Assembly (NCBI RefSeq): GCF_009377175.1
Contig: NZ_VJZD01000016.1
Span: 1 to 64,000 of the forward strand
DNA length: 64,000 bases
DNA from: Streptomyces adustus
GTDB taxonomy: Bacteria > Actinomycetota > Actinomycetes > Streptomycetales > Streptomycetaceae
Direction: 5' to 3'
The notes under the pieces were generated by a model, which saw only the letters and a list, made by a program, of their open reading frames with translations, was not told where the DNA came from and did not search any database. This document shows, in pieces, positions 1 to 64,000 of the stretch. Within the stretch, counting starts at the first letter, position 1. Each line of letters begins with the position of its first letter. The position numbers and the translations under genes were made by a program.

Positions 1-349
1 GGTCGGTCTGCGGGGTGAGGAAGTAGCCGCCCAGCAGTTCCTCGGGTCCCTGGCCGGTCGAGGCGACGATGTGCACACCGGTCGTACGGGACAGCGCCTC
101 GTACAGCCGGACGTCGCGGCCGTGGAACATGCCGGTGCTGTCGACGATCGTGCCGCCGCCGTGGGCACGGAAGTCCCGCAGCTTGCCGGCGAGCGTCTCG
201 AAGATCTCGGCGCGGTCGAGGGTGATGTCGAAGGCGTGTTCCGCGCCCGGCAGCACCGACAGCAGCGCTTCGTGGACCGAGACGACGCCCAACTCCCCGG
301 CCGGCACCGGGCCCAGGACGGTGTTGACGGTGTTGCTGTTCAGGCTCAT
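1..349 (-). CDS. Phosphotriesterase-family protein, N-terminal part (runs off left edge)
   Basis: The reverse strand from the ATG at 349 encodes an open frame of 116 residues that continues past base 1. It begins MSLNSNTVNTVLGPVPAGEL and goes on GVVSVHEALLSVLPG, the opening of phosphotriesterase-like TIM-barrel amidohydrolases, which normally read TVLGPV...HEHL. Further on it has the family-like GGGTIVDSTGMFHGRDV and a stretch around VHIVASTG. The oddity is HEA where the family has the metal-binding HxH, so the second histidine is missing. A GAGG ribosome site sits 5 nt before the ATG, and a promoter (TTGACG-N18-TAGCGT) lies at 432-403. It diverges from the P450 operon. Family members are lactonases or esterases; the substrate here is unknown and it may belong to the aromatic pathway next door. 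Confidence 0.75.
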   Translation of the reverse strand, partial: MSLNSNTVNTVLGPVPAGELGVVSVHEALLSVLPGAEHAFDITLDRAEIFETLAGKLRDFRAHGGGTIVDSTGMFHGRDVRLYEALSRTTGVHIVASTGQGPEELLGGYFLTPQTD

Positions 350-402
350 GACTGCCTCACGTCTGCGGTGCGGGTGCGGCGGTGCACCCTGTGGCTGTCG
401 TC

Positions 403-432
403 ACGCTAACCATTCGCTTTACATGACGTCAA
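403..432 (-). promoter_or_regulatory. Promoter with embedded operator, shared with the MFS gene
   Basis: Read leftward, TTGACG (432-427), an 18-nt spacer and TAGCGT (408-403) make a good vegetative promoter for the phosphotriesterase-like gene. The spacer holds GTAAAGCGAATG (422-411), which recurs with the same upstream TTGAC at 11056-11077 before the MFS transporter. An imperfect inverted repeat TTCGCTTT (413-420) / AAACGAA (435-441) overlaps it. The match to the other site is seen directly; operator function is inferred. Confidence 0.55.
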
Positions 433-551
433 CGAAACGAACATCACGAATATATTTTGCTCGTGTAGTTGCGTGAAGGCGGGAGATCGGAGCACGGAAG
501 GACCCGGACCGGGGATCCACATGCATGAGATTCATGTGAGACCATGTCAAT

Positions 552-568
552 CATTCATTTGATGAATG
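552..568. promoter_or_regulatory. Inverted repeat before P450 operon (LysR-box-like)
   Basis: CATTCAT-TTG-ATGAATG is a perfect 7-bp inverted repeat and fits the T-N11-A LysR binding pattern. A second short repeat, CATGA-GAT-TCATG, lies at 524-536. Both sit upstream of the P450 start at 595, and a LysR gene ends the same operon, so autoregulated control of the operon is a reasonable inference. Confidence 0.4.
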
Positions 569-594
569 CGACGCGGGCCACTTTGACTGAGGGC

Positions 595-1767
595 ATGAGC
601 ACACCGCCCACCTCCGACGTCGACCTCTTCGCCGACGACGTCCTCCTCGACCCCCACCCCGTCCACGCGGAGCTGCGGGAACTCGGCCCCGTGGTCCACC
701 TGCCGAAGAACGACGTCTACGCGCTGACGCGGTACGACGCCATCCGCGCGGCCCTCGGCGACTGGGAGTCGTTCTCCTCGACCTCGATCGCGTTCAACCC
801 GGCCGCCAACCAGGCCCTGACCGGCACCTCGCTGGCCTCCGACCCACCGGTGCACACCCAGCTGCGCGCCACCCTCACCGAGAACCTCTCGCCCCGCGCG
901 CTGCGCGGACTGAAGGGCCGGATCGAGGCGAAGGCCGACTCCCTGGTCGCCGAGCTCGTCGAGCAGGGCTCATTCGAAGCCGTCGACGCCCTCGCCCGCG
1001 CCTTCCCGCTGGAGGTCGTCGCCGACCTCATCGGTTTCACCGGCCGCGTGCGCGAGAACATGCTGCGCTGGGGCCAGGCCGCCATGCAGGTCATCGGCCC
1101 GATGAACCAGCGCACGGCCGAGAACTTCCCCATCGCCGGCGAGCTGTACGCCTGGTGCTCCGAGGTCGGCGCCGACGACCTGGCCGAGGGCTCCGTCGGC
1201 CGCGCGATCTTCGACGCCGAGGCTCGCGGCGCCATCCCCGCGGGCACCGCCGGCCACATCATCCACCAGTACCTCGGCGCCGGCGTCGACACGACCGTCG
1301 CCGCCATCGGCAACCTCGTCGCCCTCTTCGCCGCACACCCCGACCAGCTCGACCAGGTCCGCGCCGAATCCGCCCTGATACCGGCGGCGTTCAACGAATC
1401 ACTGCGGTACTGGCCCCCCGTCAACGTCTGGGGCCGCATCACCACCCGTGACGTCGAGATCGAGGGCGCCGTCGTCCCGCAGGGCGCCCAGATCGCGGTG
1501 CTGCTCGGCGCGGGCAACCGCGACCCCCGGCACTACGACAACCCCGACGCCTTCCTGGTCGGACGCAACCCCGTCGACCACCTGTCCTTCGGCTACGGCC
1601 CGCACGGCTGCGCGGGCCAAGGGCTCGCCCGTCTGGAGGCCCACGCCGTGATCGAGGCGCTGGCCCGGCGCGTCAGGCGCCTCGTCGTCGGACCCGAGGT
1701 CCGCGTCCCGAGCAACATCACCCGGAGCATCGAAGAGCTCCCCGTCCTGGAGGTCGTCCCCGCATGA
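595..1767 (+). CDS. Cytochrome P450 monooxygenase of the aromatic island
   Basis: This 390-residue soluble bacterial P450 has all family landmarks: the I-helix AGVDTT at residues 229-234, ExxR in ESLR, and the haem-binding FGYGPHGCAG with Cys339 as thiolate ligand. I chose the ATG at 595 because the N-terminus then resembles class I bacterial P450s and the ATG at 544 would put an upstream palindrome inside the gene. The stop overlaps the ferredoxin start (ATGA), so the two are translationally coupled, and the ferredoxin reductase follows. This supplies a complete electron chain NADH to FAD to FeS to haem. Beside gentisate genes, hydroxylation or O-demethylation of a benzoate-type acid is plausible, but the substrate is inferred only. 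Confidence 0.95.
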   Translation: MSTPPTSDVDLFADDVLLDPHPVHAELRELGPVVHLPKNDVYALTRYDAIRAALGDWESFSSTSIAFNPAANQALTGTSLASDPPVHTQLRATLTENLSPRALRGLKGRIEAKADSLVAELVEQGSFEAVDALARAFPLEVVADLIGFTGRVRENMLRWGQAAMQVIGPMNQRTAENFPIAGELYAWCSEVGADDLAEGSVGRAIFDAEARGAIPAGTAGHIIHQYLGAGVDTTVAAIGNLVALFAAHPDQLDQVRAESALIPAAFNESLRYWPPVNVWGRITTRDVEIEGAVVPQGAQIAVLLGAGNRDPRHYDNPDAFLVGRNPVDHLSFGYGPHGCAGQGLARLEAHAVIEALARRVRRLVVGPEVRVPSNITRSIEELPVLEVVPA

Positions 1768-1952
1768 GGATCGTTCTCGACCGCCCCCGCTGCGAGGGGC
1801 ACGGCCTGTGCGAGGAGGCCGCTCCGCAGCTCATGCACCTCGACGACGAGGGCGAGCTGGTGCTCGACCGCGAGCAGGTCGACGGGGGCGACGCCGCGCT
1901 CGCCCAGGCCGCCGCGCGGGTTTGCCCGGTCGCCGCACTGAGGGTCGAATGA
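1764..1952 (+). CDS. Small [3Fe-4S]-type ferredoxin, P450 redox partner
   Basis: A 62-residue ferredoxin of the actinobacterial P450-partner type. It has CEGHGLC near the start (Cys10, His13, Cys16) and CPVAAL near the end (Cys54), so only three cluster cysteines; the usual second ligand position is histidine, as in many [3Fe-4S] P450 ferredoxins. It shuttles electrons from the reductase encoded next to the P450 encoded before. Both of its ends are ATGA overlaps (1764-1767 and 1949-1952), so the three genes form a tightly coupled operon. The length is normal for the family. Confidence 0.95.
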   Translation: MRIVLDRPRCEGHGLCEEAAPQLMHLDDEGELVLDREQVDGGDAALAQAAARVCPVAALRVE

Positions 1953-3091
1953 GCACGCCCGCCCTGAAACGTGTCGTCGTCGTGGGCAACGGCATCGCCG
2001 GACTCACCGCCGCCCACACGCTGCGCGAGGCCGGATTCGACGGCGAGCTGACCGTCGTCGGCGACGAGCCCCACCCCGCCTACAGCCGGCCCGCCCTGTC
2101 GAAGGCGCTGCTCCTCGACGGCGACGACCTCACCTCGCACACGCTGCCCCCGGCCTCGCACGGGGCGAGCGAACTCCTCGGCGTGCGCGCGACCGGGCTC
2201 GACCCCGACCGACGGCGCGTCACGCTCGACGACGGCACCGCCCTGCCGTACGACGGCGTCGTCCTCGCCACCGGCTCCCGGGCGCGACGCCTGTCCGAGC
2301 TGCCCGACGAGGTCACCCTGCGCGGGCTCGACGACGCGCTGGCGCTGCGCCGCCGCCTGGCGAAGCGACCCTCCGTCCTCGTCGTCGGCGGCGGCCCGCT
2401 CGGCATGGAGATCGCCTCGGGGTGCCTGGCCGCCGGCTGCCCGGTCACCCTCGTCTCGCAGGGGCCGCCGCTGGCCGTCCAGCTCGGTCTCCACCTCGCC
2501 CAGATCTTCACCGCCGCCGCCCGCGAGCACGGGCTCACCGTGGTCCAAGGCGGTCCGGCCCGGATCGAGGGGCGACCCGGCGACGCCCGCGTTACGCTCG
2601 ACGACGGCACGGTGCTGCGCGCGGAGGTCCTGCTCACCGCGGTCGGTGACCTCCCGAACACCGAGTGGCTCACCGGCACCGGGCTCGTCGTGAACGGCGC
2701 CGTCCCGGTCGACGCGCGGGGCCTGGCCCGGCCGGGCGTCGCGGCGGTCGGGGACCTCGCCGCCTTCCCCACCCCACAGGGGCCGCGCCGGATCCCGCTG
2801 TGGAGCAGCGCCATCGACCAGGCGAAGGCCGCCGCGCGGGCGCTCGTCCACGGCGACGACGCCCCGCCGCTCGCGTTCCAGCCGTACTTCTGGACCGAGC
2901 AGTTCGGGCGGACCCTCAAAGCGGTCGGACAGCTGCCGGCGGCCGGGGAGCCGGTGTACGCGGACGGGGAACCCGGCGGCGGCCCGGCCCTGATGACCTG
3001 GCGGCAGGAGGACGGCAGCACCACCGCCGTCGCGCTCGACCACCGCATCCCCGTCCCCCGGCTGCGCCGCCTGACCCGGGCACCCGCATAG
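1949..3091 (+). CDS. FAD-dependent ferredoxin reductase
   Basis: A 380-residue NAD(P)H-ferredoxin reductase of the putidaredoxin-reductase type. The FAD fold starts at GNGIAGLTAA near residue 13, the NAD site is GGGPLGME about residue 150, and the late FAD motif AVGDLAAF contacts the cofactor. The C-terminal domain includes YFWTEQFG, typical of this class. The ATG at 1949 overlaps the ferredoxin stop and is the right start; the frame stays open upstream but that stretch is only ferredoxin DNA in another frame. It should reduce the ferredoxin at 1764-1952 and so drive the P450 at 595-1767. Confidence 0.95.
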   Translation: MSTPALKRVVVVGNGIAGLTAAHTLREAGFDGELTVVGDEPHPAYSRPALSKALLLDGDDLTSHTLPPASHGASELLGVRATGLDPDRRRVTLDDGTALPYDGVVLATGSRARRLSELPDEVTLRGLDDALALRRRLAKRPSVLVVGGGPLGMEIASGCLAAGCPVTLVSQGPPLAVQLGLHLAQIFTAAAREHGLTVVQGGPARIEGRPGDARVTLDDGTVLRAEVLLTAVGDLPNTEWLTGTGLVVNGAVPVDARGLARPGVAAVGDLAAFPTPQGPRRIPLWSSAIDQAKAAARALVHGDDAPPLAFQPYFWTEQFGRTLKAVGQLPAAGEPVYADGEPGGGPALMTWRQEDGSTTAVALDHRIPVPRLRRLTRAPA

Positions 3092-3101
3092 GGTGAGCGC
3101 C

Positions 3102-4022
3102 ATGAGCAGCGAGGAAGGCACCACGGCGTCGGGACTGGACCGGCTGGCGTCGGTCAATCTCAACCTGCTGGTGCCTCTTCTCGCGCTGCTGGAGGAACGG
3201 TCGGTGACGAAGGCGGCGGAGCGGGTCGGGCTGTCGCAGCCCGCCATGAGCCACGCCCTGACCCGAATGCGGCGCCTGCTGGGTGACGACCTCGTCGTGC
3301 GGCAGGGCAGCGGCGTCACGCTCACCCCGCGGGCCCTGGAGCTGATCGCGCCACTGCGCGGAACGCTGCAACAGGCGGCGCAGATCGTCGACTTCCCCTC
3401 CTTCGACCCCGCGACGGACCAGCGGGTCATCACCGTCGCCATGACGAACAGCACGGCGTTCGTCGTCGGCCCCCGGCTGACCCGGCTCGTCGCCGAGCGC
3501 GCGCCGCACGCCACCCTGCGGGTGCGCACCATCACCGTGCCGACCGAGGCCACCTTCACCGAAGGGGGCGTCGACGTCGTCCTGATCTCCGAGGGACACT
3601 CCTCGCCATATCCGCGCGAAAGGCTCTACGACGACCGGTGCGTGGTGGTGGCCGCGCCGGACACCCCGCCTCAGGCCGGCGCGCTCGACCTGCTCACCAC
3701 CGAACCGCACGTCGTCGTCGACACCGACCGGCGGGTCTTCCCGTACTCGGTGCTGGAGGACGAGGGCATCCCCTACCGCGTCGGGCTGTGGATCTCCGAC
3801 TTCCTGCTGGTGCCCTTCCACGTGGCCCGCGCCGGAGGTGTCGCCCTGCTGCGGTACCGGGTCGCCGCCACCATGCGCACCCTCGCCGACCTGCGGATCG
3901 AGGAGTTCCCGTTCCCGCTGCCCGGCCTCGGCATCGACATGGTGTGGAACCCGCGCCTGAACGACCGCCACTTCGTCGCCTGGCTGCGCACTCTGCTGTA
4001 CGACGCCGCCGTCGAGCGGTGA
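3102..4022 (+). CDS. LysR-family transcriptional regulator (NodD-like group)
   Basis: The 306-residue protein has the N-terminal winged helix (LLALLEERSVTKAAERVGLS then QPAMSHALTRMRRLLGDDL) and the LysR substrate-binding domain. The NVNLLVPL-type opening and PFHVARAGGVALL near the end resemble the NodD/NahR-like group, whose ligands are often aromatic. An in-frame GTG at 3093 is an alternative start; the ATG at 3102 has GGGTG about 6 nt before it. It lies 10 bp after the reductase gene on the same strand and is probably read with it. It likely senses a pathway aromatic acid; the palindrome at 552-568 is a candidate site. Confidence 0.9.
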   Translation: MSSEEGTTASGLDRLASVNLNLLVPLLALLEERSVTKAAERVGLSQPAMSHALTRMRRLLGDDLVVRQGSGVTLTPRALELIAPLRGTLQQAAQIVDFPSFDPATDQRVITVAMTNSTAFVVGPRLTRLVAERAPHATLRVRTITVPTEATFTEGGVDVVLISEGHSSPYPRERLYDDRCVVVAAPDTPPQAGALDLLTTEPHVVVDTDRRVFPYSVLEDEGIPYRVGLWISDFLLVPFHVARAGGVALLRYRVAATMRTLADLRIEEFPFPLPGLGIDMVWNPRLNDRHFVAWLRTLLYDAAVER

Positions 4023-4047
4023 GCGGAGGGGTGCCCGCCCGTGGCGG

Positions 4048-4656
4048 TCAGGTCAGCAGCCGCACCCAGCTGGCGCTCAGCTCTTCGAGCATCTGCTCGC
4101 GGGTGACCTTCCAGTCGGCGTCGCCCCAGTGCTGGGCGACGTAGTCCAGCTCGGCCATCGCCAACACCCCCCGGAAACGGCGCTGGTGGGGCGCGAGGCG
4201 CCCGGCCGCCGTCAGCCCGTCCTCGATGTCGCTGATGGCCTCCTCCAGCCACCGCTCCACCAGGTCGCGCAGCTCCGGATCGACCGCCGCGGCGTCCCGG
4301 CCCACCCGGATGATCGGCCGGATCTCCGGCCAGCTGTCGGCGGTACGCCGCAGCCAGCCGCCGATCGCCTCCGGCGTGCCCGCGGCCACGGTCGCGACCA
4401 GGTCCTGCGCCGTGGAACCGTGCTCGGGCGAACGCACGCGCTGGAGCGCCTCGTTGAGCCGCTCGTCGATGAGCGCCTTCATCAGATCGCTGCGGGAGGG
4501 GAAGTACGCGTAGAAGGTCACCCGGGTGGTGCCCGCGGCGGTCGCGATGTCGTCGACCTTGGTGGCGGCGTACCCCTTCGTGGTGAACAGTTCGAGCCCG
4601 GACTCCAGCAGCAGGCGGCGCGTCATCTGCTTCTGCGCCTGTCGAAGGTTCGCCAT
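4048..4656 (-). CDS. TetR-family transcriptional regulator
   Basis: A 202-residue TetR repressor with the HTH TKVDDIATAAGTTRVTFYAY at about residues 32-51, followed by FPSRSDLMKALI, and an all-helical ligand domain with conserved tryptophans (GGWLRRTADSWPEI). It is convergent with the LysR gene, 25 bp away. Upstream of its start a spaced repeat CGTCCG (4685-4690) / CGGACG (4705-4710) could be its own operator. It probably controls the flavin hydroxylase operon that ends just upstream of it, or itself; the ligand is unknown. Confidence 0.9.
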   Translation of the reverse strand: MANLRQAQKQMTRRLLLESGLELFTTKGYAATKVDDIATAAGTTRVTFYAYFPSRSDLMKALIDERLNEALQRVRSPEHGSTAQDLVATVAAGTPEAIGGWLRRTADSWPEIRPIIRVGRDAAAVDPELRDLVERWLEEAISDIEDGLTAAGRLAPHQRRFRGVLAMAELDYVAQHWGDADWKVTREQMLEELSASWVRLLT

Positions 4657-4792
4657 GCCGGGATCCTAGCGCGTCGGCGCACACCGTCCGTACACAGCGA
4701 CCCTCGGACGGACGTGCCGCATGGATCGCTGTCGGGCTGTAAAGCGCGGGCGGCGGTGCGGCCGGCCGCGCCGGATCACCGGCAGGCGTCGC

Positions 4793-6058
4793 TCACGCCG
4801 CCGTGCCCTGGGCGGCCGTCCGCGGGATCGCGGAGGACAGCGGGATCGGCTCGAACATCGGCGGTTCCTGGTCCGGGGTCAGCGCGGTCGGGCCGTACAG
4901 CCAGTCCACGAAGGAGTAGTCGGCGGTGGCACGGGCACGCAGCAGGGCGTTGCGCTGCTCGCGGGGGACGCCGTCGAGGTGCCACAGCTCGCCCCACGCG
5001 CGGGAGGTGGTCACCACCCGGCGGCAGTGCTCGGGACGCACGGACTCGTACGCGGCGAGCGCGGCGTCCCAGTCCGGGGTGCCGTCGGCGGCGCGATGGC
5101 GGGCGACGTGCTCACCGAGGACCCACCCGTCCTCGATCGCCATGATCGCGCCCTGCGCGATGTACTGGAGCGGCGGGTGCGCGGAGTCGCCGAGCAGGGC
5201 GATCCGGCCGTGCACCCAGTTCATGATCGGGTCGCGGTCGAACATCCGCCACCACTTGTCCCGCCACATGAACGGCAGACCGTCGCGTACGAAGTCGCAG
5301 GTGTCGGCGAAGGCGGCGTCGAGCTCGTCCGGGGTGCCCCAGTCCTCCCGGCCGGCCAGCGCCTTGGGCGACTCGAAGACCGCGACCTGGTTGAGCATCT
5401 CGCCGCCGCGCAGGCCGTAGTGGACGAAGTGGCAGCCGGGGCCGATGTACACCACGACCTCGCCGAGGTCCACGGACTTCACCCGCTCACGGTCGGCGGG
5501 GACCGTGCCCCGGTAGGCGACGTAGGCGGAGGAGACGGGCCGGTCGTCGACGAGCAGCCTGCGGGCGACGGAGTGCAGGCCGTCGGCCGCGATCACCACA
5601 CCGGCCTCGTGCGTCCGGCCGGAGGCCAGGGTCACCCGGGCGCCGACGGCGGTGTTCTCGTACGAGGTCACCTGCGCGTCGTTGATCAGCTCGACTCCGG
5701 CTCGCCCGCAGGCGCGCAGCAGCAGGCCGTGCAGGTCGCTGCGGTGGATGACCAGGTACGGGAAGCCGTAGCGCCGCTCCAGGTCCCGCAGGTCGAGCCG
5801 GGTCAGTTCGTCGCCGTCGACGGCGTCGCGCATGATCATCGCGTCCGGGACGACGCCGAGGCTCTTGGCCTCCTGGAGGAGGCCGTAGTCGTCGAGGATG
5901 CGGGTGCAGTTGGGGGCGAGCTGGATGCCGGCGCCGACCTCGCCGAAGGCGGGGGCGCTCTCCAGCAGGCGGACGGCGAGGCCCTGGCGGGTCAGCGAGA
6001 ACGCCGCGCCGAGGCCGCCGATGCCGCCGCCGACGACGATCACATCAGGATGGGACAT
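4793..6058 (-). CDS. FAD-dependent aromatic hydroxylase, 3-hydroxybenzoate 6-hydroxylase-like
   Basis: A 421-residue group A flavoprotein monooxygenase. It shows the Rossmann GGGIGGLGAAFSLTRQG near residue 9, the DG motif in AADGLHSVARRLL, and the GD motif GRIALLGDSAHPPLQYIAQG that binds FAD ribityl. GAGIQLAPNCTRIL is typical of salicylate/3-hydroxybenzoate hydroxylases. The start ATG at 6058 follows a GGAGTGA-like ribosome site; the long upstream frame is shadow. It lies 14 bp after the maleylpyruvate isomerase gene in the same operon as hydrolase and gentisate dioxygenase. Given those neighbours the best guess is NAD(P)H-dependent 6-hydroxylation of 3-hydroxybenzoate to gentisate; a salicylate 5-type substrate is the alternative. 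Confidence 0.88.
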   Translation of the reverse strand: MSHPDVIVVGGGIGGLGAAFSLTRQGLAVRLLESAPAFGEVGAGIQLAPNCTRILDDYGLLQEAKSLGVVPDAMIMRDAVDGDELTRLDLRDLERRYGFPYLVIHRSDLHGLLLRACGRAGVELINDAQVTSYENTAVGARVTLASGRTHEAGVVIAADGLHSVARRLLVDDRPVSSAYVAYRGTVPADRERVKSVDLGEVVVYIGPGCHFVHYGLRGGEMLNQVAVFESPKALAGREDWGTPDELDAAFADTCDFVRDGLPFMWRDKWWRMFDRDPIMNWVHGRIALLGDSAHPPLQYIAQGAIMAIEDGWVLGEHVARHRAADGTPDWDAALAAYESVRPEHCRRVVTTSRAWGELWHLDGVPREQRNALLRARATADYSFVDWLYGPTALTPDQEPPMFEPIPLSSAIPRTAAQGTAA

Positions 6059-6072
6059 GGGGGGTTCACTCC

Positions 6073-6738
6073 TCAGAGCCACGGGCCGAGCTCGGGGGCG
6101 TCGGCAAGCGTGTGGGGGCGGCCGGCCAGCCAGGCGGCGACCTCGGGCAGCGGGCCGTCGGGCAGCGCGGTCAGCTGCCGCTTGGCACGGATCTCTTCGA
6201 CCAGAGCGGCCAGGAAGCCCTTCGGCAGGTCGGCGAAGGTGACGACGCCGGTGCGAAGGTCGACGGCGTGGACGCACGCCTCGCGGGCGCGCATCCACGG
6301 CAGCTCGGTGGCGGGAACGGTACGGCCCTGGGCGGTGACGACCTCATGCCGCCACTGCTCGTCGGTGAGCCGGTGCAGTCCCTCGGCCAGGCGCTGCTCG
6401 GACTCGGTCAGCCAGGAACGCAGCTCGTCGGCCGACAGGGCGGGCCCGCGGGCGATGCCCGCGGCGCGCTCCTCGGCGGAGGCGTACATCGGCGTCTTCT
6501 CGCCGGTGGCCGCCCAGTGCACGAGGTTGCCCAGGGCGTCGGCGTTGGCCGCGACGTGTGCGGCGAGGTGCTTCCGTGTCCAGCCGGGCAGCGCGCTGGC
6601 AGCCGCGAAGCCGTCCTCGTCGAGGCCCGCGACCGCATCGAGCATCAGCTCGGTGCCGGTGCGGGCCCAGGCGCGCGCGTCGGCGAGGGACCGCGTGGGA
6701 GTGGTCCGCGTACCGGTGGTCCGCGTGGGGGTCGTCAT
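6073..6738 (-). CDS. Maleylpyruvate isomerase, mycothiol-dependent type
   Basis: A 221-residue DinB-like fold enzyme of the TIGR03083 maleylpyruvate isomerase family. The metal triad of the family is visible as His in GWTRKHLAAHVA (near residue 50) and Glu/His in REACVHAVDL. It isomerises maleylpyruvate, the gentisate ring-cleavage product, to fumarylpyruvate; in actinobacteria the cofactor is mycothiol (family knowledge). The ATG at 6738 overlaps the hydrolase stop by four bases (TCATG on the top strand), so it is coupled to it. The N-terminus carries a TTPTRTTGTRTTPTR low-complexity run that may not be conserved. Confidence 0.9.
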   Translation of the reverse strand: MTTPTRTTGTRTTPTRSLADARAWARTGTELMLDAVAGLDEDGFAAASALPGWTRKHLAAHVAANADALGNLVHWAATGEKTPMYASAEERAAGIARGPALSADELRSWLTESEQRLAEGLHRLTDEQWRHEVVTAQGRTVPATELPWMRAREACVHAVDLRTGVVTFADLPKGFLAALVEEIRAKRQLTALPDGPLPEVAAWLAGRPHTLADAPELGPWL

Positions 6739-7571
6739 GCCTCGATCACCTTGTTGGTGCAGGCGCCCAGGCCGGTGATCTCGGTGACCACGGTCTGGCC
6801 GGGCAGCAGGAAGACCTTGGGGTCGCGGGCGTTGCCGACGCCGGCCGGGGTGCCGGTGGCGATGATGTCTCCGGGGCGCAGGGTGATGACGGTGGAGATG
6901 TACTGCACCAGGAAGACCGGGTCGAACAGCAGCGTGCCGGTGTCGTCCTGCTGCATGACCCGGCCGTCGACGGTCGTCGTCACCTGGAGGGCGGGGCGGG
7001 TTCCGCCGACCTCGTCGGGGGTGACGACGTAGGGGCCGACCGGGGTGGTGGCCTCCCAGATCTTGCCCTGGGTCCATTCGATGGTGCGGAACTGCCAGTC
7101 GCGCACCGAGATGTCGTTCATGACGGTGAAGCCCGCGATGGCGTCGGCCGCCTGCTGCTCGTCGGCGCGGCGCACCTGCTTGCCGATGACGACGGCGAGT
7201 TCGACCTCCCAGTCGAGCGCGTCGGTCTCGGCGGGCTTGACGAGGTCGTCGTTCGCGCCCAGCAGGGTGTCGGCGAACTTCGGGAAGAGCGTGGGATGGG
7301 CGGGCAGGTCCCGGCCCATCTCCTTGATGTGGTTGGTGTAGTTGTGGCCGACGCAGACGACCTTGGAGGGGTTGGGGACGACCGGCGCGAAGTCCGCGCC
7401 GTCGACCGGGTAAGTGACCCCGGAAACGGCCGACTTGGCCTGCGCCTTCGCCTTCCAGTCCGGCTGGGCGAACAGCTCGCCGAGATCGGAGTGGCCGAGG
7501 TCGACGAGGACGTCGCCGTCGAGGCGGACCGCCCGGGTACCGTCGGCGGTGCGGAGGGTGGCGAGCTTCAT
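6735..7571 (-). CDS. Fumarylpyruvate hydrolase (FAH family)
   Basis: A 278-residue FAH-fold hydrolase. The ligands for the divalent metal lie in LDWEVELAVVIGKQ (two Glu) and in MNDISVRDWQF (Asp), and the C-terminal TGTPAGVG loop is typical. It splits fumarylpyruvate into fumarate and pyruvate, the final gentisate step. The true start is the ATG at 7571 with AAGGA about 5 nt before it; the apparent N-terminal extension to 7778 is DNA of the inserted transposon. The TnpB element begins only about 15-40 bp upstream, so this gene and the two after it are cut off from the dioxygenase promoter unless read-through occurs. Confidence 0.92.
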   Translation of the reverse strand: MKLATLRTADGTRAVRLDGDVLVDLGHSDLGELFAQPDWKAKAQAKSAVSGVTYPVDGADFAPVVPNPSKVVCVGHNYTNHIKEMGRDLPAHPTLFPKFADTLLGANDDLVKPAETDALDWEVELAVVIGKQVRRADEQQAADAIAGFTVMNDISVRDWQFRTIEWTQGKIWEATTPVGPYVVTPDEVGGTRPALQVTTTVDGRVMQQDDTGTLLFDPVFLVQYISTVITLRPGDIIATGTPAGVGNARDPKVFLLPGQTVVTEITGLGACTNKVIEA

Positions 7572-7750
7572 GAGAGTCCTTTTCGTGGATGCCCCGTCCC
7601 GTGGGACAGGGTGAGAGTGCCTCCCGCTTGCGGGGAGAAGCGAAACCCCTGCAGAGCAGGGCAAGGCAAACCGGTTCGCCTCCAAGGTGAACCGTTCCAG
7701 TCCCCAATTCCTGTCAACAGGGCACGAATTGAGGCGGTAATGTGTGAGCG

Positions 7751-8947
7751 GTGACGGACCCCTCCGTGAAGCGGGCATTCAAGTACCGCTTCTATCCGAC
7801 CGATGCGCAGGCAGCGGAGCTGTTGCGCACGTTCGGCTGTGTGCGGAAGGTCTACAACCTGGCTCTCACGGCACGTACCGAGGCATGGACGCGGCAGGAG
7901 CGGGTGACCTACAACCAGACGTCGGCGATGCTGACGGCCTGGAAGAAGACCGGGGAACTCGCCTACCTCAACGACGTCTCCTCGGTACCGCTTCAGCAGG
8001 CCCTGCGTCACCTCCAGGTGGCGTTCACCCACTTCTTCGCCAAGCGGGCCAGGTATCCGCGCTTCAAGTCGCGGAAGAAGTCGCGGAAGTCGGCGGAGTA
8101 CACCGCCAGCGCGTTCCGGTTCCGCGGCAAGCAGCTGACCCTGGCGAAAATGGCGGAGCCGCTGGACATCGCGTGGTCCCGGCCGCTGCCCGAGGGTGCG
8201 TCGCCGTCCACGGTGACCGTCTCTCAGGACTGTGCAGGCCGGTGGTTCGTGTCCCTGCTGTGCGAGGACGCGTCCGTCGGGTCGATGCCTGCCACGGAGC
8301 GGACAGTAGGTGTGGACGTCGGACTCGGCCACCTGCTGACCCTCTCGACCGGGGAGAAGATCGCCAACCCCCAACACGAACGGCGTGACCGGGCCCGGCT
8401 CGCGAAGGCCCAGCGCAACCTCGCCCGCAAGGTCACAGGTGACGGCGCGAACCGGGCTAAGGCTCGCCGGAAGGTCGCCAAAGTTCATGCACGCATCGCC
8501 GACCGCAGGCGCGATCACCTGCACAAGCTCACCACTCGGCTCGTTCGTGAAAATCAAACGATCGTGATCGAGGACCTCACCGTCCGCAACCTGCTGAAGA
8601 ACCACAACCTCGCCCGGGCCATTAGTGACGTGGCGTGGAGCGAGTTGCGAAGCATGCTGGAGTACAAGGCTCGCTGGTACGGCCGCGAAGTGATCGTGGT
8701 CGACCGCTGGTTCCCCTCCTCCAAACTCTGCTCCACCTGCGGCAGCCTGCAGAACAGGATGCCGCTGCATGTCCGTACCTGGACATGTGGCTGCGGGGTG
8801 ACCCATGACCGGGACGTGAACGCGGCGAAGAACCTTCTGGCCGTCGGGCTGACGGCATCTGTCTGTGGAGCTGGTGTAAGTCCTCAACGGGGTACTCCGG
8901 GCGGGCAGTCGGCGATGAAGCAGAAACCCCTGCGGCACGAGCCGTAG
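7751..8947 (+). CDS. tnpB: TnpB RNA-guided nuclease (OrfB-type transposon protein)
   Basis: A 398-residue TnpB. The N-terminal helical domain opens KRAFKYRFYPTDAQ. The RuvC-like site is complete: Asp189 in GVDVGLGHLL, Glu274 in IVIEDLTVRNLL, and Asp355 in THDRDVNAAKNLL. The zinc finger is CSTC (327-330) with CGC (346-348). Family members cut DNA at a site matched by a guide RNA transcribed from the transposon right end. Nothing visible disables this copy, but there is no TnpA transposase here, so it cannot move by itself unless helped in trans. It is transcribed opposite to the surrounding catabolic operon. Confidence 0.93.
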   Translation: MTDPSVKRAFKYRFYPTDAQAAELLRTFGCVRKVYNLALTARTEAWTRQERVTYNQTSAMLTAWKKTGELAYLNDVSSVPLQQALRHLQVAFTHFFAKRARYPRFKSRKKSRKSAEYTASAFRFRGKQLTLAKMAEPLDIAWSRPLPEGASPSTVTVSQDCAGRWFVSLLCEDASVGSMPATERTVGVDVGLGHLLTLSTGEKIANPQHERRDRARLAKAQRNLARKVTGDGANRAKARRKVAKVHARIADRRRDHLHKLTTRLVRENQTIVIEDLTVRNLLKNHNLARAISDVAWSELRSMLEYKARWYGREVIVVDRWFPSSKLCSTCGSLQNRMPLHVRTWTCGCGVTHDRDVNAAKNLLAVGLTASVCGAGVSPQRGTPGGQSAMKQKPLRHEP

Positions 8948-8980
8948 GAATCCCCTCCTTCAGGAGCGGGCGGAAGCCAA
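8800..8980 (+). ncRNA. Probable omega (guide) RNA region of the TnpB element
   Basis: In IS605-type elements the guide RNA overlaps the 3' end of tnpB and ends at the transposon right end. Here that region contains the conserved-looking GAAACCCCTGCGGCACGAGC (8923-8942) and the terminal hairpin CTCC-TTCA-GGAG at 8955-8966. The guide would be the first bases after 8980, which fall in the end of the gentisate dioxygenase gene. The 5' end is a guess. Confidence 0.5.
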
Positions 8981-8983
8981 GGG

Positions 8984-10144
8984 TCAGGCGTCCTTCTGGG
9001 TGCGGTCGAGCTTGAGCGCCTCGAAGACGGGCGCGTCGGAGAAGCGGAACAGGTCGAGGCCCGCGGAGTCGGAGTCGGTGCGGCCGGCTTCGGACCGGGC
9101 GGAGAACGGCTCCCAGGACGGGACGACGAACAGGTCGCCCCGCGTCACCGACCAGGACCTCTCGCCGACGGCGACGGTGCCGGAGCCGTCGAAGACCTGG
9201 TAGACGGAGGAGCCGGTCTCGCGCACCGGCGCGGTCTCGGCGCCCCGGGCCACGCGGTGGAACTCGGCGCGGATGGTCGGCAGGACGTCACTGCCGTCGT
9301 GCGGGTTGGTGTAGCGCACAGCGGCGTGGCCGGGCTCGACCGTGCCGCCGAAGCCCTCCTTCTCCAGCAGGAGTTGGTCGCGCAGCGCCGCGTCGGTGTG
9401 CTCCCATTTGTAGGACAGCAGCGGGCTGCCCGGGGTGGCGGGGGCGGCCGCGAGGGGGCGCAGGCCCGGGTGGCCCCACAGCCGCTCGGAGCGGGATCGG
9501 CTCGGTGTGGTCCGTTCGGCCTCGGTGATCTCGTCGCGGCCGAACTCGAAGAACTGCGCCTCGGTGGCGTACTGGAACGGGATGTCCAGGCCGTCGATCC
9601 ACGCCATGGGCTCGTCGGTGGCGTTGTGGTGGGCGTGCCAGTTCCAGCCGGCCTGCGGCAGGAAGTCGCCGCGGTTCATGGGCACGGGGTCGCCGCCGAC
9701 GACGGTCCACACGCCGGAGCCCTCGACGACGAAGCGGAAGGCGTGCTGGGTGTGCCGGTGCTCGGGCGCGTCCTCGCCGGGCATGAGGTACTGGATGGCC
9801 GCCCACAGCGTCGGCGTGGCGAAGGGCCTGCCGCCGAGGGAGGGGTTGGCCAGCGCGATGGCCCGGCGCTCGCCGCCGCGGCCGACCGGAACCAGGTCGC
9901 CCGCCTGCGCGGCGAGCTCCCGCAGCCGCTCCCAGCGCCATACGTGCGGCACGGCGCGCGAGCGCGGGTGGGCGGGCATCAGGTCGCCGATCTCGGTCCA
10001 CAGCGGGACGAGGAGTTCCTGCTCGAAGCCCCGGTAGAGCTCTTCGAGCGCCGGGGTGACGTCGGGCTGTCCGTGGGCGGCGACGGCGTGCAGCCGGACC
10101 GGGGAACCCGGAGCGTGGTCTTGGGTGGTGGAGGACTCGGTCAC
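8984..10144 (-). CDS. Gentisate 1,2-dioxygenase (bicupin)
   Basis: A 386-residue two-cupin ring-cleavage dioxygenase. The first cupin has HRHTQHAFRFVVEGSG then GDFLPQAGWNWHAHHN, matching the Fe(II) histidines of gentisate dioxygenases; the second cupin has VYQVFDGSGTVAVGE and VPSWEPFSA with weaker ligands, as usual. WAAIQYLMPGEDAPEHRH is a family hallmark. I use the GTG at 10144, since the divergent IclR gene starts at 10222 and the upstream ATG at 10210 would run into its ribosome site. It opens the ring of gentisate to maleylpyruvate, feeding the isomerase and hydrolase downstream across the TnpB insertion. Confidence 0.93.
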   Translation of the reverse strand: MTESSTTQDHAPGSPVRLHAVAAHGQPDVTPALEELYRGFEQELLVPLWTEIGDLMPAHPRSRAVPHVWRWERLRELAAQAGDLVPVGRGGERRAIALANPSLGGRPFATPTLWAAIQYLMPGEDAPEHRHTQHAFRFVVEGSGVWTVVGGDPVPMNRGDFLPQAGWNWHAHHNATDEPMAWIDGLDIPFQYATEAQFFEFGRDEITEAERTTPSRSRSERLWGHPGLRPLAAAPATPGSPLLSYKWEHTDAALRDQLLLEKEGFGGTVEPGHAAVRYTNPHDGSDVLPTIRAEFHRVARGAETAPVRETGSSVYQVFDGSGTVAVGERSWSVTRGDLFVVPSWEPFSARSEAGRTDSDSAGLDLFRFSDAPVFEALKLDRTQKDA

Positions 10145-10221
10145 TGTTTCAGCGTGCCGGGTGTCTGCTGTAGGAGCATATGGATTCTGGAGAGCAGAAC
10201 AGTGGAGCATGGAGGATCACC

Positions 10222-10998
10222 GTGGACAAGGAGCTCAAGACGCCGCCGCCCTATCCCATCGCCAGCGTGGACCATGCGCTGCGGGCGGCGACCATCCTGC
10301 AGATGGAGGGCGACGCGACGGTGGCGCAGCTCGCCGAGCGTCTGGGGGTCGCGAGGTCGACGGCTCACCGGATTCTGGCGATGCTCGTCTACCGGGACTT
10401 CGCCGTGCGCGGCGAGGACCGCGTCTATCGCGCGGGCCCGGTACTGGAGCTGGCCGCGCACTCCCAGTCTCTCGTGTCCCGGCTGCGGGCGACGGCTCTG
10501 CCCCATCTGCACCGGGTCGTCGATCTCGTCGGCGAGACCACGAACCTGATCGTGCGCACCGGGGACACCGTCCGGTTCATCGCCAGCGTCGAGTGCCGGC
10601 AGGCCCTTCGGGTCGGTTCGCGGGAGGGCATGGTGTTCCCGGCACACCGCACCACGGCGGGTCTGCTCCTGCTCGCCGAGCTGGACGAGGAGGAGCTGGA
10701 GAAGGCCTACGCCCCCGAGCGCTACCGGGATCGCCCGTCCGACCGCCCCGACCTCGCGCGGCTGCGGGCGGAGCTGAGGCGCCTGCGCCGCAACGGCTTC
10801 GCCGTCAACAGGGAGCGGTCCGAGCGCGGACTCGTCGCCGTCGGTGTCCCCGTACGCGACGAGGACGGCACCGCACTGGCCGGACTCTCCGTCTCGATGC
10901 CCAGCGTGCGCTACGACCCGCATCAGCTCCAGCCGCTGGTCAAGTCCCTGGAAGGCGCGGCGCACGCGCTGGAGCGGGACTTTCTCCATCAGAGCTGA
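10222..10998 (+). CDS. IclR-family transcriptional regulator
   Basis: A 258-residue IclR protein. The N-terminal winged helix is VAQLAERLGVARSTAHRILA and the effector domain has TTNLIVRTGDTVRF and the late GLVAVGVPVRDEDG. The GTG at 10222 is preceded by GGAGG at 10211-10215 with 6-nt spacing, which decides the start over the ATG at 10180. It diverges from gentisate dioxygenase with 77 bp between starts, and IclR proteins often control aromatic pathways from such a position. It could also bind the GTAAAGCGAATG blocks at 411-422 and 11066-11077. Confidence 0.93.
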   Translation: MDKELKTPPPYPIASVDHALRAATILQMEGDATVAQLAERLGVARSTAHRILAMLVYRDFAVRGEDRVYRAGPVLELAAHSQSLVSRLRATALPHLHRVVDLVGETTNLIVRTGDTVRFIASVECRQALRVGSREGMVFPAHRTTAGLLLLAELDEEELEKAYAPERYRDRPSDRPDLARLRAELRRLRRNGFAVNRERSERGLVAVGVPVRDEDGTALAGLSVSMPSVRYDPHQLQPLVKSLEGAAHALERDFLHQS

Positions 10999-11055
10999 AC
11001 ACCCGAGCCGTCACGCTTCCATCAGATCTATTTTCTTTCTCTCTCGCACACATCA

Positions 11056-11085
11056 TTGACGCGACGTAAAGCGAATGTCATTCTC
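11056..11085 (+). promoter_or_regulatory. Promoter/operator block before MFS gene, copy of that at 403-432
   Basis: TTGACG (11056-11061) followed by GTAAAGCGAATG (11066-11077) matches the leftward block at 432-411: 21 of 25 positions agree, and the orientation to the gene is the same. The -10 (near 11079-11085) is poor. A shared regulator for the two genes is inferred. Confidence 0.5.
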
Positions 11086-11209
11086 CACGACATCACGCCC
11101 GACTCACGTCGCGCCTCTCCCCCACCGCGCCGCAGAGCCGAGCGCCTCATGCTCTTCGGGCTCCCCGTGTCACGGGACGCCCCTCTTTTCCCAGCCAGAG
11201 AGACCAGAC

Positions 11210-12847
11210 ATGACGCTCAACAACGGGACACCTGTCTCCCATGGCCCAACCGCGGGGGCCGCCCGGACGCCGGGCTACGCGGGAACACTGGCTGCCGCCT
11301 GCGGGGCGGTCTTCGTGGCCCAGGTCGCGAACGCGCTGCCCGCCTCGCTGCTCGGACTCTTCCAGGAGGACCTGAGCACCCACGGATCCCAGCTGACCTG
11401 GATCACCGCGGCGTTCATGATCGCCGTGGTCTGCTTCGAGTTCACCTTCGGTGTCCTCGGCGACCTGTTCGGACGGCGAAGGCTCGTCGTGGGCGGCACG
11501 GCCCTGGTCGCCGTGGGCAGCACCGTGGCCGCGCTCGCGCCGACCGTCCAGGTGCTGTGGATCGGCGCCGCGCTGAACGGACTGGGCGCCGGAGCCATGT
11601 TCCCCGGCTCGCTCACCGCGATCACCGCCCTGACCCGCGGCATGCGGCAGCGGGCGCACGCGGTGGCCGTCTGGAGCGGCTTCCTGTCCGCGGGCGCCGC
11701 CGTCTCGCCCCTGGTCGGCGGCATGTTCGCCAAGGTCGGCTCGTGGCGCGGCTCCTTCTGGGTGCTCGTCGGACTGGCCCTGGTCAGCATGGTGCTCACC
11801 CTGCTGCTGGCCACCGAGTCGACGGCGCCCGAGGGCCGTAAATTCGACGTACCCGGCCAGATCACCTTCGCCATCGGCCTCATCCTGGTGCTGTACGGCG
11901 CCGTCGAGGGGCCGGAGTCGGGCTGGAGCACCCTGCCCGTGCTGCTCTCCCTCGCCCTCGGTGCGGTCTTCCTCGCCGCCTTCGTCGTGGTGGAGCTGGG
12001 GGCCGAGTCCCCGATCTTCGACCTGAGGCTGTTCCTCAACCGGCCGTTCGCCGTGTCGTCCGTCGTCGCGGTCATCGGGATGCTCGCCTTCCTCGGCGCC
12101 TGCTTCACGACGAGCATGTGGATGGGTCCCGTGCAGCATCAGGACCCGATGCGGGTCGGCATCCTCTTCCTCCTGCTCCAGGGACCCGCGTTCGTCCTCA
12201 TCCCGGTCGTCTCGCGACTCCTGCACCGGGTCGCCGCGTCCTGGCTGCTGACCTCGGGCTTCGTCCTGCTCGCGGCCGGCTGCCTGCTGTTCACCCGACT
12301 CGACGTCACCGACCGGGGACTCGGCGCGTTCGTGGCGCCCGCCCTGCTGATCGGCATCGGCTTCGCCCTGACCGTCAGCTCCGTGACGACCGTGGCGCTG
12401 AACAGCGTGCCCCCGAACCTGGCGGGCATGGCCAGCGCCACCACCAACATGCTGCGCGACCTCGGCTTCGCCCTCGGCCCGGTCGTCGTCGGCGCCGTGG
12501 CCCTCAGTCATGCGGGGTCGACGTTCGCGGCGAACCTGCCCGGCGCCGGCCTGCCGGCCGCTCAGTCGGCGGCAGCACAGGCGATCGCCGCGGCCGACGG
12601 CCCCCTCGCCGTCAATGGCCTGCCGCCCACCGTTCCGGGTTCAGCCGCCCACAGCCTGGCCCTCGACGCCCTCGGCAGCGGCTTCTCCACCGCGTACTGG
12701 GTGTGCGGCATCGCGGCCGCCGTCGCCGCCGCACTCACCGCCTTCGGCATGATCGGCAGCCACGCCCGCGGAACAGCGGGGCACGAGGCCGACGCGCCCG
12801 GCCAGGACGGGAAGTCCGAACCGGTCGCCGAGGCCGCCCGACCCTGA
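11210..12847 (+). CDS. MFS transporter, DHA2 (14-TM) drug/proton antiporter type
   Basis: A 545-residue membrane protein with about 14 hydrophobic segments. Motif A is GVLGDLFGRRRLVVGG and motif C-like text occurs in GFLSAGAAVSPLVGG. The ATG at 11210 gives a short cytoplasmic tail; the frame upstream to 11075 is not hydrophobic or conserved-looking and contains the promoter. DHA2 members export drugs and organic acids using the proton gradient; here, at the end of the gentisate island and sharing its operator, it may move an aromatic acid or intermediate. It ends at a strong hairpin (12911-12949). Confidence 0.9.
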   Translation: MTLNNGTPVSHGPTAGAARTPGYAGTLAAACGAVFVAQVANALPASLLGLFQEDLSTHGSQLTWITAAFMIAVVCFEFTFGVLGDLFGRRRLVVGGTALVAVGSTVAALAPTVQVLWIGAALNGLGAGAMFPGSLTAITALTRGMRQRAHAVAVWSGFLSAGAAVSPLVGGMFAKVGSWRGSFWVLVGLALVSMVLTLLLATESTAPEGRKFDVPGQITFAIGLILVLYGAVEGPESGWSTLPVLLSLALGAVFLAAFVVVELGAESPIFDLRLFLNRPFAVSSVVAVIGMLAFLGACFTTSMWMGPVQHQDPMRVGILFLLLQGPAFVLIPVVSRLLHRVAASWLLTSGFVLLAAGCLLFTRLDVTDRGLGAFVAPALLIGIGFALTVSSVTTVALNSVPPNLAGMASATTNMLRDLGFALGPVVVGAVALSHAGSTFAANLPGAGLPAAQSAAAQAIAAADGPLAVNGLPPTVPGSAAHSLALDALGSGFSTAYWVCGIAAAVAAALTAFGMIGSHARGTAGHEADAPGQDGKSEPVAEAARP

Positions 12848-12910
12848 GCAACCCCGACCGTCCCCGACCTCCGCGTCCCCTGCACCACGACACCGGGACG
12901 GTCGACCGGC

Positions 12911-12949
12911 ACGGCCCGTTCGCCGCCCTGCGGGTGGCGAACGGGCCGT
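12911..12949. terminator. Bidirectional hairpin terminator
   Basis: A perfect 14-bp stem ACGGCCCGTTCGCC (12911-12924) / GGCGAACGGGCCGT (12936-12949) with an 11-nt loop lies between the convergent MFS and MOSC genes. No clear T-tract, as usual in Streptomyces. Confidence 0.8.
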
Positions 12950-12989
12950 CGGGGCAGAGCCGTAGAGCCGTAGAGCGTCGGTACGGCGA

Positions 12990-13835
12990 TCAGGCGGCGT
13001 CCTGCACTGTGATCGTGTCGCCCAGCTCGACGGTTCCCGCCTCCAGCACTTCCAGGTAGACGCCCAGGCAGGAGAGCCGGCCCAGGCCGAACACCGGTAC
13101 CCGGTGTTCGCGGGCGACCGCGCGCATGATGGCGGGATCCGCGGGAAGTTCGTCGTGGCCCAGCGTGGGCAGCACGCAGCGAGGTGTGGGCACCACGACC
13201 CGGAACAACGCCTCCCCCACGCGCAGCCGTGACCCCACCCAGGTGTCCTCGGGGAAGCCCGGCCCCGTACCGGGGTCCACGACCAGATTCGGCCGGAAGC
13301 GGCGAGGGTCGAAGTCTCCGCCCGGGTACACCTCTCGCATCCGCGCCAGGGCCGCGGTGGTGACGAGATGGACCCGCCCGAAGTCGAAGAACGTGCCCTG
13401 GGCGACGCCGCCCGTCGTGATGCTCTCCCCTGTTTCATCGACGAAGGCCGACGCGCGCATGGTGTCGGGCACCCCGCCTTCGTACGCGGGCACCGCGCGC
13501 TCCAGCCTGCCGTGCTCCGGTACGACGGCCGAGCAGGACACCTGCCGACCGAGCAACTTGGACAACCGCAGGTCCAGTTCACGGTCCTCCACCGGCAGTT
13601 CGGTACCGTCCGGGAGTACGACCCGGACCGTGCCGGAGTCGTCCAGTCGGCTGCGACAGCGCAGCAACTCGCCCCACTTGCGCGGGTGCTTGGCGCTGCC
13701 CACCGCGCCGGACTCGTCGAGCACGGCGTGGATCCGGTCTCCCGAGAGCCCGGCTTCCGTGACCGCCACGTCGCTCACGGCTTCGCCCAGCATCGACTTC
13801 ACCGGATAGCGGTAGAGCGCCGCCACAGTCCCCAT
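12990..13835 (-). CDS. MOSC-domain protein
   Basis: A 281-residue protein with the N-terminal MOSC beta-barrel (VAALYRYPVKSMLGE, then AGLSGDRIHAV) and the MOSC domain (RPNLVVDPGTGPGFPEDTWVG, CVLPTLGHDELP, GLGRLSCLGVYLEVL). Family members carry sulfur or molybdenum cofactor chemistry, as in mARC and the sulfurase C-terminal domain. The Cys in TPRCVLPT is at the position of the family's conserved cysteine. The ATG at 13835 is preferred to that at 13871 because YRYPVKS should lie close to the N-terminus. No molybdoenzyme is adjacent, so its partner is unknown. Confidence 0.88.
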   Translation of the reverse strand: MGTVAALYRYPVKSMLGEAVSDVAVTEAGLSGDRIHAVLDESGAVGSAKHPRKWGELLRCRSRLDDSGTVRVVLPDGTELPVEDRELDLRLSKLLGRQVSCSAVVPEHGRLERAVPAYEGGVPDTMRASAFVDETGESITTGGVAQGTFFDFGRVHLVTTAALARMREVYPGGDFDPRRFRPNLVVDPGTGPGFPEDTWVGSRLRVGEALFRVVVPTPRCVLPTLGHDELPADPAIMRAVAREHRVPVFGLGRLSCLGVYLEVLEAGTVELGDTITVQDAA

Positions 13836-14279
13836 GGACCAAGTATGGCTGGCGAACGGACCGCTATTCATAGGGTTGTTGATGTGTCCGGAACCCGCGC
13901 GTGGTCCGGCGAACTCCGCACCCGGTCCACGCAGGAAGGCGACGGCTCGCCAACCGGGTTCGGCTCAGCAGTCGTAACGGTGGACATGGGGAGTACCGGG
14001 GCAGGTCCCAGTTCGGGTATTCCACGGCCGGTGTGGGGGACACCGTGCACGGACGGGGAAGGCAGTCCTTCTCGACGGTGTGCGGACGGGGCGGCTCCGC
14101 GGCAACGCCGACTTCGACGGTCAGCGCCGTGCCGGCCCTGGGACCCGCCTGTGACAACCGGTCCTCGCGGCCCTGGCGACTGCTGCGGCGGGGCGGATGC
14201 TCCACGCCCCGCGTCGACATCATCGTCCGGACCGTCCACACCCGTCGCGACCGGACCGTGTGCAGGACAGAGGAGACAT
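13836..14279. other. Gene-free stretch between MOSC and DUF4246 genes
   Basis: About 440 bp. Short frames occur on both strands but none has a good ribosome site or recognisable protein. It must hold the MOSC promoter. I see no repeat or RNA gene here. Confidence 0.5.
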
Positions 14280-15791
14280 TCAGTGCTCGCAGAGGGAGAA
14301 TTCCCGCTCGTAGAGCTGCTCGTTGTGTTCGTCGACGAAGAACTTGCGTTCCTGCATGAGTTGTTCGCGGTAGTTCTGCGCCTGTTCGAGCGTCATGGTC
14401 GAGGTGTCGGACCATGGTTGTTGCGGCGGCACGTCGGAGGTCGAAACGATCTTTTCCGAGGGGTCGACCAGGAAGAACGCGAGAATCTTGCGGTGTCCCG
14501 GGCGGGCGGGATCCGTGAGGCGGAACGAACCGACGCGGTGTTGCAGGATGTTCGGGAACGCCAGGCAGCGGCCCGCCGGGGTCGACGCCGATCCCAGCAC
14601 CTGGTTCAGCGCGTCCGCGTCCTCCAGGCCGTAGACCTCACGCATGCCGTCGTCGTCACTCTGTTCGTACTCCGGGTCGTCGAGTGCCGTCCTGAAACTC
14701 AGCCGGCTCTCGGTGATGTTCTCGCTGTCCCAGTAGTAGATGCCGGTCGAGACGATCCGCTCGTTCAACATCCCCTCGACATGCCAGGAACCGCCGGCGT
14801 ACTCGGGCTTGTCCGGGGTGAGATGAATGGTGGCGAGCTTGACGATGACCTGGAGACCGCGACCGCGCAGGTCGACCCGGGCGGATTCATCAGGCAACGC
14901 GGGCGGGGTGAACTCCGGGGCGTCCGGGATGGTCGGGCGGCGGTTTTCCCACCAGTCGTCCTGAGCCTTCTCCCACACGCGGACGGCTTCCGCGTAGGCC
15001 TCCTTGTCACCGTAGGAGGACTTGTCCGGATACTCCGGCAGCTGCGAGTCGTACCACCCGTAGGGGTCGACCTCGATCCGCAGCGGCCGCGGATGGCGCA
15101 GATCGGTGAGCACGTTCTCCCACAGCGGGCGCATACGAGCGAACAAGTCCGGCAGGACGGAGGCCAGTTCCCGATGCCTCTCGGAGTGGACGTTGTTGAC
15201 GTACGAGCGGAAGACGACATCGCCGTCGTCACTCACGTCGACGTCCGTGGGCAGCCACTGGAACTTCTCCGAGAACTCGTACCTCGAATAGCGCTCCGCC
15301 GGATTCCGCCAAGCCCGCTCCGGCGCGCCGCTCGCCTCTCTCACCAGGCAGAACAGTGAGGGATGAACCAGATCCAGTACCTGGCCGTCGGATCCGGGAT
15401 GCCAGTCCTGTTCCGCCTCGGGGACCTGTTCCAGCACCCGCGCGGCCTCACGGAGCCGGGATCGGAGCTCGTCGTCGACCAGAGTGTCCGACTGCCACAC
15501 CCCGTCGACGGCGGACACCTCGACGCCGGTCCGTCCGTCCCGCAGCTCGGCGTAATGCGCGAGTTCGGCAAGCACGTAACGGACCTGCGCTTCGGTGAGG
15601 CCCTGAGCGACCGCTTCCTGCGTCCACCTGGCGACGATGTCGGCGTCGTTCATCTTGTCGAACCACCCCGGCTTCGCCCGGACATGGGCGCTGCACTGCA
15701 TCATCCGAAGTTCCCGCAGCGTTCTGGGCGTAGCGAACGATATGGAACGGGAAGCTTGAAAGGGCAGCGGGAAAGCGGACAGGCCGGTCAA
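14280..15791 (-). CDS. DUF4246 protein, putative Fe(II)/2-oxoglutarate-type oxygenase
   Basis: A 503-residue protein that matches the DUF4246 family from its N-terminus (TPRTLRELRMM, KPGWFDKMNDADIVARW) to the conserved core GGSWHVEGMLNERIVSTGIY (from about residue 333). The core holds His337-x-Glu339 and, 79 residues later, His418 in PNILQHRVGSF, followed by GHRKILAFFLVDP. This H-x-E...H...R/K order is what a cupin-type Fe(II)/2-oxoglutarate oxygenase would show; that is my reading, and the enzyme activity of the family is not established to my knowledge. The start at 15791 is supported because the N-terminal region fits the family. It seems to stand alone. Confidence 0.8.
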   Translation of the reverse strand: MTGLSAFPLPFQASRSISFATPRTLRELRMMQCSAHVRAKPGWFDKMNDADIVARWTQEAVAQGLTEAQVRYVLAELAHYAELRDGRTGVEVSAVDGVWQSDTLVDDELRSRLREAARVLEQVPEAEQDWHPGSDGQVLDLVHPSLFCLVREASGAPERAWRNPAERYSRYEFSEKFQWLPTDVDVSDDGDVVFRSYVNNVHSERHRELASVLPDLFARMRPLWENVLTDLRHPRPLRIEVDPYGWYDSQLPEYPDKSSYGDKEAYAEAVRVWEKAQDDWWENRRPTIPDAPEFTPPALPDESARVDLRGRGLQVIVKLATIHLTPDKPEYAGGSWHVEGMLNERIVSTGIYYWDSENITESRLSFRTALDDPEYEQSDDDGMREVYGLEDADALNQVLGSASTPAGRCLAFPNILQHRVGSFRLTDPARPGHRKILAFFLVDPSEKIVSTSDVPPQQPWSDTSTMTLEQAQNYREQLMQERKFFVDEHNEQLYEREFSLCEH

Positions 15792-15942
15792 TTCTCTTGA
15801 TCCTTCGAATCGGTGTGCGGTGGCTGGCAGCGTACTTCAGCGCACTGACACCGCAGCCGCGACGACGGCCACCGTCGGCCCGGCTCTGGAGCGTGCGTTC
15901 GGAGCAGCCGATCGGACAGCTGCTCCGAACTCCCCCGGTCCG

Positions 15943-17313
15943 TCAGTTGACGGTCAGGAGCGCCGTGTTGTTCGTGAGGTTCGGGTCGAAGTCGAAGGGC
16001 CACTGGCCGAACTCGCCGTACGCGGGGTGGATGCTCACGGCACCGGTCGCGCCGGGCACCACCGTGTCGATGCGCACCGAGAACGCGACCGTGCTCTGGG
16101 CGTTCTCCAGCACCCAGTAGGGCAGCTTGCAGTCGTAGCGCGGCGCGCCCGTCCGAGTCGGGTAGGAGGCGCCGTCGAGGGTGCGCGGGATGCAGTCGGA
16201 CGGCACGCCGGTGACCGTGGTGCCCTGGGGCACGATCAGCCGGACCCTGGCGACCGGGTCGCCGGAGCCGAGGTTGCCGAACCAGGCCGGGCCGTTGTTC
16301 TTGAAGGTCAGCTTGGCCGTGGCCGTCGCGCCCGCCGCACCGGTGATGGCGTCACCGGTCACGGAGAAGTCCGCGGTGTTCGCCGCGGCGATCTGAACGA
16401 TCGTGTAGTCGTTTTGGGAGTCGATGTCCTGGGCGCCGCCGCCCGGCTCGACATCGATGTCGAGCCGCTCGTTCAGCGCGTGCGGGGTGAGTCGCACCGT
16501 CAGTGGTTCGGGCAGCTCGAAGGAGTCGCCCGGCGCGAGCACCTGGTCGAACGTGCAGACCACCTTGGCCATGGGTGCGTAGTCGGTGCCGTCCGTCGTG
16601 GTGTAGGTGCAGGCGTCGTACCGGGTCAGGTCCGTCAGGCCGTACGAGGCGTACAGCTGGACGGTGAACCCGTTCGCGCTCTCGTTCCCGTTGTTCGTGA
16701 TCTTCAACGGGATCGTCCGCAGGTCGCCGGGCTGCCCGTCCTTGATGTCGGCGACGGGTGCGATGGCGAGGTCGGGCCCGGATCCGACGGTGAGCGTGGT
16801 GTCGAAGCTGGCGTGCGGCGCGGTGAGCGTGCCGTCGGGGCCGCCGGTGGCCGTCGCCTCGTAGGCGATCGTGCCGTGTGCGCCGACCGCCGCGCCGTCG
16901 GCCGCGCGCACCTTCAGCATCACCTGGTCCTCGTAGTCGGCCCCCAGTCCGGGCACCACGGGAACGTCGCACACCGCGGTCGTGCCGTTCGGCGTGCAGT
17001 TGTCGGGCCAGGTCACCTCGGCGACCCCGGTGAGGCCGGAGATGTCGACGGTGAGCCTGCCGTCGGTCACCGTGAAGTTCTGGTTGTCGTGGTAGAGGCC
17101 GACACCGAGCGTGCGGGACTGCGGCTGACCGCCGTCGGTGCCGATCGGCAGCGTCTGCTCGTACGGCTCGTGGATCCACAACTGGTCGCTCTGCGGCGGG
17201 TCGTCGTCGGCGAAGGCGGGCGCGGCGAGGCCGGCCGTCAGCAGACCGGCCGCCACCGCCAGGGCGGCGGCGGATCTGCGGCGTAACGGGCGTCCACCAG
17301 AGAACAAGCTCAT
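15943..17313 (-). CDS. Secreted repeat protein of unknown function (DUF11-like folds)
   Basis: A 456-residue exported protein. It starts MSLFSGGRPLRRRSAAALAV with a twin-basic n-region and hydrophobic core, cleaved near APAFADDD. The rest is low-charge beta-rich repeats resembling CARDB/DUF11 domains: LTVDISGLTGVAEVTWPDNC, LKITNNGNESANGFTVQLYA, LTFKNNGPAWFGNLGSG, and a final NNTALLTVN. There is no sortase signal or membrane anchor, so it is probably free in the wall or medium. The ATG at 17313 has GGGGG 6-7 nt upstream; an upstream extension is out of place. Function unknown; possibly a surface or hyphal-sheath protein. Confidence 0.85.
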   Translation of the reverse strand: MSLFSGGRPLRRRSAAALAVAAGLLTAGLAAPAFADDDPPQSDQLWIHEPYEQTLPIGTDGGQPQSRTLGVGLYHDNQNFTVTDGRLTVDISGLTGVAEVTWPDNCTPNGTTAVCDVPVVPGLGADYEDQVMLKVRAADGAAVGAHGTIAYEATATGGPDGTLTAPHASFDTTLTVGSGPDLAIAPVADIKDGQPGDLRTIPLKITNNGNESANGFTVQLYASYGLTDLTRYDACTYTTTDGTDYAPMAKVVCTFDQVLAPGDSFELPEPLTVRLTPHALNERLDIDVEPGGGAQDIDSQNDYTIVQIAAANTADFSVTGDAITGAAGATATAKLTFKNNGPAWFGNLGSGDPVARVRLIVPQGTTVTGVPSDCIPRTLDGASYPTRTGAPRYDCKLPYWVLENAQSTVAFSVRIDTVVPGATGAVSIHPAYGEFGQWPFDFDPNLTNNTALLTVN

Positions 17314-17524
17314 TGCTACCCCCAAGGGTGTGGTGACGTGACTGATGCGCCGACGTCTCCGGCGCATCAGCTTGATCATCACATGACAGGGCAGCCCACC
17401 GCGCCCGCGTTTTCCGGCCACCCGGCCTCCCGTCCAGGCCTGGTCCGCACTCTCCATGTCCCGTACGGGAAAGCCGAGTTGATCAGTGGATCAAGCGACG
17501 GTCACCTGATCGGCCCGACACTGT

Positions 17525-18514
<990 letters not shown>

Positions 18515-18772
18515 GCCGACTCCCAGCTCTATTCCGCACACTACGTTCATCGTTCACCGGACCGCACGAAGCCCACCGCTGCCACAACCGGGCCTCCCGG
18601 CCGGGACCCGTGGTCCACAGGCTTCGTGCGCCGCGGTCATTGCGACGCTACGACCTGAAGCGCACTCCAACGCAAGCCGACGCTCTGACCGGACCCCACC
18701 TCGAACATGATCGGCCGGGCGTTCGCCCGCCTTCCCGAGCTCCGCCCACGGTGAGATATGAGGTTCCCGCTC

Positions 18773-19588
18773 ATGACAAGCTCCGCTTCCGCGACCGGGT
18801 CCGGGTCCGGGTCCGGGTCCGGCTGTCCTTCGCTGCTCGGAGTCTTCGCCCATCCCGACGACGAGAGTCTGCTCGCGGGCGGTGTGCTCGCCCAGCATGC
18901 CGCCTCCGGCGCCCGCACGGCCGTCGTCACCGCGACCTGGGCCGGAGACACCGCGCGGGCCGCCGAGCTCGACGCGGCCCTGACGGTTCTGGGCGCGGGC
19001 GAGCCCCGCATGCTCGGATACGGCGACGCCCGCAACGAGTCCTCGGCGCCCGGCCGGTCCCGCTGGTGCGACGTGGACCTGGCTGAGGCCGTCGCCGGGG
19101 TCGTCGCGCACATCAGGCGGTTCCGTCCCGAAGTCGTCGTCACCCATGACGCGCTCGGCCAGCTCACCGGCCACCCGGATCACCGTCGTACCCACCGAGT
19201 GGCTCTGCTCGCCGTGGAGGCTGCCGGCATCGGCAGGCTGCACCCCGAGGCGGGCGAGCCCTGGCGGACCAGCGCGCTCTACGCGGCCACGCACCCGCAC
19301 TCCGGGACCGGCGACCTCGGGCCACTGCTGAGCGGTGTCGGGAAGGGACTGCACAGCGTGCCGGACGAGGACGTGGCCGCGGTCGTGGACGTGACGCCAT
19401 GGCTGGCGCAGAAATGGGACGCGATCTGCGCGCACACCAGCCAGCTCCGGGGCGAGCGGCCCCTGCCCGCGCTGCTCTCCCGCCTCGACGAGGCGACGCG
19501 CCACCGGATCCTGGCCACCGAGTACTTCACCCGCATCACCCCCGGCCCCGCTCACGTCCACACCGTCCGGCGCAGGCTGACAGTCTGA
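18773..19588 (+). CDS. PIG-L/LmbE family zinc deacetylase
   Basis: A 271-residue N-deacetylase-fold protein with GVFAHPDDESLLAGGVLA (AHPDDE, catalytic Asp and zinc ligands) and GHPDHRRTHRVA (third ligand), as in GlcNAc-PI deacetylases and mycothiol MshB. The ATG at 18773 has GAGG nine bases before it; an in-frame ATG at 18758 is also possible. The N-terminus carries a GSGSGSGSG tail encoded by four GGGTCC repeats. It is shorter than MshB and there is no mycothiol gene nearby, so I would not call it mshB. It probably removes an acetyl group from a sugar or a metabolite. Confidence 0.87.
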   Translation: MTSSASATGSGSGSGSGCPSLLGVFAHPDDESLLAGGVLAQHAASGARTAVVTATWAGDTARAAELDAALTVLGAGEPRMLGYGDARNESSAPGRSRWCDVDLAEAVAGVVAHIRRFRPEVVVTHDALGQLTGHPDHRRTHRVALLAVEAAGIGRLHPEAGEPWRTSALYAATHPHSGTGDLGPLLSGVGKGLHSVPDEDVAAVVDVTPWLAQKWDAICAHTSQLRGERPLPALLSRLDEATRHRILATEYFTRITPGPAHVHTVRRRLTV

Positions 19589-19639
19589 TCCCCGAGCCCC
19601 GGCACGCTGAGCCATGACCCCGAGATCAGGTACCGACGT

Positions 19640-20521
19640 TCACGTCCCGGCGCTCCCGGTGTCCCGCTCGACCGGGATCCACAGCTGGGAGCCGGTCTCC
19701 GCGCCGATCTCCACCGGTTGCGTCCGCAGGAGTTCCGGACCTGGCCGGCTCACGTACCGGTTGGAAGGGAACCACTGCGTGAACACGTCTCGCCAGAGTT
19801 CCTGGAGGGCGCTCGGGTAGGGCCCGTGGTTGTCGAAGACCGCCCACGTCCCGGCCGGCACATCGAGGGCGTCCAGCCCCTCGGCGGCCGTATCCGGACC
19901 GGTCGCCACGCCGATCCAGTAGTCCGCCTCGGCACCCTCGTCCCGGCTGTCGGTCAGGTACACGGCCGCCGACAGGATCCCCGTCGGCTCCTGGTGGTCC
20001 AGCTCCTTCATCCGTACGATCGCCCGCTCGTCCAGGCTCTTCAAGTGCGCCATGGCTGCCGCGTTGACGCCCTCGTGCACGAGCGGAACCCGGGCCTTGC
20101 TGCCGACGACCCGGAACGCCTCCTTCTCCACGATGCGGTACCGCATGGCCGTACTGCCTTCGACGACGACGCGGAAGGACATGCGCGGCTGCGCCGTGAG
20201 CACCGCACCCGTGCGCCGGGCCTCGCCCGGACCCACGCCGTGCACCGACCGGAAGGCCCGGGCGAACGCCTCGCCCGAGCCGTACCCGTACCGCACCGCG
20301 ATGTCGAGCAGCGTCGGCTCCCCGGCCAGTACCTCGGCCCCGGCGAGGGTCATGCGTCGGCGCCGTACGTAGACCGGGAGCGGCATTCCGGCGAGCGCGG
20401 AGAACAGCCGCCGGAAGTGGTACTCCGACACCGCGGCGATCCGGGCCACCTCGGCCATGTCGACCTCCCCGTCGAGGCGGGCCTCCAGGTGGTCCAGCGC
20501 CTGATTCAGCCGCTCCAACAC
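19640..20521 (-). CDS. AraC-type regulator with GyrI-like effector domain
   Basis: A 293-residue regulator: two AraC HTHs over residues 10-105 (MAEVARIAAVSEYHFRRLFS and LLDIAVRYGYGSGEAFARAF), then a GyrI/Rob-like effector domain (YRIVEKEAFRVVGSKARVPL to QLWIPVE). This Rob/MarA-like architecture senses small hydrophobic molecules or drugs. The GTG at 20521 starts VLERLNQALDHLEA; GAGGGG precedes it by 10 nt. It diverges from the serine-hydrolase gene at 20660 over 138 bp and probably controls it. Confidence 0.9.
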   Translation of the reverse strand: MLERLNQALDHLEARLDGEVDMAEVARIAAVSEYHFRRLFSALAGMPLPVYVRRRRMTLAGAEVLAGEPTLLDIAVRYGYGSGEAFARAFRSVHGVGPGEARRTGAVLTAQPRMSFRVVVEGSTAMRYRIVEKEAFRVVGSKARVPLVHEGVNAAAMAHLKSLDERAIVRMKELDHQEPTGILSAAVYLTDSRDEGAEADYWIGVATGPDTAAEGLDALDVPAGTWAVFDNHGPYPSALQELWRDVFTQWFPSNRYVSRPGPELLRTQPVEIGAETGSQLWIPVERDTGSAGT

Positions 20522-20659
20522 GCGTGTCCGTCCCCTCGACCAGTGCGCGGCCGTCAGGGCGCCACACCGGAGTTGCAAGATTTGTTCGCGACCCGCCTGA
20601 CAGAACGCGCGCGGGAATTGTCGGGCAGGAAGGCTTGGCACCGTCCGAGACTTGTGCCC

Positions 20660-21775
20660 ATGACTGACATTATGGGGTTTTGCGATCCCCGGTTCACCGC
20701 AGTCCGTGAGGCACTTGCGGCTCTGCTCGGCAAGGACGACGTGGGCGCTTCGGCGGCCGTCCACCTCGACGGCGAGCCGGTGGCCGACCTCTGGGGCGGG
20801 TACGCCGACGCGGAACGCTCCGTCGGCTGGGAACGCGACACCCTCGTCGGCGTGAACTCGACGACCAAGAACATGGTCGCCCTGTGCGCGCTGATTCTGG
20901 CCGACCGGGGCGAGCTCGATCTGTCCGCGCCGGTCGCCGCCTACTGGCCCGAGTTCGCCGCGGCCGGCAAGGAGAACGTGCTGGTACGGCACGTGCTGTC
21001 GCACACCGCGGGGCTTCCGGACCTGTCCGGGCCGACGGCGGTCGAGGAGCTCTACGACTGGGACGGCGTGACGGCGGGGCTGGCCGCCCAGGCGCCCGAA
21101 TGGGAACCGGGAACGGCCGCCGGCTATCACGCGCTCACCTTCGGCTTCCTCGTGGGTGAGATCGTCCGCCGCATCACCGGCCGCGGCATCGGCGAGTTCT
21201 TCGCCGAAGAGGTGGCGAAACCACTGGGCGCGGACTTCCACATCGGGATCTCCGCCGGTCACGACCACCGCGTGGCACCGCTCATCCCGCCACCATCGCT
21301 GACCGACGAGTACGTGGCCGACGCACCGCCGGGTCCGGACGGCACCCGCCGGGAGACCACCGGTGTCGCGATCCGGGTCAAGGACGTCAACTCCGTGGCG
21401 TGGCGCCGTGCGCGGATCCCCGCGGTGAACGGTTACGGCAACGCTCGCTCCGTCGCCCTGGTCCAGTCGGTACTGGCGAACCGGGGTTCGGCCGGCGGCG
21501 TACGGCTGCTGTCGCCCCAGGGGTGCGAGCCGGCGTGGCAGGAGGTGTTCCGCGGCGACGACCGCGTGCTGCGGACGCCGATGGCCTGGACGGTGGGCTT
21601 CGGCAGGTTCGGCAACACCTTCGGCTGGGGCGGCTGGGGCGGCTCGCTGGTGGTGAACGATCCTGGCTCACGCTTGACGGTGGCCTACGTCATGAACCGG
21701 ATGATCGACCGGGGTCGGCAGGAGGACAACCGCGGCATGGAGATCGTGACGGCCGCCTACAGCGGCCTGCGCTGA
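20660..21775 (+). CDS. Serine beta-lactamase-like hydrolase (family VIII esterase type)
   Basis: A 371-residue class C beta-lactamase-fold enzyme. The SxxK motif is STTK in VGVNSTTKNMVAL, the Tyr motif is YHA in AAGYHALTFGF, and the third-strand motif is replaced by WGGWGG, which is usual in EstB-like esterases. There is no signal peptide, so it is cytoplasmic, which favours an esterase over penicillin resistance. The ATG at 20660 begins MTDIMGFCDPRF; the long apparent N-terminal extension in the same frame is antisense of the AraC gene. It likely hydrolyses an ester or amide induced through the divergent AraC/GyrI regulator. Confidence 0.9.
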   Translation: MTDIMGFCDPRFTAVREALAALLGKDDVGASAAVHLDGEPVADLWGGYADAERSVGWERDTLVGVNSTTKNMVALCALILADRGELDLSAPVAAYWPEFAAAGKENVLVRHVLSHTAGLPDLSGPTAVEELYDWDGVTAGLAAQAPEWEPGTAAGYHALTFGFLVGEIVRRITGRGIGEFFAEEVAKPLGADFHIGISAGHDHRVAPLIPPPSLTDEYVADAPPGPDGTRRETTGVAIRVKDVNSVAWRRARIPAVNGYGNARSVALVQSVLANRGSAGGVRLLSPQGCEPAWQEVFRGDDRVLRTPMAWTVGFGRFGNTFGWGGWGGSLVVNDPGSRLTVAYVMNRMIDRGRQEDNRGMEIVTAAYSGLR

Positions 21776-21921
21776 CAGCGCGACGAGGGGGCCGCCCGGG
21801 TCCACGGAGGCACGCCGCCCTGGCGTGCCTGGCCTCGAAAGATGAGTGCTCCTACTCAGGCCCCCGGGGATCTCAGGGCCGACGATGGAGGTCAACCCTG
21901 TCGAGATCAGGAGAACGACCC

Positions 21922-22584
21922 ATGCTCAGCCGCCTCGCCGACGTCCTGGTGCCCGCCGTCGGCCGCCTCACGATCACTGCCGACGCGGGCGCCGAACTCG
22001 TCCCCGGCAGCATCATCGCCGCGAACCACACCTCGCTCGCCGACCCCGCCGTCGTACTCGCCGCACTGCACCGCCTCGGGGCTCGTCCGGTTGTCATGGC
22101 GGCTGCCGGACTGTGGCGTGTTCCGGTCCTGGGACGCGCACTCGCCCGCGAAGGGCACATCCCCGTCTGGCGCGGCGACCGACGCGCAGCGGACGCCTTG
22201 AACGGGGCCGTCGAGGCTCTGGAGCGCGGACAGCTGGTTCTGATCTACGCCGAGGGCGGTCTCCCGCGCCGGACCGACGCCGCGGAGGCGGCCCCCCACG
22301 CCTTCCGCAGCGGCTTGTCCCGGCTCGTGCAGCGCACCGGGGCCCCCGTGGTGCCCGTGGGCCAGGCCGGCGCCCGTCGGGTCACCTCGGGAAGCAAGTC
22401 CAAACAGCTCGCAGGCTTGTTCACGGCACCGCTTCGCCGCCCGCGACTGCACGTGCACGTGGGCGAGCCCCTCGACCTGACGGCGGACGGTGCCGCTCGC
22501 ACCGAGCGCGCCCACGCAGCGGTGACGGCCGCCTGGCGCACGGCCGCCGCCCGGCTCGGAGAACCCGCCGCGCTCGCCGTCTAG
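21922..22584 (+). CDS. 1-acyl-glycerol-3-phosphate acyltransferase-like protein (PlsC family)
   Basis: A 220-residue acyltransferase. The catalytic H(x)4D is NHTSLADP near residue 35, and the substrate-binding FPEG motif appears as YAEGGLPR. The C-terminal half (SGLSRLVQRTGAPVVPVGQAG) is typical of the lysophosphatidate acyltransferase fold. The ATG has AGGAG 8 nt upstream. The apparent extension to 21400 in frame is hydrolase-gene DNA. It makes phospholipid at the membrane or acylates another lipid; Streptomyces carry many such paralogues. It is monocistronic as far as can be seen. Confidence 0.88.
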   Translation: MLSRLADVLVPAVGRLTITADAGAELVPGSIIAANHTSLADPAVVLAALHRLGARPVVMAAAGLWRVPVLGRALAREGHIPVWRGDRRAADALNGAVEALERGQLVLIYAEGGLPRRTDAAEAAPHAFRSGLSRLVQRTGAPVVPVGQAGARRVTSGSKSKQLAGLFTAPLRRPRLHVHVGEPLDLTADGAARTERAHAAVTAAWRTAAARLGEPAALAV

Positions 22585-22663
22585 GCCACGGGAGTTCGGC
22601 GAACGATCCGGGCTGAGCACTGTCCGGCGGATCTCTGCCGTGGGACGATGCTGTCCATGATCG

Positions 22664-23089
22664 ATGTTCGAAGGGGCCGTGCCGCGTAGAACGCCGGCTT
22701 CACTACGGCCGCGGCAACGCGGCAGGTGGAACTCCTGGGTGCGCTTTCGCGATGTTCCCGGCCTGTCGGGAGCGGCGAATGCAGCCGTCCGCGCGCTCGA
22801 ACGGGACCGGCTCACGCCGGGCATCGTCTCCGTCGCGCTGAGCGTGTGGTCGGTCCGAGTCCACGGCACCGAACGCCGGTGGAGACGGTGGGAGGCCGAG
22901 TTCACCTGCCCGTGCTGCGGCGAGGGCTGGGCCCGGGACAAGCTGCAAGAGGCTTTGTCCATGCTGCCGCCGAGAGCCGCCGCCGAACTGCGGGTACAGG
23001 TCGCACGCCTGGACGAGGTACTGCTCGGGCGAACGCACCACGAGCCCACGGCGGACCCGGAGTTGGCGTGGTGGCATCGCAGATGCTGA
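22664..23089 (+). CDS. Conserved-looking hypothetical protein with CPCC motif
   Basis: A 141-residue small protein of unknown function. The C-terminal half reads like a type seen repeatedly in Streptomyces: FTCPCCGEGWARDKLQEALS, MLPPRAAAELRVQVARLDEV, and a basic tryptophan-rich tail WWHRRC. The two cysteines of CPCC may bind zinc or be redox active. The start is uncertain: no clear ribosome site precedes the ATG at 22664, and the first 30 residues look poorly conserved, so a GTG within the frame (22679) or a frameshift is possible. It shares strand with the acyltransferase. Confidence 0.5.
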   Translation: MFEGAVPRRTPASLRPRQRGRWNSWVRFRDVPGLSGAANAAVRALERDRLTPGIVSVALSVWSVRVHGTERRWRRWEAEFTCPCCGEGWARDKLQEALSMLPPRAAAELRVQVARLDEVLLGRTHHEPTADPELAWWHRRC

Positions 23090-23153
23090 CCGTACGAGCC
23101 GGAAACGCGAGGGTCCGCCGGCCTCGCCGACGAACCCTCGCTGAAGATCGAGG

Positions 23154-23645
23154 CTAGAAGAGCCACGACCACTGCTGCTCGGGAGCACCATTGCAGTCAT
23201 AGATGACGACGTTCGTATTGTTTGCCGTTCCGCCACTCTGCGTCGACAGGCACTTGCTGAAGTCCTTACCGCTCTTCAGCTGACCGTCGCGCAGGTACCA
23301 GTCCTGCTCGGGCTGCCCGTTGCACGTGTACTGGATCGCCTTGGTTCCATTAGCCGTCGACCCGCCGTCTGCGAGCGACAGACATTTTCCGCTCTTGAAG
23401 TTTACGTACGTGCTCCCCGAAGGCTCCCAGGACTGCTCGGACGCGCCACTACAGGTGTACAGAATTGCAGAGACGTTGTTGGCAGTCGACCCACCATTCG
23501 CAAGAGACAGGCAGGTACCGCTCTTGTAGTTGGTTATGGGTGCATAGAGCTGAGCCGAGGCGGAAGCCGATCCAGTGCCCAGCGTAATAGCAGTCAGAGC
23601 GCCCAGCGATACCGAGATCAGCGCGCGGTTCGATATTTTCAACAT
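23154..23645 (-). CDS. Secreted ricin-type beta-trefoil lectin, single domain
   Basis: A 163-residue exported lectin. The signal peptide MLKISNRALISVSLGALTAI ends near SASASAQ. The mature part is one beta-trefoil of three homologous units of about 40 residues, each with GxCL, a GGSTAN turn and a QxW: EQSWEP, EQDWYL and EQQWSW. The start ATG has GGGAAGGGAA upstream. It binds sugars, probably polysaccharide. Unlike most Streptomyces ricin-B domains it has no catalytic partner. Its codons are noticeably less GC-rich than neighbouring genes, suggesting recent acquisition, and a dead IS follows upstream. Confidence 0.92.
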   Translation of the reverse strand: MLKISNRALISVSLGALTAITLGTGSASASAQLYAPITNYKSGTCLSLANGGSTANNVSAILYTCSGASEQSWEPSGSTYVNFKSGKCLSLADGGSTANGTKAIQYTCNGQPEQDWYLRDGQLKSGKDFSKCLSTQSGGTANNTNVVIYDCNGAPEQQWSWLF

Positions 23646-23930
23646 GCGAATTCCCTTCCCGCATCCGGTAGATGACCATGGGAACGCTAGCGTTAGCGTG
23701 ATCAAATGAAAATACGCAATCCGTCGAGAGGGGAAATAAACAACCCTCACCAGAATTTTCAGTGAACGACAAGTGGCCATGAATGCATGCAGTGCGTGCA
23801 GGCAGTCCCGGAAAATCCAGAAATCCGGCGAAGTAGCAGCCGTCGTCCAGCGGAAGAGCTCAGACCGCGTTCGAGATCTGCCGTACCCCCTTGCTGAGGC
23901 GCTCGGTCAGCTCACGGCGAGTAGTCCTGG
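23646..23930. other. AT-richer upstream region of the lectin gene
   Basis: This 285-bp stretch is less GC-rich than the rest of the window and holds the lectin promoter. I see no gene. It borders the IS remnant that starts near 23935. Confidence 0.5.
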
Positions 23931-23934
23931 GGTG

Positions 23935-24608
23935 GGCATCCGTCGGACCTGACGGATGAGCAGTGGGCGCTGGTGGAGCCGTTGCTGCCGCCGCCGTGGG
24001 TGGGGCCGAAAGGTGGCCGTCGGGAGAAGCATCCACCGCGGCGGATCGTGGATGCGATCTCTTACGTGGTCCGGACCGGGTGTTCCTGGCGGCAACTACC
24101 GAGGGACTTCGCTCCGTGACCGACGGTGTACTGGTACTTCACGTTGTGGCACGACAACGGCGCCGTTGAGTGCATCCATGACGCCCTGCGTGGCAGGCTC
24201 CGTGAAGCCGACAGTCGTGACGCGAAGCCGAGCACCGGGCTGATCGACTCGCAGTCCGTCCGCACCGCCGATACCGTCCCTGCTGCCACCAGGGGCTTCG
24301 ACACGGGCAAGAAGGCGAAAGGTCGCAAGAGGTTCATCGTCACCGATATCCTCGGCCTGCTCCTGGCCGTCCACGTCGTTGCGGCGAGAATCCAGGACCG
24401 CGACGACGGGAAGCGGCCGCTGCCGTGGACCAGGCTCGACCACCCCACGGTCCGGAAGGTCTGGGCCGACCAAGGCTTCGCCGGGCGTCGGATCGAGTGG
24501 ACCGCCCAGATCCTCGGCCGTGGCCTGAAAGCCGTCCGAAAAGCCCCTGCCCAGCAGGCTCAGCTCATGAACGCGATCACCAGTGGGTCCGATTCCGGCA
24601 CGATGTAG
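23935..24608 (+). pseudogene. Broken IS5-family transposase
   Basis: The frame reads LTDEQWALVEPLLPPPWVGP, HPPRRIVDAISYVVRTGCSW and RQLPRDFAP, then meets TGA at 24117-24119 where this family has tryptophan before PTVYWYF. The frame continues past it: LIDSQSVRTADTV carries the first Asp and VRKVWADQGFAG the second. The last third, with the catalytic Glu and the VVERTFAW region, is missing; after LKAVRKAP the frame runs into foreign sequence overlapping the Imm32-like gene. So there are two defects, a nonsense mutation and a 3' truncation. No terminal inverted repeats were found. Confidence 0.85.
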
Positions 24609-24940
24609 TCGCATGCCGGGGATTCGACGTGACAATGATCGCTTGCATCTGCTTCGGAGGCGAAGTCTTCGATGTTGTCGGCGAGGAGGTCGAGAGCTTT
24701 CCGCCCTCCTCGGATTCGCAGGACCTGGCCTTCCGTGACGATCGAAGCGGTGTCGCGCTCCGGGTCCTCCCAGAACGCGATCTTGGACAGCGACCTCTCG
24801 TAGGGGAAGGGGCGCGGGTTCTCCGAAAGACCGCAGCTTCCGCCCTTCCCCCGCAGCAGCTGCCCGAGCGTCAAGAGCCCTTGACGCGTCCCAGAGAGCT
24901 CGAGCTCTCTGGTTGCCCCGCTGTACAGAACCTGCAACAT
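24560..24940 (-). CDS. Imm32-like immunity protein
   Basis: A 126-residue soluble protein. ELSGTRQGLLTLGQLLRG and HCHVESPACDYIVPESDPLV resemble the N- and C-terminal parts of Imm32 family immunity proteins from polymorphic toxin systems. The ATG at 24940 has GGAGGGG upstream. Its 3' end overlaps the tail of the IS remnant, so the transposon junction seems to lie in or near its stop codon, and the last residues might be altered. No toxin gene is adjacent, so it would be an orphan protective gene. Recognition rests on motif memory, not a search. Confidence 0.6.
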   Translation of the reverse strand: MLQVLYSGATRELELSGTRQGLLTLGQLLRGKGGSCGLSENPRPFPYERSLSKIAFWEDPERDTASIVTEGQVLRIRGGRKALDLLADNIEDFASEADASDHCHVESPACDYIVPESDPLVIAFMS

Positions 24941-25301
24941 CGCATCCCCTCCGGTCTGTCGATCCTATCGATCACCAAGGCTGGATCGTCCTGCCGGTCC
25001 TCGGTCTCAGGCAGCTTCAGCCGTGTCGACCACGACCGGCGAAGCCGACGGCAGTGAGGTTGCGGACCGCGCGTTGAAGGACCGCGCCGGACGCCTTCGA
25101 CGGCCGCCCCTCGGCGGGCCTCCAGTAACCTCAACTCCCCTGGTTCCCAACCTCGTTGGGCGGTCCTGGTAGGGACAGGCTACGGCCCCGGTCGGTCGAA
25201 GGTCTGGCGGCGAGGGCCGCCATCCTGAAGTCTGGCCGCACATGCCTGACAGCGGGCTCCTCCCGGGAGGGGTACCGACACGACGACGGAGGCTGCATTC
25301 G
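24941..25301. other. Gene-free stretch before the lone P450
   Basis: About 360 bp with no convincing gene on either strand. It must contain the start signals of both the divergent Imm32-like gene and the P450. No repeat is obvious. Confidence 0.5.
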
Positions 25302-26495
25302 ATGGACCGAGCGGACGACGACGCACGGAAGATCCGCAGGGATCCCACCGGACCCGGCTGCCCGGTCAGCCATGGGGACGACGGTACGTGGCAGGTGCGC
25401 GGCTACTCGGCGGCGCGCGCCGTTCTGCGCAGCACCGGCACCGTGCAGGCAGGCCTGGGCATCGAGACCGTCGAGAAGCTGCCCGCCCGGATCCGGCGGC
25501 CGGTGCTGTACCGCGACGGGCCCGAACACCGGGAACACCGTCGTCAGACCGCCCGCTACTTCACACCCCGCCGCGTGGACGAGCACTACCGGGAACTCAC
25601 CGAACGCGTCACGCAGAAGCACCTCGACGCCCTGCGCACCGAGGGCGAGGCCTGGCTGGAGGACCTCACCTTCGGCGTCTCGATCGACGTGGCGTGCGGG
25701 GTGATCGGCCTGACCCACAGCAGACCGGGCATTCAGGGCCGCCTGGAGCGCTTCTTCCCCGAGAAGTTCGGCAAGCCCGGGTTCACCAGTCCGCACGGGA
25801 TCTACTGGTTGTTCCGCCAGAACAGCAACTGGCTGCGGATCTACTTCGCCGACGTCCGCCCGGCCGTCCGCGCCCACCGTGAACGCCCCGCCGACAACCT
25901 GATCTCCCACCTGATCGCGGAAGGCTGCTCGAACCCCGAGATCCTCGGCGAATGCCTCACCTACGCCGCTGCCGGAATGATCACCACCCGCGAGTTCATC
26001 TCCGTCGCCGCATGGCATCTCTTCACCGACGCCGCCCTGCGCGAGCGCTACTCGAACGGGAACGAGACCGAACGCCTCGCGGTGATCCACGAGATCCTGC
26101 GCCTGGAACCCGTGGTCGCCCGGCTGAGCCGGCGGACCACCGGCTCCGTCGAGGTGCCGGGCTCCGACGGCCCGGTCACCGTGCCCGCCGGCGCGCTCGT
26201 CGACATCCTCGTGGACGACGCCAACACCGACCCGGAGGCTGTGGGTGCCACGCCCACGGCGGTCTGCCCCGGTCGGCCGGCGACGACCGGGCGGTACGCG
26301 GCCGCCCTGTCCTTCGGCGACGGACCGCACCGCTGCCCCGGTGCGGACATCGCCATGATGGAGACCAACGTCTTCCTCGGCCACCTCTTCGCCCTGGAGG
26401 GCATCCGCATGCTCACACCGCCCCGCGTCACGTTCCAGGACGAGATAGGGGGTTATGTGATCCGCGGACTGCGCGTGGCCGTCGACCGAGGGTGA
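25302..26495 (+). CDS. Cytochrome P450, stand-alone
   Basis: A 397-residue P450 with the haem loop FGDGPHRCPGAD (Cys345), the ExxR helix EILR, and an I helix AAAGMITTRE that has MITT instead of the usual acid-Thr pair. WLFRQNSNWLRIYFADVRPA is a distinctive F/G region. The ATG at 25302 has GGAGG nine bases upstream; an in-frame ATG at 25242 is less likely. There is no ferredoxin, reductase or biosynthetic gene beside it. The altered I-helix acid may mean unusual chemistry such as peroxide use. The substrate is unknown. Confidence 0.93.
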   Translation: MDRADDDARKIRRDPTGPGCPVSHGDDGTWQVRGYSAARAVLRSTGTVQAGLGIETVEKLPARIRRPVLYRDGPEHREHRRQTARYFTPRRVDEHYRELTERVTQKHLDALRTEGEAWLEDLTFGVSIDVACGVIGLTHSRPGIQGRLERFFPEKFGKPGFTSPHGIYWLFRQNSNWLRIYFADVRPAVRAHRERPADNLISHLIAEGCSNPEILGECLTYAAAGMITTREFISVAAWHLFTDAALRERYSNGNETERLAVIHEILRLEPVVARLSRRTTGSVEVPGSDGPVTVPAGALVDILVDDANTDPEAVGATPTAVCPGRPATTGRYAAALSFGDGPHRCPGADIAMMETNVFLGHLFALEGIRMLTPPRVTFQDEIGGYVIRGLRVAVDRG

Positions 26496-26645
26496 TGCCC
26501 TGCCGTCCGTGTCCTGGAGGCTCGTTCAAGAAGGTGACGCCCGCGCCGAACCCTCGGGTCGTGACCGAGCCCGTCGGATTCCGGGATGCATGATGGCAGC
26601 CCACGGCCGCCCGACTTCCCCCTTCGCGGGGCATGGGGGTTCACC

Positions 26646-28127
26646 TTGTCCGTACCCGCCCCGCGTACCCGGACCGCCACCGGATCCGCGCTCGCCGCAC
26701 TTGCCGCGCTCGCCCTGGCGGCAGGGTGCGGCGCGCCGCGTACCGAGGCGACCGCGCTCGCCCGTTCGCAGCCGGCCTCCGTCCCCGTGCCGAGCGTCTC
26801 CCCGTCGCCGGCCCTCACCGCGCGGGCGACGGAGGACCTGCGCAACCCCCCGCAGGTCGTGAGCCACGACGGACTGCTCAAGACCCGGATCGTCGTCGAG
26901 CGCAGGAAGGTGCGCCTGGCGGGGCGCGAGCTGTGGGCCCTGACGTACAACGGGATGTACATGCCGCCCACGCTGCGCCTGCGGCCCGGGGACCGGATGG
27001 AGGTCTCCTTCGAGAACAGGCTCGACGAGCAGACGAACCTGCACGTGCACGGCATGCACGTCTCCCCCGTCGGCGATTCGGACAACATCTTTCTGACGGT
27101 CGAGCCGGGCAAGTCGTCCACCTACAGGTACGCCTTCCCTAAGAGCCTGGAACCGGGCACGTACTGGTACCACCCGCACCCGCACACGCTCTCCGCCGGC
27201 CAGACCGCGGGGGGCATGGCCGGTCTGATCGTGGTCGACGGTCTCGACGACTATCTGCCCGCGGCGCTGCGCGGGATCACGGAACGCGTCGTCGCGCTCA
27301 AGGACTTCCAGCTCGTGGGAGACGAGGTCAAGACCGCGAACCTGAAGATCGGCGCCCCCACGACCCGTACCGTCAACGGGCAGCTCGACCCGCGGATCCG
27401 GATCAGGCCCGGCGAGACCCAGTTGTGGCGCCTCGCGAACATCGGGGCCAACATCTTCTACAAGGTGCAGCTGCCGGGCACCCGGTTCCATGTCGTCGCC
27501 CAGGACGGCTACCCGGTGAACCGCGTCTACTCCGTCGACTCCCTGGTCATCCCCGCCGGCGCCCGCTACGACGTGCTCGTCCAGGGCCCGAAGGCCGGAG
27601 TGTCGGAGCTGCGGACCCTGCCGTACAACACCGGCAAGGCCGGCAACCAGTTCCCCCTGGCGACCCTGGCCACGGTCCGCTCCGAAGGCGAACCCATGCG
27701 GCCCGCGACCCTGCCCACCACCTTCGCCCCGGTGGACGATCTCGGGAAGGAGCCCGTCGCGGGACGCAAGACGGTCACCTTCACGGAGAACAAGGCCGGC
27801 ACGGTCTTCTACATCAACCACAAGCTGTTCGACCATCACCGCGTCGACTTCCGGGCCAAGCTCAACACCGTCGAAGAGTGGACGATCAAGAACGACAGCG
27901 ACGAGGTCCACTCGTTCCACGTCCACACCAACGACTTCCAGGTGATGAGCATCAACGGCAAGCCGCAGACCAACTACGGCTTTCAGGACACCGTCGACGT
28001 ACCGCCGCGCGGGAACATGGTGGTGCGGATCCGGTTCCTCGACTATCCGGGCAAGACGGTCCTGCACTGCCACATCCTCAACCACGAGGACGCGGGGATG
28101 ATGGCCGTGCTCCAGATCGAGAAGTGA
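26646..28127 (+). CDS. Lipoprotein multicopper oxidase
   Basis: A 493-residue three-cupredoxin multicopper oxidase. The copper ligands are present: LHVHGMHVSP (His133/His135), YWYHPHPHT, HSFHVHTNDF, and the T1/T2 segment HCHILNHEDAGMM (His474-Cys475-His476). A TTG start at 26646 after a GGGGG box gives a standard lipoprotein signal with lipobox LAAGC; an ATG at 26586 would give an odd 20-residue N-extension. The protein should sit on the outer face of the membrane and oxidise phenols or cuprous ion with oxygen. There is no copper sensor nearby. Start choice is my judgment. Confidence 0.9.
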   Translation: MSVPAPRTRTATGSALAALAALALAAGCGAPRTEATALARSQPASVPVPSVSPSPALTARATEDLRNPPQVVSHDGLLKTRIVVERRKVRLAGRELWALTYNGMYMPPTLRLRPGDRMEVSFENRLDEQTNLHVHGMHVSPVGDSDNIFLTVEPGKSSTYRYAFPKSLEPGTYWYHPHPHTLSAGQTAGGMAGLIVVDGLDDYLPAALRGITERVVALKDFQLVGDEVKTANLKIGAPTTRTVNGQLDPRIRIRPGETQLWRLANIGANIFYKVQLPGTRFHVVAQDGYPVNRVYSVDSLVIPAGARYDVLVQGPKAGVSELRTLPYNTGKAGNQFPLATLATVRSEGEPMRPATLPTTFAPVDDLGKEPVAGRKTVTFTENKAGTVFYINHKLFDHHRVDFRAKLNTVEEWTIKNDSDEVHSFHVHTNDFQVMSINGKPQTNYGFQDTVDVPPRGNMVVRIRFLDYPGKTVLHCHILNHEDAGMMAVLQIEK

Positions 28128-28180
28128 TCGCGGACGCAGCGAGGCTCCCGGCGATCTCCCGGTCGCCGTATCACCTTGCA

Positions 28181-28215
28181 CGCGTCTACGCGTCTACGCG
28201 GCCACGCGTCTACGC
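28181..28215. repeat. GTCTACGC direct repeats
   Basis: Three copies of CGCGTCTACGC overlap in the 35 bases between the oxidase stop and the methyltransferase stop (the last overlaps its last codons). No function is obvious; a slippage-made array. Confidence 0.6.
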
Positions 28216-29043
28216 AGCGGTCCGGTGGGCGGTGACCATCAGGTACTCCCAGTCCATGGCGCCGTCGGTGAGGTGCCGCGCGGCCAGGTCGTCGAGGGCG
28301 GCGTCGAGGGCTGCCACCCGCTCGGGGTCCCCGGAGACGAAGCGGTAGGCGGCGATGGTCGGCCCGTAGCAGGCCTTGAAGAACTCCCGGAAGTCCTGCG
28401 GTCGCACGAACCGGTCCACACGCAACCGCTGCCGACGGGCGTCGACGTCGGTGACGCGGTCCCCGAACAGCGTGTGCACATGCTCCGGGTCGCCCCACAG
28501 GGGTGCCGGCTGTGCGCCGGGCGGCGGCGGGGGAACGTAGGGACGCATCGCGGTGAACATCTGCCCGATGAACCCTTCCGGGGTCCAGTTGATCAGGCCG
28601 ACGGTGCCGCCCGGGCGGCAGACCCGGACCAGTTCGTCGGCCGCCTGCTGGTGGTGCGGAGCGAACATCACGCCGACACAGGACATCACCGTGTCGAATT
28701 CTCCGTCCGCGAACGGCAGGTGCTCCGCGTCCGCCTCCCGCCAGTCCACCCGGGCGCCGCGCACCGAGGCGAGGTGGCGGCCGACCTCCAGGAGCTCGGG
28801 CGTGAGGTCGCAGGCGACGACGTCGGCGCCGAGGAGGGCGGCGGGAATGGCCGCGTTCCCAGAGCCGGCCGCGACGTCCAGGACGCTGTCGCCCTGCCGG
28901 ATGCCGCACTCCCGCACCAGCTCACCACCCAGATCATGGATGACGTGCGACGCCACGGAGGCATAGTCGCCCAGCGCCCACATCGCGCGGTGCTTCGCCT
29001 TCAGCGCGTGGTCGGCCTGGGCCGCGTCGCTCGCCTCGGTCAT
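28210..29043 (-). CDS. Class I SAM-dependent methyltransferase
   Basis: A 277-residue methyltransferase with the SAM-binding loop DVAAGSGNAAIPAALLG (from about residue 55), the acidic DLTPELLEVGRH strand, and VCRPGGTVGLINWTPEG. It resembles UbiE/menaquinone-type enzymes and the small-molecule methyltransferases of Streptomyces. The ATG at 29043 has GGAGG 6 nt upstream. The last codons overlap the GTCTACGC repeat. It is convergent with the oxidase and followed upstream by DoxX; the substrate is unknown. Confidence 0.9.
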   Translation of the reverse strand: MTEASDAAQADHALKAKHRAMWALGDYASVASHVIHDLGGELVRECGIRQGDSVLDVAAGSGNAAIPAALLGADVVACDLTPELLEVGRHLASVRGARVDWREADAEHLPFADGEFDTVMSCVGVMFAPHHQQAADELVRVCRPGGTVGLINWTPEGFIGQMFTAMRPYVPPPPPGAQPAPLWGDPEHVHTLFGDRVTDVDARRQRLRVDRFVRPQDFREFFKACYGPTIAAYRFVSGDPERVAALDAALDDLAARHLTDGAMDWEYLMVTAHRTAA

Positions 29044-29164
29044 CGAATGCCTCCGGTTTCCTGCTATTGCGGCCGGTTGTTCACACTCTGGGTTCTACCC
29101 TGCCGACCGTGTAGCGGGCGGGTACGCCACGGCCGCCACGAAACGATCACCTTCAGGTGGCCGC

Positions 29165-29722
29165 TCACAGACTCAGTGTGATCGCGGCGGCCAAGCCGCC
29201 GAGGCCGAGGGCGAACGCTGCCTCTTTCCAGCCGCCCACGCCCCACGGCAGGAAGCGGTCGGCGGCCAGTCGGCCGGGGCCGATGGCGGCGATCGCGAGG
29301 GCTACGACGGCGATGCAGACGCTGTATTCCACACCGCCGTCCGTCTCCCACAGGCCGTGGGCGCCGGTGACCGTGGCCATCGCATTGATCATGACGCCGA
29401 TCAGGGCGGCCGCCGCCAGCGGCGTCAGCAGGCCGAGGGCCAGTCCCAGGCCTCCCAGGAGTTCGGACAGACCGCCGATCGCGGCGAAGAGTTTGCCGGG
29501 TTGGTAGCCCAGGGCAGCGAATGCCTTGCCGGTCTCGGTCAGTCCCTGGCCCCCGAAGAGCCCGAAGACCTTCTGAGCCCCATGACCGGCCATCAAGAGG
29601 CCGAAGGTCAGCCGGATGAGCAGCAGACCGCAGTCGGCGGCGGTCACCACGAAGGCGGCGGTGGGCTGGGGTGCCGATGGTGTGGAACGAGCATGACGGT
29701 GCACTGTGCGTTTGGTGGACAT
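29165..29722 (-). CDS. DoxX-family membrane protein
   Basis: A 185-residue integral membrane protein of the DoxX family. LLLIRLTFGLLMAGHGAQKV and FGLFGGQGLTETGKAFAALG are the family start; GGLSELLGGLGLALGLLTPL and AALIGVMINAMATVTG follow, giving four hydrophobic helices. DoxX proteins are thought to accompany quinone or thiosulfate chemistry and redox stress; the role here is not known. A 25-residue cytoplasmic tail rich in Thr/Arg precedes the first helix. The ATG at 29722 has GGAG 8 nt upstream. Confidence 0.88.
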   Translation of the reverse strand: MSTKRTVHRHARSTPSAPQPTAAFVVTAADCGLLLIRLTFGLLMAGHGAQKVFGLFGGQGLTETGKAFAALGYQPGKLFAAIGGLSELLGGLGLALGLLTPLAAAALIGVMINAMATVTGAHGLWETDGGVEYSVCIAVVALAIAAIGPGRLAADRFLPWGVGGWKEAAFALGLGGLAAAITLSL

Positions 29723-30008
29723 GGGAAGGCTCCGGTCGGAACGCCACAACGGGCTTCCCCCCAGCTCGGGCATGGGCCGAGCACGATCGTGCGTGCGGAG
29801 GGGCCCCGCAGACACCACGATAACTCCACACTTTATTGGTGAAATTAGTGGAATATTGCGGTGCCCAGTGAGCCACAGGTCAAGGTTTTTACCCCGGTCC
29901 TCGCAGTGGCTGATCGCCATGGGGTTTGATCGGTGCCCGAGCACGACAGGAAGAACCGACGACCCGACCGATCGTCCCCGACCGATCACTTCCGACCAGG
30001 AGCACCGC

Positions 30009-31022
30009 ATGACCACGGTGGTAGCCATCGATCCTCGCGGTATGGAGCACTGCGAGACGACAGCACTGGGGGTGCTGCTGCGGCATGAAGGACTCGATCT
30101 GTCCGAGCCCATGCTGTTCGGCCTCGGCTCCGGTCTGTCCTTCGTCTACTGGGACGCCAAGAACATGGGTTTCCCCTTCCTCGGGGGACGGGTCAGGCCT
30201 TTCGACCTGACCAGGAACCTGGCCGGCAGGCTCGGGCTGGAGCTTCTGGTCCAGGAGACCACCTCCCCGCGCAAGGCATGGGATGACGTCGCGGCCCTCA
30301 TCGGCGCCGGCCGACCCGTCGGACTCCAGCTCGACAGCTACCACCTGGACTACTTCGGCTCGAAGGTCCACTTCGGCGGGCACGTCGTCGCCATGTACGG
30401 CTACGACGACCACAGCGCCTACCTGGTGGACACCGAACAGCAGGGCGGAGCGGTCTCCACCAGCCTGACCACCCTCGCCCGGGCCAGGGCCGCCCGCGGC
30501 CCGATGACCGCCAAGCACCGCTCCTTCGCGCTCACCGCGCCGACAGACCTGCCCGCCCCATACGGACAGATCGTCCCCGCCATCACTGCCTGCGCCAACG
30601 CCTTCCTCAACCCGCCCATCGCCAACCTCGGCCACCGCGGCATCGACAAAGCCGGCAAGCTGGTGCGCACCTGGCTCCAGCGCGCCGAGGACCCCCGGCG
30701 AGACCTGCCGCAGGCCGCCCTGTTGATGGAGAAGGCCGGCACCGGTGGCGCCCTGTTCCGCAACCTCTACCGCGACTTCCTAGCCGAATGCACCGGCCTG
30801 CTCGACAGCGGCCACCTGCGCACCGGCCACGCTCTGTACGCCGAGGCAGCCGCACTGTGGACGGAAGTGGCAGCACTGATCACGACGGCTGGTGAATCGG
30901 GCGATGCGCGGTACCTCGTCCAGGCCGGCTCGGTCCTCGGCGATCTCGCACGCATGGAACGCGAGGCCATGCAGGCGCTCAGCCGCCTCGGCGGTGAGAC
31001 CACCGGCACGATCCAGCCCTGA
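30009..31022 (+). CDS. BtrH-N / DUF4872 family protein
   Basis: A 337-residue protein of the BtrH type. The N-terminal papain-like (C39-like) half has EHCETTALGVLLRHEG with Cys15 and a later HFGGHVVAMYGYDD (His) and VDTEQQGG (Asp), which could make a Cys-His-Asp site; the C-terminal half is helical (DUF4872). In butirosin biosynthesis BtrH transfers a gamma-glutamyl side chain from a carrier protein to the aminoglycoside. No carrier protein or aminoglycoside gene is near, so this may be an unrelated acyl transferase or peptidase. The ATG at 30009 is the only good start. Confidence 0.8.
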   Translation: MTTVVAIDPRGMEHCETTALGVLLRHEGLDLSEPMLFGLGSGLSFVYWDAKNMGFPFLGGRVRPFDLTRNLAGRLGLELLVQETTSPRKAWDDVAALIGAGRPVGLQLDSYHLDYFGSKVHFGGHVVAMYGYDDHSAYLVDTEQQGGAVSTSLTTLARARAARGPMTAKHRSFALTAPTDLPAPYGQIVPAITACANAFLNPPIANLGHRGIDKAGKLVRTWLQRAEDPRRDLPQAALLMEKAGTGGALFRNLYRDFLAECTGLLDSGHLRTGHALYAEAAALWTEVAALITTAGESGDARYLVQAGSVLGDLARMEREAMQALSRLGGETTGTIQP

Positions 31023-31111
31023 CCGTCTTCGAGGAGTTCCGGCTTCTCGAAGGCCCGACGCTCGTCAGTCGACCCCGGCTGCGCCGGCAGCCCACCCGCT
31101 ACCTTCTCGCC

Positions 31112-31822
31112 ATGGAACGGTCGATCATTCTGAGCAACCTCGCCGCGAGCGGACGGGACACCGCCCCGCAGCGAATCACCGAACTTGCCGCCGAACTCGG
31201 CATACCGGCCGCCGACCTCTTCGTTGTCGCAGGCCACCCGGTGCCGACGGAGCTACTTCCCCCCGAGCGCGACGCCAGGGTCCTGAGGCAGTTCGCCTAC
31301 CGCATCAGTTTCTGCGACCACTCGCAGCTCGCCGCGCTGGAGGCTTTCGTCCGCTCGCTGCCCCGCGCCGCCGCTGCACAACCCCTCGTGCAGTCGGCGT
31401 GGCCGGGCGGCCATCCCGCCGAGACGAGGTTCGCCGCCGTGCTCGGCGAGCTGATCCGCAACCGCGGCTTCGGAATCCGTGAGCTGCCGTTCATGGGGCT
31501 GTCCCTCAGCACGCTGTACGGGATGGTGCGGCGCTGGGACCCGAGTCCGCACCGTCGGCAGCAGTTGTGTGCCTCAGCGGGTCCGCTGGGCTGGACCCTG
31601 CCCGATCTCTTCGCGGTCGCCGATGAGCCGTACTCGGAGGCGCTCCGTCCGATCCTGCACTGTCACCACCTGGGGCGGGTGCTCACGGCGGCCGTCCCCT
31701 TGACCACCGCTCAGCTGATCGAGACCGCACAGGAAGCGGATCGACTGAGCATGCGTGAGGACCAGGGCGTATGGCAGCCCGTCTCACAGGGATTCGCCGG
31801 GGAGTGCCCAGACCATTTCTGA
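31112..31822 (+). CDS. Hypothetical protein, 236 residues
   Basis: I do not recognise this protein. It begins MERSIILSNLAASGRDTAPQ with ITELAAELGIPAADLFVVAG, a helix-turn-helix-like stretch, then a helical, Arg/Leu-rich middle and RVLTAAVPLTTAQLIETAQE near the end. There are no membrane segments or catalytic motifs. Its frame is clean with Streptomyces codon bias. It lies 90 bp after the BtrH-like gene on the same strand, so the two could be one unit. It may act in DNA binding or be a regulator accessory; this is only a guess. Confidence 0.6.
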   Translation: MERSIILSNLAASGRDTAPQRITELAAELGIPAADLFVVAGHPVPTELLPPERDARVLRQFAYRISFCDHSQLAALEAFVRSLPRAAAAQPLVQSAWPGGHPAETRFAAVLGELIRNRGFGIRELPFMGLSLSTLYGMVRRWDPSPHRRQQLCASAGPLGWTLPDLFAVADEPYSEALRPILHCHHLGRVLTAAVPLTTAQLIETAQEADRLSMREDQGVWQPVSQGFAGECPDHF

Positions 31823-32716
31823 CAGCACTGACATCGCGACGGTCCCCGTCCGAGAGCCAGGCGAGCGTTCGCGCATCCCGTCCGGCGTGCGCTCCTCGAA
31901 CACCCGCAAAGGCACGGACCTGCGACAGCGACGCGACTGTCACCGGATGCGGGAGCCACTGCGTCCGTGACCGGCCGGCATCTACGCCAGTGGCAAGCTT
32001 CGGGCTGGTCCACGACGCCGAGCCTGGAACCGATCGCCGGGAACGCAGGTGGCAGGCCGCGGCACGGGGGTTCCGGGGCGAGATGCCGGATGACGAGGAG
32101 GGCCAGTCCGCCGCACGGGTACTGTCCCAGGAGATGTTCGTGCGCTCCGCCGACCTGCCGACCCGGGGATGACCGAACCGGGACTCGATCCGGTGCGGCG
32201 CAGGTCGGCGGGTGTGGCCGACACCCGCGTCGTGGTGTCCGCCGAGGAACTCGCGGCGATCGAAGGCGCGATCGAAGGTGTCCTCGCCCCCTACGTGACG
32301 CGCGATCCGGAACAACGACCGAGCGGTGCTCGTGGCGTCCGTACGGCATGCACAGTCGCGTGGCGAGCGCCTGCGGCACGGTCAACCACGGCATCCGCCC
32401 CATCGACGCCGTCGCCGGAGGCGCCGATGGCCACCCTCATGGGACTCAGGGCAACCCTGATCACTGCCGCCGCCGGAAAAGCCCCGTCGCTGCTCTGGCC
32501 ACTCCCCTCCCCCATACCGGGCATCCGCCTGGCTCCCGACGCCTCGCTCGTGGAGACGGTCGAAAGCGAGACCGCCGGGAGCGCCGACCGATAGGGTCCG
32601 CACGTGCGTTGATCTTCCGGGCGGCGGCCGAGCGCCACCGCAGGCGATGCGGGCGACCCTGATGGCCAGGGGGCGCCCGGCTGGTATGCCCGTCACCCCA
32701 CGCAGGAGACAGCGCG
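31823..32716. other. Long stretch with only broken or weak frames
   Basis: About 900 bp between the hypothetical gene and the nucleotidyltransferase. The plus strand shows coding-like pieces around 31990-32340 (separate entry), but no intact gene. The rest is unassignable, and no repeat or RNA was seen. Confidence 0.5.
31990..32340 (+). pseudogene. Probable regulator remnant split by a frameshift
   Basis: One frame ends RRWQAAARGFRGEMPDDEEG, QSAARVLSQEMFVRSADLPT and stops at 32170-32172. The next frame begins at an overlapping ATG (32169) MTEPGLDPVRRRSAGVADTR, VVVSAEELAAIEGAIEGVLA, PYVTRDPEQRPSG. Together they look like the second half of an ArsR-like winged-helix regulator, with a frameshift at the join. 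After about 32340 the frame loses sense. No N-terminal HTH is left. Family assignment is weak. Confidence 0.35.
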
Positions 32717-33454
32717 ATGACCGTTCAAAAACCCATGACCTTCGAGGCGTTCGTCGAGCTTGCCGCGGCCGACTCGGCTGTCGTCGGTCTGGTCCTCAAG
32801 GGCTCCCGGGCTCATGAAGGCATGACCACCGAGCACTCCGACCACGATCTGTATGTCGTCCTGGCCGGCAGCGCGGCAACGGACCTCACTCGGTTCGCGG
32901 GACACCGCACCCCGGAGCTCGACCTCGTCATCCTCTCCCTGGACGAATTCCGCGCCGTCGGCATGCCCGGCTTCGAGCGGTACGCCCTCGCCCGCGCGCG
33001 AATCGTGCTCGACCGGCTTGACGGAGGCATCGCCCAGATCCTGGCCGACAAGGCGCGGCTGGACGTGGGTGAAGCCTTCCGGACCGCGGACGATCGGCTC
33101 GACGCCTACGCCAACTCCCTCTACCGGTCGGTCAAGAACACTCGCGACGGACATGCCCTCGCTGCCCGTCTCGACGCTGCCGACAGTGTCCGGTTCCTGC
33201 TGGAGTTGCTCTTTGCTCTGGACCGCCGCCCCCGCCCTTACAACAAGTACCTGGAGTGGGAGCTCGCTCGATTCCCGCTCCCCGGCTGGGACACCGGACA
33301 GCTGCTCGACACCGTGAGCCTCATCTCGGCCACAGGCGACGTGTCCGCGCAGCGCCGCCTCTTTGCCCGGGTCGAGGCGGTGACGCGACAGGCCGGACAC
33401 GGCGCGGTCCTGGACGCATGGGGTCCGCACCTCCACCTCATGCGACCGGCGTAG
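32717..33454 (+). CDS. Nucleotidyltransferase-fold protein
   Basis: A 245-residue protein with the Pol-beta-type nucleotidyltransferase site LVLKGSRAHEGMTTEHSDHD: Gly29-Ser30 and Asp42-x-Asp44, which bind metal and nucleotide. A helical C-terminal half (RFLLELLFALDRRPRPYNKY) follows, as in aminoglycoside nucleotidyltransferases and minimal NTases. The ATG at 32717 has AGGAG about 10 nt upstream. It could adenylylate a drug or act as a toxin-type NTase. There is no adjacent HEPN/MNT partner. The exact target is unknown. Confidence 0.78.
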   Translation: MTVQKPMTFEAFVELAAADSAVVGLVLKGSRAHEGMTTEHSDHDLYVVLAGSAATDLTRFAGHRTPELDLVILSLDEFRAVGMPGFERYALARARIVLDRLDGGIAQILADKARLDVGEAFRTADDRLDAYANSLYRSVKNTRDGHALAARLDAADSVRFLLELLFALDRRPRPYNKYLEWELARFPLPGWDTGQLLDTVSLISATGDVSAQRRLFARVEAVTRQAGHGAVLDAWGPHLHLMRPA

Positions 33455-33519
33455 CAGTGTCCGGCCCGCAGTCCAGTCGCCCGAGAGGGCGTTGTCGGAC
33501 GTGGTCCGCCCGACAAGGC

Positions 33520-35235
33520 TCAGGGCTGGCCGCGCAACAGATTCGCGGTGTGGGCGATGTTCGCCAGGCGCTGGCCCGCGTCGCGGGTCTGTTTGCGGAA
33601 GGCGGTCGCGTCGCTCTCGACGCTGTCCCTGGTCGGCAGGCACAGCAGGCTGAAGAACCAGACCAGTCCCGACTGTTCCTTCTCGCTCAGCGTGCCCCAT
33701 TCACCGCGTGCCCCGCCGCAGGCCTCGGCCAGCGCGTTCACGCAGAAGGCCAGAGCGAGTCTCTGGTCGCCGCCCCACTGGCCGCGCAGCCACTGCTGGA
33801 AGTTGTTCTGGACTGCGGCCACGACATCGGGGCCGGCCTGACCGGCGAGGATCCTGGCGACCAGTTCACCCTGCTCGTTCGCTCGATTGCTGAACACGAC
33901 TGACTCCCCGTTCTCTCGATCCTGGTGGTGTGCGGAATTGCCGGGTTCTCCTAAGTTGCCGGCGTGAGTCAGCGGGCCGAGGCCGCGGGCCATGCGGTCC
34001 TCGAGTCCGGTCAGGGCCTTGCGCGCCGCCCAGTTCCGTTCGTCGCGCGCGGCCTGTCGGTACCAGTTCAGCGCCTCCGGCCAGTTGCCCAGGTGGTCCT
34101 CGTAGGCGAGCCCGAGGAAGTAGGCGCCGTGGGAGCTGCCGAGCCGGGCCGCCCGGGCGTACCAGTGCATGGCGCCGTCGATGTCCGGGGCGGTGCTCTC
34201 ACCGGGGAGCGTGCCCCCGAGGCGCTCCTGGGTCCGTCCTTCGAGGATCAGGCCCAGACGGGTCATCGCCTCCGGATGTCCGGCCTCGGCGGCATCCCGG
34301 TACATCGACTCGATGCGCGGCAGGCCTGCCGCGTCGATGTCCCAGTCCCGTTCGAGTGCGAGGGCGGCCTGGAAGAGCGCCTCCACGTCCTGATGGGTCG
34401 GGCCGGTCCCGACGGCCTGTTCGCCAGAAGTGTCCTCCTGCCGGTCGGAAGGGGGCCGGCGAACCGAGCCCCGGGCGATGACGAACCGCCCGGCATGGTG
34501 GCGGACGGACTGGGTGGGCCGGGGCTTGCCGTCGCGGACCAGGGCCGCCGAGGCGGTCGCGAAGGCGGCTTCGAGGGAGACCCCGTGCGGGTGGCCGTCG
34601 GCGCCCGTCTCGATCGCGTCGACCAGGTAGCGGGTGAAATGGGTCTGCGGATGGCTGCTCGTCGAGTCAGGTTCGTACCACGCGGTGCGGTAGGCGTCGG
34701 TCGCGGTCAGCGTGATGGCCCCGGAGCAGTGGGTCAGCTCGGTGATGGCGGGCGCGGACAGCGTGTGCCTGGGCAGCGTGGCCTGGCCCGAGAAGCAGCA
34801 GTCCAGGATGACCACCTTGGTGGCGGCCTGGGATTCCTCCAGGGCCTCCCGGACGTCGGAGAACCGCAGCCCGGTGGTCTTCTGGGCGGACCCGCTCAAC
34901 GGGGATTCGGCGAGCGCCAGGCAGAGTTCGTCCCCGTAGAGCCGACCGTGGCCGACGAAGTAGATCAGTGCCAGGTCCGTGGCGTCCTCGAACCATCGCA
35001 TGAGGTCGTCGGGCAGGTTGTTGCGCCGCCGCGGGTTGCGGACGATCTGGAGCCGGTCGGCCGGGCTGCCCGAGGACCGCGGCCAGCCGCAGCGCGGTCC
35101 CTGGAGCAGATCGGTCATCCGGTCGAGACTGTTCCTGGTGGCCGAGGCCACGGGAGGCAGATGCTCGTAGTCCCACACGCCGATGAGCACCGCCCGTGAG
35201 CGTGCGTAGTCGTACAACGGCTCAGGGCGTGTCAC
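33520..35235 (-). CDS. Caspase-like protease with Sel1-type repeats
   Basis: A 571-residue protein. Residues 10-255 are a caspase-fold peptidase (C14): VLIGVWDYEHLPPVASATRN, the catalytic His in FVGHGRLYG (His96), and DCCFSG with Cys147. Residues 300-410 hold Sel1/TPR-like repeats (DIDGAMHWYARAARLGSSHG, EALNWYRQAARDE) and the tail from about 430 is an unassigned helical domain. The start is a GTG at 35235, inside the EACC1 gene (14-nt overlap), so translation is coupled. In actinobacterial conflict systems such proteases act as killing effectors held in check by partner proteins; the specific trigger here is unknown. Confidence 0.85.
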   Translation of the reverse strand: MTRPEPLYDYARSRAVLIGVWDYEHLPPVASATRNSLDRMTDLLQGPRCGWPRSSGSPADRLQIVRNPRRRNNLPDDLMRWFEDATDLALIYFVGHGRLYGDELCLALAESPLSGSAQKTTGLRFSDVREALEESQAATKVVILDCCFSGQATLPRHTLSAPAITELTHCSGAITLTATDAYRTAWYEPDSTSSHPQTHFTRYLVDAIETGADGHPHGVSLEAAFATASAALVRDGKPRPTQSVRHHAGRFVIARGSVRRPPSDRQEDTSGEQAVGTGPTHQDVEALFQAALALERDWDIDAAGLPRIESMYRDAAEAGHPEAMTRLGLILEGRTQERLGGTLPGESTAPDIDGAMHWYARAARLGSSHGAYFLGLAYEDHLGNWPEALNWYRQAARDERNWAARKALTGLEDRMARGLGPLTHAGNLGEPGNSAHHQDRENGESVVFSNRANEQGELVARILAGQAGPDVVAAVQNNFQQWLRGQWGGDQRLALAFCVNALAEACGGARGEWGTLSEKEQSGLVWFFSLLCLPTRDSVESDATAFRKQTRDAGQRLANIAHTANLLRGQP

Positions 35236-35569
35236 GGAGCAGCCGTTCGACGATCTCCAGTGCCCGGTCCGCGTTCTCCCACTCGATCTCGACCTGCTTG
35301 CCCTCGACGGTGATCTGCATCCTGAGGTTCGAGCGGCGCGAGCGCAGGAAGTCGGGCAGGGTCTTCACGGCTGCGGCCAGCACGCTGCTGCCGGCCAGCA
35401 CCGCCAGTACGTCGGCGGTGCCGAGCTCGCCGGGGGCCGGTGCCGCGGGTCTGACCCGCACGCTGATCCCGTCCTGCGCACGCAGCCAGTCCCGAAGTCC
35501 CCAGAGCTGTGCCGGATCGGAGAGCGTCAGTTCGAGCGTGCGAGGTGCGTCGGCAGTCTCATGTCCCAC
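35222..35569 (-). CDS. EACC1-type effector-associated protein
   Basis: A 115-residue protein. The C-terminal half reads TADVLAVLAGSSVLAAAVKT, then LPDFLRSRRSNLRMQITVEG and KQVEIEWENADRALEIVERL. This resembles the effector-associated constant component 1 (EACC1) family found beside caspase, trypsin and TIR effectors in Streptomyces conflict systems. The GTG at 35569 follows GGGGGG by 5 nt. The gene overlaps the caspase gene. It has one hydrophobic helix (residues about 58-72), so it may associate with membrane or partner helices. EACC1 identity rests on motif recognition. Confidence 0.75.
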   Translation of the reverse strand: MGHETADAPRTLELTLSDPAQLWGLRDWLRAQDGISVRVRPAAPAPGELGTADVLAVLAGSSVLAAAVKTLPDFLRSRRSNLRMQITVEGKQVEIEWENADRALEIVERLLRDTP

Positions 35570-35811
35570 TGGTGCCCCCCGGCCCCTCGGTCCACATGTG
35601 CGCCTGCGCCGATTGCCGCTCTTCCCGCCGTGGTTCACCAGGCCGGGGTCCGGCAGGAACCGGTGACAGACCTGGTCTGACCGTCGCGCTGTGCATGTGT
35701 CGCCTCCGCGCTCGGGAATCCGGACGTCGGTGCTTCCCGCAGCGTAGCGGTTCCGCCCACGCAAAGGAACACGGATGTCTGTTAGGAGTGAGGGCGGGGC
35801 GGCGCGACCGG

Positions 35812-36471
35812 TCAGGTACGCGGGCCGAGCAGACCGGCGTCCCACAGTCGGTGTACGTAGAGGTTCAACTCGACCGCAGCAGCGTCGAGTTGGCTCTGGT
35901 CACCGTCGGCCACCGCCGAGGTCGCCAGAGCGGTGGTGGCCGCGAGGATCATCCGGCACAGCAGCCGGCCCTCCGTGTCCTCGACCCCGAGGGTCTGCGC
36001 GACCAGGTCCACCACGGTGTCGTACAAGGGCGCCCGCACGGGAAGCACACCGGGCCCGGCCGCGTACGCCTCCACCAGGCAGAGCCGGGCCGTGGGCCAG
36101 TCGGCGGCCAGTGTGCGGAGGTAGGCGTCGATCAGCCGCCCGAACCGGTGCGGCGGGCCGTCGTCGGCATCGGCGGAGGGCTCGCTCGCGGCAGCGGCGA
36201 GCCGTTCGAGCACCTGCCCCAACAGGCTCTCCCCGGCCGCCTGGTAGGCCGCGGCGAAACAGTCCGCCTTGGAGTCGAAGTAGCGGTAGAACGTCTGCCG
36301 GGAGACCCCCGCCCGCCTGATGACGTCCTCGACCGTGGTGGCGGCGTACCCCCGTTCGGCCAGTACCTGCGCCAACGCCGCGTACACGCGCTCTCGTTGC
36401 AGCGACTCCACCTCGTCGACCGGCAGGGCGCTCATGCCCCGGGGAAGCTTGCGCCGCGGTGTCGTCGTCAT
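35812..36471 (-). CDS. TetR-family transcriptional regulator
   Basis: A 219-residue TetR protein with the HTH TTVEDVIRRAGVSRQTFYRY near residues 45-64 and FDSKADCFAAAYQAAGESLL starting the ligand domain. It carries an unusual basic N-terminal tail (MTTTPRRKLPRGMSALP). It is alone between the EACC1 gene (240 bp away, same strand) and the DUF3224 gene. Its promoter region 36472-36545 is short. It may regulate the DUF3224 or MFS genes downstream; targets are not obvious. Confidence 0.9.
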   Translation of the reverse strand: MTTTPRRKLPRGMSALPVDEVESLQRERVYAALAQVLAERGYAATTVEDVIRRAGVSRQTFYRYFDSKADCFAAAYQAAGESLLGQVLERLAAAASEPSADADDGPPHRFGRLIDAYLRTLAADWPTARLCLVEAYAAGPGVLPVRAPLYDTVVDLVAQTLGVEDTEGRLLCRMILAATTALATSAVADGDQSQLDAAAVELNLYVHRLWDAGLLGPRT

Positions 36472-36545
36472 GGGCGCAGGTTAGCCCGCCGGGCACAACC
36501 CGCCAGGCACAACCCGTCCGTCACCGTTCACGGACCGGAAGTCCG

Positions 36546-36953
36546 CTACTGGCCGAGCTCGTAGTCGAACCAGATGCGGTGGGTGCCGTCCTCGTCGACC
36601 GCGATGCCGCCCGTCCCGGTGATCCCGGTCAACGCTCCCGTTCCGCTGGCCGGTACGACGATGAAGAACTCGCTCTCCCTCCCTCCGCCCCGAGTCGTCG
36701 CGGAGTGCGCGAAGTTGAACGCGCCGGCCCGCCCGTGGAGCGTCCCCTCGAAGGACTCCATCGCGACGTACGTCCCCGTCCCGCCGGCCTGGTCGAACGC
36801 GGCGGTGAACAGGGTCGCGGATCGTCCGGCGACCTCGCCTTCGTACTGCTTGTCCATCGTGGCGACACCGACGGGCAGCGCCGTGTCGATCGCGGGGCTC
36901 GGTACCGGAGCCGGGGTGAAGTCGGCAACCTTGAACGTTCCTGAAGCTCGCAT
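36546..36953 (-). CDS. DUF3224 family protein
   Basis: A 135-residue cytoplasmic beta-barrel-type protein. MRASGTFKVADFTPAPV, YEGEVAGRSATLFTAAFDQ, GTYVAMESFEGTLHGRAGAF, FNFAHSATTRGG and FIVVPASGTGALTGITGTGG are the DUF3224 signature. Many actinobacteria carry copies beside TetR genes, as here; the activity is unknown and a barrel that binds a small ligand is plausible. The ATG at 36953 gives the expected length. Confidence 0.9.
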   Translation of the reverse strand: MRASGTFKVADFTPAPVPSPAIDTALPVGVATMDKQYEGEVAGRSATLFTAAFDQAGGTGTYVAMESFEGTLHGRAGAFNFAHSATTRGGGRESEFFIVVPASGTGALTGITGTGGIAVDEDGTHRIWFDYELGQ

Positions 36954-37011
36954 CCTCGGATCGTATGCCGCCCCACTGACATCACCGCCGGGCCATCCGC
37001 GTTCCCGGTGC

Positions 37012-38274
37012 TCATCTGCGGTACGCGGTGACTGCGACCGCGGGCAGGAGAGCGAGGGAGAGGGCGCCGCCGGTCAGGGCGAGGGCGGGATAGCCAGTGG
37101 CGGCCACCATGATCCCGGAGGCCATGCCTCCGGTCGCGCCCGCGATGGCGATGGAGACGTCGACCAGACCCTGGGTCCTGGCGCGGGTCGCGAGCGGGAC
37201 GGTGTCGGTGATGATCGCGGTGCCGGACACGAGGCCGAAGTTCCAGCCCAGGCCGAGCAGGGCGAGTGCGAGGGCGAGCAGGACGACGGAGTCGGCGGGT
37301 GCCGCGGCGGCGAGGACACCGGCGGCAAGGAGGGTGATGCCGGAGGCGGCGGCCGTCTTCATGCGGCCGAAGCGGTCGACGAGTCGGCCGGTGAGTGGGG
37401 AGGGCAGGTACATGGCGCCGATGTGGATGGCGATGACCAGGCCGGAGGCGGCGGTTCCGTGGCCGTGGTCGTGCATGTGGACCGGCGTCATCGTCATGAT
37501 GGCGACCATGACGAGCTGGGTGAGGATCATCACCAGCGCACCGAGGACGACTCCTCCGCGGCCCTCGTCCGGGCCGGCGGCGTCGGCGGCCCGCGCGGCC
37601 CCGGCGTCGGCCGCCTCGGCCTGGGCAAGGCGGCGGGCCATGAGCAGCGGGTCGGGTCGCAGCCATACGGCGAGGACGACGGCGGCGAGGGCGTAGGCGG
37701 CGCCGGAGAGGATGAAGGGTCCGGCGAGGTGGGGGATGCCGAGGCGTTCGGCGAAGGTGCCGGTGGGGGCGGCGAGGTTGGGGCCGGCGACGCCGCCGAG
37801 GGTGGTGGCGACCAGCACGGTGGACACCGCGCGGGCGCGGTGTCCGGGGGCGGCGAGGTCGGCCCCGGCGTAGCGGGCCTGGAGGTTGGTGGCGGTGCCC
37901 GCGCCGTAGACGAACAGGGAGAGGAACAGCAGCACCGGATTGTCCAGGACGGCGGCGACGAGGACGCCGGCCGAGCCGATCGCCCCGGTGAGATAGCCGG
38001 CCGCGAGTCCGGGGCGGCGGCCGCGGGCCTGGGAGACGCGGCCGACGGTGACCGCGGTGAGGGCGGAACCGGCGGTGATCAGGGCGCTGGGCAGCCCGGC
38101 GAGGTTGGTGGAGCCCAGCATGTCCTGGGCCAGGAGGGCGCCGACGGTCACACCGGCGGCGAGCCCGGCGCCGCTGAGGACCTGGGAGGCGACCAGGACC
38201 CGCAGGATGCGGCGCTGGGCGAGGGCGGCATCGGGTATGCGGGTCGTCGTGTCGGCGGGTGCGGTATCGGTCAT
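37012..38274 (-). CDS. MFS transporter, 12-TM
   Basis: A 420-residue membrane protein with 12 predicted hydrophobic helices. Motif A-like text occurs in VGRVSQARGRRPGLAAG and GRLVDRFGRMKTAAASG. A histidine-rich loop PVHMHDHGHGTAASG between helices 6 and 7 stands out and could bind metal. The ATG at 38274 (MTDTAPADTTTRIPDAALA) is the right start; the upstream frame to 39096 is the alcohol-dehydrogenase remnant. Substrate unknown, export of a drug or metabolite most likely. Confidence 0.88.
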   Translation of the reverse strand: MTDTAPADTTTRIPDAALAQRRILRVLVASQVLSGAGLAAGVTVGALLAQDMLGSTNLAGLPSALITAGSALTAVTVGRVSQARGRRPGLAAGYLTGAIGSAGVLVAAVLDNPVLLFLSLFVYGAGTATNLQARYAGADLAAPGHRARAVSTVLVATTLGGVAGPNLAAPTGTFAERLGIPHLAGPFILSGAAYALAAVVLAVWLRPDPLLMARRLAQAEAADAGAARAADAAGPDEGRGGVVLGALVMILTQLVMVAIMTMTPVHMHDHGHGTAASGLVIAIHIGAMYLPSPLTGRLVDRFGRMKTAAASGITLLAAGVLAAAAPADSVVLLALALALLGLGWNFGLVSGTAIITDTVPLATRARTQGLVDVSIAIAGATGGMASGIMVAATGYPALALTGGALSLALLPAVAVTAYRR

Positions 38275-38348
38275 GCGTCTCTTCCAGAGGAGGGCCGGCG
38301 GGAGTGGGGCAGCGACCTGGGCGGGACGGTGCACGCGGTGGTGGGGCG

Positions 38349-38751
38349 TCAGTCCGCGTCGGGGACGTGGGTGAGGTCGGCGCGCGGGCTGTCGGCGCTC
38401 GCGAGTGCCGTCAGGACGGATCGTGCCGCTCTCTCCCCGGCGGCATGGGCGCCTTCGACGTGTCCGGCGTACTCGGTCGCCGTCTCGGTCGACGCCCAGT
38501 GCAGTCGGCCGTCCAGGGTCGGCCGCCGGTGGAGCGGGTGGCCGGAGAGGGAGTGGTCGGTGAGGCGCTGCACGGTGGACGGGGACGTCCATCGCTCGGT
38601 GCTCCAGTTCTGTACGTGGAGCGTGTCGGGGGTGGCCGCGGCCGGACCGAAGAGCCGACCGAGCTGGGCGACGACAGCCTGTTCGAATCCGGGCCGTACG
38701 GTGCGGGCGTGCGCGAAGCCGAAGAGCGCGGCGGGTTCGCCGGGACAGGCC
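38349..38751 (-). pseudogene. 3' fragment of a flavin amine oxidase
   Basis: This frame reads GEPAALFGFAHARTVRPGFE, LHVQNWSTERWTSPSTVQRL, then LDGRLHWASTETATEYAGHV and EGAHAAGERAARSVL. That is the C-terminal FAD/substrate segment of flavin-containing monoamine oxidases (WASTETATEYAGHVEGA). The N-terminal two thirds, including the dinucleotide-binding site, are absent; before about 38751 the DNA belongs to an alcohol dehydrogenase in another frame. Confidence 0.8.
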
Positions 38752-39096
38752 GGGGATCTTGCGTTCGGCGCAATGGACGACGTCGTCCACCCGGCAGTAC
38801 GCGCAGTGCCCGCAACTGCCGCCGAACCAGCCGACGGCCACCCGCTCTCCGACCGTCCAGCCCTCGACCTGGTCGCCCAGCTCGGCGATGACGCCCGCGA
38901 CCTCGTGCCCCGGAGTGACCGGGAAGGAGGTCGCCGTGGCGGTGGCCGTGGCCGTGGCGAGGTCGGCGTGGCAGACGCCGCTCGCCACCACCGCCACGCG
39001 GACCCGCCGACCCGTCGGCGGTGCCTGCCGGGCGAAGGACGGGTGCAGCAGGCCCCTGGACCTGGTCACGACCATGGTCACAGAGGTGCCCGGCAT
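38752..39096 (-). pseudogene. 5' fragment of a zinc alcohol dehydrogenase
   Basis: From the ATG at 39096 it reads MPGTSVTMVVTRSRGLLHPS, VRVAVVASGVCHADL (zinc ligand Cys), TPGHEVAGVIAELGDQVEGW, GGSCGHCAYCRVDDVVHCAE and KIPGL, then stops making sense near 38752. This is the N-terminal catalytic-domain half of a medium-chain zinc alcohol dehydrogenase; the NAD-binding domain is lost and replaced by the amine oxidase piece. A run LATATATATATSFP marks a slippage expansion (Thr-Ala repeat). Confidence 0.85.
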
Positions 39097-39220
39097 ACGG
39101 CCCTTCCTTCGAGCACATCACGCGGCTCATAGCTGCTGGTTATGCTGAATCGGCAGAGCCCCACCATAGACACGCCTCCAACAGCCCGGTAGGGGACGCT
39201 GGTGAATGGAGCGATAAACG

Positions 39221-40114
39221 ATGGCTATGGTCGATCGCCTGAACCTCGAAGGACTCCGGTACGCGCAGGCGGTCGCCGAGACCAAGTCGTTCAGCGCCGC
39301 CGCACGCGCCTACGGCGTCACCCAGCCCGCCCTGTCCAACGGCATCGCCAAACTGGAGGAGCGCCTCGGTGACAGGCTCTTCGACCGCTCCCCGCGCGGT
39401 GTGACCCAGACCGCATTCGGCGCCCGGCTCCTGCCGCTGATCGAACGGGCCCTGGACGCGCTCGACGCCGTCGCGGCCGAAGCCAGACGGCTGACCGAGC
39501 CCGGCGAGCAGAAGATCCGCATGGGCCTGTCACCGCTGATCGGCTCCCATCTGGTCGCCCGGGCCTTCAGCATGGTCCAGGACCTCCCGGCGCCCCGCGA
39601 CCTCGTGCTGCGGGAGGCGAACATGCAGGAGCTGCGCGAAGGTCTGCTGGCCGGTCGGCTCGACATCATCCTCATCCCCGCCGTGGCCGCGATGCCGCGA
39701 TTCGAGCACCGGGTCATCGACGTCGAGCCGATGGTCGTCGTCAGCCCCGACACCGCCGAGGACGCGGCGCCGCTCGAACTCGAGGAAGCCGGCAAGGAAC
39801 GCTTCATCCTCGTGCCGGACACCTGCGGCCTGACCACCTTCATCACACAGCTCTTCCAGGCGCACGAGATGCCCTTGCACACCTATCCGGGCGAGGCAGC
39901 CAGTTATCAGGTCCTGGAGGATTGGACGAGGCTGGGCCTGGGCTCGGCCATGGTTCCTCGCTCCAAGCTCACCTCGCCCGACGTACCCCACCGGTCGCTG
40001 CTGGACGCGGGCCGCGAGGTGCAGATCTCATTCGAAGCCGTCTGGAGCGCCGACTCCCCGCTCGCCACGGACCTGCTCCGGCTGGCCGACCGTCTTGCCG
40101 CCGCCCGCCCCTAG
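39221..40114 (+). CDS. LysR-family transcriptional regulator
   Basis: A 297-residue LysR regulator with the winged helix RYAQAVAETKSFSAAARAYG then VTQPALSNGIAKLEERLGDR, and an effector domain (MGLSPLIGSHLVARAFSMVQ, GRLDIILIPAVAAMPRF). The form resembles OxyR/CynR-type regulators. It diverges from the ADH fragment at 39096; the intact ADH may once have been its target, and the regulator may now be orphaned. The ATG at 39221 is the first start in frame with ribosome-site-like AGCGATAAACG before it. Confidence 0.92.
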   Translation: MAMVDRLNLEGLRYAQAVAETKSFSAAARAYGVTQPALSNGIAKLEERLGDRLFDRSPRGVTQTAFGARLLPLIERALDALDAVAAEARRLTEPGEQKIRMGLSPLIGSHLVARAFSMVQDLPAPRDLVLREANMQELREGLLAGRLDIILIPAVAAMPRFEHRVIDVEPMVVVSPDTAEDAAPLELEEAGKERFILVPDTCGLTTFITQLFQAHEMPLHTYPGEAASYQVLEDWTRLGLGSAMVPRSKLTSPDVPHRSLLDAGREVQISFEAVWSADSPLATDLLRLADRLAAARP

Positions 40115-40262
40115 CCATTCACACCCCTTATGGGCTGATTCAGCGTGGTCCTCTACCGGATCCTCGCACGGGCACCTAACTTGGCTGGCACATCGCGGAA
40201 CCTTCCGCTCCGCACGACCTGTGCGCCTCAGCGAGGCATAACCATGCACATCTTGAGATGAC

Positions 40263-40313
40263 GCCGCGGTTGGCCCGGGCCAACCGCGGCGCGGCCGCAG
40301 ACGGATACGTCTG
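40263..40313. promoter_or_regulatory. Two perfect palindromes upstream of DinB gene
   Basis: GCCGCGGTTGGCCC (40263-40276) is followed directly by its exact reverse complement to 40290, a 28-bp palindrome with no loop. Next, CAGACG-GATA-CGTCTG (40298-40313) is a short hairpin. They lie 14-60 bp before the DinB start at 40327, so they could be an operator and a leader hairpin. The first could also be a terminator of the LysR unit. Confidence 0.55.
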
Positions 40314-40326
40314 AGAGCGAGGCATC

Positions 40327-40860
40327 ATGCACGAACTCACCGCACTGCTGCGCGAGTACGACCGCGCCCGCACCTACACCGACGAGCTGTGGAAGGACCT
40401 CACTCCGGACGAGGTGACCTGGCGCCCGCACGAGAACTCCAGCGCCATCGGCTGGCACCTGGGCCACCAGGCCCATGTCGCCCACTTCATGATCCGTAAC
40501 CTCACCGCCGCCGAACCCAGCCCCGACCCGGAGCTGGACGCGGTCATGGACTCGGCGAACCCGGAGAAGTTCCGCGGCGCGCTGCCGACCGTCGAACGGC
40601 TCACCGCCTTCCGCGACGCCGTCGCCGAACGCGTCCACGCCCGCATCGGCGACATCGCGGCCGGCAAGGTCGGCGCCCCCGCCCAGCTGACCATCGTCGC
40701 CGACCACCTGCTGCTCGCGCTCATCAACCACGAGTACCAGCACGACCAGTGGATCAGCGAGGTCCGTGCCGACAACCTCGGCCACCCGCTCCCACCCGAT
40801 CCCGCCTCGGACTGGATCGGCCGCGTCGACGGCTATCTCGTCTGCAATCCCTACGCCTGA
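40327..40860 (+). CDS. DinB-family protein
   Basis: A 177-residue DinB-like four-helix protein. The three metal-binding histidines of the superfamily are visible: GWHLGHQAHVAHF near residue 42 and INHEYQHDQW near residue 137. Members bind divalent metal and are stress-linked or act as thiol transferases with bacillithiol or mycothiol. The start at 40327 follows GAGCGAGGCATC. Two palindromes precede it. Some DinB-like proteins use mycothiol in S-transfer, which would fit an actinobacterium. Confidence 0.88.
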   Translation: MHELTALLREYDRARTYTDELWKDLTPDEVTWRPHENSSAIGWHLGHQAHVAHFMIRNLTAAEPSPDPELDAVMDSANPEKFRGALPTVERLTAFRDAVAERVHARIGDIAAGKVGAPAQLTIVADHLLLALINHEYQHDQWISEVRADNLGHPLPPDPASDWIGRVDGYLVCNPYA

Positions 40861-41075
40861 CCCCACCGGCCGGCGGAGTGCCGGTCCTCGCACAGGCGGC
40901 AGTTGCTCTCGCCACGGCATGATGGCGGCCATGGACAGACACACCTCCGACTGGGTGACCCTCTTCTGCTTCGAGAACGTCGCCGGATGTCCGCGCCCTG
41001 GCCGGCTGATGTCGGTTTGACTGCGTGACCGGGGGATCGACTGGTACCCCTTCGCCGCGCACGACGCCGTCACCA
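40861..41075. other. Short gap with a possible gene fragment
   Basis: A frame from 40934 reads MDRHTSDWVTLFCFENVAGC and stops at 41018-41020; nearby text RGIDWYPFAAHDAVTI in another frame may be the rest of a decayed gene. Neither part is recognisable. Confidence 0.3.
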
Positions 41076-41597
41076 TCATTGCGCGGCAGGGTCGTCGTAG
41101 TCGTCGGGAAGGGGGCTGTGGCGTTCGGCGAGCGGGCCGACGCCGAGATCTTCGCGCATGAGCTTGCGCATCCTGGCGGCTGCTTTGCCGCGCTCCTCCC
41201 AGCGGGCGCGGTCCTCCGGACTGCTGACGGCACTCCCGTCGGCGTAGCCGTCGCAGATGCGTCGCAGGCAGTGGAACACGCTGTTGGAGGCTTTGACGAC
41301 GGGTTCGGGCGCGATGAGCCACATCCGTTCCGAGGCGGTCCCTATGCCTGAGTCCCGGAAGGCTTCACGCAGCGCCCGTGCCCGCTCGCCGTCGGACGGG
41401 TGCTCGCGCTCGGCCAAGGCCCGCAGGGTCTCCCCGAGTGCCTTCACGGTGGTGGTGTACTGCGTGTAGATGTCGAGCCGCAGCCGCAGAGCTTCTTTGA
41501 CGTCCTCGTGCTTCCACCGATTCCGATCGGCGATGAGGGTGGCGCCGATGCCGATCGCGGCACCGGCCAGGGTGGAGAGCAGTGGCAACCAGTCCAT
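41076..41597 (-). CDS. Membrane-anchored hypothetical protein
   Basis: A 173-residue protein of unknown function. The N-terminal hydrophobic helix LLSTLAGAAIGIGATLIADR is followed by a cytoplasmic helical part rich in charged residues (LRLRLDIYTQYTTTVKALGE, LGVGPLAERHSPLPDDYDDP). This single-anchor pattern is common in Streptomyces proteins with no assigned role. The ATG at 41597 is the only start that keeps the helix. It runs on the same strand as the HD gene, which ends 55 bp upstream of it. Confidence 0.7.
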   Translation of the reverse strand: MDWLPLLSTLAGAAIGIGATLIADRNRWKHEDVKEALRLRLDIYTQYTTTVKALGETLRALAEREHPSDGERARALREAFRDSGIGTASERMWLIAPEPVVKASNSVFHCLRRICDGYADGSAVSSPEDRARWEERGKAAARMRKLMREDLGVGPLAERHSPLPDDYDDPAAQ

Positions 41598-41651
41598 GCG
41601 GGCCAGCTTGGGCCATCCCGTACCACCGGCACCAGGTCGAGATCGGAACGT

Positions 41652-42248
41652 TCAGACAAGGGCGTGCTGATGCACCGCGACCAGGTCGGTCAGGTCCGGT
41701 TCGCCGAACTCCGCGCGCAGGTCCGCGAACGCGGACACCTTGTCCCTGCCGAAGCGGTCGACGTACCGGGCGTACGAGTCCGCGGAGAGGAACTTCGGCG
41801 GGTTGGACTTGCTGTGGAATTTGTCGGCGTACATCACCAGTCGCTCCTCGCCGGTCACGGCGATGTAGTCGGCGACCGGCAAGGGCAGACCTTGGCTTTC
41901 CACGTCGTGCTTCGTCAGTCCGACTCCTGTGTGGCAGGAACAGAACCGGCAGAGTTCCTCCGAGAACCCTTCTCCGGCCAGGATTTCATGACCGAGCAGT
42001 CCGTGACGCAGATAGTTGGGTTTGTCGATTCTTCCGGTTTCGTCGATGAGTCGATAGACGCCGATGTCATGGAGCAGGCATCCGGCACGTACAAGATCTG
42101 CGTCGAGGCTGCGCCCCGCCGTCGAGATCAGCTTCTCCGCGACGGACCAGACGATCTCGCAGTGCGTGAAGACCAGCTCGAACGCCTCTGTGCTGGGCGC
42201 GTACTTCTCGTGCAGCGAGCGGATCTCGGAGGGGCTTGGAATCTGCAT
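41652..42248 (-). CDS. HD-domain phosphohydrolase
   Basis: A 198-residue HD hydrolase. Family ligands are His29 in FTHCEIVWSVAEKL, His60-Asp61 in CLLHDIGVYR, and a later LRHGLLGHEIL histidine pair. It removes phosphate from nucleotides or similar small molecules. The ATG at 42248 gives MQIPSPSEIRSL. It lies just upstream of the membrane-anchored hypothetical gene and may be cotranscribed with it. The particular nucleotide is not known. Confidence 0.87.
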   Translation of the reverse strand: MQIPSPSEIRSLHEKYAPSTEAFELVFTHCEIVWSVAEKLISTAGRSLDADLVRAGCLLHDIGVYRLIDETGRIDKPNYLRHGLLGHEILAGEGFSEELCRFCSCHTGVGLTKHDVESQGLPLPVADYIAVTGEERLVMYADKFHSKSNPPKFLSADSYARYVDRFGRDKVSAFADLRAEFGEPDLTDLVAVHQHALV

Positions 42249-42430
42249 CGCCCAAGCTTACGGACTTTGGCTGCGGGCGGTTCTCCGCAGGGTGCGGCCC
42301 GCAGCCCAGGACGCGCAGTGGGGGCCGGGCAGGAGATCACCGGATGGGTACGAGTCCGCAGCAGGCGTATTTCCTTTGCCGCGCGGTCTCACCGTCTCGT
42401 AGGGTCGCCGCCGTCCCAGGAGGTGAGGCC

Positions 42431-43048
42431 GTGACCACGTACGGCACGATTTTGATTCCCGTACCGCTCCAACAGGCAACTCCGGTCCTGCGCAAGGTCT
42501 GCGCGGTCGGCTACGCGCTCCCCGCCGGGCCGACATTCTCCCTCGTCCATCCGGACAGGTCCGTCGACGACAACGACGTCTTCGCGCTCGCCGGGCCGAT
42601 CAGCGCCGGATTGGGCGTCCCGGTGCTGGCCGCCTTCCAGTACGACGGCGACCGACTGGAGTTGGAGGTCTGGCGGGACGGGGTGCGCGCCCACCGTTAC
42701 GATTCCTGGCCCAAACGGGACGACCGTGACGCCCCCGACGCACCGCTGGGCGCCGACCCGGCCGCGTTCCTGGACTTCGCCGCCGGGCCCGTGGACGGCC
42801 ACCGCTTGGCCTCCGCGCTCGCGGACACCCCGATCGACGAGGAGGACAAGGATGTCGACGGCGACCCGGGCTACGTCTGGGCCCAGGCCCTGCACTGGGA
42901 TGTGCTGTGCGCGCTCGGCCACCCGAAACAGGTGATCCGCCGCGCGCAGTGGGACTACTTCCACATGCGCGGCGCGCCGCAGGCGCTCGCGGAGGTGCTG
43001 GACGGCACCGAACTCATCGCCCTCGGCACGGCCGATCGCCTGTTCTGA
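42431..43048 (+). CDS. Hypothetical protein, 205 residues
   Basis: Function unknown. The GTG at 42431 is preceded by a perfect AGGAGG (42418-42423), which fixes the start against the upstream frame. The protein has an N-terminal alpha/beta half (TTYGTILIPVPLQQATPVLR, LAGPISAGLGVPVLAAFQYD) and an acidic linker (IDEEDKDVDGDPGYVWAQAL). There are no membrane helices or catalytic motifs I recognise. It converges with the HEAT-repeat gene. Confidence 0.7.
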   Translation: MTTYGTILIPVPLQQATPVLRKVCAVGYALPAGPTFSLVHPDRSVDDNDVFALAGPISAGLGVPVLAAFQYDGDRLELEVWRDGVRAHRYDSWPKRDDRDAPDAPLGADPAAFLDFAAGPVDGHRLASALADTPIDEEDKDVDGDPGYVWAQALHWDVLCALGHPKQVIRRAQWDYFHMRGAPQALAEVLDGTELIALGTADRLF

Positions 43049-43091
43049 AGGCCCCCGACCGGCGCACGGCACGAGTCGTTGTGCCCGACGG

Positions 43092-44564
43092 CTACAGGCC
43101 CGCCCGGGTCAGCAGCCACTCCATGCGCTCGACGGGAAGAGAGGGCGAGGCACCGGCGGCCTCCGCCACGTGCTCCGAAGGGTCGGCGAGGAGCCGCAGC
43201 AGGGAGGCCAACGGGAGATTGCGGTGGGGCGCGATCGCGCGCCGGACTCGCTCTTCGGGGTCGGAGGCCAGCTTCTCGGCGAGTGTGGGCGGCAGATCCG
43301 GATCGCGGGGCGCGAAGGAGCGGAGCCGGGGCACCGGGTCCGTGGCGAAGCGGCGCAGGATTTCCGGCGGGAAGGCCAGGACCTCCGCCCTGTCCCACCA
43401 GAACGTGTGCTTGTTCCGTCGGCGGTAGCGGCGTTCGATGTTCTCGGCGGTCGCGGGATCGACCAGGTGCGGGGCGGCGTGGGCCATGGTGAGGCGGACC
43501 ATCTCCTCCTCGTCGTCGAGCAGCCGGGCCACCGCGTCGGCGGGAAGGGTCCCGGCGGCGGCCGCCGAGACGCGGAAACTGACGTAGGGCGAGTCGATGT
43601 GCGGCAGCGGATCGGCCGTGACCCAGGGCAGGCGCAGGATCCTCAGCTCCGTGCGCGCGGCGACGTTCTGACACCATTGCATGATGGTTTCGTCGTCGGC
43701 GTCGGGACTCGGGTCGGGGAGCGTACGCGACAGCTCGTGGACCGAGGTGTGGATCGTCGCCCGCTCGTGCTCCGTCGTGTCCGGCCGGGCGAAGACCTTC
43801 ACTTGGACGTTCAGGGCCGGATCGACGGCAAGGACCGCGCGGACCGAAGGCGGCAGGTCGGGGTGCCGGGCGAGCTCGGCGCGCACCTCGCTGTCCGGAT
43901 CGCCGGCGAACTGCTGAAGGGTGTCCGCGTCGAGAACGCTGTGGATCACCGCGCCCGCCCGGGTCACCGGGTCCGCCAGCAGCGCGGGCAGCAGGTCCGG
44001 GGGCGGTATGGGATGCGGGCTGTGCGCGAAGTAGGTCGAACAGGCCGCGGCTCGGACCGTGGCCTCGGGATCGGTCAGCAGGATCCGGCGGACCGCTTCC
44101 GGCGCTTGAGGCCAGTGCCTCGCCAGGGCGGCGCGGACCTCGGGGTCGGAGTCGGCGGCCAGACGTGCCCGCAGGTCGGGCGGCGTGTGACGACCCTGGG
44201 CCAGGTACTCGCGGACCTTTGGGTCGGGATCGACGATGAGCTGCTCCACCATCTGCCTCGGGGCGGTCCCCGCCCGCATGGCGAGCGCGCGCCGCACCGC
44301 CTCGTCCCGGTGGGCGGCCAGGTGGATACGGAAGCGGTCCGGCAGTCGGTCGTTGAGCGCCAGGCTGTGCAGCAGCCACTGGTCGTCGATCGCGATGATT
44401 TCGGCGACCATGTCCTCGGTGAGATCGGGACGCCCGGCCACCTGCCCCCAACCCCGCCGCCAGCCGAACATCCGCCGGACCATGGGGGCAGGCAAGGCAG
44501 AATTCGTCGCCAAGCCGGCCATCACCTTGTCGAGGTGGACGGGCGTCACTGCGTCGGTGTCCAT
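43092..44564 (-). CDS. HEAT/leucine-rich-variant repeat protein
   Basis: A 490-residue protein made almost wholly of helical repeats of about 24-30 residues. Typical units are QMVEQLIVDPDPKVREYLAQ, DLRARLAADSDPEVRAALAR, AVRRILLTDPEATVRAAACS, and ADTLQQFAGDPDSEVRAELA: the DP(D/E)xxVR pattern of LRV/HEAT repeats. It binds proteins or nucleic acid as a scaffold. The ATG at 44564 is chosen because the repeats begin soon after; no strong ribosome site is seen. It diverges from a WGR protein across 168 bp, which suggests a functional pair. Confidence 0.85.
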   Translation of the reverse strand: MDTDAVTPVHLDKVMAGLATNSALPAPMVRRMFGWRRGWGQVAGRPDLTEDMVAEIIAIDDQWLLHSLALNDRLPDRFRIHLAAHRDEAVRRALAMRAGTAPRQMVEQLIVDPDPKVREYLAQGRHTPPDLRARLAADSDPEVRAALARHWPQAPEAVRRILLTDPEATVRAAACSTYFAHSPHPIPPPDLLPALLADPVTRAGAVIHSVLDADTLQQFAGDPDSEVRAELARHPDLPPSVRAVLAVDPALNVQVKVFARPDTTEHERATIHTSVHELSRTLPDPSPDADDETIMQWCQNVAARTELRILRLPWVTADPLPHIDSPYVSFRVSAAAAGTLPADAVARLLDDEEEMVRLTMAHAAPHLVDPATAENIERRYRRRNKHTFWWDRAEVLAFPPEILRRFATDPVPRLRSFAPRDPDLPPTLAEKLASDPEERVRRAIAPHRNLPLASLLRLLADPSEHVAEAAGASPSLPVERMEWLLTRAGL

Positions 44565-44732
44565 GCGGCCAGAATGCCGCCAACTCCCCCGCGGACCAAA
44601 CGAGGTCGCGCACCACCCGGCCTTGTCCTCCCGGTGTCCTGACCACCGATGACGGCGGGCCCGCAGCCGAGCGATAGGGTCACCCGCGTGCGGTCCCGGC
44701 GCAGGCCCACCGCAGGCGGTACGGGAGGCCGG

Positions 44733-45695
44733 ATGACCAGCTGGCGGCGGTTCGAGCGGCACGAGACCACGTTCGAATACTGGGAGATACGCCAGGAAGG
44801 GATCCGCTGCTTCCTCAGGTGGGGCTCCGGACGCACCCCGGGCAAGGCGAGCACGACGACGCTCGAAGACGAGGAACGGGCGCGGGGCCACGCGGCACGC
44901 AAGATCAACGAACGTCTCCGCAAGGGCTTCACCGAGGTGGACCCGCCCTCCGATCCGGCGGACGCCGAGGCCGGGACACCGGTTCTGGACGTCATCGCCG
45001 GGTCGGTCGGCCCCTACGCGCCGGCTGCCTCGTACCTGCCGGTCGACGGCTTCGACGAGGTCTACCGCCGCGGGCACTCGCCCGGTCACCCGATGGGCTT
45101 CTACGAGTACTACGTACTGCGTGAGCAGGGACGCAGCGTGGTCCGCTTCGCCGTACGAGCCGGCAGCCATCAGGACGGGACGGTCGCAGGTTTCCTGGAG
45201 TTCCTCTGCTCCAGGCGTGACCTCGCTTTCGACGGCCGGTCCCATCACAAGGTGCCGTTGCCGAGCCCGGTGGGGTCCTTCGATCACGCGCTGTTCTGCT
45301 CCCCGGCACTGGGCCGGGCCTGCGCCGCAATCCCGGGAGCGGCGGCACGGGTGGCGACGGCCTTCCCCGTGTTCGACTGCGAGATCGGGGACGAGGACCC
45401 GGAGGTGCTGGTCGACGCCCGCATCCACGGTCATGCCTCGCTGCCCTACAGCGACTGGGGGCGCTCGCCGTATCCGGCCGTCGACATGCGTTTCGACGTC
45501 CAGCCGTCGTACTACCGGCCATCGCCGAAGTTCAAGGTCCACCGGGCGGCCGACGTCCAAAAGCTCATGGACGTGCTGCCGAAGGCGTCATCGCAGAGCT
45601 GGCTGGAGGTGCGGTCCTTCCGCGGCGAGACCATGCGCCTCGCCCCGGACACGTCCCTGTCCTTCGCCGACGTGTTGTCCCTTCTGGTCGGCTGA
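44733..45695 (+). CDS. WGR-domain protein
   Basis: A 320-residue protein. The first 75 residues form a WGR domain: MTSWRRFERHETTFEYWEIR, CFLRWGSGRTPGK, and KINERLRKGFTEV, the fold that in PARPs and bacterial proteins recognises nucleic acid. The rest is an unassigned alpha/beta domain ending in LAPDTSLSFADVLSLL. The ATG at 44733 has GGGAGG 4-9 nt upstream. The gene diverges from the HEAT/LRV repeat gene; WGR proteins with HEAT or LRV repeats are linked to DNA-related functions, but no catalytic motif is seen here. Confidence 0.82.
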   Translation: MTSWRRFERHETTFEYWEIRQEGIRCFLRWGSGRTPGKASTTTLEDEERARGHAARKINERLRKGFTEVDPPSDPADAEAGTPVLDVIAGSVGPYAPAASYLPVDGFDEVYRRGHSPGHPMGFYEYYVLREQGRSVVRFAVRAGSHQDGTVAGFLEFLCSRRDLAFDGRSHHKVPLPSPVGSFDHALFCSPALGRACAAIPGAAARVATAFPVFDCEIGDEDPEVLVDARIHGHASLPYSDWGRSPYPAVDMRFDVQPSYYRPSPKFKVHRAADVQKLMDVLPKASSQSWLEVRSFRGETMRLAPDTSLSFADVLSLLVG

Positions 45696-45835
45696 GGCAG
45701 CACCCCGGATTGCGAGGCGATCACGGTTCGTCCCGTGCAGTCGATCGCGCTTTCAGCGCAGGTCAGGCGTGTGATCAGATCGGCTCGTACGCATCAGCAG
45801 CGGCTTGGGGAGAGCCGCGGGGGAGGGAGACCGTG

Positions 45836-47122
45836 ATGCCCGATATCGCCACAGAGACGACACAGTCGTGCCCGGAATGCGGCGCGGAGATCCGCGGCGA
45901 CAGCCGGTTCACCGTCTGGTGCGCCGCCTGCGACTGGAACGTGGACCCCGAAAGACCTCGACCGGATCCCGGACGGCTGGAACGAGCCGAGCGCGTCCTG
46001 GCCCGACGGCACGGCGAGCAGTTGCTCGCCGAGATGTCGAGCGGGCAGGAAGCGCGCCCACGGCGCGATGCCTCGGCGGTGTCGGCCACCGTGCTCGCCC
46101 TGATCGTGCACGGTGTCACCCTCGCGCTCGCCGTCCTCGGTGTCTGGTGCGTGGTGGCGGGCTGGGGTGGCATCGGCATGGTGGCGGGGCCGGTGCCGTT
46201 GCTGATGGCCTGGGCGCTCGCCCCGAGGGTTCGCCGTCTGCCCGACGACTGGCCGGTGCTGTTCCGGACCGACGCACCTGAACTCTTCGCCCTGGTGGAC
46301 GAGGTGGCACAGGCGGTCGGCACCCGCAGCGTGCACGCGATCGCCGTGGACGGAAGCATCAACGCCAGTGTCACGACGTACGGTGTGCGCGGCCGGCGAC
46401 TGCTGGTGCTGGGCATGCCGCTGTGGGAGGTCCTGACGCCCGAGGAGCGGATCGCGCTGCTCGGTCACGAGTTGGCCCACTACGCCAACGGCGACACGCG
46501 CAACGGTCTGGTGGTGGGTACGGCGACGCGCAGCCTGGCGCTTTGGTACAACACCCTGCGGCCCCATCAGCACCCGACAGCGATCGAGATGGCCGTCAAT
46601 GTCCTCTACGTGGTGCCACGGCTGCTGGTCTGGGGCACGCTGGTGCTGCACGTCCGGCTGACCTCTCGGGCCGGGATCCGGGCCGAGTACCTCGCCGACA
46701 GGCTGGCCGCCCGTACCGCGTCCACGCAGGCGGCGGTGGGTCTCATGGACCGGTTGCTCGTCGCCGGGTCGTACGGCGTCCTGCTGCGCAGCGAGACCAA
46801 CCGTGCCGCCCTCGGCGGGCCGAGGTCCACCCGGGATGCCATGGCCCGGGCCGACGAGCTGTGGGGACGGCTCACCGCGTTCGCGGCGTCCATCCCGGAG
46901 CACGAATACGAACGGCAGCGGCGCGCCGGAGCCCGGCGCGGGCACCAGGTCGACACCACCCACCCGCCGACCCATCTGCGGCGGGCCGGCCTCCTCGGCG
47001 GGGAGACGGTGGCGGCCGTGGTGGTGCCGCAGGCCCGCCGGAGCGAGCAGATCGCCGCGGAACTCGCCAAGGCCCGCGCCGAGGTGGCCCGTTGCCTGCT
47101 GCGCGACGGCTTCGCGGACTGA
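45836..47122 (+). CDS. M48 zinc metalloprotease with N-terminal zinc ribbon
   Basis: A 428-residue membrane protease. The N-terminus has a zinc-ribbon-like CPECG...CAACDW, followed by two TM helices (residues about 82-125), then the peptidase: LLGHELAHYANGD with His211 and His215 as zinc ligands, and the glutamate ligand in EYLADRLAA (Glu284). It resembles HtpX-type membrane proteases that clear damaged membrane proteins. GTG (45833) and ATG (45836) are adjacent; GGGAGG lies upstream of both. It is monocistronic with a 210-bp gap to the IF-1 operon. Confidence 0.88.
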   Translation: MPDIATETTQSCPECGAEIRGDSRFTVWCAACDWNVDPERPRPDPGRLERAERVLARRHGEQLLAEMSSGQEARPRRDASAVSATVLALIVHGVTLALAVLGVWCVVAGWGGIGMVAGPVPLLMAWALAPRVRRLPDDWPVLFRTDAPELFALVDEVAQAVGTRSVHAIAVDGSINASVTTYGVRGRRLLVLGMPLWEVLTPEERIALLGHELAHYANGDTRNGLVVGTATRSLALWYNTLRPHQHPTAIEMAVNVLYVVPRLLVWGTLVLHVRLTSRAGIRAEYLADRLAARTASTQAAVGLMDRLLVAGSYGVLLRSETNRAALGGPRSTRDAMARADELWGRLTAFAASIPEHEYERQRRAGARRGHQVDTTHPPTHLRRAGLLGGETVAAVVVPQARRSEQIAAELAKARAEVARCLLRDGFAD

Positions 47123-47155
47123 GACCCTCCCGGGCCGCTCCTCAGGAAAAAGGTT

Positions 47156-47185
47156 TTGAGCCAGGCGGCGCCCCACTGCTAGGTT
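47156..47185 (+). promoter_or_regulatory. Candidate promoter of the GNAT/IF-1 operon
   Basis: TTGAGC (47156-47161), 18 nt, then TAGGTT (47180-47185) fits Streptomyces vegetative promoters. It lies 150 bp before the GNAT start and 40 bp before the small leader frame. Confidence 0.55.
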
Positions 47186-47224
47186 CTTGGTGGGCCGTTG
47201 AGTCGTCGTTTGGAGGTGAGCACC

Positions 47225-47278
47225 GTGAACGCAGTTACCCGTGGGTGCTCCCTCGATCCGTCACGGTCCGGCGGCTGA
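47225..47278 (+). CDS. Possible 17-residue leader peptide
   Basis: A very small frame, GTG start at 47225, reads VNAVTRGCSLDPSRSGG and stops at 47276-47278. It has a near-perfect ribosome site GGAGGTGA at 47212-47219, better than that of most genes here, and lies between the promoter candidate and the GNAT gene. Translation could influence the downstream operon. It may also be chance; no RNA structure was proven. Confidence 0.4.
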   Translation: MNAVTRGCSLDPSRSGG

Positions 47279-47332
47279 CGTCCGGTGTCGCCAGGAGCGC
47301 CTGAGATCAAGGCACTCCTGAAGGAGACACCG

Positions 47333-48124
47333 ATGAACACAAAGCCCTTCACATCCGGTCCGGGCGAGAACGCGGTGATGATCACGCGCGTCGCGGACCG
47401 GCAATGGCATGCACTGGATGACGACCTGGTCGTCGGCCGCGCACATGCGCAACACCGGCCTGACGGACGCCTGTTCGTCAGCATCGACGCCTGGCACGAC
47501 GCCACCTTCGACCGGCTCGCCGAGGCGATGCTGGCTCAACTGCCTTCGCCGCTGTACACGGTGGTCGACGAAGCCGACGCCGCGCTGACGTCCGGCTGGC
47601 GGCGAGCCGGATTCACGGTCCGCCGCCGCGAGTGGGAGTACACCGTACCGACCGACCCCCAGGTCACCGGGCTCGGTGCAGTCCGGCCGCCTGCGGACGT
47701 GACGATCGTGCCCGCCGGTCAGGCGGACGAGGCGTTGCTCCGGGCGGTGGACCGTGCGATCCGCGACGAGGTCGAGGCGAGCGTCGGCTGGCAGTCGATG
47801 CCCGCGGAGGTGATCTCCTTTCCCGAAGGCGACACCATCGTCGACCCGTCGAAGTACGCGGTGGCCGCGGCGCCGGACCGCTACCTGGGGCTGATCCGGG
47901 TGGTGACGGCGAAGCGGCCACGCATCGGACTGCTCGCGGTCCGCGCGAGCGACCAACGCCGCGGCATCGCGCGGGCACTGCTGGCCCACGCGCTGGAATC
48001 GCTGCACCGCTCCGGGGCCGCCGCGGCCTGGACCGAGGTCCAAGAGTCCAACCGAGCGGCCACCGCACTGTTCGGGAACAGCGGCGCCCAGCCGATCAGC
48101 AGCAACCTGGAGCTGGTGCGATGA
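47333..48124 (+). CDS. GNAT-family N-acetyltransferase
   Basis: A 263-residue acetyltransferase. The C-terminal half is the GNAT core: [20 protein letters not shown] with the acetyl-CoA loop RRGIA, then [20 protein letters not shown]. The N-terminal half is a degenerate GNAT or accessory fold. The ATG at 47333 has AAGGAG 6 nt upstream. The stop overlaps the next start (ATGA), so it is coupled to the IF-1 gene, an unusual pairing that hints at modification of a translation component; that idea is only inference. Confidence 0.88.
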
Positions 48125-48345
48125 CGAAGAACAAGAACGTCATCGAGGTCGAGGGCAGAGTCGTCGAATGCCTGCGCAGCGCCATGTTCACCGTGGAGCT
48201 CGACAACGGCCACCAGGTGCTCGCGCACATCAGCGGGAAGATCCGCAAGCACTACATCAAGATCATGCTGGAGGACCGGGTCCTGGTGGAGCTCCCGCCG
48301 TACGACCTGGCACGCGGCCGGATCGTGTTCCGCTACCGGAACTAA
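48121..48345 (+). CDS. infA: Translation initiation factor IF-1, likely second copy
   Basis: A 74-residue OB-fold protein: [40 protein letters not shown] and [20 protein letters not shown] are unmistakable IF-1 text. It binds the 30S A-site to stop early tRNA entry. The N-terminus MTKNKN differs from the MAKKQ-type start of the main Streptomyces copy, and it is not in the ribosomal-protein cluster, so it is probably an extra paralogue. It overlaps the GNAT stop by four bases and is followed by a 15-bp hairpin terminator. Confidence 0.92.
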
Positions 48346-48378
48346 CAACGGTCGTCAGGGTGCGGGGCAGTTGATCCC

Positions 48379-48415
48379 GGGGCCCCGGTCACGGCGTTTG
48401 CGTGACCGGGGCCCC
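48379..48415 (+). terminator. Hairpin terminator after IF-1
   Basis: GGGGCCCCGGTCACG (48379-48393) and CGTGACCGGGGCCCC (48401-48415) form a perfect 15-bp stem with a 7-nt loop. Confidence 0.85.
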
Positions 48416-48464
48416 GATGACGGCCGGGTAGCCGTTCGGCTCAGCTCTGCATACGTTCGGACGC

Positions 48465-49190
48465 ATGGCTGACGACTGCTTCACCCATCCACGACTGGCC
48501 GCGATCTACGATCCGCTCGACCCCGACCGCAGCGACCTCCACGCGTATCTGCGGATGGCAGACGATTTCGAGGCGCGACAGGTACTGGACATCGGTTGCG
48601 GCACGGGAGTGTTCGCCCTCCTCCTGGCCGACCGCGGCGTCGAGGTCGTAGGTGTGGATCCCGCTCAGGCATCCATCGACGTCGCCCGGAACAAACCGAG
48701 AGGTGGACGAGTGCGCTGGATCTGCGGTGATGCGGCGGGCCTTCCACCGCTGCGGGTCGACCTTGCGACGATGACAGCGAACGTCGCCCAGGGCATCGCC
48801 GACCCTGAGACGTGGCGGATGACCCTACGAGGAGCACACCGAGCACTGCGACCCGGCGGGCGTCTGATCTTCGAGACGCGTGATCCGGCCAGACGCGCCT
48901 GGGAGGACTGGACCCGCGAGAAGTCCCGTCGCGTGACCAGGATTCCCGGCGTCGGATCCGTCGAGAGCTGGGTTCGACTGCTGGAGGTGAGCCTGCCTTT
49001 GGTGACGTTCCGCTGGACCTACCGGTTCGCAGCGGACGGACAGGTGCTGACATCGGATTCGACGCTGCGCTTTCGCGAGCGGGACGAAGTCGAGGAGGAC
49101 TTGACCGCGCACGGATACGTGGTGGAGGGCATTCGCGACGCGCCCGACCGACCGGGAAGGGAGTTCGTGTTCCTGGCGCGACGTCCGTGA
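48465..49190 (+). CDS. Class I SAM-dependent methyltransferase
   Basis: A 241-residue methyltransferase. VLDIGCGTGVFALLLADRGV is the SAM loop (from about residue 40), with VVGVDPAQASIDVARNKP and VRWICGDAAG as the next motifs and HRALRPGGRLIFETRDP as motif III. The C-terminal cap ends in a REFVFLAR strand. The ATG follows weak SD-like text (TTCGGACGC). It seems unlinked to its neighbours; a small-molecule substrate is likely. Confidence 0.9.
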   Translation: MADDCFTHPRLAAIYDPLDPDRSDLHAYLRMADDFEARQVLDIGCGTGVFALLLADRGVEVVGVDPAQASIDVARNKPRGGRVRWICGDAAGLPPLRVDLATMTANVAQGIADPETWRMTLRGAHRALRPGGRLIFETRDPARRAWEDWTREKSRRVTRIPGVGSVESWVRLLEVSLPLVTFRWTYRFAADGQVLTSDSTLRFRERDEVEEDLTAHGYVVEGIRDAPDRPGREFVFLARRP

Positions 49191-49212
49191 CCTTCGGTGA
49201 ACCGTGCGGGGG

Positions 49213-49746
49213 TCAGCTCCGCCGGGCGCGGGCGAGGGTGTCGGCGATCGGCTGACGGAACACGAGCCGCGGGAAGAGTCGACCCTTGACGTCGAACTTG
49301 AACGAAAAATGCCGGAGCAGCTTCAGGTCCCGGTGCGCTATGTGGACATGGACCGAGGTGTCGGGAACGTGCCAACCCGATCCAAAGGGGCCGATCTGGT
49401 TGATCCTCGCGTGAATACGGTCGCCGTGGACCAGAGCCGCACAGCCGTGTTCTCGGGCCTTCTCCACCGGGACGAGGCCGGACCAGCGGCTGAACTCATC
49501 GAGATAGCCGTACTCGGACAACTCCAGGAAGGTGATCCCCTCCATCCGGACGTCCTCCGGGCCGTCGAGGAACACCATGAGCCGGGGCACCCCCTTGCGG
49601 CGCCGCCAGCGGGCGGGCAGGTCCCGTACGACGCAGTCCAGCACGCGGACGACGTCCGCGCGCACCGCGGGATCCAGCGCCTGAAGTTCTCTGAGCGTGT
49701 ATCCGCCTTCATCGTCCACGGCGCAAGGGTCCACGAGAACGGGCAT
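49213..49746 (-). CDS. Hypothetical protein, about 177 residues
   Basis: I do not recognise the family. The protein begins MPVLVDPCAVDDEGGYTLRE (ATG at 49746; the frame is open upstream to 49878) and continues with LDCVVRDLPARWRRRKGVPR and GSGWHVPDTSVHVHIAHRDL. There is no signal peptide or membrane segment. The His-rich HVHIAHRDLKLLRHF strand is notable and could bind metal. It is convergent with the methyltransferase gene. The start is uncertain because no clear ribosome site precedes any candidate. Confidence 0.6.
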   Translation of the reverse strand: MPVLVDPCAVDDEGGYTLRELQALDPAVRADVVRVLDCVVRDLPARWRRRKGVPRLMVFLDGPEDVRMEGITFLELSEYGYLDEFSRWSGLVPVEKAREHGCAALVHGDRIHARINQIGPFGSGWHVPDTSVHVHIAHRDLKLLRHFSFKFDVKGRLFPRLVFRQPIADTLARARRS

Positions 49747-50042
49747 CGGCTCAACCACACGTACAGCGGCCCGCGTTCGTATCGCGCTCCTTGGGGTCCG
49801 GCGCGCCGGGCACCGGACATCGGGAGAGGACGGCTGGTTCGAGGGTCCGGGCATCCTTCCGGCCCACGGATCAGGCACCTGACCTGTACGGAGGTGTCGG
49901 CGTGGCCTGCTTGACCCGTGGGGCCGGGGGCCGCAGAGTCGGGGTGCGGCGCCCCGACCGCCGGCACCCCGGCCCGCCTGGCACGCCCGCGCAAGACGCC
50001 CGTCCGGGAGACGCCGGGTGGCCCTGACCCTGGGGAGCAGCT

Positions 50043-50693
50043 GTGCCGATGGCCGTCGACCTGGTCGTGATCGGAACGGCCATCACCCTCGGGCCCCTGC
50101 ACAACAGCGCCTTCATCCTGCTCCTCGCCTCACGCCGCGGTGTCCGCAAGGGCCTTGTCTTCCTGCTGTCCTGGCTGGCCGACCTGGTCGCCGTGATCGC
50201 CTGCGTGATGCTGCTGACGGGTGGGAAACCGCTCGTCCACCACAGCACGCCCTCTACCGCCGCGATCGCCGCCAAGCTCGCGATCGGCGTCGGCCTGGTC
50301 CTGTTCGGCGGCCATCGATATCGGCAGCTCCCCCGCCCCTACCGGCCGCCGCACTGGACGGCCCGCATCGACAACGCCTCCCTCGGCACCGCAGCCGCAC
50401 TCGCCTGGCTCCTCCAGTCCTGGGCCATGGTCGCCGCCGGCGCCGCCACCGTCGTCGACGCCGACCTGTCCACCCTCACCGACTGGCTCACCCTCACCGG
50501 CTACTGCGTCCTCGCCACCCTCAGCCTCCTGGTCATGGAGCTCTACACCGTCTGGGCACCCGACGCAGCCCAAGCCCGACTCCGCACGCTGCGGACCTGG
50601 CTGGAACAACACCAGGAGCAGCTGATCATCACCCTGTCGATCCTGGCCGGACTCTGGCTCACCGGCAGCAGCATCTACGCACTCGCCGACTGA
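50043..50693 (+). CDS. GAP-family (Sap/GPL-addressing) membrane protein
   Basis: A 216-residue membrane protein with six hydrophobic helices: LVVIGTAITLGPLHNSAFIL, LVFLLSWLADLVAVIACVML, AALAWLLQSWAMVAAGAATV and more. The start and the PLHNSAFILLLASRRGVRKG loop match the GAP/Sap family related to LysE exporters. In mycobacteria the family addresses glycolipids to the surface; a lipid or small-molecule export role is probable here. GTG at 50043 follows GGGGAG by 4 nt; an ATG at 50049 is an alternative. Confidence 0.75.
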   Translation: MPMAVDLVVIGTAITLGPLHNSAFILLLASRRGVRKGLVFLLSWLADLVAVIACVMLLTGGKPLVHHSTPSTAAIAAKLAIGVGLVLFGGHRYRQLPRPYRPPHWTARIDNASLGTAAALAWLLQSWAMVAAGAATVVDADLSTLTDWLTLTGYCVLATLSLLVMELYTVWAPDAAQARLRTLRTWLEQHQEQLIITLSILAGLWLTGSSIYALAD

Positions 50694-50808
50694 CGCCCCG
50701 TCGCGCGCCGTGAGCAGGGGCTCCGCCTGACCGCGCCGCCCTTGTCACGTTCCAGACAACTTCCACACGGTGAAATCGGAGTGCGCCAGCCAGTCGGGCG
50801 CGGGCCTG

Positions 50809-51342
50809 TCAGGGGCGGGGCTTCAGGACTTCCAGGGTGCCGGTCTCGGTGTCGTAGCTGCGCAGGGTGGTGAGCCGTACCGACAGCGGCGGCGTCGGAA
50901 GCAGTTCGGGGATGCGTCGGTCGGCGAAGGCGCCGGACCGTCGGGAACGGCCGAGGGTGACGTGCGGGCTCCAGTGCTCGGGGTCGTGGAGGGGGTTGAG
51001 GGTCTCGGACGGACTGTCCGAGGCCACCGCGTCCCACGCCCGACGGTGCAAGTCGTCCAGGGCGGCGTCGAGTTGGAGGGCCCAGGCCAGCACCGAGGTC
51101 GGCCGCTCGAAGCGGATCACGCCGGTGAACCGCACCGGCAGCGGCAGAGCGGCGGCCACCTCGGCGAGCTCCCAGCGGATCGGGGCAGTCAGCTCGGGGC
51201 AGGCGGCCAGGGTGAGGTGCGGGCTGTTGGTCGGCGAGCGGAGGCGCGCCTGACTGGGCAACCCCGCATCCGCGAGCCGTCGCCAGGCCTCCCGGACCGC
51301 GAAGTCCGTCGCCTCGTCCAACAAGACCTCGACCGTGCGCAT
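50809..51342 (-). CDS. 2'-5' RNA ligase-like 2H phosphoesterase
   Basis: A 177-residue 2H phosphoesterase with the two HxT motifs: SPHLTLAACPE near residue 41 and SPHVTLGRSRR near residue 125. The usual roles are hydrolysis of 2',3'-cyclic phosphate or ligation at 2'-5' bonds in RNA, or small cyclic phosphate cleavage. The C-terminus LEVLKPRP is compact. The ATG at 51342 is clear. It is alone between the GAP gene and the amidase. Confidence 0.88.
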   Translation of the reverse strand: MRTVEVLLDEATDFAVREAWRRLADAGLPSQARLRSPTNSPHLTLAACPELTAPIRWELAEVAAALPLPVRFTGVIRFERPTSVLAWALQLDAALDDLHRRAWDAVASDSPSETLNPLHDPEHWSPHVTLGRSRRSGAFADRRIPELLPTPPLSVRLTTLRSYDTETGTLEVLKPRP

Positions 51343-51492
51343 CGGCGCAGCCTACCTGCGACGGACCGCGGTTTCCGGCACCGGGTCGCGACGGCCCACG
51401 CCCTCACCGACCCCCGCCCCCAGACCCGTCCGCCACCGAGGAGGACGGATCCTTGACACCTCCGGCACCGGGTACCACGATGGCTAAATCAA

Positions 51493-51512
51493 ACGTCGTC
51501 TTATAACGACGT
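51493..51512. promoter_or_regulatory. Inverted repeat upstream of amidase gene
   Basis: ACGTCGT (51493-51499) and ACGACGT (51506-51512) flank CTTATA, 56 bp before the amidase start. A -10-like TTATAA falls in the loop region, so a repressor bound here would block transcription. The regulator is not known. Confidence 0.45.
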
Positions 51513-51567
51513 CACATAACAGGATGGACATCCGCGCCGCCCCGGGCGCGCCGTCGTAGAGGCGATC

Positions 51568-53025
51568 ATGGAACACGACTCCCCCGCCACCGAACCGTGG
51601 CAGCTCTCGGCCGTCGAACTCGCGGCCGCGATCCGCAACCGCACGCTCTCCTCGGCCGACATCGTGCAGTCCTGTCTGGACCGCATCGACGCCGTCAACC
51701 CCCGAGTCAACGCGCTCGCCGACCTCCGCCCCGAGGATGCGCTCGACCAGGCCCGTGCCGCCGACCGGCGCACCGCCTCGGGTGCCGAGCTCGGCCCGCT
51801 GCACGGCATCCCCGTCTCCACGAAGATCAACACGGATCAGCGGGGGTATGCCACCAGCCACGGCGTCGTCGCCCTCGCCGGAACCCCCGCCGCGCACGAC
51901 GCCGCCTGCGTGACGGCGCTGCGCGACGCCGGCGCCGTGCTGGTCGGCCGCAGCAACGCCCCGGCCTTCTCCTACCGTTGGTTCAGCACCAACGACCTGC
52001 ACGGCCGCACGCTCAACCCCTGGGCGGCCGACCGCACCCCCGGTGGCTCCAGCGGCGGCGCGTCCGCGAGTCTGGCCGCCGGTATGACGCCGATAGCCCA
52101 GGGCAACGACATCGGCGGTTCGATCCGGTACCCGGCCGCCTGCTGCGGTGTGGTGGGCATCCGCCCGACCGTCGGCCGGGTGTCCAACTGGGCGGAGCCG
52201 GTGTACGTCGACACCCCGGGCGGCCGTCAGCAGCTCGTCATGCCGCCGACCGTGCTGAACTGCGCCGTCGAGGGTCCGCTCGCCCGCACGGTGGCCGACG
52301 CCCGGCTGGCCCTGCGTGTGATGACCACCCCCGACCTGCGGGATCCGGTCGGTGTCCCCGCCCTCCCGGACCGCCCCGCGCCGGACGCCCTCCCCCGCGT
52401 CAGCGTCGTACGGAACATCGGCACGGTCGCGAACCACCGAGCCGTCGAGAAGGCCGTCGACGAGGCCGTCGAGAAGCTGACCGACGCCGGCCACCAGGTC
52501 GAGGAACTGGACGGGCTCCCCCTGCTCGCCGAAGCCGCGCGGCTGTGGTCCCTGCTCATCTACGAGGACTTCCGGTCCACCATGCCGACCGTGGAGGTGA
52601 TCGGCGACGCGGACATCCGTACCTCACTCACGTACTCCTTCGCCGCGGCGGCCGGGCAGTGGGGCGACTCCCCCACCCTGGCGGAGTACATCCACGGCTG
52701 GTCCCGGCGCGGGGCGCTGGTCGCCGAGCTCCAGCAACTGCTCGGCCGGGACCGGCTGCTGCTCACCCCGGTGTCCGCGGAGCCTCCGTTCGAGCAGGAC
52801 GCCGACATCGCAAGCCCCGAGCGGGCCGCGCAGCTCGTCACCGCGATGTGGCCGATGGCGGCCGTCCCGATCCTCGGCTTCCCGGCGGCCACGGTGCCCA
52901 GCGCCCTCGTCGACGGCCTGCCGATGAGCGTGCAGCTGATCGGGGGACGGTTCGAGGAGGAGATGGTCCTCGACGCCGCCCAGGCCGTCGAGGACCGCAC
53001 TCCCCGGCTGATCCCGGTGCTCTGA
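51568..53025 (+). CDS. Amidase (amidase signature family)
   Basis: A 485-residue amidase. The Ser-cisSer-Lys triad region is complete: the Lys in PVSTKINTDQRG, the cis-Ser in TPGGSSGGASASLAAGM, and the nucleophile in GNDIGGSIRYPAACCGVVG. The C-terminal half carries PILGFPAATVPSALVDGLPM, typical of AtzF-like and GatA-like hydrolases. The ATG at 51568 follows GAGGCG. It cleaves an amide; with no adjacent transporter or regulator the substrate is unknown. The gene ends at a long composite hairpin. Confidence 0.93.
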   Translation: MEHDSPATEPWQLSAVELAAAIRNRTLSSADIVQSCLDRIDAVNPRVNALADLRPEDALDQARAADRRTASGAELGPLHGIPVSTKINTDQRGYATSHGVVALAGTPAAHDAACVTALRDAGAVLVGRSNAPAFSYRWFSTNDLHGRTLNPWAADRTPGGSSGGASASLAAGMTPIAQGNDIGGSIRYPAACCGVVGIRPTVGRVSNWAEPVYVDTPGGRQQLVMPPTVLNCAVEGPLARTVADARLALRVMTTPDLRDPVGVPALPDRPAPDALPRVSVVRNIGTVANHRAVEKAVDEAVEKLTDAGHQVEELDGLPLLAEAARLWSLLIYEDFRSTMPTVEVIGDADIRTSLTYSFAAAAGQWGDSPTLAEYIHGWSRRGALVAELQQLLGRDRLLLTPVSAEPPFEQDADIASPERAAQLVTAMWPMAAVPILGFPAATVPSALVDGLPMSVQLIGGRFEEEMVLDAAQAVEDRTPRLIPVL

Positions 53026-53079
53026 CCCGGCACACGGACGCGAAGAGCACGAGGAGCAGCAAGAACAAGAAGCACGAAC

Positions 53080-53137
53080 GAGGGCCCTCCGGCTCGGGTA
53101 CGGACGCTGCGATCCGTACCCGAGACGCAGGGCCCTC
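53080..53137. terminator. Composite hairpin terminator
   Basis: Outer arms GAGGGCCCT (53080-53088) / AGGGCCCTC (53129-53137) and inner arms TCGGGTACGGA (53094-53104) / TCCGTACCCGA (53113-53123) lie between the convergent amidase and MaoC genes. Confidence 0.85.
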
Positions 53138-53225
53138 CTGTCGTGTCGCGTCATGACCGCAGCCGCCCGCGGGATGGGGGTCGCCCCCCGCCCCGCGGGC
53201 GGTCCCTGCCTCGGGCGGTCCCAGG

Positions 53226-53684
53226 TCAGGCGTAGTGGCGGTAGACGGCCCGGGCCACGCACGCCGGCTTGTCGCTGCCCTCGACCTCGACGGTGAAGGT
53301 CAGCGGCATTTGTACGCCGTTGCCCTTCACCTCCTCCACGCTGCCGACGGCGCCGTGCAGTCGGATCCTCGCGCCGACCGGCACGGGAGCGGGGAAACGC
53401 ACCTTGTCCAGGCCGTAGTTGACGCTCATGGAGATGCCGGTGATGGCGAGCAGCTCCCCGAAGAGCGGGATGATGAGGGAGAGCGTGAGGTAGCCGTGGG
53501 CGATCGGACCGCCGAACGGGCCGTCCTTGGCCTTCTCGGGGTCCGTGTGGATCCACTGGTGGTCGTCGGTGGCGTCGGCGAAGGTGTTCACCCGTTCCTG
53601 GGTGATCTCGCGCCACTCCGTGCGGCCGAGATCGGAGCCGCTGAGTGCCTTCAGTCCGTCGATGCCGATGGCGGTGGTGGACAT
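53226..53684 (-). CDS. MaoC-like enoyl-CoA hydratase
   Basis: A 152-residue single hot-dog hydratase. The catalytic Asp and His are in FADATDDHQWIHTDPEKAKD (Asp and His of the hydratase motif) with FGGPIAHGYLTLSLI and INVNYGLDKVRF-like VNYGLDKVRFPAPVP. It hydrates an enoyl-CoA in the acyl-CoA pathway built by the operon upstream. The ATG at 53684 has GGGATTC before it. A 10-copy 8-bp repeat lies just upstream in the gap to the ligase gene, so this gene may have its own promoter or be read from the ligase operon through the repeat. Confidence 0.92.
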   Translation of the reverse strand: MSTTAIGIDGLKALSGSDLGRTEWREITQERVNTFADATDDHQWIHTDPEKAKDGPFGGPIAHGYLTLSLIIPLFGELLAITGISMSVNYGLDKVRFPAPVPVGARIRLHGAVGSVEEVKGNGVQMPLTFTVEVEGSDKPACVARAVYRHYA

Positions 53685-53707
53685 GGTGAATCCCTTCGAT
53701 GACGCAA

Positions 53708-53787
53708 GTGACCTGGTGACGTGGTGACGTGGTGACACGTTGATTCGGGGACACGTTGACGCGGTGACGCGGTGACGCGGTGACGCG
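53708..53787. repeat. Ten-copy 8-bp tandem repeat
   Basis: Ten consecutive 8-base units fit GTGACGYG with mismatches (units 5 and 6 are the worst). They fill the gap between the ligase stop and the MaoC start on the operon's leading path. Such an array is unusual for Streptomyces non-coding DNA. Confidence 0.85.
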
Positions 53788-53856
53788 GGTACGGACCGCC
53801 ACGGGGTGCGGTTCGCAACGGGTGTCGCCGGGTGCGTCGAGGTGCGGCGGAGTCCG

Positions 53857-55404
53857 CTACGAGGGGGAGGGGTCCGCGGGTTCCCGCCCATGGCGTTCAC
53901 GGACGGCAGGCTTGATGATCTTCCCGGAGGCCGTGCGCGGCAGGGTGTCCGTGATCACCACCGACTTGGGGACCTTGTACTTGGCGAGCCGGCCCGCCAG
54001 GTGGCCGAGGATGTCGTGCTCGTCGACACCGGAGCCCGGCCTGAGCACGACGACCGCCCGACCGACCTCGCCCCACACCCGATCCGGCACCCCGATGACC
54101 GCGCACTCCTCGACGGCGGGGTGGGTGAGGATCACGTCCTCGACCTCGGCCGGGTACACGTTCTCGCCGCCCGAGACGAACATGTCCTTCACCCGGTCGA
54201 CGATGTAGGCGTAGCCGTCCGCGTCGGTGCTGACGATGTCGCCGGTGCGCAGCCAGTCGCCGTCGGTGAAGGCGGCTTGGGTGTCCTCGGATCGGCCCCA
54301 GTAGCCGGTCATGACGTTGGGACCCTGGACGAGGATCTCGCCGCGCTCCCCCGGACCGGCGTCACGGCCGTCGGCCAGGACCACCCGGGTGTCGGTGAAG
54401 AAGTGCGGCACGCCGGCGGAGCCCGCCTTGGCGGAGGTCTGCTCCTTGTCCAGGTAGAGGACTCCGGGGGATGCCTCGGTCATGCCGTAGCCCTGGCTGA
54501 AGGCCAGGCCGCGGGCGAGGTAGGTGGCGATGGTGCGTGCGGGGACGGGGGCGCCGCCGCAGTTGAGAGTGCGCAGGCTGGACAGGTCCGTGGTCGCCCA
54601 GCGCGGCCGGGCGGCGATGGCGTCGTACATCGTGGGGACGCCGAACAGGTACGTCACCCGCAGGCTCTCGACGAGTTCGAGGACGCGCTCCGGGTCGAAG
54701 GCGCCGAGCAGCACCACCCGGCCGCCCTTGAGCAGGGTGGGCAGACAGGTCATGTTGAGACCGGCGGTGTGGAACAGGGGTGCCGCGACGAGCGTCACCT
54801 CGTCGCCGGCCAGGTCGGTGTCGACGAGGACGTTGACGCTGTTCCAGGTGATGTTGCCGTGGGAGAGGACCGCCCCCTTGGGGCGGCCGGTCGTGCCGGA
54901 GGTGTACATGATGATGCAGGGGTCCTCCGGCGCCACGGGCTCGTCCAGGTGGCCGGTGCGGGCTCCGGCCAGGAGTTGCTCGTAGCCGAGTGCCCCGCCG
55001 CCGTCGGGGCCCGCGAGTGCGATCCGGTGGCGTACCCCCGCCTCCGCCGCCGCGGTGCGGGCCGCGTCGGCCTGTTCGGGGGCGTGGACGAGGACGGTGC
55101 TGCCCGAGTCGGACAGGTTGTGGGCGAGTTCCCGGGCCGCCAGCCGGGTGTTGAGCGGGACGAAGACCGTGCCCAGGGCGCCGGCGGCGAACAGTGTCTC
55201 CAGGAAGGCCGGGTGATTGGGGCCCAGGTACGCGACGCGGTCGCCGCGTCCGACGCCGAGGCCGCGCAGGGCGTCGGCGAGGCGCAGGACTCGCTCGTGG
55301 AGTTCCCGGTAGGTCCAGGTGCGGTCCTCGTGGACGACGGCGACCCGCTCGGGTGTCTTGCGGGCCCGGCGCGCCGGCCAGGAACCGATGCCTTGGTTCA
55401 ACAC
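53857..55404 (-). CDS. AMP-dependent acyl-CoA synthetase
   Basis: A 515-residue adenylate-forming ligase. YTSGTTGRPKGAVLSHGN is the AMP-binding P-loop, QGYGMTEASPG the second core motif, and LRTGDIVSTDADGYAYIVDR with LPRTASGKIIK the hinge and catalytic Lys. The GTG at 55404 has AAGGAG 6 nt upstream; other in-frame starts are not supported. It activates a carboxylic acid to its CoA ester; the amidohydrolase and SDR genes are in front of it in the operon, MaoC behind. The acid is not known. Confidence 0.95.
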   Translation of the reverse strand: MLNQGIGSWPARRARKTPERVAVVHEDRTWTYRELHERVLRLADALRGLGVGRGDRVAYLGPNHPAFLETLFAAGALGTVFVPLNTRLAARELAHNLSDSGSTVLVHAPEQADAARTAAAEAGVRHRIALAGPDGGGALGYEQLLAGARTGHLDEPVAPEDPCIIMYTSGTTGRPKGAVLSHGNITWNSVNVLVDTDLAGDEVTLVAAPLFHTAGLNMTCLPTLLKGGRVVLLGAFDPERVLELVESLRVTYLFGVPTMYDAIAARPRWATTDLSSLRTLNCGGAPVPARTIATYLARGLAFSQGYGMTEASPGVLYLDKEQTSAKAGSAGVPHFFTDTRVVLADGRDAGPGERGEILVQGPNVMTGYWGRSEDTQAAFTDGDWLRTGDIVSTDADGYAYIVDRVKDMFVSGGENVYPAEVEDVILTHPAVEECAVIGVPDRVWGEVGRAVVVLRPGSGVDEHDILGHLAGRLAKYKVPKSVVITDTLPRTASGKIIKPAVRERHGREPADPSPS

Positions 55405-55415
55405 GAACGGCTCCT

Positions 55416-56375
55416 TCAATCCGTGAGCAGGCCGAGCAGACGGGCGGCGTTCTCCTTGAGGATCTTCGGCCGGACCTCGGGCTTGATGTCGAGCTTCTCG
55501 AAGTCGGCGAGCCATCGGTCTGGGGTGATGACGGGGTAGTCGGAGCCGAAGAGGACCTTGTCCTGGAGCAGGCTGTTGGCGTAGCGCACGAGTTGGGGCG
55601 GGAAGTACTTCGGCGACCAGCCGGACAGGTCGATGTGGACGTGGGGCTTGTGGGTCGCGACCGCCAGCGCCTCGTCCTGCCACGGGAAGGACGGGTGGGC
55701 GAGGATGATGCGCAACTCGGGGAAGTCCACGGCGACGTCGTCGACGAGCATGGGGTTGGAGTACTTCAGACGGATGCCGCCGCCGCCCGGGACGCCGGCG
55801 CCGATGCCGGTCTGGCCGGTGTGGAACAGGGCGGGTACGCCGAGTTCCTCGATGGCCTCGTACAGGGGGTAGGCGAGCGGGTCGTTCGGTGCGAACGCCT
55901 GGATGCTCGGGTGGAACTTGAACCCGCGCACTCCGTACTCCTCGACCAGCCGTCGTGCTTCCCGTACGCCCGCGCGGCCCTTGTGCGGGTCGACGCTGGC
56001 GAAGGGGATGAGGACGTCGGCGTGGACGGCGCAGCTCTCGGCGATCTCCTGGTTGGAGATCCGGGGGTGGCCGGTGGCGTGTTCGGCGTCGACGGTGAAC
56101 ACCACGGCGGCCATGCGGCGTTCGCGGTAGTGGGCGGCCATCTCGTCGATGGTCGGCTGCCGGTGGCCATGGGCCTTGAAGTAGTCCGCGGAGGCGCCGA
56201 AGAGTTCGGGGCTCAGGGCCCCGTGGCCGTCCTTGGAGACCTCGGCGTGCGTGTGTACGTCGATGGCGGTCAGTCGGTCGAGGTCCATGGCGCGATCGTG
56301 TACGAGATCCGATGCGCCACCATGCGCAAGATCCGGCGCGAGATCCGGTGCGAGATCCGGTGCGAGGTCGCCCAT
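55416..56375 (-). CDS. Amidohydrolase_2 family decarboxylase/hydrolase
   Basis: A 319-residue amidohydrolase of the ACMSD-like group. DVHTHAEVS carries the first metal histidines, LFHTGQTGIGAG and ILAHPSFPW the next, and FGSDYP the late Asp. These enzymes decarboxylate or hydrolyse aromatic or enol acids. The ATG at 56375 has GGAGG 6 nt upstream and lies 1 nt after the SDR stop. The N-terminus carries PDLAPDLAPDLA from four near-identical 12-bp repeats, probably a recent slippage product. Confidence 0.9.
   Translation of the reverse strand: MGDLAPDLAPDLAPDLAHGGASDLVHDRAMDLDRLTAIDVHTHAEVSKDGHGALSPELFGASADYFKAHGHRQPTIDEMAAHYRERRMAAVVFTVDAEHATGHPRISNQEIAESCAVHADVLIPFASVDPHKGRAGVREARRLVEEYGVRGFKFHPSIQAFAPNDPLAYPLYEAIEELGVPALFHTGQTGIGAGVPGGGGIRLKYSNPMLVDDVAVDFPELRIILAHPSFPWQDEALAVATHKPHVHIDLSGWSPKYFPPQLVRYANSLLQDKVLFGSDYPVITPDRWLADFEKLDIKPEVRPKILKENAARLLGLLTD
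56326..56375. repeat. 12-bp tandem repeats in amidohydrolase N-terminus
   Basis: Four units like GTGCGAGATCCG occur between about 56326 and 56370, encoding LAPD repeats on the minus strand. They are in frame and do not break the gene. Confidence 0.75.
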
Positions 56376-56376
56376 C

Positions 56377-57288
56377 TCATGCCTCCGGGGTCCTGGGCGC
56401 GGGGATGCCATAGGTCTCGGGCTCGGATCCGACGCCGCCGGGCCACTCGGCGGCGATCGTGTCGGCGCTCCAGCCGCCGTCCGCGAAGGCGACCGCCTTC
56501 TCCTTGGGGTGCGCCCACAGCGCCAGGCGGTCGCCGCCGATGCCGATGGCCTGCCCGGTGACGTCCTTGGCGGCGTCCGAGGCCAGGAAGGTGATCAGTC
56601 CGGCGACGTCCTCGACGGTGCCGAGGCCCTCGTCCTTGCGCAGCCGGTCCGGCAGCGGCCGGCCGGTGCGCTCGGACTCCTCGATGACCGGCGCGAAGGC
56701 CGGGATGGTCCTGGTCATCTCGGTGGCCGCGACCGGGACGACGGCGTTGACGGTGATTCCGGCGCGGCCCAGCTCCATGGCCCAGGTGCGGGCCATGGCG
56801 ACGATGCCGGCCTTGGCGGCGGCGTAGTTGGTCTGGCCGAAGTTGCCGCGCTGCCCGGCGGGCGAGGAGATCAGGATCAGCCGGCCGCCGGTGCCCTGCT
56901 CCCGCATCCGGACGGCGGCGGCGCGGGCGCAGGTGAAGGTGCCGCGCAGGTGGACGCGGACCACGGCGTCGAAGTCGTCGTCGGTCATCTTCCACAGCAC
57001 GCGGTCGCGCAGGATGCCGGCGTTGGTGACCAGCACGTCCAGGCGGCCGAACTCCTCGACCGCCGCGTCCACCAGTCGCCGGGCGGCCTCGCCGTCGCCC
57101 ACGGCCGCGACGACCCCGGCCGCCTTGCCGCCCGCGGAGCGGATGGCGGCGACGGCGGAGTCGACGACCGCCTGGTCGACGTCGTTGACGACGACGGCGG
57201 CGCCCGCCGCGGCGAGGGCCCGGGCGTAGGCCAGTCCGAGACCGCGTCCGCTGCCGGTGACGACGGCGACTTTGCCCTGGAGATCCAT
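56377..57288 (-). CDS. Short-chain dehydrogenase/reductase
   Basis: A 303-residue SDR. The NAD(P) motif is TGSGRGLGLAYARALA, NAG occurs in VTNAGILRDR, and Ser-Tyr-Lys in SSPAGQRGNFGQTNYAAAKA. The C-terminal extension beyond a typical SDR (after about residue 250) continues with WGGW-like AFADGGWSADTIAAEW. It oxidises a hydroxyacyl-CoA or similar. The ATG at 57288 has AGAGGC-type text before it. It is the first gene of the operon and divergent from MarR; the 22-bp inverted repeat lies between them. Confidence 0.93.
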   Translation of the reverse strand: MDLQGKVAVVTGSGRGLGLAYARALAAAGAAVVVNDVDQAVVDSAVAAIRSAGGKAAGVVAAVGDGEAARRLVDAAVEEFGRLDVLVTNAGILRDRVLWKMTDDDFDAVVRVHLRGTFTCARAAAVRMREQGTGGRLILISSPAGQRGNFGQTNYAAAKAGIVAMARTWAMELGRAGITVNAVVPVAATEMTRTIPAFAPVIEESERTGRPLPDRLRKDEGLGTVEDVAGLITFLASDAAKDVTGQAIGIGGDRLALWAHPKEKAVAFADGGWSADTIAAEWPGGVGSEPETYGIPAPRTPEA

Positions 57289-57394
57289 CAGAAGTGCCTC
57301 TCGTAGGTGGTGGATGGGAAGTGGCAGGTGGCAGGTGGCAGGGATGCCGAAGGGGTCGACGACAGCCCGCGCCGAAGGCGTCGGCGGGAGAGCG

Positions 57395-57453
57395 GCATTG
57401 ACAGGAATCCTGATGAACGCAGTCTCGGCAATCATCAGGATTCCTGTCAATGC
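57395..57453. promoter_or_regulatory. Perfect 22-bp inverted repeat, candidate MarR double operator
   Basis: GCATTGACAGGAATCCTGAT plus GA (57395-57416) has its exact reverse complement at 57432-57453 with a 15-nt loop. Each arm contains an 11-bp palindrome CAGGAATCCTG / CAGGATTCCTG, with centres at 57407 and 57441, 34 bp apart. The region lies between the SDR operon and MarR gene starts. The structure is seen directly; MarR binding is inferred. Confidence 0.75.
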
Positions 57454-57550
57454 CTTAGGGTGAGAGCGTGCCGCCGCCACCCGGCGGCACCCGGTACGGG
57501 GAACGGGTGGGTCCACCCCGCACAAGAACCGCCGCAACGGGAGGACGAAC

Positions 57551-57964
57551 GTGAGCACCTCACTGCTCTATCTGCTGAAGAGGACGGAGCTGGCGGTGCG
57601 CGCCCGGCTGGAGGAGCTGGTCAAGCCCGCAGGGATCACGGCGTTGCAGTACACCGCCCTGACGGTGCTGGAGCGGCACGACGGCATCTCGGCCGCGCAG
57701 CTCGCCCGCGACTCCTTCGTGACCGCGCAGTCGATGGCCGACATGGTCCGCACCCTGGAGAGCCGGGGCCTGATCCGCCGCGAGCCCAATCCCGCCAACC
57801 GCCGCGAGCGCCTCATCGCGCTGGCCGAGCCGGGACGCCTGCTGCTCGCCGAGTACGCCGAACCGGCCCGCCGCCTGGAGGAGCGCATGGTCGACGGGCT
57901 GAGCTCGCGGGAGATCGACGTACTGAGGCAGGCCCTGGTCGGGGCGTGGCGGTCCCTGTCCTGA
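57551..57964 (+). CDS. MarR-family transcriptional regulator
   Basis: A 137-residue MarR protein with the winged helix ISAAQLARDSFVTAQSMADM and the wing REPNPANRRERLIALAEPG. The GTG at 57551 follows GGGAGG by about 7 nt. It diverges from the acyl-CoA operon and should repress it until a CoA thioester or acid is bound, as MarR regulators of catabolic operons do. The 22-bp inverted repeat is its likely operator. It ends at a 19-bp hairpin. Confidence 0.92.
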   Translation: MSTSLLYLLKRTELAVRARLEELVKPAGITALQYTALTVLERHDGISAAQLARDSFVTAQSMADMVRTLESRGLIRREPNPANRRERLIALAEPGRLLLAEYAEPARRLEERMVDGLSSREIDVLRQALVGAWRSLS

Positions 57965-57979
57965 CCAGGACCGCGGTTT

Positions 57980-58023
57980 CCGGGCCGTGGCCCGCGTGAT
58001 CGTCCACGCGGGCCACGGCCCGG
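57980..58023. terminator. 19-bp hairpin terminator
   Basis: CCGGGCCGTGGCCCGCGTG (57980-57998) and CACGCGGGCCACGGCCCGG (58005-58023) are exact complements with a 6-nt loop, between MarR and the convergent DUF3237 gene. Confidence 0.88.
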
Positions 58024-58026
58024 CCT

Positions 58027-58488
58027 TCACCCGAGCGCGTACACGCGGATGACGACGGCGCCCTCGCCGTCCGGGCGGGCGAGTCCGACGAAGACCGTCT
58101 CCGCGAGCCAGCGGTGGGCCGGGGCGTCCGTACGGAAGACCGGCGAGGTGCGGTAGTAGTGGCCGGCCTCGGAGACTTGCAGATCACCGTCGAACTGGTC
58201 GGGGGCCTCCGCCTTCGGGCGGTAGTAGCCGCGGTTGACGATGTCGATCACGGCACCGTCCTGCGCCCGGAGCAGATAGCGGGCCTCCAGCTCGCACACC
58301 TCCCCGCGTGTGCTGCTCCAGTCGCCACCGCCGGGCAGGACCGTTCCGCGCAGCCGGGGACCTTCCACGCTGCCCCCGGTGATGGGGGTGAACTCGGTGA
58401 CCTCGCCGTCGCCGTTGCCGATGTGCAGCGTGTCGGCCACCTCGGCGCGGATCTCGAAGGCGAAGCCGAGGGCGGGAGTGAAGGACAT
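58027..58488 (-). CDS. DUF3237 family protein
   Basis: A 153-residue beta-barrel protein. FEIRAEVADTLHIGNGDGEV, ITGGSVEGPRLRGTVLPGGG, DWSSTRGEVCELEARYLLRA and VNRGYYRP are typical DUF3237 text; the fold resembles lipocalin-like barrels. Members often occur in catabolic or secondary-metabolite loci but have no proven activity. The ATG at 58488 has GGAGAACCCTC upstream. It is convergent with MarR and divergent from the ABC binding-protein gene. Confidence 0.9.
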   Translation of the reverse strand: MSFTPALGFAFEIRAEVADTLHIGNGDGEVTEFTPITGGSVEGPRLRGTVLPGGGDWSSTRGEVCELEARYLLRAQDGAVIDIVNRGYYRPKAEAPDQFDGDLQVSEAGHYYRTSPVFRTDAPAHRWLAETVFVGLARPDGEGAVVIRVYALG

Positions 58489-58696
58489 GAGGGTTCTCCG
58501 CTTCTGCGAAAGGGGGGGCGGCGTACCCGGACGAGCCGCTCCACCCACTTGACGCGTCAGCTCACCAGATGCAAGCGTGACATGCAACAGTGTTATATGA
58601 CATTCGTTTACGACGTCTCGTCGGCGTGCCTCACTCCGCCCCCCATGTCGAGCGTCCCCCGCTTCTCCTCACCCCTCTCGGCAAGGAGCATCAGCT

Positions 58697-60343
58697 ATGG
58701 CTGCGAAGAAGACGGTGCTGACTGTGCTCACGAGCGTGGGACTGCTGGCCGCCACGGCCTGCACCAGCTCGGCGAACGGAAGCGACAACACCTCCGCCAA
58801 GGAGCGGCTGACCACCACCACGACCCCCGGCGCCTCCGAGGTCGACCACGTGACCTGGGCCCTGCCCTACGGTGAGCCGACGACCCTGGACCCGGCGAAG
58901 GTGGGCGACTACTCACCGCAGACGGTCGAGGCCAACCTCTGCGACACCCTGACGCGCATGAACGCCGACTTCTCCCTGAGCCCCGGACTCGCCGAGAAGG
59001 TCACCTGGAGCGACTCCAACACCCTGGTGCTCGACCTCCGCTCCGGCGTCACGTTCTGGGACGGCTCGGCCCTGACGCCCGAAGACGTGGTCTACAGCCT
59101 GGAGCGCCAGCGCGACCCCAGGACCCAGGCCCTGTACGGGAACTACCTGACCGCCGTGACCTCGATCAAGGCCACCGGCCCCCACCAGGTGACCCTGCGG
59201 ACCAAGGGCTACGACCAGACGCTTCCCAAGGCGCTGTCCACGTCGTTCGGCGCGGTCAGCCAGAAGACGTACACCCAGAAGGCCGGCTCGGCCTACGGAA
59301 CGGCCAAGGGCGGCCTGATGTGCACGGGGCCGTTCAAGCCCGCCTCGTGGAAGTCCGGCACCGGCATCACCCTGGAGCGCAACGACGCGTACTGGGACAC
59401 CGCTCTCAAGCCCAAGGCGAAGCAGGTCGAGTTCGAGTTCATCACCAACAACAACTCGCTCACCAGTGCCCTGTTGTCCGGTGAGGTGGACGGCACCTAC
59501 GAACTGCCGCCCAGCAGCGCCACCGCGCTCGCCAAGTCCGGCAACGGCGCCGTGCACCTCGGCCCCTCCACCCAGAACGTCCTGCTCATACCCGGCAACG
59601 CCGAATCGCCCGCTGCCGACCGCACGTTGCTGGACGCGCTGTCCCTGGTCATCGACCGCGAGGCCCTGGTCAAGAACGTGTTCGGCGGTGCCGGCACCAC
59701 CCTCAAGTCCCTCGTCCCGCCGCTCACCTGGCACGGCGACCAGGCCGCCGCCCAGTACGACGCCGCCTACGCCGCCCTGCCCGACGTCCCGCAGCCGGAC
59801 GTGGCGAAGGCGAAGAAGCTGGTCGCCCGGGCCGGAGCCCCTTCGCGTCCGCTGGTGGCGGCCATCCCTGCCGGTGACCAACGTTCGCTCCAGGCCCTCA
59901 CGTTCATCCAGGCCGCGGCCAAGAAGATCGGCGTGGCCATCACGATCAAGCAGCTCCAGCCCACCGAGATGTCCTCGCTCTTCTACGACCCCTCGGTCCG
60001 CACGGGGCTCGACCTCGTCCTCACCTTCGGCTACGTCACCATGCCCGACCCTGCGTCCTACGTGGCCGAGAGCGTGACCCCGCGCGGCATCTTCAACTGG
60101 ACGAACTACGACAACCCCGAGGTGACCAAGCTGCTCGACCAGGCCCGCACCGCCTCCGACCCGACGGCGTCGGCCACGGCGTACGGCAAGGCCCAGGCGC
60201 TGTTCACGCCCACCACCCCGGCGGTGTTCCTGGCCACCACGTACGAGCGGATGTACATGAACAAGCGCATCAGCGGCGCGCCGGCCTCCTTCGCGTACAT
60301 GGGCATGCCGTGGGCCGCCCACCTGGGCGGCACAGGGAAGTGA
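58697..60343 (+). CDS. ABC transporter substrate-binding lipoprotein (peptide/nickel type)
   Basis: A 548-residue SBP_bac_5 protein. The signal TVLTSVGLLAATACTSS has a lipobox ATAC, so it is anchored on the outer membrane face. Family signature WALPYGEPTTLDPAKVG, then FWDGSALTPEDVVYSLERQR and LLDALSLVIDREALVKNVFG. It binds oligopeptide or another small cationic solute and passes it to the permeases coded on the other strand at 62204-64000. It ends at an 18-bp hairpin facing the ATPase gene. Confidence 0.93.
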   Translation: MAAKKTVLTVLTSVGLLAATACTSSANGSDNTSAKERLTTTTTPGASEVDHVTWALPYGEPTTLDPAKVGDYSPQTVEANLCDTLTRMNADFSLSPGLAEKVTWSDSNTLVLDLRSGVTFWDGSALTPEDVVYSLERQRDPRTQALYGNYLTAVTSIKATGPHQVTLRTKGYDQTLPKALSTSFGAVSQKTYTQKAGSAYGTAKGGLMCTGPFKPASWKSGTGITLERNDAYWDTALKPKAKQVEFEFITNNNSLTSALLSGEVDGTYELPPSSATALAKSGNGAVHLGPSTQNVLLIPGNAESPAADRTLLDALSLVIDREALVKNVFGGAGTTLKSLVPPLTWHGDQAAAQYDAAYAALPDVPQPDVAKAKKLVARAGAPSRPLVAAIPAGDQRSLQALTFIQAAAKKIGVAITIKQLQPTEMSSLFYDPSVRTGLDLVLTFGYVTMPDPASYVAESVTPRGIFNWTNYDNPEVTKLLDQARTASDPTASATAYGKAQALFTPTTPAVFLATTYERMYMNKRISGAPASFAYMGMPWAAHLGGTGK

Positions 60344-60362
60344 CCAGCCGTTCTTGAGACGG

Positions 60363-60401
60363 AAGACGTCTGCCCCAGGGCCTCCCTGGGGCAGACGTCT
60401 T
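60363..60401. terminator. 18-bp hairpin terminator
   Basis: AAGACGTCTGCCCCAGGG (60363-60380) and CCCTGGGGCAGACGTCTT (60384-60401) form a perfect stem with a 3-nt loop between the convergent binding-protein and ATPase genes. Confidence 0.9.
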
Positions 60402-60427
60402 GTGGTCGTGAGCGGCGCGGCAGGGTG

Positions 60428-61216
60428 TCAGTCGGCACCCTTGTCACCCCTCCTGCGTGGCTTCCAGCCGGGCTTGGGGATGGAGTCGATGAGGCGCCGG
60501 GTGTAGGGGGCCTGGGGATCGTCGAGGACGGTCGCGACGGGGCCGTGTTCGACGACGCGGCCCGCCTGCATCACCAGGACCTCCTCGCTGACGTACCGGA
60601 CGGCGCCGAGGTCGTGGGTGATGAACAGCAGCGCCGTCCCGGTCTCCGTGCGCAGGCGGGCCAGCAGGGCCAGGATCTGTGCCTGGATGGACACGTCCAG
60701 TGCGGCGATGGCCTCGTCCAGGATCAGTACCCGTGGTTCGGCGGCCAGCGCGCGGGCGATGGCGACGCGTTGGCGCTGGCCGCCGGAGAGCGCCTTCGGC
60801 AGCGAACGTGCCTGCCGGTCGTCCAGGCCGACCAGGTCGAGCAGTTCGGCGACCCGGGCGCGGCGCCGGACGGCGGGCAGGTCCTGGTGCAGCGCGACCG
60901 CCTCGGCGACGGCGTCGCCGACGCGCTGATGGCGGTCGAGGGAGGAGTAGGGGTCCTGGAAGACCATCTGGATCTGGCGGCCGCGGGCGCGGCGCGCACG
61001 TGACCGCGGCCTGCCGGGTGCGGGCTCGGCGCCCGCGACGGCGATGTGTCCGCCGCTCGGTGTCTCAAGTCCGGCGATCATGCGGGCGGTGGTCGTCTTG
61101 CCAGACCCGGATTCACCGACAATCGCCAGGGACCCTTGTGCGGGGAGCGAGAACGTCACCTCGTCCACGGCCACGAAGTCACCGAACTCCTTGCGGAGGT
61201 TGCGTACCTCAAGCAT
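60428..61216 (-). CDS. ABC transporter ATPase (OppF/DppF type)
   Basis: A 262-residue ATP-binding subunit: Walker A GESGSGKTTTARM, Q-loop VFQDPYSSLD, signature LSGGQRQRVAIARALA, Walker B RVLILDEAIAALD, and His switch FITHDL. Note DEAIA rather than the usual DEPT/DEAVS; the catalytic Glu is kept. The ATG at 61216 lies in the end of the partner ATPase gene (61209), an 8-base overlap, so the two are coupled. It powers the importer. Confidence 0.94.
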   Translation of the reverse strand: MLEVRNLRKEFGDFVAVDEVTFSLPAQGSLAIVGESGSGKTTTARMIAGLETPSGGHIAVAGAEPAPGRPRSRARRARGRQIQMVFQDPYSSLDRHQRVGDAVAEAVALHQDLPAVRRRARVAELLDLVGLDDRQARSLPKALSGGQRQRVAIARALAAEPRVLILDEAIAALDVSIQAQILALLARLRTETGTALLFITHDLGAVRYVSEEVLVMQAGRVVEHGPVATVLDDPQAPYTRRLIDSIPKPGWKPRRRGDKGAD

Positions 61217-62207
61217 GACTGCCGGTCTCCTCGGAGGTGAGGGGGTGCGGGAAGTGGCAGGCCGCGGTGCCGTCCTCGACAAAACCCCCCGGTTCCGGGC
61301 GCTCGTTGCGGCACAGGTCCCGGACGTGGGGACAGCGGTCGCTGAAGGCGCAGCCGTCGGGTACCTCGAAGCCGGACAGCGGTCTGCCGGGGATCGAGCG
61401 CAGTTCCGCGCCGGCGTCGGAGACCGAGGGGCGGGAGGCGAGCAGGGCGCGGGTGTAGGGGTGGGAGGCGCGCCCGCGCAGACGGTCGGCGGGCAGTTCC
61501 TCCACGGTCGTGCCCGCGTACATCACCGGGACCCGGTCGCACACGGCTGCCGCGAGTTCCAGGTCGTGGGTGATGAACAGCATGGCGAGTCCGCGCGCTC
61601 GGCGGGCCTCGCCGATGATGGCCATGACCTCCTCCTGGGTGGTCACGTCGAGGGCCGTGGTCGGTTCGTCGGCGAGGAGCAGGCGTGGTTCGGCGGCGAG
61701 CGCGGCGGCGATCATGACGCGTTGGAGCAGGCCGCCCGAGAGTTCGTGGGGTCGTTGGCGCATACGCCGGTCGGCGTCGGGGATGCCGACCTCGCGCAGG
61801 ATCGCGGTGACCTTCCTGGACGCCTCGGCGGCCGGGACACCGCGTGCGGTGGTCAGTCCTTCGATCAGGAAGTCGCCGATGCCGCGCGCGGGGTTGATGT
61901 GGGCCCGAGGGTCCTGGAACACCATGGCGACCTCGCTCGCCCGGAAGGTGCGCAGCCGCTCGGGCCTCATCCGCGGTACGGACTCCCCGGCGAACAGCAC
62001 CTCTCCGTGGACGTGGGCGCCTCGGGGCAGCAGGCCGAGGACGGAGCGGGCCGTCAGGGACTTGCCGGAGCCCGACTCCCCCACCAGGGCGACGGCCGCT
62101 CCCTCGGGGATGCCGAGGTCGACGCGGTGGACGACGGTGCGTGGTTCTCCGTCGACGGGCAGGTCGATGCCGAGCGCGTCGATCCGGAGCAGGGGTGGTG
62201 TGCTCAT
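61209..62207 (-). CDS. ABC transporter ATPase (OppD/DppD type)
   Basis: A 332-residue ATPase. Walker A GESGSGKSLTARSVLGLL, Q-loop VFQDPRAHINP, signature LSGGLLQRVMIAAALA, Walker B RLLLADEPTTALD and H-loop FITHDLELAAAV. The C-terminal oligopeptide-transporter extension holds a cysteine cluster C-x5-C-x6-C (CAFSDRCPHVRDLC), which binds an Fe-S cluster in relatives. Its start overlaps the permease stop by four bases (ATGA), so it is read in one operon. Confidence 0.94.
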   Translation of the reverse strand: MSTPPLLRIDALGIDLPVDGEPRTVVHRVDLGIPEGAAVALVGESGSGKSLTARSVLGLLPRGAHVHGEVLFAGESVPRMRPERLRTFRASEVAMVFQDPRAHINPARGIGDFLIEGLTTARGVPAAEASRKVTAILREVGIPDADRRMRQRPHELSGGLLQRVMIAAALAAEPRLLLADEPTTALDVTTQEEVMAIIGEARRARGLAMLFITHDLELAAAVCDRVPVMYAGTTVEELPADRLRGRASHPYTRALLASRPSVSDAGAELRSIPGRPLSGFEVPDGCAFSDRCPHVRDLCRNERPEPGGFVEDGTAACHFPHPLTSEETGSHA

Positions 62208-63064
62208 GCGTTCTCTCCGAGCAGTCGTCGGGACAGTCCCGTGCCCAGCAGGTTGAAGGCGACGACGACGATCAGGATGGCGATGCCCGCGTACAGCGAC
62301 TGCTGGGGCAGGCCGGAAAGGATGGACGGAGCTCCGTTGGACACCATCAACCCCCATTCCGGGTCCGGGGGTTGATCGCCGAGGCCGAGGAAGGAGATCG
62401 CGGCGACGTCGAGGAGGGCGTAGCCGAATCCGATGGTGGCCTGGACGAGGACGAGGGGCAGCAGGTTGGGCAGCAGGTGCCGCAGCCAGATGCGGGCGGT
62501 GGGCGCGCCGAGGAGCTGGAGCGCCGAGACGTAGGGCAGATTGCGTTCCTTGATCGCGGCGGCTCGTACGACGCGGGTGATCAGGGGGAGGTAGGCGATC
62601 GACAGGGCGACGACCGGCGCGGTGAGGCCGGCGCCGAAGACCGCGGCGACGAGGACGGCCATGATGAGGCCGGGGAACCCGAAGACGATGTCCAGGGCGC
62701 CCGAGACCAGCCGGTCCAGCCATCCCCCGGACCAGGCGGCCGTGAGTGCGAGCAGGGTGCCGAGCACGGTGGACACGACGACGACCACGGCGGGGGCGGC
62801 GAGGCTGGCGCGGGTTCCGGCGATGAGCCGGGAGAGGAGGTCGCGTCCGGTGTCGTCGGTGCCGAGCAGGTGGGTGGCGGAGGGCCCGGCGTAGACGTTC
62901 ACGGGGTCGACGGCGTTCGGGTCGTGCGGGGCGAGCAGCGGCCCGAACACGGCCAGCAGGACGAACAGGGCGACGACACATCCCGCGCCGAGGGTCAGGC
63001 GGTCGCGCGGACGGGTGCGCTTCGTGCGGCCGGTGGTGGTGCGGGTGAGCGGGGCGGTGGTCAT
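62204..63064 (-). CDS. ABC transporter permease (DppC type)
   Basis: A 286-residue permease with six TM helices. The opening RDRLTLGAGCVVALFVLLAV leads into FGPLLAPHDPNAVDPVNVYA, then HLLGTDDTGRDLLSRLIAGT; the EAA loop is in YVSALQLLGAPTARIWLRHL. It pairs with the DppB-type permease; both sit in the membrane and bind the two ATPases. The start at 63064 overlaps the DppB stop by four bases. The C-terminus is complete. Confidence 0.94.
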   Translation of the reverse strand: MTTAPLTRTTTGRTKRTRPRDRLTLGAGCVVALFVLLAVFGPLLAPHDPNAVDPVNVYAGPSATHLLGTDDTGRDLLSRLIAGTRASLAAPAVVVVVSTVLGTLLALTAAWSGGWLDRLVSGALDIVFGFPGLIMAVLVAAVFGAGLTAPVVALSIAYLPLITRVVRAAAIKERNLPYVSALQLLGAPTARIWLRHLLPNLLPLVLVQATIGFGYALLDVAAISFLGLGDQPPDPEWGLMVSNGAPSILSGLPQQSLYAGIAILIVVVAFNLLGTGLSRRLLGENA

Positions 63065-64000
63065 CGGGCCCCCTTCCGCGCGGCGCGGGGGTCGAGCGCG
63101 GCGCTGATCAGGTCGACGGCGGTGTTGATGACGACGAACACGACCACGAAGACGAGCGACACCGCCTGGACGACGGCCATGTCCTGCTTGGCGGCGGCCT
63201 CGATCATGAGGGCGCCGAGCCCTCCGGTACCGAAGGCCTGTTCGATGACGGCGGCGGTGGCGATGATGCCGGCGATGCCGACGCCGGAGACGGCGAAGAC
63301 GGGTCCCGAGGCGTTGTGCAGCACGTGGCGGCGGATCACCGTGCGTTCGGGTACGCCCCTGCTGCGGGCGGTCTCCACGTGCTCGGAGCGCAGCTCCGCG
63401 CGGACGGCGGTCCGGGTCACCTGGGCGACGTATCCGATCCAGGTCATCGCCAACGCGACGGCGGGCAGGGTGAGATGCGTCAGGGTGCCGGTGAACCCCT
63501 CGCCGGAGCCGTAGACGGGGAACCACGCGAGCCGGACGGCGAAGAGCCAGATGAGCAGGACCGCCATGACGAAGGTGGGCACCGCCATCGCCCCGGCGGT
63601 GACGGTCGTGGCGAGGGTCTCCGTGCGGCCGCCGCGCAGCGCGGCGACGGTTCCGATGACGGTGCCCGCGGCGAGGACGAGGAGGGAGGCGTAGACGACG
63701 AGGGCGAGGGTGGTGCCGGCGCGGTCGCCGATGAGGGCGGCGACCGAGTCGCGGTAGACGAGGGACTTGCCGAAGTCGCCCTGGAGGCAGTTGCCGAGCC
63801 AGTGCCAGTAGCCCTGGATGAAGGGGTCGTCCAGGTGGTATTCGCGGTGGATCTGCGCCAGGACGGCGGGATCGGGGTTGCGGCTGCCTCCGACGAGCAG
63901 GGTGGCGGGGTCCCCCGGGGTGAGGAACATGGCGCCGTGGATGGCGAGGCTGGAGACGAGCAGCGTCACGACGAGCATCCCGAGCCGTGCGACGACGAAG
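63061..64000 (-). CDS. ABC transporter permease (DppB type), 5' end missing
   Basis: The visible 312 codons cover nearly the whole protein: FLTPGDPATLLVGGSRNPDP, YHLDDPFIQGYWHWLGNCLQ, GDFGKSLVYRDSVAALI and the EAA loop HVETARSRGVPERTVIRRHV. The frame stays open at base 64000 with FVVARLGM before the first in-frame ATG (63978), so the true start is probably a few residues beyond the window. It is the first gene of the permease/ATPase operon here. Confidence 0.9.
   Translation of the reverse strand, partial: FVVARLGMLVVTLLVSSLAIHGAMFLTPGDPATLLVGGSRNPDPAVLAQIHREYHLDDPFIQGYWHWLGNCLQGDFGKSLVYRDSVAALIGDRAGTTLALVVYASLLVLAAGTVIGTVAALRGGRTETLATTVTAGAMAVPTFVMAVLLIWLFAVRLAWFPVYGSGEGFTGTLTHLTLPAVALAMTWIGYVAQVTRTAVRAELRSEHVETARSRGVPERTVIRRHVLHNASGPVFAVSGVGIAGIIATAAVIEQAFGTGGLGALMIEAAAKQDMAVVQAVSLVFVVVFVVINTAVDLISAALDPRAARKGAR

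Follow-up and report, generated by a model that had tools for sequence, protein, structure and literature searches.

A three-component P450 operon of Streptomyces, related to CYP199, that probably belongs to a conserved catabolic module leading to gentisate

CYP199A2 and CYP199A4 from Rhodopseudomonas palustris are class I three-component systems that use [2Fe-2S] partners, and CreJEF, a three-part P450 system in an actinobacterial aromatic catabolic cluster, acts on phosphorylated alkylphenols in the cresol catabolism of Corynebacterium glutamicum, together with CreHI and CreD. In Rhodococcus jostii RHA1, a further case of aromatic catabolism in actinobacteria, the CYP199 p-methoxybenzoate O-demethylase PbdA pairs with one cognate reductase, PbdB. 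According to the accessible part of PMC11530827, Arg84, Ser87, and Ser237 of PbdA bind the benzoate carboxylate, and PbdA substituted at these residues showed weaker affinity and reduced activity. A 3-hydroxybenzoate/gentisate pathway with a 3-hydroxybenzoate 6-hydroxylase and a gentisate dioxygenase is present in R. jostii RHA1 and R. ruber R1; in R. ruber R1, the conversion of 3-methoxybenzoate to 3-hydroxybenzoate has been proposed to proceed via the Rieske system VanAB (accessible part of PMC9867520). The locus described here shares features with each of these systems, yet it differs from all those that bear on its P450 or on its upper step. Unlike PbdA, its P450 is accompanied by a ferredoxin and an FAD reductase and not by a single PbdB-type reductase, and the accessible part of PMC11530827 contains neither the second operon described below (unit B) nor a link to gentisate. 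The ferredoxin is of the CxxHxxC Fer4 type, unlike the partners of CYP199A2 and CYP199A4, and where the RHA1/R1 pathway, so far as its source is accessible, has VanAB at the upper step, a P450 and the six genes of unit B are found here. The combination of the P450, unit B, and gentisate genes was not found described in the open-access literature, most subscription papers being outside this scope; a sequence-only reading of the same DNA had likewise known of no precise description, and the multi-operon module is apparently undescribed.

The window, i.e., the whole 64-kb stretch of Streptomyces DNA that was analyzed, contains the P450 operon (unit A) close to its first base (Table 1). The complete three-part P450 system with ATGA overlaps that the earlier reading had reported is indeed present, and the domains of its open reading frames were confirmed by Pfam. 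The P450 translation contains all expected elements of the fold, namely the heme Cys in FGYGPHGC, the ExxR motif as ESLR, and the acid–alcohol pair, with AGVDTT in the I helix. As in class I systems, the ferredoxin and the FAD reductase are separate proteins, and the relatives of the ferredoxin in the PDB include P450-linked ferredoxins. ATGA occurs at both junctions, and from these overlaps the three genes appear to be co-transcribed. The 4-base overlap between P450 and ferredoxin is kept in 73 of 80 countable loci (82 considered) and that between ferredoxin and reductase in 37 of the 80, other spacings being found elsewhere; the three-gene arrangement is not due to chance. An upstream ATG at 544 would give a longer P450, but position 595 is the better start, because the orthologue matches begin there and an operator-like repeat occupies 552–568. 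The LysR-type protein encoded downstream would be the regulator of this operon.

Table 1. Genes and operator-like sites of the P450 locus, in window coordinates
Feature	Position	Strand	Evidence and remarks
Pseudo-phosphotriesterase, first 116 codons	2..349	-	Pfam PTE; codon 118 onward opens contig C2
Putative TetR operator, GCTTTAC-N5-GTCAACG	416..434		Between two divergent operons
Putative LysR operator, CATGCATGAGATTCATG	520..536		Centre about 67 bases before P450 start
Second inverted repeat, CATTCATTTGATGAATG	552..568		Spacing same in other Streptomyces loci
Cytochrome P450	595..1767	+	Pfam p450; CYP199-related, clade of its own (tree)
Ferredoxin, CxxHxxC...CP motif	1764..1952	+	Fer4_15, 62 aa; motif in 80/80 countable loci
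FAD/NAD(P)H ferredoxin reductase	1949..3091	+	Pyr_redox_2; HcaD/TodA-type relatives
LysR-type regulator	3102..4022	+	Pfam HTH_1 + LysR_substrate; matched in 55/81 loci
TetR regulator	4048..4656	-	TetR_N; matched in 63/81 loci
3-Hydroxybenzoate 6-hydroxylase	4793..6058	-	403 bits to 4bjy, next protein 190 bits
Mycothiol-dependent maleylpyruvate isomerase	6073..6738	-	TIGR03083 above cut-off; MDMPI_N
Fumarylpyruvate hydrolase, FAA hydrolase family	6735..7571	-	PF01557
Gentisate 1,2-dioxygenase	8984..10210	-	TIGR02272, below cut-off; start codon uncertain
IclR-type regulator	10180..10998	+	BhcR/PcaR-type matches, below cut-off
Second copy of putative TetR-type operator	11054..11072		Before MFS gene
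MFS transporter, TetR-type operator in front	11210..12847	+	MFS_1; 41% to EmrB-like L087 gene

Sequence, tree, and fold agree on the kinship with CYP199 that had been suspected from the sequence. The nearest solved P450 is PbdA (9g9q, E 6.6e-82), with 40–42% identity (42% over ungapped columns; 40–41% by Foldseek), and identity to CYP199A2 and CYP199A4, which belong to the same larger clade, is 33–36% (36% over ungapped columns; 33–35% by Foldseek). By convention, membership of the CYP199 family begins at about 40% identity. In a tree that carried a long-branch warning and was midpoint-rooted for drawing only, the orthologues form a 14-row clade with support of 100/100, nested among 17 unnamed relatives of 40–48% identity, and the whole group is sister to CYP199. 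This grouping excludes seven other P450s of the same genome, and a secondary-metabolism clade, to which the P450 might have belonged, was not found. The Foldseek matches of the P450 also include 5gwe, which we take to be the CreJ structure, and a structure model of the P450 (27 rows, pLDDT 78.4) indicates kinship to CYP199 and nothing more.

The substrate pocket differs clearly from that of PbdA. Orthologues of at least 60% identity gave 96 rows, in which some genomes are represented twice; the positions of Arg84, Ser87, and Ser237 are occupied by a gap, Gly, and Gln in all 96, and Phe291 is replaced by Trp in 94. The carboxylate clamp, absent here relative to CYP199A2 and CYP199A4 as well, is therefore lost, and together with the Trp this points to a different, probably uncharged substrate, although a carboxylate could possibly be held in some other way. 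A CYP199-related P450 with such an altered specificity would be of use in biocatalysis.

The first base of the window is also that of its contig and falls within the gene for a phosphotriesterase homologue, which runs divergently from the P450; an operon of six genes, cut within this first gene, is therefore invisible in the window. Contig C2 of the same genome carries the rest of this pseudo-phosphotriesterase, followed by a live phosphotriesterase, a NicC-like FAD monooxygenase (FMO), an HSL-type esterase, an MBL hydrolase, and a CocE hydrolase. Since the codons of the pseudo-phosphotriesterase are split between the window and C2 and the other genes follow, the genome has the full set of unit B. 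Matches of the unit-B proteins were to broad families only, so no substrate can be named from them; the esterase resembles LipP1 and chloramphenicol hydrolase, both with scores below cut-off. Xanthones or benzophenones, naphthoquinones, coumarins and other lactones, diaryl ethers, m-cresol, and benzoxazinoids were weighed from general knowledge as candidate substrates, and no choice among them was possible.

On the other side of unit A, LysR (+) is followed by TetR, the hydroxylase, the isomerase, the FAA hydrolase, and the dioxygenase (all −), and then by IclR and the MFS gene (+). The earlier statement that the P450 lies beside a 3-hydroxybenzoate-type hydroxylase and ring-cleavage genes thus holds for these neighbors, which family and profile matches support, while the immediate divergent neighbor of the P450 is the truncated phosphotriesterase homologue and no gentisate gene. 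The hydroxylase reaches 346.3 bits against PRK08163, under the curated cut-off of 459, and the dioxygenase 254.6 bits against TIGR02272, under the curated cut-off of 442.1; in both cases this is still the best family, and the dioxygenase gene stands beside the hydroxylase and FAA hydrolase genes. The hydroxylase retains the aligned CHF and PPLQY segments of 4bjy, which we take to be the RHA1 3-hydroxybenzoate 6-hydroxylase (3HB6H); these segments presumably belong to the active site, with His213 and Gln301. The hydroxylase and the ring-cleavage genes are referred to as unit C.

A scan of genome contigs with the P450 gave 136 relatives, and the best 80 of them comprise orthologues with 70–91% identity across 18 actinobacterial genera (genera from sequence titles). 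Flanks of at most 10 kb were considered, some of them shortened by contig ends; at least four of the six unit-B genes lie near the P450 in 58 of 80 loci and at least three of the four unit-C genes in 31; both units are near it in 28, and 14 have no gene of either. The order of the genes varies between lineages. In all 14 loci without nearby unit-B or unit-C genes, the FMO occurs elsewhere in the genome, and so does a gentisate dioxygenase; among 30 chosen genomes, the FMO was found elsewhere in 29, the exception being a Rhodococcus draft. Conversely, all 19 FMO-centred regions (L121–L139), mostly chosen because the P450 had no unit B or only part of it nearby and with L139 duplicating the L049 region, contain at least five of the six unit-B genes, 10 of them with unit C in addition. 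Of 48 loci that have no gentisate dioxygenase in their vicinity, 47 were entered (L064 omitted) and 46 genomes were searched; the dioxygenase was present in 42 of these and absent from one Nocardioides, two Microbacterium, and one draft Arthrobacter, which indicates that gentisate is not obligatory. Outside the actinobacteria, a plasmid of Caballeronia insecticola carries TetR, a P450 of 60% identity, the ferredoxin, the reductase, and the complete set of six unit-B genes in a continuous series, with no unit-C gene in that 25-kb region. The FMO, the live phosphotriesterase, and the CocE hydrolase matched no other plasmid in the collection at the limits used, and no match was found in the phage collection.

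Co-occurrence was also evident within the genus. Among 392 genomes, 14 carry a P450 orthologue (78% identity or more), and the FMO is present in all 14 and in only 2 of the 378 others (Fisher 6.5e-24). A gentisate dioxygenase (E 1e-100 or better) was found in 61 genomes, i.e., in 14/14 carriers and 47/378 others (Fisher 1.2e-12); both Fisher values ignore shared ancestry. When a close-type dioxygenase (83% identity or more) was counted, the numbers were 13 of 14 and 15 of 378. The two genomes with unit B and without a P450 orthologue have units B and C side by side, and one of them retains the last part of the LysR gene. Since both units were kept without it, the P450 would seem to catalyze a dispensable upstream step and may be peripheral to the module. 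This co-occurrence and the recurring adjacency in differing gene orders give good support to the proposal that the P450 acts at an upper step of a route to gentisate; the connection with gentisate holds, and it is much firmer than could be seen from one window.

We consider it fairly probable that the P450 operon is part of a three-unit catabolic module in which a neutral aromatic ester, lactone, or ketone is converted via 3-hydroxybenzoate to gentisate. In unit A, NAD(P)H would supply electrons to the FAD reductase, and the CxxHxxC ferredoxin would carry them on to the P450; the latter would hydroxylate or O-dealkylate a neutral, probably aromatic substrate. The unit-B enzymes may further oxidize and hydrolyze the product by ester, lactone, or ketone chemistry, releasing 3-hydroxybenzoate; the MFS transporter and the TetR protein would belong to this unit. 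In unit C, 3-hydroxybenzoate 6-hydroxylase, gentisate dioxygenase, maleylpyruvate isomerase, and fumarylpyruvate hydrolase would yield fumarate and pyruvate. The order of steps, the junction at 3-hydroxybenzoate, and the substrate class are those suggested by the gene content and the pocket. A broader picture, to which we give an even chance, is that of a mobile, widespread, undescribed pathway for a common natural compound, in which the clamp-less P450 and the NicC-like monooxygenase open the molecule, the dead phosphotriesterase is the obligate partner of the live one, and three regulators join the pathway to 3-hydroxybenzoate/gentisate degradation. If this is correct, many soil actinobacteria share a complete route, suggesting an abundant molecule of plant, fungal, or humic origin, and this compound may be traced by means of the module's defined set of genes and its two predicted operators.

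Other explanations account for part of these observations. In the earlier suggestion, the P450 feeds the gentisate operon directly, either by O-demethylation of a methoxybenzoate (3-methoxybenzoate, for instance, giving 3-hydroxybenzoate) or by meta-hydroxylation of benzoate. This agrees with the CYP199 p-methoxybenzoate enzymes being its nearest solved relatives and with the adjoining 3-hydroxybenzoate operon. Yet the loss of the clamp and the Trp for Phe291 do not fit it, the near-perfect co-occurrence of the six unit-B genes is left unexplained, and the 3-methoxybenzoate demethylase proposed for R. ruber R1 in the accessible part of PMC9867520 is VanAB. Judged from these residues and genes, methoxybenzoate O-demethylation is unlikely. 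A module that chiefly detoxifies a toxic lactone or ester by MFS efflux, hydrolysis, and oxidation, with gentisate degradation as a frequent but optional sink, would be consistent with the TetR-type motif being shared by the EmrB-like MFS gene, with the below-cut-off resemblances of the esterase, and with the P450 carriers that lack gentisate dioxygenase. The strong enrichment of the close-type dioxygenase among carriers of the genus argues against it, and we regard it as rather unlikely.

A role of the module in making or tailoring a secondary metabolite, with the gentisate genes as no more than frequent neighbors, appears unlikely, though P450s are numerous in actinomycetes (this genome has 33 matches) and the recurrent neighbors of the P450 loci, annotated in part, include a large open reading frame on the strand of the P450 upstream of it in six of nine Rhodococcus loci (L047, L051, L054, L056, L067, and L068). 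In L051 this frame stops about 100 bases short of the P450, and in L067 it runs almost up to it; the only copy scanned, that of L047, encodes an NRPS in which condensation, adenylation, carrier, and thioesterase domains are present. In the same clustering of loci it was found in no other genus, whereas the P450 orthologues, among the best 80 relatives, extend over the 18 actinobacterial genera and, beyond these, to a betaproteobacterial plasmid; furthermore, the P450 stands apart from the seven other P450s of the genome and co-occurs strongly with ring-cleavage genes. The NRPS is accordingly read as a lineage-specific neighbor, yet the P450 may have a biosynthetic role in Rhodococcus. The NRPS raised our estimate for a secondary metabolite, which had been lower still, and took a little from that for the catabolic module, which stays fairly probable.

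For the preferred catabolic module, candidate control sites were found at the promoters. The Streptomyces form of the TetR-type motif has exactly 2 exact matches in the window, with 0.00 expected. With up to 3 mismatches, GCTTTAC-N5-GTAAAGC has 110 matches in 102 sequences, 98 of them within 250 bases before P450, pseudo-phosphotriesterase, MFS, or TetR genes (3% of bases); 60 shuffled arms averaged 2.2 such promoter matches and reached at most 18. Similarly, 70 of 105 matches of CATGCA-N5-TGCATG (up to 2 mismatches) lie in those promoters (shuffles: mean 2.15, maximum 14), mostly 66–102 bases upstream of the P450, where a second, weaker copy is often present at 34–37. Both the motifs and the promoter classes were picked after the sites had been seen, and reversed sequences gave nearly as many matches as the real ones (90 vs. 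110 and 83 vs. 105), so that the total counts prove nothing and the positions alone are telling. The LysR protein would control unit A at CATGCA-N5-TGCATG near −67, and the TetR protein would act at TTTAC-N5-GT(A/C)AA, pairings suggested by these positions. Neither motif was found before the gentisate operon in the motif scan; this operon probably answers to IclR.

The two phosphotriesterases of unit B form a conserved dead/live pair, which is unusual in a catabolic pathway. We know of no comparable pair, and no description of one was found in the open-access literature. Rows under 250 aa, including the fragment in the window, were omitted from the residue counts, and positions follow what we take to be PTE numbering. 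The live paralogue has the six metal-binding residues in 80 of 80 rows (one row gapped at Asp301), and the dead one lacks His57, Lys169, His201, His230, and Asp301 in 81 of 81 (three of these being gaps at His230). In the window, L045, L047, and L064, only the dead paralogue is seen, and there the sequence stops beside it. A structure model of the dead paralogue (6 rows, pLDDT 58.7) was too poor for use. The dead paralogue nevertheless has invariant segments of its own, e.g., GGYFLTPQTNPPTPWP in six rows, indicating that it is under selection.

Across the 81 copies examined, the phosphotriesterase homologue encoded beside the P450 invariably lacks five of the six metal-binding residues. A live paralogue adjoins this metal-site-deficient gene, save where the available sequence stops. 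The six-gene operon to which the pair belongs also occurs apart from the P450: in two genomes of the genus (G155, locus L121, and G160, locus L122), the operon and the gentisate genes are both present and the P450 orthologue is absent. At L122, the terminal part of the LysR gene remains at the site.

Locations of the features discussed
Feature	Sequence	Positions	Strand
Metal-site-deficient phosphotriesterase homologue	window	2-349	minus
Metal-site-deficient phosphotriesterase homologue	L120	3-617	
IS605 OrfB/TnpB-type protein	window	7751-8947	
Second P450, multicopper oxidase gene	window	25242-28127	same for both

Gentisate degradation requires neither a 3-oxoacid CoA-transferase nor a 3-oxoadipyl-CoA-type thiolase. 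A CoA-transferase pair of this kind and such a thiolase are found in up to 18 of the 81 loci, including L013, L019, L021, L057, and L060, where they often adjoin the gentisate genes; they may perhaps act on a second fragment of the substrate. Within the window's gentisate operon, the hydrolase gene and the dioxygenase gene are separated by one for an IS605 OrfB/TnpB-type protein.

Six Rhodococcus loci (L047, L051, L054, L056, L067, and L068) carry a large ORF upstream of the P450; the copy scanned, that of L047, contains condensation, AMP-binding, carrier, and thioesterase domains. Plasmid pR1CP1 of Rhodococcus opacus 1CP (L119) encodes a P450 of 45–47% identity with its own ferredoxin and reductase, and this system neighbors npcA, a dioxygenase gene, and maleylacetate reductase. 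It is another P450 branch, joined to a different ring-cleavage route. Elsewhere in the window, a multicopper oxidase gene comes immediately after a second P450, on the same strand.
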